Positions 1-33,880 of a DNA stretch of 33,880 nt are shown here, piece after piece; positions within the stretch are counted from its first letter, which is position 1; the number at the start of each line of letters is the position of its first letter. The DNA comes from Gemmatimonadota bacterium. GTDB taxonomy: Bacteria; Gemmatimonadota; Gemmatimonadetes; Longimicrobiales; Gaopeijiaceae. The notes under the pieces were generated by a model. It was not told the origin of the DNA and did not search any database. It saw nothing but the letters and a program-made list of their open reading frames with translations. The stretch spans positions 1 to 33,880 of the forward strand of contig SLBA01000056.1 of NCBI GenBank assembly GCA_007126575.1. Reading direction: 5' to 3'. The translations under genes were made by a program, and so were the position numbers.

Positions 1-2
1 AG

Positions 3-287
3 GCTCGCGAGGTCGTGGCGGGGGGAGCCCGGTGGCGGGTCGAGGCGCTGGGGTCCGGCCGGTCGGGGATGGCCGGCGACGCGGGCGCGCCCCTCCTGCT
101 TCTTCGGTTCAGTTGGCTGGGTGTTGTCGACGAGGGTGCGGGTGGGGCCGAGGGGGCCGGCGGGACGGCGGGGTCGGATGCGCCGGAGCCGATCGAGGCG
201 TGGGCGGTCGGGGTGGAACTGGACCAGGTGCCGGACTGGGAGCTCGAGGCACTGCTCGAGCGGGAGCGGGGGCGAGACGCAGGATAG
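3..287 (+). CDS. 3' end of an unidentified gene (partial)
   Basis: An open frame runs in from the left edge and stops at TAG 285-287, so only the last ~94 codons are visible. The codons have GC-rich third positions like the rest of the window. The visible part has a hydrophobic strand-like stretch (LLLLRFSWLG), a Gly/Ala-rich linker, and an acidic C-terminus with a helix-like WELEALLERER segment. I recognise no family. A start inside the window (GTG at 15) is possible but has no clear ribosome-binding site, so I treat it as truncated by the window edge. The sequence after the stop is AT-richer and contains the regulatory region of the next small gene. Confidence 0.5.
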   Translation, partial: AREVVAGGARWRVEALGSGRSGMAGDAGAPLLLLRFSWLGVVDEGAGGAEGAGGTAGSDAPEPIEAWAVGVELDQVPDWELEALLERERGRDAG

Positions 288-311
288 AGACGGGGGGCGC
301 GACCGGGGGGT

Positions 312-348
312 GTGTCGAATTGATACGTTCGGCGTGTCGATTTGACAC
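312..348 (+). promoter_or_regulatory. Two tandem 15-bp palindromes, candidate activator sites
   Basis: Site 1 (312-326) reads GTGTC-N5-GATAC and site 2 (334-348) reads GTGTC-N5-GACAC. Site 2 has perfect 5-bp arms and site 1 has one mismatch. Their centres are 22 bp apart, about two helical turns, which puts them on the same DNA face. They lie near -118 and -96 relative to the start predicted from the sigma-54 promoter at 411-426. That is where NtrC-family enhancer-binding proteins usually bind. The role is inferred from layout alone; the binding protein is unknown. Confidence 0.45.
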
Positions 349-410
349 GGTTTTGCGCCCCCTGGCGAGTGGGGTCTGAAAAAACCACTGTGATTACAGG
401 CCTTTCGGGC

Positions 411-426
411 TGGCACTCTTTCTGCA
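411..426 (+). promoter_or_regulatory. Sigma-54 (RpoN) -24/-12 promoter
   Basis: TGGCACTCTTTCTGCA matches the RpoN consensus TGGCACG-N4-TTGCA except for T in place of G at position 7 and C in place of the first T of TTGCA. The invariant GG (412-413) and GC (424-425) doublets have the required spacing. Transcription would start near 437 and give a leader of about 80 nt before the ORF at 520. Upstream tandem palindromes fit an activator-dependent promoter. No rpoN or activator gene is in the window. Confidence 0.6.
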
Positions 427-519
427 CTCCTTGGGGATCCAGAACGACCCCAGAGTGCCGAAAAGGCCCCCCGGAATGGTCCGGGATGGGCTCGGCTCGG
501 CCGGAAGGACATAGATCCC

Positions 520-723
520 ATGAAGATTTCAGAGAAGTCCCCTGTGACCCTGAAGCAGTCCAGGCTCACTCCCTGCGAGAACGCCCCCGGCATCGTGATC
601 AAGGATGGCGGTGTGGGGGAGCGGACGCTCAAGAATGGAAGCCGGGTCCGCGCCTTTGTCTACGGCGAAGAACTCCCGGGCGCTCCGACGCTCCCCTTCG
701 GCCGTTGGCGCGCCGCCGGCTGA
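520..723 (+). CDS. Small hypothetical protein, 67 aa
   Basis: ATG 520 is preceded by a purine-rich GGAAGGA (503-509) at 10 nt spacing. The frame has mostly G/C third positions, which suggests real coding. The protein is basic in its first half, has a single Cys near residue 19 and no obvious signal peptide or membrane segment. Its C-terminus is rich in Pro, Gly and Arg. I recognise no family, and it lacks the prepilin signature that would make it a pilin. Its context is the main evidence: a near-consensus sigma-54 promoter and paired palindromes upstream, and a terminator-like hairpin about 100 nt downstream, so it seems to be the only gene of its transcript. It could be a small effector or peptide precursor, or the unit could instead make a regulatory RNA. 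Confidence 0.45.
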   Translation: MKISEKSPVTLKQSRLTPCENAPGIVIKDGGVGERTLKNGSRVRAFVYGEELPGAPTLPFGRWRAAG

Positions 724-784
724 CGGGAGCGCGACCGGCTGATTGGGCTTGCGTGCACGGGTGACGGGAGCTCGATCGGCTGAC
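721..784. repeat. 23-bp imperfect direct repeat pair
   Basis: Copies at 721-743 and 762-784 both begin TGACGGGAG and continue with the pattern C-G-A-C/T-CGGCTGA, with only a few differences. The 41-bp period is not a multiple of three and the second copy is outside any gene. This suggests a duplicated 3'-UTR or protein-binding element rather than a coding repeat. Confidence 0.45.
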
Positions 785-820
785 CGACGGCTGCGTTCGC
801 AGAGCTGATTGCGATCCGAG

Positions 821-863
821 GCGCCGGCCTCCTCGAAGTTCGAGGAGCCGGCGCTTTGTTGTT
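821..863 (+). terminator. Rho-independent-type terminator of the small sigma-54 unit
   Basis: A 15-bp GC-rich stem with one bulged base (arms 821-836 and 840-854, loop of 3 nt) is followed by a T-rich tail (TTTGTTGTT). Orientation fits termination of rightward transcription from the small ORF at 520-723 and insulates it from the ECF operon that starts at 1044. Confidence 0.6.
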
Positions 864-873
864 GTGAGCCTGT

Positions 874-907
874 CTCGCGCCGGTGCCCGCTTCGCGCCGG
901 TGCCCGC
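874..907. repeat. 17-bp tandem duplication
   Basis: Positions 874-890 and 891-907 are two directly adjacent copies of TCGCGCCGGTGCCCGC plus one leading base that differs between the copies (C versus T). The duplication is in non-coding DNA between the hairpin terminator and the ECF sigma gene. No function can be read from it. Confidence 0.55.
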
Positions 908-1043
908 CCAGTCGCAGGCGATTCGTCGACGGCATGGCGGCAGCTGTGTCGAGGCGAGCCTTTAACAAACGGCGCGGATCGGGGCTCTTATTCCCCGGAT
1001 GCCCCTGCGTCACTGAATTCTTCCCCCCATCCGGAGAGCCCAC

Positions 1044-1652
1044 GTGTCGAGTGCCCAGGCCGGTGATGAAATCCGGGAGCGGGATCGGGTGCTCGTTGAG
1101 GCCGTGCGCGGGGGCGATCGCGAGGCGTTCTCGGAGCTCGTTTCCCACTACCAGCGGGTGGCCTACTCGGTCGCCTTTTCGGTCACGGGCACCCACGAAG
1201 AGGCGCAGGACGCGGCGCAGGAGGCCTTCGTGGTCGCTCTGGAGCGGCTGGACGAGTGCCGACAGCCGGAGCGGTTCGGCGGCTGGTTTCTCACCATCGT
1301 GCGCACCCGGGCCCTGAATCTGGACCGTCGGGAACGGCTGCGCGACACCGAAGCGCTCCCGCGGGGACTGGCGTCCGAGGTGCCCTCTCCCGAAGATTGG
1401 GCGGAACGCGTCGAGCTTCGCTCCCGGTTGAGCGAGGCCGTTGGCGAACTGTCGAACGCGCAGCGCGAGATCGTGCTGCTTCACGACCTTCACGGATGGA
1501 AGGGACGGGAGGTCGCGGAGCATCTCGGTATCGCGCACGGTACGGTGCGGGCGCAGCTGCACGCGGCGCGTCGAAAGCTGCGAGGGATACTGCGGGAGGG
1601 AACGGTCGAAGCGACCGTTGCCGACCCCGCCGATCAGGAGCGGGTCATCTGA
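1044..1652 (+). CDS. ECF-subfamily RNA polymerase sigma factor
   Basis: The 202-aa protein has the two-domain sigma-70 layout of ECF factors. Region 2, about residues 15-85, contains the core-binding stretch EEAQDAAQEAFVVALERL. Region 4, about 130-185, carries the helix-turn-helix GREVAEHLGIAHGTVRAQLHAARRKL. Regions 1 and 3 are absent, as is typical. The start is GTG 1044 with GGAG 1033-1036 at 7 nt spacing. It is the first gene of a same-strand run with very short gaps: candidate membrane anti-sigma, Spy/CpxP-like protein and a three-gene exporter. It therefore probably directs transcription of that operon in response to an envelope signal. The ECF call is firm; the regulon is inferred from position only. 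Confidence 0.93.
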   Translation: MSSAQAGDEIRERDRVLVEAVRGGDREAFSELVSHYQRVAYSVAFSVTGTHEEAQDAAQEAFVVALERLDECRQPERFGGWFLTIVRTRALNLDRRERLRDTEALPRGLASEVPSPEDWAERVELRSRLSEAVGELSNAQREIVLLHDLHGWKGREVAEHLGIAHGTVRAQLHAARRKLRGILREGTVEATVADPADQERVI

Positions 1653-1665
1653 TGGAGGCTGAGCG

Positions 1666-2136
1666 ATGAGTGACGAGTATCGCGGACCGGACGGGGCGCG
1701 TCGGGAGCGTGATGGGGACGAGCCGCTCGAGGCTGTCGACCTGGGCGCGCTGGACCCCGGCACGTCCGACGACCTGTATTGGCGCCGGTTTCATTCCGAG
1801 GTCATGCTGGCTGCAGAGCCGGCACTGGCGTCCCGCAGGGCCTCTGCCTCTGGCGGGGCCACTGACAGGGCCAACGGTGGGGCCACCACGCTCGGCGCGG
1901 AGCTCCTGGGCCTGGGGCGCTACGTGGTGCCCGGAGTGGCGGTGGCCGCCTCGGTCGCCGTGATGCTCCTGATGAGTCCCTCCCCGGATGCCGGCGGACT
2001 GGAGCGAGCCCTCCTCGGAATCGACGATGTGCTGATGGAGCGGGTGACCGGGCGGGCGGCGGAGCTTTCGGGTCAGTCGGATTCGGGGCTGGACCGCAAC
2101 ACCTTCATGATCGCACTCGAGGAGAGACGGCGATGA
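1666..2136 (+). CDS. One-pass membrane protein, candidate anti-sigma factor
   Basis: 156 aa, with an acidic N-terminal cytoplasmic half, one clear membrane segment at about residues 86-107 (VVPGVAVAASVAVMLLM), and a short outer part. It begins 13 bp after the sigma gene with GGAGG at 7 nt spacing and overlaps the next gene by 4 bp (ATGA at 2133-2136). Position and topology are those of an anti-sigma factor that holds the ECF protein at the membrane. However, I see no zinc-binding HxxxCxxC motif or other anti-sigma signature, so the role is inferred from context. A structural membrane partner of the downstream Spy-like protein is an alternative. Confidence 0.75.
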   Translation: MSDEYRGPDGARRERDGDEPLEAVDLGALDPGTSDDLYWRRFHSEVMLAAEPALASRRASASGGATDRANGGATTLGAELLGLGRYVVPGVAVAASVAVMLLMSPSPDAGGLERALLGIDDVLMERVTGRAAELSGQSDSGLDRNTFMIALEERRR

Positions 2137-2537
2137 GAGAACAGACAAGAGTCCGAATCATGGCGATGGCCGTACTCGTACTGGTCTTCGTGGGAGGGAT
2201 GGTCGTGGGCGTGGCGCTCGACCGTTCCGTCGCCGACGCGGCGCCAGTGGCCGAGATCTCGGATGTGCGCCAGGTGGCGCCCGAGGTCACGACCCCGCTC
2301 CGGGAGGGACGCGGGTGGGCCATCGACCGGATCGATCTCGACGAGGATCAACGCGCCGAAGTCGAAGCGGTGATCATGCGCTGGCTCGACGAGATGAGTC
2401 GGCGGGTGCAGCGCTGCGAGACGTCGTATCAGGAGGTGATCGACGGTGCCCGCGCCGAGGTCCGCGAGAGTTTGACCGAGGAGCAGCGGGCGGAGTTCGA
2501 CGCCGTACTCGCCGAACAGAATGCACGAGACCAGTAG
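2133..2537 (+). CDS. Membrane-anchored Spy/CpxP-like periplasmic protein
   Basis: 134 aa with an N-terminal signal-anchor (residues 10-29, AMAVLVLVFVGGMVVGVAL) followed by a mainly helical periplasmic part. In that part LDEDQRAEVEAVI and LTEEQRAEFDAVL resemble the paired LTxxQ-type helices of the Spy/CpxP/ZraP (heavy-metal resistance) family. These proteins sense or chaperone misfolded envelope proteins or metals. It is coupled to the preceding gene by a 4-bp ATGA overlap. Sitting between the sigma/anti-sigma pair and the exporter genes, it could be the periplasmic sensor input of the operon. Family membership rests on the helical pattern and is moderate. Confidence 0.75.
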   Translation: MREQTRVRIMAMAVLVLVFVGGMVVGVALDRSVADAAPVAEISDVRQVAPEVTTPLREGRGWAIDRIDLDEDQRAEVEAVIMRWLDEMSRRVQRCETSYQEVIDGARAEVRESLTEEQRAEFDAVLAEQNARDQ

Positions 2538-2582
2538 CGGGACCGTCAGGAACCCAGTTCACCCGATCAGCAGGAAACCGAA

Positions 2583-3359
2583 ATGAACGAATCCAAGGGA
2601 AACGTCGTCATTCATGCGAAAGGCCTCTCCAAGCACTACGTACTGGGCGCGGAGACGATCCGGGCGCTGCGCAATGTCGACCTCGAAATCCACGAGGGCG
2701 AGTACGTGGCGATCATGGGGCCGTCCGGGAGCGGCAAGTCGACCTTCATGAACCTGATCGGAGCGCTCGACACCCCGACATCTGGGGAGTACTGGCTGAA
2801 CGGGCAGGACGTGGCGAAGCTGTCGGAATCGAAGCTCGCCCGGATCCGCAACCGCGAGATCGGCTTCGTCTTCCAGACCTTCAACCTGCTGGCTCGGGCG
2901 TCGTCGCTGCACAACGTCGAGCTCCCCCTGGTCTACGCAGGGGTGCCCTCGGCCGAGCGGAAGCGTCGGGCGCGCGAGAAGCTGGAGATGGTCGGACTGG
3001 GTGATCGGATGGGGCACAAGCCCCCGGAACTGTCCGGGGGTCAGCGGCAGCGGGTGGCCGTGGCGCGGGCCCTGGTGAACAACCCGGCGATCCTCCTGGC
3101 CGACGAGCCCACGGGGAACCTGGATTCGAAGACCAGCGCCGAGATCATGGACGTGTTCAACCGACTTAACGAACAGGGTCAGACGATCGTCTTGGTTACA
3201 CACGAACACGATATCGCCGAGTACGCCAAGCGACAGGTTCACCTCCGGGACGGCGTGATCGAGCGGGACTTTCTGAACGAGGTGAGGCGGGTTCCCGGGA
3301 GCGTCCCGACCGCCGACGAGGACAACCCGGTCGCCGCGACGCAGACCGCAGGCGCCTGA
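2583..3359 (+). CDS. ABC transporter ATP-binding protein (MacB/LolD type)
   Basis: 258 aa. Walker [10 protein letters not shown] is at residues 46-54, Q-loop Gln at 98, signature LSGGQRQRV at 150-158, Walker B ILLADEP ending at 175-176, and the H-loop His at 207. The layout and the pattern TVLVTHE are those of the MacB/LolD/FtsE branch, which powers mechanotransmission exporters without moving substrate through the membrane channel. The C-terminus has a ~30-aa polar tail beyond the fold. The start ATG 2583 has AGGA at 7 nt. It is followed directly by the adaptor and permease genes, so it is the ATPase of that complex, carried as a separate polypeptide rather than fused to the permease as in E. 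coli MacB. Confidence 0.95.
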
Positions 3360-3393
3360 CGAAGGACTTCGAACCCAATTGAGGATGACGGAT

Positions 3394-4896
3394 ATGGCAA
3401 GTGACTTCTCGCTCGACCGCACGGTACGCCGGCCACTGCTCGTGGGTGGCATCGCGCTCTCGACGCTCCTCGTGCTCGCCGGATGCGGCGACCGCGAGGC
3501 CGAGGCGTCCCCCCGCGCCACGGCTGTGGCGGAGGTGGTTCGGCAGGACCTTCGACTGGTGGCCGAGGCCACGGGTGAACTGGAGCCGCTTCGGAAGGTC
3601 GAGGTGAAATCGAAGGCGTCGGGCGAGGTGCTCGAGACCTTTGTCGAGGTGGGAGATCGGGTGGAGCCGGGCACGCTGCTCGCCCGGATCGACCCGCGCG
3701 ACGTTCAGAACAGCTACAACCAGGTTCAGGCCGACTACGAGGTCGCGCAGGAGCGGCTCTCCGTTTCCGAGGCGCAGCTGCGTCGCTCCGAGAACCTGCT
3801 CGCGTCAGGGGTGATCACCGACCAGGAGCACGAGAGCCGGAGCCTGGACTTCGCGAATGCCAAGGCCGCCTTCGTGCGTGCCGAGACGAGTCTCGAGCTG
3901 GCACGTCTCCAGCTCCAGGACGTGACGATCCGCTCGCCCATGACCGGGATCGTGCTGGTCAAGGATGTCGAAGAGGGCCAGGTGATCCAGTCGGCGTCGG
4001 GCAACGTTTCGGGCGGAACCACGCTCGTGACGATCGCCAACCTCGACGTGGTCCAGGTCCGGACGCTGATCGATGAGACCGATGTGGGTCGGATCGAGGC
4101 CGGGATGCCGGTGAACGTGCGGGTCGAGGCGTATCCGGATCGCCGGTTCACCGGTCAGGTCGAGAAGATCGAGCCGCAGGCCACCGTGCAGTCGAACGTC
4201 GTGATGTTTCCGGTGATCGTTCGGCTCGAAAACGCCGACGGGGCGCTCAAGCCCGGGATGAGTGCCGAGGTGATCGTGACCGTGGCCGAGCGGCAGAACA
4301 CCCTGACCCTTCCGAACAACGCGATCGTGAGCTTCAACGAAATGCGGACCGCCGCTTCGGTTCTGGGAATCCCGGAGTCGCGGATCGACCTGGAGCAGTC
4401 GGCCTTCCAGCAGCTGACGCGGGAGCTGGCGGAGTCGCGCGGCCAGGAGGTTCCGGAGCAAACGGCGATGCGCGGAGGCGGTGATGCCCCGAACCTTCAG
4501 GCGCTGCGCGATCAGGTGGCGCGCGGTGAGATCTCGCAGGACTCGATCCGGGCGCTCATGCAGGCGGCCGGCGCGGCGCGAGGTGGAGCCGGGGCGGGAG
4601 CCCGCGGCGGCCAGGGCGGCCAGGCCTGGGGAGCGCAGCAGGGCAGTGGACTCGCCGCCCGTGGTGGCGACGGGGACATGGGACGACCCGGAGTGGTCTT
4701 CGTGCGCTCCGCCGATGGTACGGTGAGCCCCAGGGCGATCCTGATCGGGGTGAACGACTGGAACAACTCCGAGGTGCTCATCGGGGTCGACGAAGGGGAA
4801 GAGGTACTGCTCATCGGGGGCGCACAGCTCCAGGCTCAGCAGCAGCAGAATGCCCAGCAGATGCGCGCCCGCATGGGTGGCGGACTGCCCTTCTGA
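3394..4896 (+). CDS. MacA-like periplasmic adaptor lipoprotein with a Gly-rich insertion
   Basis: 500 aa from ATG 3394, chosen because GAGGA at 3381-3385 sits 8 nt upstream; upstream in-frame TTG 3379 and ATG 3385 are less well placed. The signal sequence ends in a lipobox with Cys 31 (VLAGC). Then come the lipoyl half (KVEVKSKASGEVLETFVEVGDRV), a coiled-coil hairpin (about 105-170), the second lipoyl half, and a beta-barrel domain to about 300. This is the membrane-fusion protein of a tripartite efflux or export system. Unusually, roughly 110 residues (about 310-425) of helix plus Gly/Ala/Gln-rich low complexity interrupt the region before the last conserved strands. A Gln-rich tail follows. 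Neighbours supply the ATPase and permease; no TolC-like gene is nearby. Confidence 0.93.
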   Translation: MASDFSLDRTVRRPLLVGGIALSTLLVLAGCGDREAEASPRATAVAEVVRQDLRLVAEATGELEPLRKVEVKSKASGEVLETFVEVGDRVEPGTLLARIDPRDVQNSYNQVQADYEVAQERLSVSEAQLRRSENLLASGVITDQEHESRSLDFANAKAAFVRAETSLELARLQLQDVTIRSPMTGIVLVKDVEEGQVIQSASGNVSGGTTLVTIANLDVVQVRTLIDETDVGRIEAGMPVNVRVEAYPDRRFTGQVEKIEPQATVQSNVVMFPVIVRLENADGALKPGMSAEVIVTVAERQNTLTLPNNAIVSFNEMRTAASVLGIPESRIDLEQSAFQQLTRELAESRGQEVPEQTAMRGGGDAPNLQALRDQVARGEISQDSIRALMQAAGAARGGAGAGARGGQGGQAWGAQQGSGLAARGGDGDMGRPGVVFVRSADGTVSPRAILIGVNDWNNSEVLIGVDEGEEVLLIGGAQLQAQQQQNAQQMRARMGGGLPF

Positions 4897-4922
4897 TGCC
4901 CACGCTCTACCGGGATTGACCC

Positions 4923-6140
<1,218 letters not shown>

Positions 6141-7226
6141 TCAGCGCGTGATCTCGAGCGTCATCGACCGTCTCTCCCGCACGATCTCGAGCGGTACCGG
6201 GGGCGTTCGATAGGCCCGATTCAGGGCCGACCGGGCTTCGGCGACCGTGCCGACCTCCCGGCCGTCGATCCGGATCAGCACGTCGCCCGCCCGCAGTCCG
6301 GAGCGGGCGGCGGGGCTGTCCTCGACGATCTCGACCACGAGAAGCCCCCGCTCGGTGCCGAAGTAGGGGGCGAGCCCCTCGTTGACCGGGGTCAGCTCCG
6401 CGCCCGCCACGACATGCTGCCCGCTCCAGTAGAAGGTGGGGCCGTGGAAGGCGATTGACGGAGCTTCGAAGGTGCCACCGGGAGAAAAGTAGCTCTCGAG
6501 GGACTGTCCCTCGGGGAGCGCGTAGTGCCACCGCCGCGCCGACAGGGTGTCACCGGGCCCGGAAAACCGCAGGACCCCACCCAAGCCCACCGAATCCCAG
6601 TTGGGCGACGCGCCAAACCGCAGGGCTCCGCGCATACGCAGCGTATCCCCGTCCGTCGGGAAGCGCACGCGCATGTCCCCGATCCGCAGGGTGTCGGACC
6701 CGGTGAGCATTCGCACCATGACCGAGTCCATGCGAAGCGCCTGCAGTCCCGCTTCGGGGCGCTGCAGGACCATCGTTGGGCGGGCCTCGGCGGTGATCCT
6801 GAGCTCGATCTCCCGGCCCTCGCGTTCGACCCGTACCCGGACCTCGTCACCCGGCTCGAGCTCGGTCGTCAGCGTCTGGAGTACCTCTTCGGAGACCGGG
6901 GTCCGGTCGATCGCCAACAGGCGGTCTCCATCCTGAACCCCCGCCCTGGCCGCCGGGCTGTCGGGCACCACGCGTGCGATGTACCACCGCTCCGGCGCAG
7001 GGGCGGGGTCGCCATTGATCTGCATGCCCAGCCACCCCGAAGACAGCGCGCGAGTCGCCTGGAGTCCCTGCTGGAGCCCGTCGATGCGTAGGATTTCCAC
7101 GCGGCGGTCCTGCGCCTGGACCTCGGCGATGCCGGGCACGAGAGGCAGGACGAAGAGCGCGAGCAGGACCGCGGCTCCCGGAAAGGGCGCGCGCGGCAGG
7201 CTCGGTCGAGTGCGAGGGGTCGTCAT
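6141..7226 (-). CDS. Exported protein with two PDZ domains
   Basis: 361 aa from ATG 7226, preferred because AAGGAG (7238-7233) lies 6 nt upstream; a longer in-frame start exists at 7241. An N-terminal signal peptide (about 1-39, ending AEVQA-Q) is followed by PDZ domain 1 (about 62-150; SPAARAGVQDGDRLLAIDRTPV). Next is a ~120-residue linker with several 'DTLRIG/DTLRMR'-like short motifs, then PDZ domain 2 (about 280-361; SPAARSGLRAGDVLIRIDGREV). There is no protease domain, unlike DegP or RseP. It is the third gene after an ECF sigma and its anti-sigma, separated by 14 bp. It could deliver an envelope signal to that pair or be the main output of the regulon. The target of the PDZ domains is unknown. 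Confidence 0.88.
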   Translation of the reverse strand: MTTPRTRPSLPRAPFPGAAVLLALFVLPLVPGIAEVQAQDRRVEILRIDGLQQGLQATRALSSGWLGMQINGDPAPAPERWYIARVVPDSPAARAGVQDGDRLLAIDRTPVSEEVLQTLTTELEPGDEVRVRVEREGREIELRITAEARPTMVLQRPEAGLQALRMDSVMVRMLTGSDTLRIGDMRVRFPTDGDTLRMRGALRFGASPNWDSVGLGGVLRFSGPGDTLSARRWHYALPEGQSLESYFSPGGTFEAPSIAFHGPTFYWSGQHVVAGAELTPVNEGLAPYFGTERGLLVVEIVEDSPAARSGLRAGDVLIRIDGREVGTVAEARSALNRAYRTPPVPLEIVRERRSMTLEITR

Positions 7227-7240
7227 CGGAATCTCCTTCA

Positions 7241-7957
7241 TCAATACCAGTCACGGGTGTACGAGGCCTGGATGCCTCGAAGCGTGGCTTCCCGCTCGGC
7301 GTGCATGTTCACGAGCAGCCCGTTCAGGAAGGGGTCGGCCGGGAGCTCCCGGACCGCGGCCTGGCTGGCGGCCATCAGGGTCTCGAGGGCGGCAAAGCGG
7401 GTGAGGGGGTCCTCGGGAGCGACGCCCCGTTCGACCTCGGCGCGCTCCCGGTATTCCAGAAGGGCCTGCAGGTACCATCGCTCGATGAGCTGGACCAGCT
7501 CCCCTGCCTCTTCGAGCGTGAGCTCCCGGTCGGGGTCGGCCATGGCGGTCAGAATCGACGCAGGCGTCTCCCCCGTGGAGCCCCCGGTCGGGCTCGACGC
7601 CGTCACGGTCGTCCCGAGTGACCCCGGACGATCCCGATCGAAGGGCAGCCACGCGCCGAGTCCGACTCCGGTCACGATCAGCAGGATGGCCGCAGCCGCC
7701 TGCAGCCATGGCCTCGCCGCGAATCCGCTCCCGGCGGGATTGCGCAGGAGTCCCTCGGTCCGCAGGCGGGGCTCCAGGCGGTCCCAGTCTCCGGCGGGAG
7801 GGCGAAGCGGGGGCAGGTGCGAAAGCGCCAGCCGCTGGGTTCGCAGCGCATCGAGCTCCTCGCGGCAGATCCGGCACCGGTTCAGGTGACCCCGCTCCTC
7901 GGTCGAGGGCGACTCGTCGACGAGACGGGCCAGGGCGTCGGGGCTCAGGTGATTCAT
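7241..7957 (-). CDS. Zinc-type membrane anti-sigma factor
   Basis: 238 aa. The N-terminal cytoplasmic part carries His24-x3-Cys28-x2-Cys31 (HLNRCRIC), the zinc-binding anti-sigma (ZAS/zf-HC2) signature. A membrane helix follows at about 86-107 (AAAAILLIVTGVGLGAWL). The ~130-residue periplasmic C-terminal part is largely helical (EEAGELVQLIERWYLQALLEY). The ATG overlaps the stop of the ECF sigma gene by 4 bp (7954-7957), so translation is coupled. It should bind and inhibit that sigma factor until an extracytoplasmic or redox signal releases it. The helical outer domain is the likely sensor. Confidence 0.9.
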   Translation of the reverse strand: MNHLSPDALARLVDESPSTEERGHLNRCRICREELDALRTQRLALSHLPPLRPPAGDWDRLEPRLRTEGLLRNPAGSGFAARPWLQAAAAILLIVTGVGLGAWLPFDRDRPGSLGTTVTASSPTGGSTGETPASILTAMADPDRELTLEEAGELVQLIERWYLQALLEYRERAEVERGVAPEDPLTRFAALETLMAASQAAVRELPADPFLNGLLVNMHAEREATLRGIQASYTRDWY

Positions 7958-8505
7958 GCTTCGGCTCCTTCCTTCGATTCGGTGGTGATCGTACCGCGCA
8001 GCAGCTCTCTCATCCGGCCGCGGGCCTTGAAGAGCTGGGACTTCGAGGTCCCCGGGCTCACGGCCAGCAGTTCGCCGATCTCCTCATGGGTGTATCCTTC
8101 CACATCATGGAGGACGAGCACCTGTCTCATCCGCTCCGGCACCCGGTCCAGCGCCTCGGCGATCCGGTCCTCGAGGAGCACGTCGCGACGTGTGGGGGCC
8201 ACCGAGAGCTCCTCGTGAAGCTCCGATTCGCGGTCGCGTCGAGTCCCCGCCTTCCGCTGCATCTGCAGCGCCTGATTCACTGCGATCCGGTGAATCCAGG
8301 TACCGAACCGGGCGTCGCGTCGAAAGCCCGAGAGCCCCCGAAGGGCATTGATCCAGGCCTCCTGTGCACAGTCCTCGGCCCGATGGTCATCGCCCACGAT
8401 CCGCCGCACGACCGCAAAGACCCTCGGCGCGTGGCGCTCGTAGAGTGTCCGGACCGCCAGGGGGTCGCCCTGCGCGGCACGCTCGATGAGGCGTTGTTCG
8501 GTCAT
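7954..8505 (-). CDS. ECF-subfamily RNA polymerase sigma factor (RpoE-like)
   Basis: 183 aa. Region 2 covers about 10-80 with HRAEDCAQEAWINAL and the -10-binding FRRDARFGTWIHRIAVNQAL. Region 4 covers about 118-168 with the helix-turn-helix YTHEEIGELLAVSPGTSKSQLFKAR. The separating linker is short, as in ECF factors. It heads a leftward operon sigma, anti-sigma (4-bp overlap), PDZ protein. Upstream on the same strand, GGCAACC (8575-8569) and CGTC (8555-8552) resemble an ECF-type promoter, which would suggest autoregulation, but the 14-nt gap between AAC and CGTC is shorter than the usual 16-17 nt. Confidence 0.94.
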   Translation of the reverse strand: MTEQRLIERAAQGDPLAVRTLYERHAPRVFAVVRRIVGDDHRAEDCAQEAWINALRGLSGFRRDARFGTWIHRIAVNQALQMQRKAGTRRDRESELHEELSVAPTRRDVLLEDRIAEALDRVPERMRQVLVLHDVEGYTHEEIGELLAVSPGTSKSQLFKARGRMRELLRGTITTESKEGAEA

Positions 8506-8551
8506 GTGCCCGATCCGATCGGGAGGTGAGAGGAGCCACTACCCATGAGAT

Positions 8552-8575
8552 GACGGGTCTCGCGAGAAGGTTGCC
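8552..8575 (-). promoter_or_regulatory. Possible ECF-type promoter of the sigma/anti-sigma/PDZ operon
   Basis: On the minus strand GGCAACC (8575-8569) is followed 14 nt after its AAC by CGTC (8555-8552), about 47 bp upstream of the sigma start codon. GCAAC/GGAAC and CGTC are common -35 and -10 elements of ECF promoters. The spacing is 2-3 nt short, so this is only a suggestion of self-regulation. Confidence 0.22.
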
Positions 8576-8637
8576 CGGCTCCTTGTACCCGCATTCGACC
8601 CCGATCGCTCGCCCCGAGGGAGGAGGGAGGCGTGGGC

Positions 8638-8689
8638 GGGGTCCCGTCGAGAGGCCGGGCACGGCCATCCGGTGGGTTGTCGGGACCCC
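8638..8689. other. Nested inverted repeat in divergent intergenic region
   Basis: Perfect 9-bp arms GGGGTCCCG (8638-8646) and CGGGACCCC (8681-8689) enclose 34 nt. That interval itself holds a 5-bp hairpin (GGCCG 8653-8657, CGGCC 8662-8666). It lies between the ECF sigma gene and the CPBP protease gene, about 60-110 bp upstream of the latter's start. It may be a structured leader or a protein-binding site. A run of C then G (8686-8698) adjoins it. No known RNA family is recognised. Confidence 0.4.
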
Positions 8690-8751
8690 CCCGGGGGGTT
8701 AGCGTCGGGGCCGAATAGGCACCCAGTTCACGGATTCGAGCGGAGAGATGG

Positions 8752-9597
8752 ATGCAAAGGAGCGGACCGACCCCCGCCGAGGGGATTCTGGTCGTCATCG
8801 GGGTCCTGATCCTCTACATCGTGATCGGCGTGACGATGCACCTGCTGATCGGCGAGGCGGGCATCCTGATCACGCAGATCCTCGTCCTGCTGGTCCCCGC
8901 GCTCCTCTTCGTGCGGCTGCGGGGCTACTCCTTCACCCGGACCTTCTCGCTACGCAGACCGACGCGGCGCGGGCTGCTCGGCGCCACCCTACTCATGCTC
9001 GGGGGCCTTCCGATCGCATGGGTGTTCACCTGGCTCCAGAGCTTCGTGCTCCCGGTGCCGGTGGAGATGCTCGAGGGCCTCACCGAGTTCCTGCTGACCG
9101 ACGACCCCCTCCGGATCGCCTGGCTGGTCCTGCTGGTGGCGGTCACCCCCGCGATCTGCGAGGAATTTCTCTTCCGGGGCGTCGTCCTGTCGAGCTTCCG
9201 CGGTGGCTGGAAGACCCCCACGGCCATCATCGCCTCCGGCCTGATCTTCGGGGCCTTCCACCTGTCGCCCGAGACCGCCTTTCGTTTCGTGCCGACGGCA
9301 TGGCTGGGAATCCTGCTGGCGTGGATCGTGGTCGAGACCCGCTCGATCTGGACTGCGGTCATCCTGCATTTCCTGAACAACGGCCTGATTCTCATGCTCA
9401 CCCTGCTTCCGGCAACGCGCGAGATGGCCTCCGACGTCGATCAGGACCCGCCGTGGCTCCTGATTCCCGTGGCCATCCTGATCTTTGTGGCCGGGATCCG
9501 GGTACTCAGACAGGAGGGCCGGCGGCTGCGCGAGGAGTCGGACGCGGACGTCGACGACCCGCACCCGACCGACCCCGAGCCCGAAGCGTCCGGGTGA
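8752..9597 (+). CDS. CPBP-family intramembrane metalloprotease
   Basis: 281 aa integral membrane protein with about eight hydrophobic helices. The Abi/CPBP (Rce1-like) motifs are present: Glu137-Glu138 with Arg142 (EEFLFRG), His170 in FHLS, and His206/Asn210 in HFLNN. These form the active site of type II CAAX-protease-like enzymes. Bacterial members act in bacteriocin self-immunity, membrane-protein turnover or protein attachment; the substrate here is unknown. The start ATG 8752 is preceded by GGAGAG (8742-8747); an out-of-frame ATG sits at 8748. The cytoplasmic C-terminal tail is acidic and Pro-rich. It is divergent from the ECF sigma operon. Confidence 0.9.
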   Translation: MQRSGPTPAEGILVVIGVLILYIVIGVTMHLLIGEAGILITQILVLLVPALLFVRLRGYSFTRTFSLRRPTRRGLLGATLLMLGGLPIAWVFTWLQSFVLPVPVEMLEGLTEFLLTDDPLRIAWLVLLVAVTPAICEEFLFRGVVLSSFRGGWKTPTAIIASGLIFGAFHLSPETAFRFVPTAWLGILLAWIVVETRSIWTAVILHFLNNGLILMLTLLPATREMASDVDQDPPWLLIPVAILIFVAGIRVLRQEGRRLREESDADVDDPHPTDPEPEASG

Positions 9598-9638
9598 GCC
9601 ACGTCCTGCGCGCGACTGCGCGCATCGCCTGCGATCCG

Positions 9639-9701
9639 CCACCGTTCGACCACGATCAGCCACCGTCCGACCACCACGAGCCAACGTTCGACCATCACCC
9701 A
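9639..9701. repeat. Three tandem 21-bp repeats
   Basis: Copies occupy 9639-9659, 9660-9680 and 9681-9701, each built on CCAMCGTYCGACCAYSA and diverging slightly. The period of 21 bp equals seven codons or two helical turns. The array fills the 121-bp gap between the CPBP gene and the next small ORF, with the last copy ending just before that ORF's ribosome-binding site. It could be an array of protein-binding sites or the remnant of a coding heptapeptide repeat. Confidence 0.6.
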
Positions 9702-9718
9702 AGTGGGGAGGCATTCAA

Positions 9719-9970
9719 ATGCTCGGCACACTCTTCGCGGTGCTCTCCGTGATCGTCCTGATCGGCTGGCTGGTGCAGCGTCGGGAGGTCAGGGAGACCG
9801 TTGAAGGCCGACGACCGGTGGTGACCGACGACCACCTCCGCGAGATTCTGGATCGAGGTACCGTCGACGTCGGTGAAGAGGAGCCGCTCGACGAAGAGGA
9901 AATCCGCGAGGCCGAGGACGAGTTCTGGGAGGGATCGGAGTGGGAGGATCCCGAGGCGTTCCACCCGTGA
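9719..9970 (+). CDS. Small acidic membrane-anchored protein, 83 aa
   Basis: ATG 9719 follows GGGGAGG at 9705-9711 with good spacing; an upstream extension of the frame would run through the CPBP gene and the tandem repeats, so this start is preferred. Residues 2-19 (LGTLFAVLSVIVLIGWLV) form one membrane segment followed by basic residues (QRREVRE), which places the C-terminus in the cytoplasm. The last 40 residues are extremely acidic (EEEPLDEEEIREAEDEFWEG). No family is recognised. Its stop TGA 9968-9970 abuts the stop of the convergent gene. Confidence 0.7.
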   Translation: MLGTLFAVLSVIVLIGWLVQRREVRETVEGRRPVVTDDHLREILDRGTVDVGEEEPLDEEEIREAEDEFWEGSEWEDPEAFHP

Positions 9971-10486
9971 TCAGGGGTCCCAGCCGTAGCGGTAGTAAAT
10001 TCCCGGAAGGGGAACGAGATTGGTGTTCGGAGGAGTGTCGTCTTCCGGGTCGAGTCGGTTGACGGCGATGGCCCGATTCAGGGCAACTTCGAGTCCCAGT
10101 GCGTGGCCCCCGGTCACCCTCCAGTCCACCCCGAGCGGCGCGCGCACGATGAGCACCGAGCCACTCCCGTCTTCGGTCCAGGCGGTCAGGCTCCAGAGGC
10201 CACCGCCGACGAAAGGTTGGAAGCGACCATCGGTGAAGTACCGTTTGCCGGCTACCGCCACCGCCACCTCGCGAAAGGTGATCGTGCCCACTGTCAGTTC
10301 ACCCGACCAGTTTCCCCGACGATACTCGGCGATCGCCCCGACAAATCCGGTGCCGCCGAGTGACAGCCCGAGCCGAAGTTCGTCGGTGGGCTCGGGACCA
10401 TTCTGTGCCGATCCGTCTGCCGCCCCGACGAGGAGCCAGAGCAGGGTGAAGGGTACGAGAAAGGGGGTTCGGCTCATGAATCGCAT
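9971..10486 (-). CDS. Exported protein, probable small outer-membrane beta-barrel
   Basis: About 171 aa from ATG 10486 (ATG 10477 is an equally good alternative; neither has a strong ribosome-binding site). A signal peptide (FLVPFTLLWLLVGAADGSAQ) is followed by a run of alternating strands: LGLSLGGTGFVGAIAEYRR, WSGELTVGTITFREVAVAV, PFVGGGLWSLTAW, LIVRAPLGVDWRV and a C-terminal aromatic strand GIYYRYGW. The pattern resembles small outer-membrane beta-barrels of the OmpW/OmpA-like size class. No specific family is recognised. The possible 5' region lies within 73 bp of the divergent glycosidase gene, so the two may share a control region. Confidence 0.7.
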   Translation of the reverse strand: MRFMSRTPFLVPFTLLWLLVGAADGSAQNGPEPTDELRLGLSLGGTGFVGAIAEYRRGNWSGELTVGTITFREVAVAVAGKRYFTDGRFQPFVGGGLWSLTAWTEDGSGSVLIVRAPLGVDWRVTGGHALGLEVALNRAIAVNRLDPEDDTPPNTNLVPLPGIYYRYGWDP

Positions 10487-10559
10487 CCGCGGGAAACAGA
10501 AGGGGCCGCTCGGGACACCCGATAAGGTAGGAGGGAGGCGGGTGAGAAGGGAGCCCCCC

Positions 10560-11495
10560 GTGTCGCGCGGTCGCCCGATTCGGCCGTCGCGAAGGCTGCC
10601 GGTGGTGCTTCTGCTCCTCGTGACCGGCGCGTGCGGTACTCCCGACACTCCCCCGGTCGACGGGTCCGGACTGCCGGCTACCGCCCTCGAGTACCTTCAG
10701 CCGCACTCGATCTCGAGCTACCAACTCGCACCCGGCGTCGTCTATCGCGGTGTGCGGAGTGCCCATGAGCCCTGGTCAGTGCACCTGCTCGAGGTGGACC
10801 CGACGCGCTGCGAGCTGTCCTTCGAGGTGGTCCGGTCGAACGAAGAGAAGGGAAGGGAGTCGGTCACCGCCCTCGCGAGGGCCGCCGATCCGGTCGTGAT
10901 CGCCGCAGTGAACGGCTCCTTCTTTACCGAAGAGAACGAGCCGTTGGGCGTCGAGGTGTCGAGGGGAGAGATCCGCGGGCGGACGGCCAGGCCGGTCTTC
11001 GCCTGGCGTCCGGGGGAGCTCCCCTGGGTCGGCCCCGTGCGGTGGGAGGGCGATTCGCTGCAGGTGGGCGACTGGACCCTCCAGGAGGGAGAACCGGACG
11101 GGGCCACCGAGATGCTCCCCGGCTTCCCGGCCCTCCTGCGCGAGGGACGGTGGGTGGGCGACCTGGAGCAGGAGGCCCGGCCGGCCTTCGCCACCGCGCG
11201 CGACCCGAGGACCGCCGTGGGCTGGGACCCGGTACGGGAGACCCTCTGGCTCGTGGTGGTCGATGGGCGCCGCGAGCAGGTCGAAGGGATGACCCTTCCC
11301 GAGCTTGCCGAACTTCTTCGCTCGCTCGGCGCGCGTGAGGGGGTGAATTTCGACGGGGGCGGCTCGTCGGCGATGGTCGTGAAGGGGCAGCTCGTAAGCA
11401 GACCCTCGGACCCCTGGAGAGAGCGCCCCGTGGTCAATGCCCTGGTCCTGCGGCAGAACCAGGACCGGTGTCGGAGTGAGACGGCGGACCCATGA
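10560..11495 (+). CDS. Phosphodiester glycosidase-domain (NAGPA-like) lipoprotein
   Basis: 311 aa from GTG 10560, chosen for AAGGGAG at 10547-10553 and because it opens directly into an RR-containing signal peptide ending in a lipobox-like VTGAC. Upstream ATG 10476 would overlap the divergent gene's start. The body has the conserved motifs of the NAGPA/DUF2233 fold: VIAAVNGSFFTEENEPLGVEV, TAVGWDPVRETLWLVVVDGR and GVNFDGGGSSAMVV. Relatives cleave sugar phosphodiesters such as those on lysosomal enzymes, teichoic-acid-like polymers or spore and exopolysaccharides. Substrate here is unknown. As a lipoprotein it would act at the envelope surface or in the periplasm. Confidence 0.9.
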   Translation: MSRGRPIRPSRRLPVVLLLLVTGACGTPDTPPVDGSGLPATALEYLQPHSISSYQLAPGVVYRGVRSAHEPWSVHLLEVDPTRCELSFEVVRSNEEKGRESVTALARAADPVVIAAVNGSFFTEENEPLGVEVSRGEIRGRTARPVFAWRPGELPWVGPVRWEGDSLQVGDWTLQEGEPDGATEMLPGFPALLREGRWVGDLEQEARPAFATARDPRTAVGWDPVRETLWLVVVDGRREQVEGMTLPELAELLRSLGAREGVNFDGGGSSAMVVKGQLVSRPSDPWRERPVVNALVLRQNQDRCRSETADP

Positions 11496-11533
11496 AGCAT
11501 GTCATGTAAATAGTTGAAGCGGGAACCAAATGG

Positions 11534-11585
11534 TGGGTCGGGGGGTTTGAACAGGTATGATCTCACATACCAGAAATCCGACCCA
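11534..11585. promoter_or_regulatory. Nested inverted repeats over the nitroreductase start
   Basis: Outer arms TGGGTCGG (11534-11541) and CCGACCCA (11578-11585) and inner arms GGTATG (11554-11559) and CATACC (11566-11571) are perfect. The ATG of the nitroreductase (11557-11559) forms part of the inner arm, and no good ribosome-binding site precedes it. This could be an operator at a near-leaderless promoter or an RNA hairpin that hides the start codon. Confidence 0.4.
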
Positions 11586-12225
11586 TACGAATCGCGGCCG
11601 CTCCGGCCTCTCGCCGGCGGTCTCACCCCCTCACCCCACCCCAAGCGAGGCCGAGCTCACCCCCGAGATCCAGAATCGCTGGAGCCCGAGGGCGCTTTCG
11701 ACCCGCCCGGTCCCCCGCGATGTGACCCGGCGGCTGCTGGAAGCGGCGCGCTGGGCCCCCTCGTCCTTCAACGAGCAGCCCTGGCGCTTCCTGATCGGCG
11801 ATTCCGAGTCTCCGGAGTTCCGCGAGACCCTGCGCGACCTGCTCATGGACGGAAACGCCTGGGCTCGCCGTGCACCCGTCCTGATTCTCTCGGCGTGGCG
11901 GAGTCGCCTGACGAAGAACGACAAGCCGAACCGTGTCGCCTTCCGCGACTTGGGGGCGGCCGAAGAGAACCTCCTCCTTCAGGCGGTAGCGGAAGGTCTG
12001 GTGGCCCACCAGATGGGGGGGTTCTCGGTCTCGGATGCCGAGGCCGTCCTGCGCGAGCACGGGCTCGGGTCCGAGTTCGAGGTCGGGGTCATGACCGCGA
12101 TCGGTCTTCCCGGCGACGTCGATTCCCTCGATGAGTCGCTGCGCGAGCGCGAGTTGAAGCCCCGGGGGCGGAAGCCGCTCTCCGAGATCGCCCTCTTCGG
12201 CGGCGCGGGCGACAACGGGGACTGA
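11557..12225 (+). CDS. Nitroreductase-family FMN oxidoreductase
   Basis: 222 aa. The N-terminal RWSPRAL and AARWAPSSFNEQPWRFLIG segments (about 41-83) are the FMN-binding signature of the nitroreductase superfamily. The motif LGAAEENLLLQAVAEGLVAHQMGGF (about 132-158) and a C-terminal IGLPGDVDSL segment also fit. These dimeric enzymes use NAD(P)H to reduce nitro compounds, quinones or related acceptors; the physiological substrate is unknown. ATG 11557 is the only ATG/GTG/TTG before the conserved domain, giving a Pro-rich ~35-residue N-terminal extension. It lies in an inverted repeat and lacks a clear ribosome-binding site. Confidence 0.92.
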   Translation: MISHTRNPTHTNRGRSGLSPAVSPPHPTPSEAELTPEIQNRWSPRALSTRPVPRDVTRRLLEAARWAPSSFNEQPWRFLIGDSESPEFRETLRDLLMDGNAWARRAPVLILSAWRSRLTKNDKPNRVAFRDLGAAEENLLLQAVAEGLVAHQMGGFSVSDAEAVLREHGLGSEFEVGVMTAIGLPGDVDSLDESLRERELKPRGRKPLSEIALFGGAGDNGD

Positions 12226-12264
12226 TCGACCCCGGGTTCGCGCGCCGGGTCCGGGGGTGGTCGC

Positions 12265-14508
12265 TCAGCGCTGGAAGGCGATTGCGGCACCCACGTACAG
12301 GCCCCGTCCCGGTCCGGGCTCGAAGAACCGGCCCTCGAAGGCGTTGGCGGTCACCGACGTGTTGTAGATCGCGTCGAAGAGGTTCGTCACCCCCGCGAAG
12401 GGGCTGAAGCGGAGCCCTGCGAACTCGACGTCGTTTCCACCCACCCGCACGTCGGAGAGCCAGTAGCCCGGGGACTCCGCTTCGGGGTCGTTGGCGTCGT
12501 TGCCCGGAATAGGGGCGCTGGTCTCTCCGCGAAACTCCACGAACCAGAGGCCCGGACCGATCCGGAGGATCCCTTCGAAGCGACGGGGGGAGAGGCCGGG
12601 CACCCGGTTGCCCGCATAGTCGACGCCGTCGACCTCGTAGTCGCGAAAACGGGCGTCGTTCGTCGACAGCACGAAGCGGGCGCTGATCATCGGGTCCGGG
12701 TTGAACTGAAGCGTGGCTTCCCACCCGTCGCGGCGTGAGCGCCCCGAGTTGCGGAAGTACCGGCGGTCGGTCTGGCCATCGATCTCGAAGGGCACGATCT
12801 CGTTGTAGAGCACCGTGTGGAAGTAGGTGAGCTCCCAGGCCGTCGAGTTTCCGACGAGGCCGCGCGCTCCCAGCTCCGATGTGATTCCGACCTGCGGCTC
12901 GAGTTCGAGGTTGAATCCGCCCAGGCCGTCCTCCCTGGTCGACATCTCCGAGGTGGTCGGGGTCTCGAAGGCCGTCGACAGGTTGACGTAGGCGCCGAAG
13001 GCCCGATGGAAGGCGGCGTGAAGCCCGAAGGAGGGCGAGGCGGAGTCGAGGGTCTGATAGCCCGAACCGTCCGGGCGGCCCGCGAGGCCTCCCAGTCGAT
13101 CGTCGGCGGAAAATCGGATCCGGTCGTAGCGAAGCCCGGTGAGCACATCGAGGATCGGGGCGATCGGGAGAAGCGCCTGCAGGAAGATCGCGCCCCCGAA
13201 GACGCGCTCGGACTGGTCCAGAAGGACGGGCCCGCGGACCCCCTCGTGGTTCTCGTGGGTGCGACGGTCGTCGAGCTGGAGGTCGGTCTCGAAGCCCATC
13301 GCCCACCAGAGGGGGCCCATCTCGGACATCGTGTCGGTGCGGATCATGGCCCGCACCCCCGCCGCCTGTCGGTCGAGATCGATGTAGTCTCCGGGGTTGG
13401 GGTTCGTCATGTCACGGCTGAGGCCGTATCCCGATAGCTCCAGCTCGCGGCCATTGATCGGGCCGACCCAGCGCGCCCCGAGCTGCCCCTGGCGCACCGA
13501 CTTTCCCGCCTGCTGCAGGACGTTGGCGGGGAAGGCCTGGCGGTCGCCCCGGATGATTGCGTTCGCCCCCAGCGAGCCCGGGTTCTCGGCGACCAGATCC
13601 ATCGCGTTCAGCGTCACCCGGGCCTCGCCGCCCCCTAGGGGGAAGTAGGTGTAGGCGTTCACCTGGTCGCGCAGGGTGGCCCCGTATGTCTGGTTCGCCG
13701 TGGCGTCGGGATGCAGCCGGTAGCCCCCCCACTCGTAGCGCGAGAAGTTCACGAGGTAGCCGGCCGACCCGATCCGTCCACTCGTGGTGCTCTGGTTCTG
13801 TCGGAGTCCGAAGTCCCCGTATACCGTTCGGAGCTGCTGGCGGAAGGGGGACTCCGGGGGTGGCTGCGAGCGGAAGTCGAGCACCCCGCCCGAGGCGTTT
13901 CCGTACAGGGCCGACCCCGGGCCGCGCAGCGCCTCGACCCGTCCCAGGCTGCCCAGGTCGAGGTGGTCGAGGTTGGACTGCCCGTCGGGGAGGGTGGCGG
14001 GGATGCCATCGACGAGGATTCGGATTCCCCGGACCCCGAACTGCGAGCGGGCGCCGAATCCACGGATCGAGATCCTCTCCCCCACGGCGTCGTTGAAGCG
14101 GTTCTGCACCTGGACTCCGGGAAGACCCTGCAGCGCCTCGTCGATCGAACTGTTGGAGCGGCCGCGCTGGAGGATCTCCTGGCCCAGGACCGAGACCGCG
14201 AACGGGGCCGACGAGATCTGGATGGGGCTGCGCAGGATCTGCACCACCACGCCCTCGAGGAGGATCGGGGAGCGGGGGTCTCCGGCACGCAGGGTCCCGA
14301 CAAGGGTGTCGGGCAGGCTGGGATCTCCCGGACGGATCGTGTCGGCGCCCAGGGTGTCGCGGATGATCGTGTCCGGAAGGGTAGCGAGCTGCGCCAGCGC
14401 CGGCGTGGCGACGACGGGCCCTCGATCGAGGAGGGGGCCGGTCAGAACCATGAGTAGGCCGACGGCGAGGGGCAGCAGCCGTCGGGCGGGATGATCCGTC
14501 AGGGGCAT
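12265..14508 (-). CDS. TonB-dependent outer-membrane receptor
   Basis: 747 aa from ATG 14508 (GTG 14520 is also possible; no ribosome-binding site distinguishes them). The signal peptide ends near residue 40 (PALA-Q). A ~45-residue linker is followed by the plug domain (about 85-200), with IDEALQGLPGVQV, GERISIRGFGARSQFGVRGI and VEALRGPGSALYGNASGGVLDF. The rest is a 22-strand barrel rich in alternating strands, including a C-terminal LRFSPFAGVTNLFDAIYNTSV segment. It takes up iron chelates, vitamins or other large nutrients at the outer membrane using TonB energy. The ligand cannot be assigned. It diverges from the aminopeptidase gene. Confidence 0.95.
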   Translation of the reverse strand: MPLTDHPARRLLPLAVGLLMVLTGPLLDRGPVVATPALAQLATLPDTIIRDTLGADTIRPGDPSLPDTLVGTLRAGDPRSPILLEGVVVQILRSPIQISSAPFAVSVLGQEILQRGRSNSSIDEALQGLPGVQVQNRFNDAVGERISIRGFGARSQFGVRGIRILVDGIPATLPDGQSNLDHLDLGSLGRVEALRGPGSALYGNASGGVLDFRSQPPPESPFRQQLRTVYGDFGLRQNQSTTSGRIGSAGYLVNFSRYEWGGYRLHPDATANQTYGATLRDQVNAYTYFPLGGGEARVTLNAMDLVAENPGSLGANAIIRGDRQAFPANVLQQAGKSVRQGQLGARWVGPINGRELELSGYGLSRDMTNPNPGDYIDLDRQAAGVRAMIRTDTMSEMGPLWWAMGFETDLQLDDRRTHENHEGVRGPVLLDQSERVFGGAIFLQALLPIAPILDVLTGLRYDRIRFSADDRLGGLAGRPDGSGYQTLDSASPSFGLHAAFHRAFGAYVNLSTAFETPTTSEMSTREDGLGGFNLELEPQVGITSELGARGLVGNSTAWELTYFHTVLYNEIVPFEIDGQTDRRYFRNSGRSRRDGWEATLQFNPDPMISARFVLSTNDARFRDYEVDGVDYAGNRVPGLSPRRFEGILRIGPGLWFVEFRGETSAPIPGNDANDPEAESPGYWLSDVRVGGNDVEFAGLRFSPFAGVTNLFDAIYNTSVTANAFEGRFFEPGPGRGLYVGAAIAFQR

Positions 14509-14645
14509 GGAGGGGTGCACGCGGGGTTGTGAGGAGGTCGAATGGGCAAGGTAGGGAGGACGGCAGTCGCTGTCGAGTCATCGCGGGTCCATCCTTCGTC
14601 GCTTACCTTGTGGGCGCCACCGATCCTCCGACCCAGCTCCGGCCC

Positions 14646-16031
14646 ATGTCACCCAACCCCAGCGACCCACCTCTCCCCAGCCCTGCTTCCCCCCCGGTGT
14701 CATCGATCGGTGCGCCCGCCTTCAATGCGGGGCGTTTTGCGGATCGGCGGGCTCGGGTACTGGAGGCACTGGGCTCCGACGCGATGGTCCTGCCCGCCGC
14801 CCCTCCCCTGCTTCGAGCAGGGGACTCCGAGCTGCCCTATCGCCCCGACTCGGAGCTGTACTACCTGACCGGGTGCCGCGAGCCCGGGGCGGTGCTGGTG
14901 CTCAGGGGCTTCGCCGACTCCGATCGTGAGCTCCTCTTCGTGCGTGAGCGGGATCGGACGCAGGAGCAGTGGACCGGGCTCCGCATGGGGCCCGACGGAG
15001 CGGCGGAGCGGCTGGGGCTCGGGGGTGCGCGGGCGCTCGGCCGGCTCGACGACGACCTCCCCGGTCTGCTGGACGGCGCGGACCGGGTGCACGTTCGTCT
15101 GGGAGCGCATGCCGGGGTGCAGCGGCTGGTCGAGGCGGCGCTTGCACAGGCGCGCCAGAGGGGGGCTCGAAAGGGGACGGGCCCGCGGGGGGTGATCGAC
15201 CCCGGCGGGATCCTCGACGAGATGCGACTGCGCAAGGATCCCGCCGAGATCGAGGCGATCCGCGAGGCGGTACGTGTGTCGATCGTCGGGTTCGAGGCCG
15301 CCTTCGACGTGGTGGGCGTCGGGGTGGGGGAGTGGGAGGTCGAGGCCGCGCTCCTGGGGGCCTTTCGCAGGGCAGGAGCGGCGGGGCCGGCCTTTGCCCC
15401 CATCGTGGCCTCGGGTACCAATGCCTGCATCCTGCACTATATCGAAAACAACGCCCGGATTCCCGGCGACGCGCTGGTCCTGATCGACGCGGGTGCCGAG
15501 GTGGGGATGTACGCCGGAGACCTGACCCGGACGGTGCCCGCCTCGGGGCGCTTCACCCCCGCCCAGAAGGCGGTCCACGAGGCCGTCGACGCGGCCCGGC
15601 GGGCATCGATCGAGCGGATCGCTCCCGGGGTCGAGATCGCCGAGATCCACCGGGTCGCCACCCGGGTGCTGACCGAGGGGCTGATCGAGATGGGCCTGCT
15701 CGAGGGGGTGTGCGAGGAGCTCATCGAGCAGGGGGCCCACCGCCGATACTTCCCTCATCAGACCTCGCACTGGCTGGGGCTCAACACGCACGACCCCGGC
15801 GACTACATGGTCGAGGGCCGGTCGCGCCGGCTCGAGCCCGGCATGGTGCTCACCGTCGAACCGGGGCTCTACATCGCCCCACCGGGATTTTTCGGCGAGG
15901 GTGAGGAGGGCGGCGAAAGCGCCCCGCCCCCCGACCCCGGACCCTTCGCCGGGATCGGGGTCCGGATCGAAGACGACGTCCTGGTCACCGCCGACGGGCA
16001 CGAGGTGCTCAGCCGCGACCTCCCGACGTAG
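14646..16031 (+). CDS. pepP: Xaa-Pro aminopeptidase (M24B, aminopeptidase P-like)
   Basis: 461 aa from ATG 14646; GTG 14697 is an alternative and neither has a clear ribosome-binding site. An N-terminal aminopeptidase P domain (to about 175; includes LYYLTGCREPGAVLVL) precedes the creatinase 'pita-bread' domain. All five dinuclear-metal ligands are visible: Asp281, Asp292 (DAGAEVGMYAGDLTRT), His375 (SHWLGLNTHD), Glu405 (VEPGLYI) and Glu442 (RIEDDVL). The spacing matches E. coli PepP up to the His. A ~14-residue Gly/Glu/Pro-rich insertion follows Glu405. It removes N-terminal residues preceding proline. There is no signal peptide, so it is cytosolic. The 125-bp divergent gap to the TonB receptor gene could allow coordinated control. 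Confidence 0.93.
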   Translation: MSPNPSDPPLPSPASPPVSSIGAPAFNAGRFADRRARVLEALGSDAMVLPAAPPLLRAGDSELPYRPDSELYYLTGCREPGAVLVLRGFADSDRELLFVRERDRTQEQWTGLRMGPDGAAERLGLGGARALGRLDDDLPGLLDGADRVHVRLGAHAGVQRLVEAALAQARQRGARKGTGPRGVIDPGGILDEMRLRKDPAEIEAIREAVRVSIVGFEAAFDVVGVGVGEWEVEAALLGAFRRAGAAGPAFAPIVASGTNACILHYIENNARIPGDALVLIDAGAEVGMYAGDLTRTVPASGRFTPAQKAVHEAVDAARRASIERIAPGVEIAEIHRVATRVLTEGLIEMGLLEGVCEELIEQGAHRRYFPHQTSHWLGLNTHDPGDYMVEGRSRRLEPGMVLTVEPGLYIAPPGFFGEGEEGGESAPPPDPGPFAGIGVRIEDDVLVTADGHEVLSRDLPT

Positions 16032-16255
16032 GTCGGGGTCGCCCATGTCGCTCGTGGCACTCGACCCGGGCTGCCCTCGTTCGGGGCGGGGATGTGGCCG
16101 GTTGTCGGGGCTGCCCCCCCTCTGGAGGCCCATCGATGACCGGAAAGAGGACTTCGGTGCGGTTTTCGGGGATGTTTGTCACATTTCCGGACATCGGCCC
16201 GCTGCGAATCGGTGGAGCCCGGACCAGCAGGGAGCGTGGTGCGGCACCCCTGGTC

Positions 16256-18976
16256 CTACGGGTTCAGCCAGTAGTTCAGCTTGACCATCAGGACGTTTTC
16301 GGGACGCGTGCTGAACAGGTCGCCGAAGCCGTCGCCGACCCCGACCGATCCGTCGACACCCTGGTGATCGCGGGCCTGTGACCAGACCACGAAGACCGTC
16401 GACCCCGGTCGGTACTCCCAGCGCAGCACGGCGTTCGAGCGGAACTGCGCGACGCTGAAGTCGGGGTTGCCCAGGGTTTCGGCCTGGCCGTCGCCCGTCA
16501 CGTCTCCGACCATTCGGCTCTGGGCGTCGCGCGAGGTCGCCACGGGGAGAACCCGATCCTCGTAGCGGTCGGCCCGGGGGTCTCCCAGGACCCGCAGCTC
16601 GGGGAAGTGGCCGCTCGAGTGGAAGGGCTGGCCGTAGAGCTGCAGCGAGAGGGTGGGCGAGAGCGCCAGGTCCAGGCGGGCCGTCACCCCCGTGGTCGAC
16701 TGCTCCAGCCGGCCGAACAGGTAGTGCGGGTCGTCGTCTCCTCCCATGCGACCGAGCCACTGCCGGTCCTCGACGCGCCGGTTGTGAAAGGGGCTCAGGC
16801 GGACGGTCGTACGTCCGGACGGACGCCACCGCACGTTGGTCGACACGTTCGCGTTCCACGAATCGCTTTCGGGCCGGACACCCCAGTTGATGTTCGTCCC
16901 GGCCTGCACCGCCCGGCGGCTGTCGCTGTTCACCCCCATCCAGCCGTTGGCGGCCCGCTCGGTGCGCAGCATCGGGCCTCCCCGCAGGAGGGTGGCGGAA
17001 AGGGACGACCCGTTCAGCCCCACGCCCCCGTAGGCATTCCAGTTGTTGTTCAGGGTCAGGTTGCCGTTCACATTCCCGGCCAGGTCGGAGTGCTCCCCCC
17101 CGGTGGTCCAGACCGACCAGAGATTCGTGTTCACTCCCCAGTTGCGCAGGCGTTCGCCCGGCTGCGTCTGCCGGTACCCCAGGAAGCCCGCCTGGGCCAC
17201 GTAGTCGGCTCCGGTCATGAACCCCAGGTCGTTGGCCTCGAAGCCCGGGGTGCGCAGCTGCGTGATGCCCCCGAAGACCCAGGGTCCGCCCCCGACCTTC
17301 ATGACCTCGAGCGAGCCCGAGGCCCCGGTCAGGCTCGTCCGGGTCTCGTCGAGGGTGACATGCTCGGCGTCGGGCCGCTGGAAGTAGCGGGCGGAGGATC
17401 GCTGCGTGCGCAGGATCGACTCCTCGGAGCCCGCTACATGGCTGCCCAGCAGGTATCCGCGGATCTCGATCGTGTTGGAGCGGACGCGGTGGCGAACATC
17501 GACCCCTCCGGTGAAGGCCCGATCCCGCAGCCCGAGCTCCTCGGCCGCGCCGGCGTCTCGCAACGCGGCGGTACCGATCACGCCGACCGCGCTCGAGCCC
17601 CCGCGAAAGTCGCGCTGGACCCGGGCCATCGAGTAGTTCGACAGCGGCTCGACCACCTGCGAGCCCCGGGTGCCGTCGGGGTGTGCGCTGCGGGCCTGCT
17701 CGCTCCCGGTGAGCGCGCTGAGCACCCCGACCGACCATCCGTCCTCGGTCTTTCCCGAGAGCTTTCCGGCCCCCAGGATCCGGGTCTGTCCTGGACGCTC
17801 GACCCAGGCCCCCTGGGGGGAATACGCACCCTGCGGCGAGCGACCGATCCTGCGCGAGTAGAAGAGGGTCTCGTTGCCCCCATCGCCATCCCCGATCCCG
17901 ATTCCGAAGCGGAAGATCCCGGCGCCCTCCAGAAAGAAGGGCCGCTGCTCGGGAAGGAAGGTCTCGAACGCCGTCAGGTTGACCCGGGCCGGATCGGCTT
18001 CGACCTGGCCGAAGTCGGGGTTCAGGGTCAGGTCCAGCGTCATGTTGTTGGTGATCCCGATCTTGAGGTCGGCCCCCGCCTCGATTCCGGTATCGGTGCG
18101 ACTGAAGAAGGGGTTGGCGGGGTCCCCCGGGGCGCGCGTCACGCGGCTGACGGTGTAGGGGAGCAGCTCGACCCGGCGGCCCCCGGCCAGCGCGGTCAGC
18201 CCCCGCAGCTCGCCGGAGCGCGAGACGATCGCCTGCTCCTGGGGCGAGAGGGGGGCCCACGTCGAAATCTCGCTCCTGCGGGCGATCTCGCGGGCGAAGT
18301 TCAGTCCCCACGTCTGCTCGGCCGCGCTCGAGAAGCGGAGCTGCGAGAGCGGGATTCGGAACTCCGCGGTCCAGCCCTCGTCATCGATCCGGGTGGCCAC
18401 GTCCCACACCGCGGTCCACCCCGTGTCCTCGGCGTTGTCGTTGTATCGGTACAGGTCCATCTTGACCCCGAGAGGGTTGACCGAGAACTGGAAGGCGGTG
18501 CGGCGGTCATGGTACGAATCGATGATCAGGTGCACCTGGTCGGAGTACGACCGCTCCCCCCGCCGCGTCAGCTGGGCCGCGATCAGCTCGGGATTGCGGT
18601 CCCACGCCCGGATCGCCACGTAGAGGGCCTCGTCGTCGTAGAGGATGCGCGCCTCGGTCTCTTCCGATGCGGGCTCCCCGGGCGAGGGCTCGAACTGCGT
18701 GAAGTTGCGCGCCACCGGTGCGTTGGCCCAGGCCGGATCGCTCAGGTCCCCATCGATGGTCGGAGCCGCACCCTGCACCCGGACCGCGGGAAGCGAGGGG
18801 ACCGAACCCGCGCGAATCGAATCCCGTTGGCCGTTGTCAACCGGGCGATCCTGGCCATGCAGGGGCAGGGTGAGCAGCATCATGGCCACGGTCAGGACGA
18901 GGGCATGGCCGCACAGCCAGGCTGCGGAGCTCGAAGGTGCGGCGTCGGGGGCCTGCGTGTCGGATCGGATCATCAT
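16256..18976 (-). CDS. DUF5916 outer-membrane protein with CBM9-like N-terminus
   Basis: 906 aa. A signal peptide (about 20-42, ending LPLHGQ) precedes a family-9 carbohydrate-binding-like beta-sandwich (about 73-235, TIDGDLSDPAWANAPVARNF and DDEALYVAIRAWD). The long DUF5916 region follows (about 245-906) with its conserved DLTLNPDFGQVEADPARVNLTAFETFLPEQRPFFLEG segment and barrel-like strands to the C-terminal KLNYWL. The family is common in Bacteroidota, Gemmatimonadota and other FCB bacteria and is usually linked to surface polymer handling. Its exact activity is unproven. GAGAGG (18984-18979) precedes two adjacent ATGs, 18976 and 18973; the second has better spacing. A 6-bp-arm palindrome lies at 18993-19007 just upstream. 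Confidence 0.92.
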   Translation of the reverse strand: MMIRSDTQAPDAAPSSSAAWLCGHALVLTVAMMLLTLPLHGQDRPVDNGQRDSIRAGSVPSLPAVRVQGAAPTIDGDLSDPAWANAPVARNFTQFEPSPGEPASEETEARILYDDEALYVAIRAWDRNPELIAAQLTRRGERSYSDQVHLIIDSYHDRRTAFQFSVNPLGVKMDLYRYNDNAEDTGWTAVWDVATRIDDEGWTAEFRIPLSQLRFSSAAEQTWGLNFAREIARRSEISTWAPLSPQEQAIVSRSGELRGLTALAGGRRVELLPYTVSRVTRAPGDPANPFFSRTDTGIEAGADLKIGITNNMTLDLTLNPDFGQVEADPARVNLTAFETFLPEQRPFFLEGAGIFRFGIGIGDGDGGNETLFYSRRIGRSPQGAYSPQGAWVERPGQTRILGAGKLSGKTEDGWSVGVLSALTGSEQARSAHPDGTRGSQVVEPLSNYSMARVQRDFRGGSSAVGVIGTAALRDAGAAEELGLRDRAFTGGVDVRHRVRSNTIEIRGYLLGSHVAGSEESILRTQRSSARYFQRPDAEHVTLDETRTSLTGASGSLEVMKVGGGPWVFGGITQLRTPGFEANDLGFMTGADYVAQAGFLGYRQTQPGERLRNWGVNTNLWSVWTTGGEHSDLAGNVNGNLTLNNNWNAYGGVGLNGSSLSATLLRGGPMLRTERAANGWMGVNSDSRRAVQAGTNINWGVRPESDSWNANVSTNVRWRPSGRTTVRLSPFHNRRVEDRQWLGRMGGDDDPHYLFGRLEQSTTGVTARLDLALSPTLSLQLYGQPFHSSGHFPELRVLGDPRADRYEDRVLPVATSRDAQSRMVGDVTGDGQAETLGNPDFSVAQFRSNAVLRWEYRPGSTVFVVWSQARDHQGVDGSVGVGDGFGDLFSTRPENVLMVKLNYWLNP

Positions 18977-18992
18977 GGCCTCTCAGGTGTGA

Positions 18993-19007
18993 ACCACGGC
19001 ACGTGGT
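18993..19007. promoter_or_regulatory. Short palindrome upstream of the DUF5916 gene
   Basis: ACCACG (18993-18998) and CGTGGT (19002-19007) are perfect arms around a 3-nt loop, 17 bp upstream of the DUF5916 start codon on the opposite strand. It may be an operator or a small hairpin in the leader. Nothing else supports a role. Confidence 0.25.
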
Positions 19008-19180
19008 GTCGGATATGTCGAACCCTACGAGGCTGGGCACGGATCGGTTTCAGCCCCAGCCAGCCTGCCTTCATGAGACGTCACAAGGCCGAAAAGGGTT
19101 TGCACGAAGAGATCACGGACCCACGGGGAAACCGAAACGCAGGCGAAACGCAGGCGCAACGCAGTCGAAAGGGAGTCGCA

Positions 19181-20092
19181 ATGGAGTCACCGACGATTGG
19201 CAGGGAGGCCTTTCGGGGCCATGGACTGGGCAACGACTATCTGGTCTTCGAGGCCCCCGAACCGGAGGCGCACGGGGCGGGACTCCTCCTCACCCCGGCG
19301 AACGTCCGGGCGATCTGTCACCGGACGCGCGGACTCGGCTCCGACGGGATCGTCGTGCTCCTCGACCGCGATCCGGATGACGGCGTCTTTCCGCTCAGGA
19401 TGTTCAATCCGGACGGATCGGAGTTCGAGCGGAGCGGGAACGGACTCCGGATCCTGGGTGCCTGCCTGCACCGGATGGGGCGCGTCGCCAAGGGGGACAC
19501 CTTCAGGGTGCGCAGCGGGGGCTCCGAGATCGCGATGACTCTTCACGCGGTCTCGGAGCTCGGGATCCTCGACCTGTCGGTCGAGATGGGCAGGGCCCGC
19601 ACCGGGTTCGAGGCGCTCGGGCTGGACACGGGGGCGCTCGACGAGGCCCACCGGGCCGATCATCCGGAGTTGGGCCCCCTCGACTTCCACCCGGTGTCGG
19701 TGGGCAACCCGCACGCCGTCCTCTTCACCCCGGACCTGTCCGATGCCCACCGTGAAGCGGTCGGCGCCTTCCTGGCCGTGCACCCCGCCTTCCCCGAGGG
19801 GACGAACGTGCAGCTCGCCCACGTCGAGGATTCCGGTCAGCTTCGGATCGCGATCTGGGAGCGGGGGGTGGGCGCCACCGAGGCCTCGGGGACCAGCTCG
19901 TGTGCCGCCGCGGTCGCCGCGGTGGACACGGGGAAGCTGCCCGCGGGCCGTATCGAGGTCACGATGGAGGGGGGGCTGCTCGCGGTCGACGTCACCGCGG
20001 AGCTCGAGGTGACGCTGCGTGGCCCGGTACAGGAGGTGGGCAGGGTCGAGCTCGCCGACACCTTCGTGCGCTGGATGGCACAGGCCGGGTAG
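19181..20092 (+). CDS. dapF: Diaminopimelate epimerase family protein with Ser for both catalytic Cys
   Basis: 303 aa from ATG 19181 (GAAAGGGAG 8-10 nt upstream). It has the full two-lobed DapF layout: GHGLGNDYLVF (13-23), RGLGSDGIVVL (50-60), FNPDGSEFERSGNGLR (75-90), VSVGNPHAV (172-180), GTNVQL (207-212), WERGVGATEASGTSSCAA (226-243). Substrate-contacting Asn18, Asn76, Asn176, Asn209 and Glu227-Arg228 are kept. The catalytic pair is changed: CGNG becomes SGNG (Ser85) and ACGTG becomes ASGTS (Ser236), both nine residues from their landmark Asn76 and Glu227, so alignment is unambiguous. Classical DapF converts LL- to meso-diaminopimelate for lysine and cell-wall synthesis using two Cys. This may be an alternative isomerase or a Ser-variant DapF subgroup. 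Confidence 0.85.
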   Translation: MESPTIGREAFRGHGLGNDYLVFEAPEPEAHGAGLLLTPANVRAICHRTRGLGSDGIVVLLDRDPDDGVFPLRMFNPDGSEFERSGNGLRILGACLHRMGRVAKGDTFRVRSGGSEIAMTLHAVSELGILDLSVEMGRARTGFEALGLDTGALDEAHRADHPELGPLDFHPVSVGNPHAVLFTPDLSDAHREAVGAFLAVHPAFPEGTNVQLAHVEDSGQLRIAIWERGVGATEASGTSSCAAAVAAVDTGKLPAGRIEVTMEGGLLAVDVTAELEVTLRGPVQEVGRVELADTFVRWMAQAG

Positions 20093-20115
20093 CCCGGCTC
20101 AGCCCCCCGAATCCG

Positions 20116-21201
20116 TCAGGTACGCACGCGCATCGTGAGGATGAGACCTGCGGCCAGGAAGAGCCCGTTGGGTAGCCAGGCGGCCACCATCGGGTCGATT
20201 GCCCCGGCGTAGCCCGCCGCCCCGAAGACGCGAAAGAGCACCAGGTAGAGGATCGTGGTGCCCAGCGAGACCCCGATCCCGAAGGCCGCGCCCCCTCGTT
20301 TCGACGAGGTGGCGAGGGGAGCCCCGAACAGGATGATCACCATCGTCGCGATCGGAATCGCCAGGCGCTGCTCGCGTTTGACCTCGATTCGACCCACGTC
20401 GCCCCCTGATCGACTCACCCGCTCCGAGAGCGCGGCCAGCTCGGCCCGGGTCATCTCGTCTTCGTCGAGCACGGTCTGCACGATCTGGCCGGGATCCTCC
20501 TGCAGCGATTCCCAGGCGAGCGTCTCGAAGCGCTCGAGCGTTTCGGAGCCGTCGGAGTGGAGCTCCCGCCGGTAGCCGTCTCGGAAGACCCAGTGGGGCG
20601 CGGTGTCGCCCTCCTCGTTCCATACGCCCTGCTGCGCGGTGATGTGGAGGGCCGGCTCGCCGTTCTCGCCCTCCTCGCGAACCAGGACCACCCCCTGCAT
20701 CTGCCCATCGGCCACCCGCAGCGAACGGGCCATCAGGGACTCTCCGCTGTCGGTCAGATACACGAACTGGCTGCGCCACCCCTGCCGGCGCTCTCGATCC
20801 TCGCGCAGCTCGGCCGAGGCCTGGTTGGCGCGGGGAACGATCTCGGCGATCGCGAGCCCCGCCCCGGTGAACAGGAGCCCCAGCACGTAGAGGGGCACCG
20901 TGAGCCGGTGGAAGGAGATGCCTCCGGCCTTGGCCGCCATGACCTCCCGGTGGACCGTCATCGGCTGGATCGTGAAGACCGTGGCCAGCAGTGCGGCGAT
21001 CGGCAGCGACCAGAAGACGAACTGAGGGTACTGGTAGGCGTACGAAAGGAGCACCTGTCCCAGGGGGAGCCCGCGGTCCAGGTATCGATCCAGGTTCTCG
21101 GTCGCGTCGCCCAGGATGAACAGAAGGGGAGCGCCGAGCACGAACAGGAGAAAGAGCTTCAGAAAGGTGCGGGCCACCAGTCGGTCGAGGATGCGGATCA
21201 T
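20116..21201 (-). CDS. lptG: LptF/LptG-family LPS export permease (second of pair)
   Basis: 361 aa from ATG 21201, which overlaps the upstream gene's stop in ATGA (21198-21201); the open frame extends further upstream but inside the neighbouring gene. It has three N-terminal membrane helices (about 12-30, 55-75, 98-118), a central periplasmic beta-jellyroll domain, and three C-terminal helices (about 275-355). AAKAGGISFHRL is the cytoplasmic coupling helix typical of YjgP/YjgQ proteins. With LptF, LptB and LptC it extracts lipopolysaccharide from the inner membrane and passes it to the periplasmic bridge. F and G assignments are by gene order only. This pair supports an LPS-bearing outer membrane. 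Confidence 0.9.
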   Translation of the reverse strand: MIRILDRLVARTFLKLFLLFVLGAPLLFILGDATENLDRYLDRGLPLGQVLLSYAYQYPQFVFWSLPIAALLATVFTIQPMTVHREVMAAKAGGISFHRLTVPLYVLGLLFTGAGLAIAEIVPRANQASAELREDRERRQGWRSQFVYLTDSGESLMARSLRVADGQMQGVVLVREEGENGEPALHITAQQGVWNEEGDTAPHWVFRDGYRRELHSDGSETLERFETLAWESLQEDPGQIVQTVLDEDEMTRAELAALSERVSRSGGDVGRIEVKREQRLAIPIATMVIILFGAPLATSSKRGGAAFGIGVSLGTTILYLVLFRVFGAAGYAGAIDPMVAAWLPNGLFLAAGLILTMRVRT

Positions 21202-22634
21202 CGGCCGCCCCCGACCGCCGGGCCCGGGGCGGACTCCACCGCCCCCCGGCGATTCAGCGGATCCCGGAGCCAGCCTCGCACCCCGTCGAAGGCCCCGCTC
21301 CGGTTCGAGGTCCCCTGACGCCCCATTCGCCAGGCCATCCAGAGTCCCGGTGTGAAGAGGATCAGGTTCGGCAGCCACATGGCGATCACGGGGTTCAGGT
21401 GCCCCCGCACGGCCAGCCGCTCCCCGCCGATCAGCCCGACCCAGTATAGAAAGAAGATGCCCGCCGACATCGCGATCACCATCCCCACCCCTCCCTGGGG
21501 GAATCGCGCGGCGAAGGGGCCCCCCAGAAGGATGAAGATCAGGCAGGCGAAGGCGATCGCGTACTTCTTGTGGATCTCGACCTGAAAACGGTAGATCGAG
21601 AGGGCGTGGACGTTCCAGCGATTCTCGGTGATCTGAAGGGTGCTGCGCGTTTCGGCGATCTCGCCGTCCTGCACCATGCCACCCGGTTCGACGACGGCGG
21701 GAGAGAGGAGTTCGGTCTCCTCGCCGTCATCGCTGTGGTCGAGCCCGAGCGCCGTCTCGACGGTCCGCCGCGAGATCTGCCGGCTCTCTTCGCCGAGGCT
21801 CCTGAGGTTCGCCATCCCCTCGGCGACGCGCTCCTCGAGCATCGGGATCGTCAGTTCGCGTGCCCCGCGGCCGCCCCCGGCAGTCCGACGCTCGAGCTCC
21901 GTGCCCACCCCGCGAAAGGGGATCACCTGACGCTCGAAGTCCATCCGCTGAAAGCCCCCGGGGCGTTCCTCGGTGGTCTCGAAGACGGTGCCGTCCGCGA
22001 GGAGGACGTAGAGGTCCATCCGGTCCTCGGTGAAGGCCATCTCTCCGTGGTCGGCGACGATCACCCGGTTGTCTCCGGGGCGGCTCATGTCGTAGATCGT
22101 CACATCGACCATGGTGTTCGAGGCCTGGTCGATGGAGCGGGCTTTCAGGAAGTAGCGGGTATTGTCACCGGTGTGGACCTCGTTGATCACCTGCTCGCGC
22201 AGTTCGAGCGTCGGGCTCTTGCTTCCGACGTCACTCATGAGGGAACTTAGGCGATGGTTGGACTCGGGGAGCACCTGGGCGTTGAAGTAGAACATCATGA
22301 CCGTCAGCCCGACCCCGATCACGAGCATGGGGGCGAGAAGACGGGTGGGTCGGATCCCGCCCGCGGCCATGGCGGTGATCTCGTTTTGAGCCGTCATCTC
22401 GGAAAAGGTGTAGAGGACCGCCACGAGCACGGCCATCGGAAAGGTGAGGGCCACGATATGGGGGAGCGACAGGAGCATGAACTCCCCGAAGACCTCGGGG
22501 CCCAGGCCCTTGCCGACGAGGTCGCTGAGCCGCTGCGCCACGGCATTCAGGAAGAGAAGCCCGGTGACCGCGATGAATGCGAAGAGGAAGGGCCCGATGT
22601 GGGCCTTGATCACGTAGCGGGTGAGAATCGTCAT
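21198..22634 (-). CDS. lptF: LptF/LptG-family LPS export permease (first of pair)
   Basis: 478 aa from ATG 22634; the open frame upstream contains only Pro/Arg-rich sequence not expected in the family. Membrane helices (about 14-35, 55-75, 100-122) open the protein with the motif SEMTAQNEITAMAAGGIRPTRLL, the coupling helix. The periplasmic domain is enlarged (about 125-375, against ~150-180 residues in E. coli LptF) by a charged helical insertion around 260-340. Three more helices close the fold (AIAFACLIFILLGGPFA onward). A ~45-residue basic Gly/Pro-rich tail follows. It is the first gene of the leftward lptF-lptG pair and diverges from sprA. Confidence 0.9.
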   Translation of the reverse strand: MTILTRYVIKAHIGPFLFAFIAVTGLLFLNAVAQRLSDLVGKGLGPEVFGEFMLLSLPHIVALTFPMAVLVAVLYTFSEMTAQNEITAMAAGGIRPTRLLAPMLVIGVGLTVMMFYFNAQVLPESNHRLSSLMSDVGSKSPTLELREQVINEVHTGDNTRYFLKARSIDQASNTMVDVTIYDMSRPGDNRVIVADHGEMAFTEDRMDLYVLLADGTVFETTEERPGGFQRMDFERQVIPFRGVGTELERRTAGGGRGARELTIPMLEERVAEGMANLRSLGEESRQISRRTVETALGLDHSDDGEETELLSPAVVEPGGMVQDGEIAETRSTLQITENRWNVHALSIYRFQVEIHKKYAIAFACLIFILLGGPFAARFPQGGVGMVIAMSAGIFFLYWVGLIGGERLAVRGHLNPVIAMWLPNLILFTPGLWMAWRMGRQGTSNRSGAFDGVRGWLRDPLNRRGAVESAPGPAVGGGR

Positions 22635-22680
22635 GCCATCGGGGTTCGGTCGATTCGGGTCGGTGCGGGCCGGTTGATTC

Positions 22681-22699
22681 GTACGCGTTCGTTGCGTAC
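22681..22699. promoter_or_regulatory. Palindrome in the lptF/sprA divergent region
   Basis: GTACGC (22681-22686) and GCGTAC (22694-22699) are perfect 6-bp arms around 7 nt, in the 165-bp gap between the divergent lptF and sprA starts. Such a site could bind a dimeric regulator of both units. No promoter hexamers are convincing nearby. Confidence 0.3.
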
Positions 22700-22799
22700 C
22701 TGCGGGGCGGAGCGACACACTCACTTCTCAAGCCGAAATCATACCCGGAACGCCTGACACGGGTCCTTCGAGTCCTTCAGCCCTGGAGCCGGACCGAGC

Positions 22800-25700
22800 A
22801 TGCGAGCTCTGAAGCCCTTCCTCGCCGCCATTCTGGCGGGCGTCGCCCTGTCGGGGTGGGCGACCGAGGTTCGGGCTCAGGGGGCACCGGAGCGGGGGGT
22901 TGAGCGGGCGGCGTCCAGCGCGGACACGCTCCCGGGCGTCGATACGCTCCGGCTCGTGGACTCCCTGCTCGCGACGCCCCTCTTCGCCGCTCGCGACACC
23001 CTGCCCGCGCCCAGTCGGATCTCGCCTCTCGAGGATCTGGCGATCCGCCTGAGGGGGCGAGGGGAGTTCGGGGGCGACTGGAGCCGCTTCCGACCCTGCG
23101 ACGCCTCGTTCCAGCTCACCTGCAACCCGGGGCTGATCCCCCAGCTCCAGCCCGACTTCCAGTTCAGCCTCGAGGTCGGGGGCTCGGTGGCGGACCGCTT
23201 CTTCCTCGATGTGGACTACGACCAGACCCGCGAGTTCGGGGGTGCCAACCGATTCCAGGCATACTACGAAGGGCAGGAGGGGGAGACGATCCAGCGGGTT
23301 GAGCTGGGCGACATCACCTTCGCGCTCCCCGACACCCGCTTCCTGACGCGCGGAATCCCGGCCGGCAACTTCGGGCTCCTGGCGAGCGGCGAGGCGGGGG
23401 GCATGACCTTCCAGTCGGTGGTCGCACAGCAGCAGGGGAGTCGACAGCGTCGCGAGTTCCGGCTGGGACGGGGCGACGAGGGAGTGATCCGCGAGGACAC
23501 CCTGGTCGTCGATGACGCCGAGTACGTGCGGGGACAGTTCTTCTTCATCCTCGACCCCCGCGAGTTCAGCGACTATCCGCACCTCGACATCCTGGGGCTG
23601 CGGCCGGGCGACGCGCCCTCGCGGCTCGCTCCGGGGCCGGCCCCGATTCAGCTCTGGCGCATGGAGCGTGAGCCGGTCGTGCGACAGCAGGTCCAGGGCT
23701 ACATCCGGGCCGACGCCGAGCTGGGGGGAGTCAGCGAGCCCCTCGTGCGTGAGTCCGGCTGGTTCCGGCATCTGCGCCCCGGCACGGACTACTACGTGCA
23801 CCCCTCGGGCCTCTGGGTCGCGCTGCGCGTCCCCCTGGGTCCGAACGAGGCGCTCGGGGTCACCTACATCACCATGCAGGGCGACACGATCGGCGACTAC
23901 AACCCCGAGCGGATCCAGAACGAGGGGGGCGTTCCCCGGCTCGGGCTCCTGCGGCCCACCGAGTCGCGGCACCAGCCCGACCGTGCGGGATGGGAGCTCG
24001 AGATGCGGCAGATCTACCGGCTTTCGGGCTCCGACGAGGTCGATCTCGAGACCCTCGACCTGTCGATCTCGCTGGGCGAGGAGAGCGCCGGCCGCACCTT
24101 CGTGAACCGGCCCGGTGCCGAGCGCCTCTCCCTCCTCCGACTCTTCGGGCTCGACGAGTCCGCGCCCTTCGAGGGAGTCGACCGCAGCGCGCTCTTCCAG
24201 CCCGCTTCGCAGACCTTCGGCGAGACCGGGCTGAGCGGGACCTTCCTGGTCTTTCCCACCCTGCGCCCCTTCCTGGAGCCGCCCCCGGTTCCGTCGGAGG
24301 GGCTCTCGGCCGATCAGACCCGCGCGCTTCTCGGGGAGGACGGGAATCGGCGCATCTACCGCTCCGCGGATCCCTTCGAGCGGCGGTCCGGAGGGCTCTA
24401 TCGGCTGAACGTCGAGCTCAGCTCCCAGAGCTCCGGGGTCGCCTCGACCTTCTCGCTCGGGGCCTTCGGGATCCGCGAGGGGAGCGAGCGGCTGTACCTG
24501 GGCGATCGGCTCCTGCGCCCGGGCACCGACTACCTGCTCGACCCCGAGATCGGGGTCGTGACCCTGCTCCAGCCCGAATTCCTCCTGGCCCGCAGCTCCT
24601 CCGACCGGCTCCAGATCAGCTGGGAGCAGCTGAGCCTCTTTCGCCCACGCCCCACCACCCTCGTCGGGGGGAGCGCCGCGGTACCCGTGGCCGAGGCGGG
24701 CGAGCTGACCTTCCTGGGTCTCTACCAGGCCGAGCGCGAGATCCTGAACCGACCCCGCTTCGGGTCCGAACCCGTCGCCGCGGGAATGGTCGGGGTCGGG
24801 ACCCAGCTCGAGTGGGGCCTGCCGGGGGTCGAGACCTTTCTGGCCCGCTACCTGGGCGGCGATCCCGAGGCGTCCGGGGCCGAGGCGAGCCTCCGGGTCG
24901 AGGGGGAGTTCGCCGTGTCGCTTCCCAACCCCAACGTGTCGGGCGCCGCGTACCTCGACGACTTCGACTCCGGCGACGAACGCACCGTCTCGCTCCTTTC
25001 GACCGGATGGCACCTGGGGAGTCGGCCCGCGGACCGGACGGGAGCCACGCAACGCCTCCCCGAGACGCTCGATGTGCCGTCGGCCACCTCGCTCGTCTGG
25101 CAGCACACCTGGGTCGAGACGAGTCCGCTGGGAGACTCGACCGGGGTCTTCGAAGGGCTCTTCCCCCGCTCCGACATCGACCAGGAGATCAATGTCGCCG
25201 GAAGCCAGACGCGGGAGCCCGGACTTCATCTCACCTTCGGAGGGCCTCCCGGAACCAGCTTCGAGGACCCGCGATGGCGCTCGATCACCACCCTGATCTC
25301 GAGTACGGGAGCCGACCTGACGCAGACGGAGTTCCTGGATTTCTACGTGGCCGACGGGGATTCGGCGACGCTGATCCTCGACCTGGGGATGGTGAGCGAG
25401 GACGCGTACTTCATCGACGCCGGGGGACGGACCACGGGGATCCATCCCGAGACGGGGCGCCCGTGGGGGCAGGGGGTGCTCGACCAGGAGGCCGACCCGC
25501 TGCGCGGCGAGATCTGGAACCGGGAGCTGGACCGGATCGGGATGTGGCCCGAGGAGTGCCTGGGGGAGCCCGGGCGGGTCTATCCGAGGGGAGACCCCAC
25601 CGCAAACTGCCTGCGGGGCAACGGGCGGCGCGACACCGAGGACCTGAACGGGAACGGGGTGCTCGACACCGAGGAGCGCTACGCCCGGTACGTGGTGCGT

Positions 25701-28700
25701 CTGGATGGAAGCTCGCCGTATCTCGTTCGGGATCGGGCGCAGACGGGCACGGGCTTTCGCCTGTATCGGATTCCCCTGCGCGGCCCCCAGACCGTCTACC
25801 CTTCGGGAGAGCTCACTCAGGCCGACTGGCGGTCGGTCCAGTTCCTGCGCATGACGGTGACCGGCACCCGCTCGTCGCGCATGACCCTGGCGCGCATGCG
25901 GCTCGTGGGTTCGCGCTGGGTGAAGCGGAGCGTCGATGGGATCCTGCGCGGGGTCGGAGGCGACACCCTGGCGATCGGGGGAAGCTTCGAGGTCACGCCC
26001 GTGGGGGTGCTCACCGAGGGGTCCGCGTACCAGGCGCCTCCCGGGGTGCTCGAGCGGCTCGACGATCCGACTTCGGCGGTGGCCGGACGGGGGGTCGAGT
26101 TCTCGGAGCGCTCGCTCGCCCTGCGCTTCGAGGATCTGGGGGTCGGGGATCGCGTCGAGGTCTATTCGCGCTTTCTCCAGCGGCCGCGGGACTTCCTCTC
26201 CTACGGGCACCTTCGGCTCTGGACCGCGACCCGGCGGGGGGACTGGACGGGGGGGGACCCGCCCGACGTCTTCCTGAAGGTGGGCAGCGATCCCGAGAAT
26301 TTCTATCTGTGGAGGTCTCCCCTGGCGCCCGAACGGGATCCGGGGGGCGTCACCCCCGAGGACTGGGTGCCCGAAGCGATCATCGACTTCGACACCTGGA
26401 TCACGTTGAGGCGGCGGGCCGAGGAGCGGCTCATCCGTGAGGGCGGGCTGGTTCGGGAGGGGCCGATCGTGGAGTGGAATGCCGACTCGACGCACGCGGT
26501 GGTGCTCAGGGACCGGGCACGGGCGCCGAACCTGGCGGCGGTGCGCGAGATCTCGCTCGGGGTGTGGAATCGGACGGGCGCGCCGGTGCGCGGAGAGGCG
26601 TGGGTGAACGAGCTGCGGCTGGGTGGGGGCGTCCGGACGGCGGGGACGGCACGCTACCTGACCATGGAGTTCGACGGGGGGGATCTCCTCCAGGCGCGAA
26701 TCGGCTACGAGGGGACCTCGCCCTGGTTCCAGAACATGGAGACGCGCCCCGACTACCGGGAAGAAAACGCCCTGAACCTGTCGGGGTCGGTCCAGCTCGG
26801 GGGGGCGCTGCCCGAGGAATGGGCGGTCGACCTGCCGCTGACGGTGTCGCATCATCGGTCGGGCTCGGACCCGCTCTTCCTGCAGGGGACCGATCTGGAG
26901 GCCGGGCGGCTTCTGGGGCTGCGCACGGGGGCGGCGCGTGATACCCGGGCGTCGCTCACCCTGCGGACCGACGCCACCACCGGGCTTGCGACCCTCGATC
27001 GGGCGCTGGCGGGCCTCGAGGGCCGGCTTGGCCTGAGCCGATCGTACGGGCGGACGCTGAGCTCCGAGTCGCAGTCGACCGGGGTCGAGACGGGGGTGGC
27101 CTTCCAGCTGCGGCCCCTGCCGCGCAGGACCGACGTGGTGCCCGAGTTCCTTGAGCCGCTGGTGCGGATCCTGTTGCCCCCGGGGCTTGCGCGACGGCTG
27201 AACGATGCCGAATTCCAGTGGAGCCCCGAGGAGCTGAGGGTGGGCAGCACCCTGCGTCGGAGATCCTTCGAGGTCACCCGCTTCGAGCAGATCATCGACC
27301 AGGGGACGCTGGACCCCGGCTCGCGGGCCCGGGCTCCCGAGTCGTGGCTCGACACGCGGGCGCGGGTCGCCTTCCGGCCGGGGGGAACGATGACGGCCTC
27401 GATGGAACTCAACTCCGAGCGGGACCTCCTCGATCCCGAAACGGGGGTGCTCGACCCCCGGGTGCGTCCCCTGGTCGAAGCGGTGCGGCGCGAGATCGCG
27501 GGGATCGGGCTGGGGTGGGAGACCCGGCGGAGCCTGCTGGTGCGGGCGGGAGCGCGGCCCGAGATCCTGCCCGGGGTGGTGACCGATCTGAGCGTGCTGA
27601 ACCGCTACGGGACCGACCGGAACGCCCGCCTGGTGCGGCTCGGGATGATCACCGACGAGGGGGGCATGCCGGGGACCGGGCTCGAGGGATCGGGGATCGA
27701 GGGGATCTCGGTCGCGGCGGGCGCGGTGGGGGACTCCGCCCTCCTGCGCAACGTCCGGGTGGAGAGGGAGCTTCGGGGAGCCGTCACGATGGACCCGGCC
27801 CGGGTCGTGCCCGTCGAGGCGCTCGACGTGGTGATCTCGCGCCTGAGCCCGCTGAACCTGACCCTGCAGAGCGGGCTCGTCTCGGGGTACTTCCGCGAGG
27901 ACGTGGATCCGGGGCTGGGGCTGCAGCTGGGGTTCGGGCGGGCGGGGAGCTTTCGCGAGATCGACGAGGTCCGGGCGTCGACCCTGGTGGATCGTCGCTC
28001 GGTGGGGGCGGGGACCGGGGTGCGGCTCCCGTCGGCCTTTTTCATCAACCTGAACCTGCAGGACACCCGGATCCGGGCCCTCGACCAGCGCTCGGAGCGC
28101 GAGGCCCGGACTCGCAGCTGGCCCGACCTGCGGGTCGGCTCCTCGGATGTGCCGGTCCCGGGGGCGTGGGATGGGGTGCTCGAGCGCGTCTCCTTCACCT
28201 CGGGGCTGCAGAGGGTGCGCGAGAGGGTGGACTTCGGAGAGGGCCTGCAGGAGCGGGAGCGCACCGATGTGCGGATCCCGGCCGAGATCACCCTCCAGTG
28301 GGCCGGCGGGTTGACCGCACGGCTGCGGGGGACGGTGGTCGAGGGGGACGGCCGCGATCCGACAGGTGCGACGGAGCGATCGAACCGCGAGGCGGGTGTC
28401 TCGATCGAGACGCGACTGCGTCCCCGGGGGGGCCTCGAGGCGCGCTTCGATGCCCCCTTCCGACTCTCGATCGTGGGGCAGTATTCGTCGCAGGACGAGT
28501 GCCGGACGCCGTCGGGGCAGGAGGAGTGCGTGCCCTTCCTGGACCAGGTCAACCGGAGCCTCGGGCTCAGCATGGACACCATGGTCTCAGGCTTCGAGGT
28601 GGGGGGGCAGGCGTCGCTGATCGATCGGCGCTCCTTCACCGGCTTCGAGAGCGGGTACACCCAGCTGCAGCTCGGGATCTGGGGGCGGATGGAGTTCAGC

Positions 28701-28754
28701 GCGGGGCCGGTGGGGCGGCTGGACCGGGGGGATCCGGACCCCTTCGGGGGCTGA
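22800..28754 (+). CDS. sprA: SprA-like giant outer-membrane protein (type IX secretion translocon family)
   Basis: 1984 aa with a signal peptide (cleavage after about residue 26, VRA-Q). Two SprA-N-type modules are marked by GTDYYVHPSGLWVAL (from 328) and GTDYLLDPEIGVVTLLQPEFL (from 575). Next are the landmark AAYLDDFDSGDE (716-727) and a Ca-binding-loop-like DLNGNGVLDTEE (948-959) within TEDLNGNGVLDTEERY, which resembles SprA sequences. The rest is strand-rich and ends in a barrel-like segment. In Bacteroidota, SprA (~2400 aa) is the 36-strand outer-membrane channel of the type IX secretion system and gliding machinery. This protein is shorter by about 400 residues. I find six cysteines in three close pairs (100/108, 920/937, 1901/1910). 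Neighbours are LptF/G and ComEA/pilus genes; no porV, gldK-N or T9SS-sorting C-terminus is in the window. Confidence 0.88.
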   Translation: MRALKPFLAAILAGVALSGWATEVRAQGAPERGVERAASSADTLPGVDTLRLVDSLLATPLFAARDTLPAPSRISPLEDLAIRLRGRGEFGGDWSRFRPCDASFQLTCNPGLIPQLQPDFQFSLEVGGSVADRFFLDVDYDQTREFGGANRFQAYYEGQEGETIQRVELGDITFALPDTRFLTRGIPAGNFGLLASGEAGGMTFQSVVAQQQGSRQRREFRLGRGDEGVIREDTLVVDDAEYVRGQFFFILDPREFSDYPHLDILGLRPGDAPSRLAPGPAPIQLWRMEREPVVRQQVQGYIRADAELGGVSEPLVRESGWFRHLRPGTDYYVHPSGLWVALRVPLGPNEALGVTYITMQGDTIGDYNPERIQNEGGVPRLGLLRPTESRHQPDRAGWELEMRQIYRLSGSDEVDLETLDLSISLGEESAGRTFVNRPGAERLSLLRLFGLDESAPFEGVDRSALFQPASQTFGETGLSGTFLVFPTLRPFLEPPPVPSEGLSADQTRALLGEDGNRRIYRSADPFERRSGGLYRLNVELSSQSSGVASTFSLGAFGIREGSERLYLGDRLLRPGTDYLLDPEIGVVTLLQPEFLLARSSSDRLQISWEQLSLFRPRPTTLVGGSAAVPVAEAGELTFLGLYQAEREILNRPRFGSEPVAAGMVGVGTQLEWGLPGVETFLARYLGGDPEASGAEASLRVEGEFAVSLPNPNVSGAAYLDDFDSGDERTVSLLSTGWHLGSRPADRTGATQRLPETLDVPSATSLVWQHTWVETSPLGDSTGVFEGLFPRSDIDQEINVAGSQTREPGLHLTFGGPPGTSFEDPRWRSITTLISSTGADLTQTEFLDFYVADGDSATLILDLGMVSEDAYFIDAGGRTTGIHPETGRPWGQGVLDQEADPLRGEIWNRELDRIGMWPEECLGEPGRVYPRGDPTANCLRGNGRRDTEDLNGNGVLDTEERYARYVVRLDGSSPYLVRDRAQTGTGFRLYRIPLRGPQTVYPSGELTQADWRSVQFLRMTVTGTRSSRMTLARMRLVGSRWVKRSVDGILRGVGGDTLAIGGSFEVTPVGVLTEGSAYQAPPGVLERLDDPTSAVAGRGVEFSERSLALRFEDLGVGDRVEVYSRFLQRPRDFLSYGHLRLWTATRRGDWTGGDPPDVFLKVGSDPENFYLWRSPLAPERDPGGVTPEDWVPEAIIDFDTWITLRRRAEERLIREGGLVREGPIVEWNADSTHAVVLRDRARAPNLAAVREISLGVWNRTGAPVRGEAWVNELRLGGGVRTAGTARYLTMEFDGGDLLQARIGYEGTSPWFQNMETRPDYREENALNLSGSVQLGGALPEEWAVDLPLTVSHHRSGSDPLFLQGTDLEAGRLLGLRTGAARDTRASLTLRTDATTGLATLDRALAGLEGRLGLSRSYGRTLSSESQSTGVETGVAFQLRPLPRRTDVVPEFLEPLVRILLPPGLARRLNDAEFQWSPEELRVGSTLRRRSFEVTRFEQIIDQGTLDPGSRARAPESWLDTRARVAFRPGGTMTASMELNSERDLLDPETGVLDPRVRPLVEAVRREIAGIGLGWETRRSLLVRAGARPEILPGVVTDLSVLNRYGTDRNARLVRLGMITDEGGMPGTGLEGSGIEGISVAAGAVGDSALLRNVRVERELRGAVTMDPARVVPVEALDVVISRLSPLNLTLQSGLVSGYFREDVDPGLGLQLGFGRAGSFREIDEVRASTLVDRRSVGAGTGVRLPSAFFINLNLQDTRIRALDQRSEREARTRSWPDLRVGSSDVPVPGAWDGVLERVSFTSGLQRVRERVDFGEGLQERERTDVRIPAEITLQWAGGLTARLRGTVVEGDGRDPTGATERSNREAGVSIETRLRPRGGLEARFDAPFRLSIVGQYSSQDECRTPSGQEECVPFLDQVNRSLGLSMDTMVSGFEVGGQASLIDRRSFTGFESGYTQLQLGIWGRMEFSAGPVGRLDRGDPDPFGG

Positions 28755-28882
28755 GCGGGGAGGCCTGGCTCGGGCTAGCCAAGGCGTGGCGCTTCGGGTC
28801 GCGGCCTCCGCATGAGGCCTGCCCAACGCGGCGCCCCAGGCTGCCATGGCCCCGCCCCCGCGTGGCGCCCTTCTTTACCGGC

Positions 28883-29515
28883 ATGACCGAAGACGAACGT
28901 CGCGCCGCGCTCTGGGCTGCCGCCTTTCTCCTGCTCGCATCGCTCGTGCGGCTGGGCTGGGAGATGCGGCCTGTCGATCCTCTCCTCACCGCCGACACCA
29001 CCGCGTATGCCGAGCTGATCGAGGAGACCCGCGCGGCGGTCGAGGATCAGGAGCGGCGTCAGGTTCCCCTGGCGCCAGGGGAGCGGATCGATCCCAACCG
29101 CGCCCCCGAGGTGGAGCTGGCCCGGCTCCCCGGGGTGGGGCCGGCGCTCGCGTCGCGGATCGCGGCCGCCCGGCGTGCGGCCCCCTTCCAGCGGAGTGAA
29201 GACCTCCTCGATGTGCCGGGGGTCGGAGCGGGGACGCTGGCTCGGCTGGCCGAATATCTCGATCTCGACGATCCGCCTCCGCCCTCGGCCGGCACGGGGG
29301 TCGGAGGGGGCGAGGCGGACCGGGTGGCCGTGAATCGGGTGGGGGCCGCGGAGCTGCAGGCACTGCCCGGGATCGGGCCCGCCCTGGCGGAGCGGATCGT
29401 GGCGGACCGCGCCCTTCACGGCGCATTCGATGTGCCCGAAGATCTGCTCCGGGTGCCGGGGATCGGCCCATCGACGCTCGAGGCGATTCTGCCCCTGGTG
29501 AGCTTCGCCCGCTGA
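28883..29515 (+). CDS. comEA: ComEA-like membrane-anchored protein with two helix-hairpin-helix domains
   Basis: 210 aa from ATG 28883 (GTG 28862 possible; no clear ribosome-binding site). A signal-anchor (residues 9-25, ALWAAAFLLLASLVRLG) leads to a periplasmic part with two copies of the ComEA helix-hairpin-helix unit. Copy 1 is at about 69-126 (IDPNRAPEVELARLPGVGPALASRI, VPGVGAGTL). Copy 2 is at about 148-207 (VNRVGAAELQALPGIGPALAERI, VPGIGPSTL). They are separated by a Pro/Gly linker. ComEA binds double-stranded DNA in the periplasm and pulls it in during transformation. Most ComEA proteins have a single unit, so the duplication is notable. Its place just before pilB-pilT-pilC, the motors of uptake pili, fits a competence role. 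Confidence 0.85.
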   Translation: MTEDERRAALWAAAFLLLASLVRLGWEMRPVDPLLTADTTAYAELIEETRAAVEDQERRQVPLAPGERIDPNRAPEVELARLPGVGPALASRIAAARRAAPFQRSEDLLDVPGVGAGTLARLAEYLDLDDPPPPSAGTGVGGGEADRVAVNRVGAAELQALPGIGPALAERIVADRALHGAFDVPEDLLRVPGIGPSTLEAILPLVSFAR

Positions 29516-29557
29516 GCTCGGGGCCCGGCCGTGGTGAGCCTGCCTTGCAAAGCTTGC

Positions 29558-29587
29558 TTGACCCCGCACGAGGCCGGGGCCTACTTT
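29558..29587 (+). promoter_or_regulatory. Possible sigma-70-type promoter of pilB-pilT-pilC
   Basis: TTGACC (29558-29563) and TACTTT (29582-29587) are separated by 18 bp in an AT-richer pocket about 100 bp upstream of pilB. The -35 match is good and the -10 is partial. It would start the pil operon independently of comEA. Confidence 0.35.
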
Positions 29588-29689
29588 CACGGTAGACTGC
29601 GTGGACGCCCACACCCCGCATTTTCAAGTGCGCGCCCGTGGATGCCCGTAGCCCTTCGCCACCTCCGAATCAGGACTCAACGCTTCCCC

Positions 29690-31408
29690 ATGAGCACACG
29701 GCTCGCCCAGGACCGCCTCGGAGACCTGTTGCTTCGCGAGGGTCTCATCTCCCAGGAGCAGCTGCAGAAGGCCCTTTCCGAGGCCCGGACGGGGGGGACC
29801 CGTCTGGGTTCGGCACTCGTGAAGCTCGGCTTCCTCGGAGAGGAGGAGCTCACGCGGATGCTCGCCCGATACTACCGGGTGCCTGCAGTGGACCTCAACC
29901 GGGTCGAGGTGGACCCGAAGATCATTCGCCTGGTCCCGGGTGAGGTCGCGCTCAAGCACCTGGTGCTCCCCCTTCGCCGCGTCGGACGCACGCTCACGGT
30001 GGCGATGGTCAACCCGACCGACCTGGGGGCGATCGACGACCTGAAGTTCGTGACCCGCTTCGAGATCGACCCGGTGGTGGTCGGCGAGGTCACCCTTCGC
30101 CAGCACCTCGAGCAGTACTACGACGGCACCGAAGACCGGATGACCGAGATCCTCTCGGATCTGTTCGACGAAGCCGACGTCGAGGTGGTCGAGGATGACG
30201 AGGAGGAGGTCTCGGTCGCGGCGCTCCGTGAGCAGGTCGACGCGGCGCCGGTCGTCCGCTTCATCAACGGGCTGTTGACCGACGCCGTCAACAAGGGGGT
30301 CTCCGACATCCACATCGAGCCCTTCGAAAAGGAGATCCGGGTGCGCTACCGGATCGACGGGGCGCTGCAGGAGGTCATGAAACCACCGTACAAGATGAAG
30401 GCCGCATTGACCTCCCGGATCAAGATTCTGGCCGACCTGAACATCGCCGAGCGCCGGGTCCCCCAGGACGGACGGATCAAGCTGCGGATGCGCAAGAAGG
30501 TCGTGGACTTCCGCGTGTCGACGCTGCCCGTGATCTTCGGCGAAAAGATCGTGCTGCGGATCCTGGACAAGGGGAACCTCACCTTCGATCTCCTGAAGTT
30601 CGGCTTCGAGCCCAAGGCCGAAAAGGACTTCATGGAGGCGATCGCCCAGCCCTACGGAATGGTTCTGGTGACCGGGCCGACGGGGTCCGGCAAGACGACG
30701 ACGCTCTACTCGGCCCTTTCGAAGATCAACACCGAAGAGGTCAACATCATGACGGCCGAGGATCCGGTGGAGTACAACCTGCACGGGATCAACCAGGTCC
30801 TGGTGCGCACCGAGATCGGCATGTCGTTCGCGAACGCCCTGCGCGCCTTCCTGCGGCAGGACCCGAACATCATCATGGTCGGTGAGATCCGGGACCTCGA
30901 GACGGGCGGGATCTCGATCAAGGCGGCGCTGACGGGCCACCTGGTCCTTTCTACGCTGCATACCAATGATGCCCCCTCGACGGTGACGCGTCTGATCGAC
31001 ATGGGGCTGGAGCCCTTCAACGTGGCCTCGGCGCTGACCCTCGTCACCGCACAGCGGCTGGTCCGACGAATCTGCACCGACTGCAAGGCCGAGACGACGT
31101 ATCCCGAGGCGTACCTCGAGGCGGCCCGGATCCCCCGGGACTTCGCGAAGGGGACGACCTTCTACAAGGGGAAGGGCTGCGATCGCTGCAGCGGCTCGGG
31201 TTATCGTGGCCGTCAGGGCCTCTATGAAGTGATGGCGATCGGCTCCCGGCTGCGGAAGCTGATCATGGCCGAGGCGGGGACCGATGCCCTGCGTGAGACC
31301 GCGATCGAAGAGGGCATGCTGACATTGAGGATGGATGGCCTCAAGAAGGTCTCGGCGGGAATCACGACGCTCGAAGAGGTCATCAAGGAGACGGCCGAGG
31401 TCCAATGA
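29690..31408 (+). CDS. pilB: Type IV pilus assembly ATPase PilB
   Basis: 572 aa from ATG 29690; in-frame ATG 29642 would add a basic leader not typical of the family. The N-terminal MshEN/T2SSE-N domain (LGDLLLREGLISQEQLQKAL onward) binds nucleotides such as c-di-GMP in many PilB proteins. The motor domain has Walker A GPTGSGKTT starting at 329, the Asp box region, Walker B IIMVGEIRD (394-402) and the His box TGHLVLSTLHTND. The zinc tetracysteine is present (Cys462, Cys465, Cys497, Cys500). It drives pilin polymerisation at the inner-membrane platform PilC. It is the first gene of a pilB-pilT-pilC run with gaps of 39 and 46 bp. Confidence 0.96.
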   Translation: MSTRLAQDRLGDLLLREGLISQEQLQKALSEARTGGTRLGSALVKLGFLGEEELTRMLARYYRVPAVDLNRVEVDPKIIRLVPGEVALKHLVLPLRRVGRTLTVAMVNPTDLGAIDDLKFVTRFEIDPVVVGEVTLRQHLEQYYDGTEDRMTEILSDLFDEADVEVVEDDEEEVSVAALREQVDAAPVVRFINGLLTDAVNKGVSDIHIEPFEKEIRVRYRIDGALQEVMKPPYKMKAALTSRIKILADLNIAERRVPQDGRIKLRMRKKVVDFRVSTLPVIFGEKIVLRILDKGNLTFDLLKFGFEPKAEKDFMEAIAQPYGMVLVTGPTGSGKTTTLYSALSKINTEEVNIMTAEDPVEYNLHGINQVLVRTEIGMSFANALRAFLRQDPNIIMVGEIRDLETGGISIKAALTGHLVLSTLHTNDAPSTVTRLIDMGLEPFNVASALTLVTAQRLVRRICTDCKAETTYPEAYLEAARIPRDFAKGTTFYKGKGCDRCSGSGYRGRQGLYEVMAIGSRLRKLIMAEAGTDALRETAIEEGMLTLRMDGLKKVSAGITTLEEVIKETAEVQ

Positions 31409-31447
31409 CCCGCCGCGCACTGTCAAACCTGAGACACCGGAAACCCC

Positions 31448-32557
31448 ATGGCACCCCCTGAAGCCCCCTCCGCCGGCCGCGAAGAGGTCAACATCCGAGC
31501 GCTTCTCGAAGAGATGATCGCCAGGGGAGCGTCCGACCTGCACCTGACGGTGGGAGAGAAGCCGAAGATCCGGATCGACGGTCGGCTCATCGATACCGAA
31601 GGTGGTCGGGAGTTGGCACCCAAGGATACCTTGACCCTGGCCTACTCGATCCTGACCGAACAGCAGAAGAAGCGGTTCGAGACCGATGATGAGCTCGACT
31701 TCTCGTTCGGGATCCAGAATCTCTCGCGTTTCCGCGGAAACTGCTACAAGCAGCGGGGATGCATCGGGATGGCGCTCCGGCAGATCCCGTACGAGATCCA
31801 CGGCCTCGACGCCCTCGGCCTGCCTCCGGTGCTGAAGAAGCTCGCCGAGAGGCCGCGGGGGCTGATCCTGGTCACCGGGCCCACGGGCTCCGGAAAGTCC
31901 ACCACGCTGGCCGCGATGGTCGACAAGATCAACCGGGAGCGCGAGGGGCACATCCTGACGGTCGAGGACCCGATCGAGTTCCTGCATCACCACAAGGGCT
32001 GCACGGTCAATCAGCGCGAGGTGGGCACCGACACGCGGTCGTTCGCCCGGGCCCTGAAGTACGCGCTTCGCCAGGACCCCGATGTGATCCTGGTCGGAGA
32101 GATGCGTGACCTGGAGACGATGCAGGCGGCGCTCACGATCGCCGAGACCGGCCACCTGGTGCTTGCCACCCTGCACACGAATTCGGCGGCGGAGTCGATC
32201 AACCGGATCATCGACGCCTTTCCGTCTCACCAGCAGTCGCAGATCCGGGCCCAGCTCTCGTTCGTGCTCGAGGGAGTGGTCACGCAGACGCTGATTCCCC
32301 GGTCTCGGGGGACCGGCCGGGTGGTCGCGTCCGAGGTGATGCTCTGTACCTCGGCGATCCGGGCGCTGATCCGCGACGAGAAGATCCACCAGATCTACTC
32401 GCTGCTCCAGGCCGGAAAGAAGCATGGGATGCAGACGATGAACGACAGCCTGCAGCAGCTGGTGCTGCAGCGGGAGATCAAGCTCGAGGATGCGCTCCGG
32501 GTGTCCCAGGATCCCAAGGAGTTGCTGCGGGCCCTGGGCGAGCCGGTGCCGGGATGA
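31448..32557 (+). CDS. pilT: Type IV pilus retraction ATPase PilT
   Basis: 369 aa. An N-terminal PAS-like domain with ASDLHLTVG precedes the RecA-like motor: Walker A GPTGSGKST (144-152), Walker B DVILVGEMRD, and the His box TGHLVLATLHTNS. The C-terminal AIRALIRDEK (from 303) is the PilT-specific AIRNLIRE motif required for retraction, which separates it from PilB and PilU. No zinc tetracysteine. It depolymerises the pilus to power twitching and DNA uptake. It lies between pilB and pilC, an arrangement seen in several phyla. Confidence 0.96.
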   Translation: MAPPEAPSAGREEVNIRALLEEMIARGASDLHLTVGEKPKIRIDGRLIDTEGGRELAPKDTLTLAYSILTEQQKKRFETDDELDFSFGIQNLSRFRGNCYKQRGCIGMALRQIPYEIHGLDALGLPPVLKKLAERPRGLILVTGPTGSGKSTTLAAMVDKINREREGHILTVEDPIEFLHHHKGCTVNQREVGTDTRSFARALKYALRQDPDVILVGEMRDLETMQAALTIAETGHLVLATLHTNSAAESINRIIDAFPSHQQSQIRAQLSFVLEGVVTQTLIPRSRGTGRVVASEVMLCTSAIRALIRDEKIHQIYSLLQAGKKHGMQTMNDSLQQLVLQREIKLEDALRVSQDPKELLRALGEPVPG

Positions 32558-32603
32558 TGGGGATGCGGGGTTCGCTTGAATTCATGATCGGGGGGAACTG
32601 ACC

Positions 32604-33803
32604 ATGCCGAAATTTACCTATAGCGCGCGACCGGCCACCGGGGGCGAGATCCGATCCGGTGAGGTGGATCTCAAGACGAAAGAGGAGGTGATGGATCACC
32701 TTCGTCGTCAGAAGCTGATTCCGGTGTCGGTGCGCGAGAAGCCGAAGGAGTTCTCGCTCACGTTCGGGTCGGGGGTGAAGACCCGTGAAATCGTGATCTT
32801 CACGCGGCAGTTCGCGACGATGATCAACGCCGGGCTCCCCCTGGTGCAGAGCCTCGACATCCTGGCCGAGCAGACCGAGAATGCCCAGCTGCAGAAGGTG
32901 ATCCGCGATGTCCTCTACGACGTGGAGTCCGGAAACACCCTGGCCGACGCGATGGGTAAACACCCCAAGGTCTTCTCGAAGCTCTTCGTGAGCATGGTCT
33001 CGGCGGGCGAAGCCGGTGGTATTCTCGATACGATCCTTCTGCGCCTGGCGACCTTCCTCGAGAAGGCCGATGCGCTCTCTCGGAAGGTGAAGGGCGCCAT
33101 GGTCTATCCGGGCGTGGTCTTCACGGTGGCGGCCGGTGCGGTCGCGATTCTGCTCATTTTCGTGATCCCGACCTTCCAGGACATGTTCGCGGCGGCCGGG
33201 GTGGCGCTGCCCCTTCCCACCCAGGTCGTGATCGCGATGTCGGCGTTCCTGCAGGCCTACTGGTGGGCGATCATCGCGGTGGCGGTGGGGGCCTTCTTCG
33301 CCTTTCGAGCGTACTATGCGACCGACAACGGGGAGCTTGTCGTCGACCGGATCCTGCTGAATATCCCGGTCCTGGGAGACCTGCAGCGCAAGGCCGCGGT
33401 CGCCCGCTTCACACGCACCCTGGGGACGCTGGTCTCGTCCGGTGTCGCGATCCTCGAGGGACTCGAGATCACGGCCAAGACGGCCGGTAACCGGGTCATC
33501 CAGGACGCGGTGATGAACTCCCGGAGTTCCATCGCGGGGGGTGACACGATCTCGGGCCCCCTGAAGGAGTCGAAGGCGTTTCCTCCGATGGTCGTGCAGA
33601 TGATCAATGTCGGCGAACAGACGGGTGGTCTCGACGAGATGCTCGAGAAGATCGCGGACTTCTACGACGACGAGGTGGACAACGCCGTTACTGCGCTGCT
33701 CTCGGTGATGGAGCCGATCATGATCGTGGTGCTGGGGGTCGTGGTGGGGGGCATGATCGTGGCGATGTATCTGCCGATCTTCGATATGGTGGGGGCGGTC
33801 TAG
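32604..33803 (+). CDS. pilC: Type IV pilus inner-membrane platform protein PilC
   Basis: 399 aa with GGGGGA 8 nt before ATG 32604. The N-terminus (FTYSARPATGGEIRSGEVD) is the conserved GspF/PilC opening. Two T2SSF domains follow (about 65-190 and 270-390), each with the helical bundle and a conserved block (FTRQFATMINAGLPLVQSL; FTRTLGTLVSSGVAILEGL). Membrane helices lie at about 170-195, 215-235 and 370-395. PilC couples the PilB and PilT motors to the growing fibre. The ending MYLPIFDMVGAV is typical. No pilin, prepilin peptidase or PilM-Q gene is inside the window; they may lie beyond its right edge. Confidence 0.96.
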   Translation: MPKFTYSARPATGGEIRSGEVDLKTKEEVMDHLRRQKLIPVSVREKPKEFSLTFGSGVKTREIVIFTRQFATMINAGLPLVQSLDILAEQTENAQLQKVIRDVLYDVESGNTLADAMGKHPKVFSKLFVSMVSAGEAGGILDTILLRLATFLEKADALSRKVKGAMVYPGVVFTVAAGAVAILLIFVIPTFQDMFAAAGVALPLPTQVVIAMSAFLQAYWWAIIAVAVGAFFAFRAYYATDNGELVVDRILLNIPVLGDLQRKAAVARFTRTLGTLVSSGVAILEGLEITAKTAGNRVIQDAVMNSRSSIAGGDTISGPLKESKAFPPMVVQMINVGEQTGGLDEMLEKIADFYDDEVDNAVTALLSVMEPIMIVVLGVVVGGMIVAMYLPIFDMVGAV

Positions 33804-33814
33804 ACTCGTTTCAC

Positions 33815-33832
33815 GGGGCTGCTCGTAGCCCC
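33815..33832 (+). terminator. Hairpin after pilC (weak terminator candidate)
   Basis: GGGGCT (33815-33820) and AGCCCC (33827-33832) pair around a 6-nt loop 11 bp after the pilC stop. No T-run follows, so it may only be an mRNA-stabilising hairpin or the 3' boundary of the pil transcript. The remaining 48 bases to the window end show no gene. Confidence 0.35.
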
Positions 33833-33880
33833 CACCGGGTCGAGGCCCCGGCCAAGGGGTCGCTCGCCTGTGGGGGGATG

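Follow-up and report, generated by a model that had tools for sequence, protein, structure and literature searches.

Diaminopimelate (DAP) epimerase, DapF, acts in cell-wall and lysine biosynthesis and is a textbook example of an enzyme in which two cysteines deprotonate a very weak carbon acid. Serine is a far poorer base than a thiolate, and Cys-to-Ser exchange is the usual crippling change. The dapF homologue of a Gemmatimonadota bacterium (contig SLBA01000056.1) encodes serine at both catalytic sites, which raises the question of whether its product can still produce meso-DAP. The gene was analysed in the context of a 33,880-nt stretch of the contig, referred to as the window, whose features are listed in Table 1.

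Table 1. Positions of the features in the window, with the evidence used to assign them.
Feature	Position	Strand	Basis
TonB-dependent receptor, PqqU-like but well under the cut-off	12265..14520	-	295 of 1200 bits
DUF5916/CBM9 protein, divergent, upstream of dapF	16256..18976	-	domain match; homologue in 25/80 loci
Short imperfect repeats ACGCAGGCG and ACGCAGTCG, immediately 5' of the ribosome-binding site	19136..19167		sequence
Likely ribosome-binding site AAAGGGAG, 5 bases 5' of the ATG	19168..19175	+	deduced from the sequence
dapF homologue, Ser/Ser catalytic pair, 303 aa	19181..20092	+	PF01678, TIGR00652, AlphaFold2, Z 31.8 vs Anabaena DapF 9mro
Arg84; Lys/Arg in 173/178 clade I, 0/60 clade II and 0/117 Cys/Cys rows	19430..19432	+	alignment
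Ser85 (AGC), site of the first catalytic Cys (SGNG), directly before helix 86-98	19433..19435	+	sequence, AlphaFold2
Ser236 (TCG), site of the second catalytic Cys (ASGTS), directly before helix 237-249	19886..19888	+	sequence, AlphaFold2
Ser239; Ser in 177/178 clade I, 0/60 clade II and 0/117 Cys/Cys rows (Gly in Cys/Cys)	19895..19897	+	alignment
lptG-like permease, convergent with dapF	20116..21378	-	PF03739; homologue near dapF in 59/80 loci
lptF-like permease	21198..22724	-	PF03739; homologue near dapF in 59/80 loci
1984-aa frame with SprA_N domain, adjoining secretion or pilus genes	22800..28754	+	domain match
T2SSE ATPase (secretion/pilus)	29531..31408		
T2SSE ATPase (secretion/pilus)	31448..32557		
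T2SSF protein (secretion/pilus)	32604..33803		

The open reading frame starts with ATG at 19181 and ends with a TAG stop codon (20090-20092). Its product scored 182 bits against the curated DapF model TIGR00652, above the cut-off of 114.65. PF01678 was matched twice, as two halves (121.5 bits), and was the only family recovered in a Pfam scan (E up to 0.001), with no match to the proline-racemase family model. A sequence-only reading of this DNA had proposed that serines replace both catalytic cysteines of DapF, each nine residues from a conserved partner, and that the substrate-binding residues are kept. All of this was borne out, including the positions: Ser85 follows Asn76 and Ser236 follows Glu227 at that spacing, and ten DAP-contact positions are retained. 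The inhibitor contacts of Anabaena DapF given in an excerpt of PMC12039745 (Asn13, Asn66, Gly76, Asn77, Asn164, Asn197, Glu215, Arg216, Gly225 and Thr226) align to N18, N76, G86, N87, N176, N209, E227, R228, G237 and T238. Across 178 rows of clade I (see below), conservation at each of these positions is 97-100%, counting T or S at 238. Since it carries Ser85 and Ser236 where classical DapF has its two catalytic cysteines, the protein was classed as a Ser/Ser variant and not as a classical DapF.

The AlphaFold2 model of the protein (pLDDT 95.1, pTM 0.91) has the DapF fold, matching Anabaena DapF (9mro) with an rmsd of 2.7 over 268 residues. Most DapF entries gave Z-scores of 28-32, with two at 25.7. 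The top VIA-align row was O-ureidoserine racemase (Z 32.7), with which the DapF rows at 31-32 were tied; the likeness to histidine/O-ureidoserine racemase is one of structural similarity alone.

DapF sequences were obtained from named genome records, from relatives of the window and its phylum, and from Chloroflexota, Acidobacteriota and the class of genome G423 (filed as Deltaproteobacteria). Copies of the window (L001, L002) and loci retrieved for other genes were excluded before counting, and merging identical rows brought 376 down to 358, after which the window was added. The resulting 359 aligned rows, in which near-copies remain and the window is counted twice (as query row and as L003), comprised 239 Ser/Ser, 117 Cys/Cys and three Cys/Ser pairs, from a non-random sample in which L008-L087 had been gathered via similarity to the window protein. 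Within the window's order, families f1, f2 and f3 were Ser/Ser throughout (12, 9 and 15 rows), as were seven of seven extra genes (L430, L431, L434-L438; L419-L438 lie outside the 359 rows). All 66 rows from named Gemmatimonadota, a set gathered by similarity to the window protein, were likewise Ser/Ser. The other Gemmatimonadota families (f4, f5, f7-f11) were Cys/Cys in 43 of 43 rows. Ser/Ser and Cys/Cys rows numbered 55 and 5 in the G423 class, 12 and 36 in Chloroflexota (plus one Cys/Ser), and 62 and 25 in Acidobacteriota (plus two Cys/Ser). As judged from this alignment, the serine pair is a mark of the window's own Gemmatimonadota order, much of Acidobacteriota, some Chloroflexota and one "Deltaproteobacteria" class. 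A sequencing or assembly error at the serine sites was ruled out by the hundreds of Ser/Ser relatives; both serines are present in the nearest relative (L008, 93% identical) and in all DapF sequences read for the window's order.

Several rows deviated at neighbouring positions. Among the Chloroflexota Ser/Ser proteins, L344-L346, L348, L350 and L351 have an altered Asp-Gly (NPDA, NPDQ, NPDR or NPDS), and L350 and L351 read SGSG in place of SGNG. The Cys/Cys rows L135-L159 (Gemmatimonadota f4 and f5) read CGNA or CGNG and then have Leu or a similar residue at the usual Arg90; over all Cys/Cys rows, position 90 is Arg in 74% and Leu in 23%. Three loci from records titled as Gammaproteobacteria MAG (L023, L030, L031) carry a Gemmatimonadota-type DapF, about 52% identical to that of the window, and are probably mislabelled or mis-binned.

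In a tree of 142 representatives built with the motif columns removed, the catalytic pair had to change six times, compared with a mean of 48.8 after shuffling. Most Ser/Ser rows fell into two groups. Clade I (Gemmatimonadota, the G423 class, Chloroflexota and a few Acidobacteriota) was Ser/Ser in 46 of 46 representatives (SH-aLRT 100), and clade II was a set of 30 Acidobacteriota representatives within which L418, a Cys/Cys row on a long branch, also fell. A careful 59-row tree, from which four long-branch rows had been removed beforehand, agreed with this topology and placed L355 (Chloroflexota) apart. Because of L355, a single origin of all Ser/Ser proteins was rejected in a clade test whose group had been picked after viewing a tree (p-AU 0.028); by this one test, the pair arose at least two times. 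A possible common origin of clades I and II had a tree support of 45/49. For residue counts, groups I, II and CC were chosen by catalytic pair and source, with L330, L373 and L375 placed in group I by hand and with L355 and the three Cys/Ser rows outside. All three mixed rows were Cys85/Ser236, with no case of the reverse pairing, which hints that position 236 changes before position 85. Both sites use AGY as well as TCN serine codons in clade I, and each of the four possible pairings occurs (123, 20, 18 and 17 of 178 rows). These families are more than one base step apart, so serine has been kept through codon-family switches, and serine itself seems to be under selection in clade I. Comparison of the window gene with L008 gave a dN of 0.038, a dS of 0.293 and a dN/dS of 0.13.

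The sequence-only reading had suggested looking for a second, Cys/Cys dapF and for a DapL or dehydrogenase route. The window's genome, assembled into 205 contigs (3.68 Mb, completeness 96.5%), had one DapF locus, with no second copy found, and no DAP dehydrogenase match above the cut-off. None of 146 genomes of the order had a dehydrogenase above the cut-off either, ten of them giving weak partial matches (up to 27.5 bits), and a bypass of DapF by this enzyme was rejected. The DapL check proved ill-aimed, since DapL makes LL-DAP and leaves the DapF step in place; among these routes only DAP dehydrogenase would bypass DapF, and the logic of the pathway therefore ruled out DapL as a bypass. There is a DapL-like aminotransferase, truncated by a contig end, that scored below the cut-offs (406/593 and 417/507 bits). 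On the demand side, the genome encodes an aspartokinase/DAP decarboxylase (LysA) fusion (1089 bits, cut-off 802), which requires meso-DAP, and a MurE with the motif TSDNPR. The DNPR motif of MurE has been tied to D,L-DAP, which was inferred for a Gemmatimonadetes MurE (excerpt of PMC9434261).

Of 15 genomes searched for MurE, 13 had a match above the cut-off (G027 had none), and 13 of 14 inspected MurE loci carried DNPR: 11 from the order, that of G423 and a partial one in G425. The exception was the locus of Caldilineales G424. LysA was matched in 16 of 17 genomes, in 11 of them above the cut-off; the Ser/Ser genomes without a clear LysA were G016 (no match), G426 (110 bits) and G430 (104 bits). 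A DapF match was obtained in 374 of 395 genomes of the phylum. Among the listed genomes of the window's order, five had no DapF match and five had two, which in G011 and G022 represent one gene each, split by the search. In the Acidobacteriota genomes G710, G721 and G751, a divergent Cys DapF-like gene is found beside the Ser/Ser copy, which reads SGDG in G721 and G751. Judged from these matches, a Ser/Ser DapF is usually the only copy in its genome. Divergent Acidobacteriota DapF-like proteins (L419-L429, L432), containing for example FCSNGS and CCGTGC motifs, were in some genomes the sole DapF-like copy found. A search of plasmids returned only matches below 60% identity, and literature searches on DAP in Gemmatimonadetes, Longimicrobium and Acidobacteria brought up no usable record of cell-wall composition for a Ser/Ser species.

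We consider it likely that the product of the window gene is a functioning DAP epimerase, in which Ser85 and Ser236 would serve as the two acid/base residues for the conversion of LL-DAP to meso-DAP. The observations behind this reading are the two serines, the kept DAP contacts, the predicted fold, a genome in which no second DapF and no DAP dehydrogenase was matched, and the presence of meso-DAP-consuming enzymes. Of the two possibilities raised by the sequence-only reading, a Ser/Ser epimerase subgroup and some other function, genome context favours the first, and a large subgroup of this kind does exist. Since Ser/Ser DapF is widespread in large bacterial groups and usually the only copy, it is probably functional and works with serine. 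The serine hydroxyls, each predicted to lie at the N-terminal end of one of two facing helices, would carry out the proton transfers. Lys/Arg84 and Ser239 might activate the clade I serines or keep them in place, a guess from their co-occurrence. As general requirements of the Ser/Ser form they were rejected, since both are missing from clade II. Further marks of clade I are Tyr20 and Ile/Val91. The functional Ser/Cys-paired 4-hydroxyproline 2-epimerase shows, by analogy, that one serine can serve (excerpt of PMC4113996). Counted against a working epimerase were the weaker basicity of serine, the greatly reduced turnover of Cys-to-Ser mutants of HisR (excerpt of PMC11602996), the LysA and MurE gaps and the extra Cys copies in three Acidobacteriota genomes.

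Of the alternatives, the best-surviving one, itself improbable, is a DAP epimerase in which other residues or bound water transfer the protons and the serines are merely structural. Two cysteines could be invoked: Cys241 occurs in 91% of clade I and 67% of clade II rows, against 32% of Cys/Cys rows, and Cys46 reaches 100% in clade I and 97% in clade II, but the latter is also found in 80% of Cys/Cys rows. A replacement active-site cysteine was rejected, as no Cys column was near-invariant in Ser/Ser rows yet missing from Cys/Cys rows. Across the alignment columns, the two serines were the only newly near-invariant residues common to both Ser/Ser clades, and neither was lost in any clade I tree representative.

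Marginally less probable is an enzyme that has switched to a different substrate or reaction (as a racemase of another amino acid, an isomerase or a dehydratase), with meso-DAP obtained otherwise. The fold family is functionally diverse, with O-ureidoserine racemase as the top structural match, and a Ser/Thr relative is a dehydratase (excerpt of PMC4113996). Against this stand the retention of every DAP-contact position, the genome without another DapF or DAP dehydrogenase match, and the adjoining genes: going by gene order in 80 named loci, the lptG/lptF surroundings are a stable chromosomal setting and give no sign of a new pathway. That the protein is a relic with very little or no activity, meso-DAP being made by an unrecognised epimerase or not at all, is highly unlikely: the crippled HisR mutants are in its favour, but the low dN/dS, the serine pair held across a multi-phylum clade and the meso-DAP-consuming LysA fusion and MurE of the same genome speak against it.

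Returning to serine-based epimerisation, we regard as somewhat better than an even bet the broader proposal of a thiol-free class of cofactor-independent epimerases, in which two serines would move the alpha-carbon proton. This class would be the sole source of meso-DAP in most members seen and would span several phyla, with at least two origins; the Cys85/Ser236 rows are possibly half-way forms. If true, a natural and widespread two-serine form that is the only copy would mean that the thiol is not required, and it would provide a ready system for asking what compensates for the lost thiols. Cysteine-based annotation or inhibitor design would then miss whole lineages, and the active site would be resistant to oxidation and thiol-directed inhibitors.

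With classical DapF (TIGR00652; Anabaena 9mro, H. influenzae 1gqz), the window protein shares the fold, the two-domain layout, the DAP contacts and the location of the catalytic sites at helix N-termini; it differs by serine at both of these sites, to which clade I adds Lys/Arg84, Ser239, Ile/Val91 and Tyr20. The aspartate/glutamate racemase EcL-DER belongs to a fold family other than that of DapF. It is cofactor-independent like the window protein and has a natural alcohol side chain, with one Cys replaced by Thr, but the change affects a single position and turnover is irreversible and one-way (excerpt of PMC8142540). In the proline racemase superfamily, the Ser/Cys 4-hydroxyproline 2-epimerase and the Ser/Thr 3-hydroxyproline dehydratase share a natural catalytic Ser for Cys and the same kind of fold, but have one Ser and other substrates; the available part of the same source lists no Ser/Ser epimerase (PMC4113996). 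No description of a natural Ser/Ser DapF was found in the portions of the open-licence PubMed Central literature on DapF and the proline racemase superfamily that were covered. In DapF crystals, Cys-to-Ser exchange serves to hinder catalysis (excerpt of PMC12039745). The engineered variants C73S and C217S (2q9h, 2q9j) have a catalytic-site serine and the fold in common with the window protein, but their serines are single and man-made, whereas the two serines of the window protein are natural and appear to be kept by selection.

Follow-up and report, generated by a model that had tools for sequence, protein, structure and literature searches.

Our data suggest, with a probability of roughly 0.6, that SprA is an ancestral gene of the Gemmatimonadota and serves there as the translocon of a reduced type IX secretion system, one without the GldKLMN ring and motor. 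The gene examined here lies at 22800..28754 on the + strand of the window, the 33,880-nucleotide stretch of 68% GC that was analysed, which belongs to a 3.68 Mb genome of this phylum (G000), and it encodes a protein of 1984 aa with a hydrophobic, signal-like N-terminal segment. Its reading frame starts with ATG and has no internal stops, and in DNA of such composition the GC content at codon positions 1, 2 and 3 (0.72, 0.51 and 0.90) is as expected of a real gene.

The product is an orthologue of SprA/Sov, the giant outer-membrane beta-barrel of Bacteroidota type IX secretion, through whose side proteins leave while attached to a PorV-type carrier. It matches the NCBIfam equivalog TIGR04189 (SprA/Sov) over the whole protein with 410 bits (cut-off 200, E=2e-122) and the Pfam profile SprA_N (PF14349) with 57 bits (cut-off 27, E=1.9e-15) at aa 945-1359, that is 25632..26876 (+). 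When the PDB was searched with phmmer, the sole matches were to Flavobacterium johnsoniae SprA (6h3i/6h3j), in three collinear stretches (E=2.8e-25). These results bear out the original prediction, which had named the protein SprA from short motifs and proposed the SprA_N profile as a check. The motifs themselves are where they had been placed, GTDY at 328 and 575 and AAYLDDFDSGDE at 716-727, and TEDLNGNGVLDTEERY, noted around 948, is found at 946-961. Full-length relatives share 52 to 23% identity with the window protein, which is about 400 residues shorter than F. johnsoniae SprA and shows 11-16% identity to it in structural alignments.

Two overlapping parts of the protein were modelled with AlphaFold from 30 sequences of the window and its relatives. 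The model of aa 950-1984 reached a mean pLDDT of 82.8 (pTM 0.67) and that of aa 79-1010 a mean pLDDT of 71.0 (pTM 0.47). In Foldseek searches the four SprA entries took the first four places for each part, with best E values of 1e-27 and 4e-35 for the two halves. Other barrels followed at a wide distance, the best match outside SprA having E 1e-5 and 8e-3. A VIA comparison with 8gl8 gave Z 20.9 and an rmsd of 14.8 over 817 residues; the TM-scores, 0.24-0.39 by query length, are low, no surprise for models of half a barrel. The C-terminal model contains about 27 long strands, and the initial part of the N-terminal model adds about 9. A 36-strand barrel had been anticipated: the best match of both halves to SprA structures agrees with a giant barrel of that kind, while the strand count in the two half models is compatible with 36 and proves neither that number nor closure.

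Other type IX parts, candidate partners of this translocon, occur in the phylum. The PorV family is present in 52 of 57 genomes and is clear in families f2, f4, f5 and f9, the last belonging to another class than the window's family, f1. Each f9 genome yields 12-25 matches to the PorV family and 25-35 to sorting domains. The family also has a full-length PorU, C25 domain included, whose gene adjoins one of the PorV family, the arrangement of the type A pair in Flavobacterium. Full-length PorU was found in f9 only and not in the window's class, where classical sorting domains are near zero as well. Found in this class instead are large proteins (about 1260-1460 aa) in which no Pfam profile exceeds its cut-off. 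At their C-terminus lies a divergent sorting domain, whose relationship to the classical C-terminal domains (CTDs) of type A has a probability of 96%. The divergent CTD occurs in f2, f4, f5, f6, f7 and f8 and in genus g5 of f1. A profile of the divergent CTD has strong matches (E < 1e-20) in 42 of 150 genomes, all 42 of them SprA-positive (P=2e-8 for the co-occurrence, uncorrected for kinship); among the f7 genomes listed, the only one with a strong match, G149, is also SprA-positive. In 63 of 66 cases, a list compiled by hand from the matches listed, a PorV-family gene follows the large CTD gene on the same strand, 136-325 bp past the matched domain. We infer from this that SprA exports the large CTD proteins. 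The idea that they are themselves divergent PorU proteins was not upheld, the C25 domain not being found in them.

This organization resembles two known ones and coincides with neither. It differs from the type A PorV/PorU pair in that no full PorU was found in the window's class and the large CTD genes there have their own downstream PorV-family gene. There is one carrier to one cargo, as in the type B SprB-SprF system, where SprB has a carrier of its own (PMC12635249, PMC10994853); however, the Gemmatimonadota carrier belongs to the PorV/PorQ family, and its cargo has a CTD similar to type A. Two observations on the carriers may be added. The PorV-family expansion in f9 was seen in genomes G001, G003, G005, G007 and G009, with most copies paired with a CTD protein of about 1100 aa. 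At locus L195 (G069:C1:1338500-1350000), in a closed genome, a PorV-family gene lies in a stretch with a computed GC content of 0.39, a value that could stem from masked N bases or mark an island of low GC.

The window's own genome holds fewer of these parts. It has one PorV-family gene, a borderline case (89-90 bits; cut-off 90) located next to housekeeping genes; the divergent-CTD profile found no large CTD protein there, and PorU has no match. The only sorting-domain candidate is a small secreted protein of 150 aa with a CTD-like end (YPNPFNP-type) at G000:C110:3091-3681 (-), locus L221, near recO. Of 150 genomes from the phylum, 117 contain relatives of it, mostly in single copy. It is weak evidence for a cargo because it is so widespread, lies near recO and persists in about 18 genomes that lack SprA, and its candidacy as a SprA-specific cargo was not upheld. 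Since the set in this genome is thin (SprA, the borderline PorV-like gene and the small protein), a near stand-alone role is possible there. The original prediction had left open the choice between a divergent type IX system and a stand-alone exporter; at the level of the phylum, with PorV-family, PorU and CTD proteins in relatives and GldKLMN missing, the evidence points mostly to the former.

The known ring and motor proteins were found in no Gemmatimonadota genome searched. GldN and GldL gave no match in 36 Gemmatimonadota genomes each, and GldM_1st none above cut-off in 54, with a single sub-cut-off match in G010; Flavobacterium controls were positive in all three cases. The GldM profile TIGR03517, searched without a positive control, found nothing in 150 genomes. 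GldK exceeded its cut-off in the Flavobacterium controls only and had no match at all in G000. None of the Gld partners turned up near the gene, as had been noted, or in the rest of its genome. Neither the GldL/GldM motor nor the GldK/GldN ring, both criteria of type IX secretion, was found. SprA without GldKLMN may exist in some Rhodothermia as well.

How could SprA work in such a setting? We propose that cargo carrying a sorting domain at its C-terminus, once exported by Sec, would pass into the SprA pore and bind a PorV-type carrier docked at the lateral opening, after which the cargo-carrier complex would exit sideways from the barrel. A dedicated carrier for each cargo, or another energy source, may take the place of the motor; one carrier per cargo could spare the recycling of a shared carrier. 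In F. johnsoniae the CTD of the cargo is bound by loops of PorV within SprA, and removing the complex of the two takes energy and requires the motor (PMC10994853). By analogy, the Gemmatimonadota parts would fit the binding half of this cycle, and the release half would be left with no known motor. Because cargo-carrier release in F. johnsoniae depends on the motor, one would expect a system lacking it to stall, unless it had a substitute. A tentative version, which we consider possible though by no means favoured, is that the system has no GldLM motor at all, that each cargo is made with its own PorV-type carrier and that the complexes need no forced extraction to leave SprA. Such a system may represent the ancestral state, from before Bacteroidota gained the rotary motor.

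The main rival to the motorless reading is a replaced or diverged motor. The type IX system would then be complete, with a motor too diverged for Bacteroidota profiles, such as an ExbBD/MotAB-like or other ion-driven unit, and possibly with an FGE-sulfatase-fold protein acting as GldK. The energy requirement of release in F. johnsoniae speaks for this, as does the nature of the searches: the Gld negatives rest on Bacteroidota profiles, and all controls were Flavobacterium, close to the profile seeds. The f9 genomes, moreover, have 16-27 sub-threshold matches each to the GldK profile, mostly in one part of it; however, matches to this profile occur in Bacillus and Methanosarcina controls too. 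GldL, GldM and GldN yielded nothing at E 0.01 but the one sub-cut-off match, although profiles for SprA, PorU, PorV and the CTD, likewise built on Bacteroidota, work in this phylum. We therefore regard a diverged motor as rather unlikely, and a reduced system without GldKLMN as the preferred reading.

The surroundings of the gene raise another alternative. Divergent from sprA lie two genes for LptF/LptG family permeases, the adjacent one at 21201..22724 (-) (PF03739, 280 bits) and a second, also a conserved neighbour, at 20119..21378 (-) (PF03739, 239 bits). Directly after sprA comes a ComEA-like gene with two helix-hairpin-helix units at 28823..29515 (+; start codon approximate; HHH_3, E=4e-32), which the original prediction had left unnamed. 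It is followed on the + strand by a PilB-type ATPase at 29531..31408, assigned from homology to PilT, with which it clusters, and from position, the PilT retraction ATPase at 31448..32557 (TIGR01420, 492 bits) and the inner-membrane pilus protein PilC at 32604..33803 (NF052606, 516 bits; TIGR02120, 401 bits; both below cut-offs, the family being clear). The permeases, PilT and PilC are thus the neighbours that had been described. Location beside lptFG, comEA and pilBTC, together with the missing GldKLMN, sets this gene apart from Bacteroidota sprA. An LptF/LptG-type gene adjoins sprA in all 20 loci compared (f1, f2, f4, f5, f6, f8 and f9), and the block of lptF/lptG divergent from sprA and then the ComEA-like gene is kept from f1 to f9, f5 included, with an M28 peptidase gene inserted before the latter in some families; pilB-pilT-pilC lies downstream in most of the window's class. 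The adjacency of sprA and comEA is thereby conserved across two classes of the phylum.

In the window's family SprA may have been reused, either as an outer-membrane conduit for unrecognised cargo or in a pilus or DNA-uptake job tied to comEA and pilBTC. SprA is kept in 29 of the 35 f1 genomes listed, and a strong large CTD cargo occurs in that family only in genus g5, which, with the sprA-comEA adjacency in both classes, would suit such reuse. Gene order alone, however, shows no shared function, and in other parts of the phylum the pairing of CTD and PorV-family genes speaks for a role in export; we judge reuse improbable, more so than a diverged motor. A particular form of it, SprA as a substitute for the pilus secretin, is rejected: SprA does not stand in for a missing secretin in G058, because a normal pilMNO-pilQ cluster with a PilQ-type secretin is present there. 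We return to SprA as the translocon of a reduced type IX system.

The history of the gene is clearer. SprA is found in 106 of 150 sampled Gemmatimonadota genomes and 57 of 75 genera, at the same locus wherever the locus was read. In the tree, Gemmatimonadota SprA splits from Flavobacterium with 100% support, f1, f2, f5 and f9 each form one group, and f1 groups with f2. Because the tree follows families and the lptFG and sprA-comEA order is conserved, sprA is an old gene from the ancestor of the sampled phylum, inherited vertically with losses. The setting outside Bacteroidota that had drawn attention to it is therefore real, though not unusual in Gemmatimonadota, about 70% of the sampled genomes having SprA. 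Contamination or recent transfer from Bacteroidota can be dismissed as the source of sprA, in spite of such a contamination within the window's genus, given the conserved locus with the same neighbours, the high GC3 and the agreement of the tree with host families, closed genomes included. The contamination in question is contig C226 of G116, which has 41% GC, against 68% for the window, and encodes three classical type A sorting-domain proteins; it is probably a contaminant of that assembly, and its CTD matches were rejected as host genes.

The type IX system has been described as specific to (PMC7463736) or confined to (PMC7906972) Bacteroidetes, and a survey of 2016 found none outside them (PMC4793230), while another account places it in the FCB superphylum (PMC11205867). 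One report gives the sorting domain TIGR04183 as restricted to members of the FCB group (PMC4737851), and the mere occurrence of CTDs outside Bacteroidota is therefore no novelty. We found no description of SprA in Gemmatimonadota in the largely open-access literature searched; automatic annotation with the NCBIfam equivalog presumably gives such proteins the name SprA already. With the SprA lineage ancestral in another phylum, and there without a known rotary motor, the translocon's own energy need could be tested in cultured Gemmatimonas. The cargo-carrier gene pairs offer a route to substrates through gene order.

Some further features of the window deserve mention. A DUF5916 protein with a CBM9-like domain is encoded at 16259-18976 (-), and its family recurs near lptFG-sprA in several f1 genomes. 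At 2583-6137 (+) an ABC ATPase, an HlyD-type adaptor and a MacB-type permease stand in a row as a MacAB-like exporter. The stretch 6144-8505 (-) encodes, in one run, an ECF sigma factor, an anti-sigma-like protein and a further protein in which two stretches are PDZ-like.
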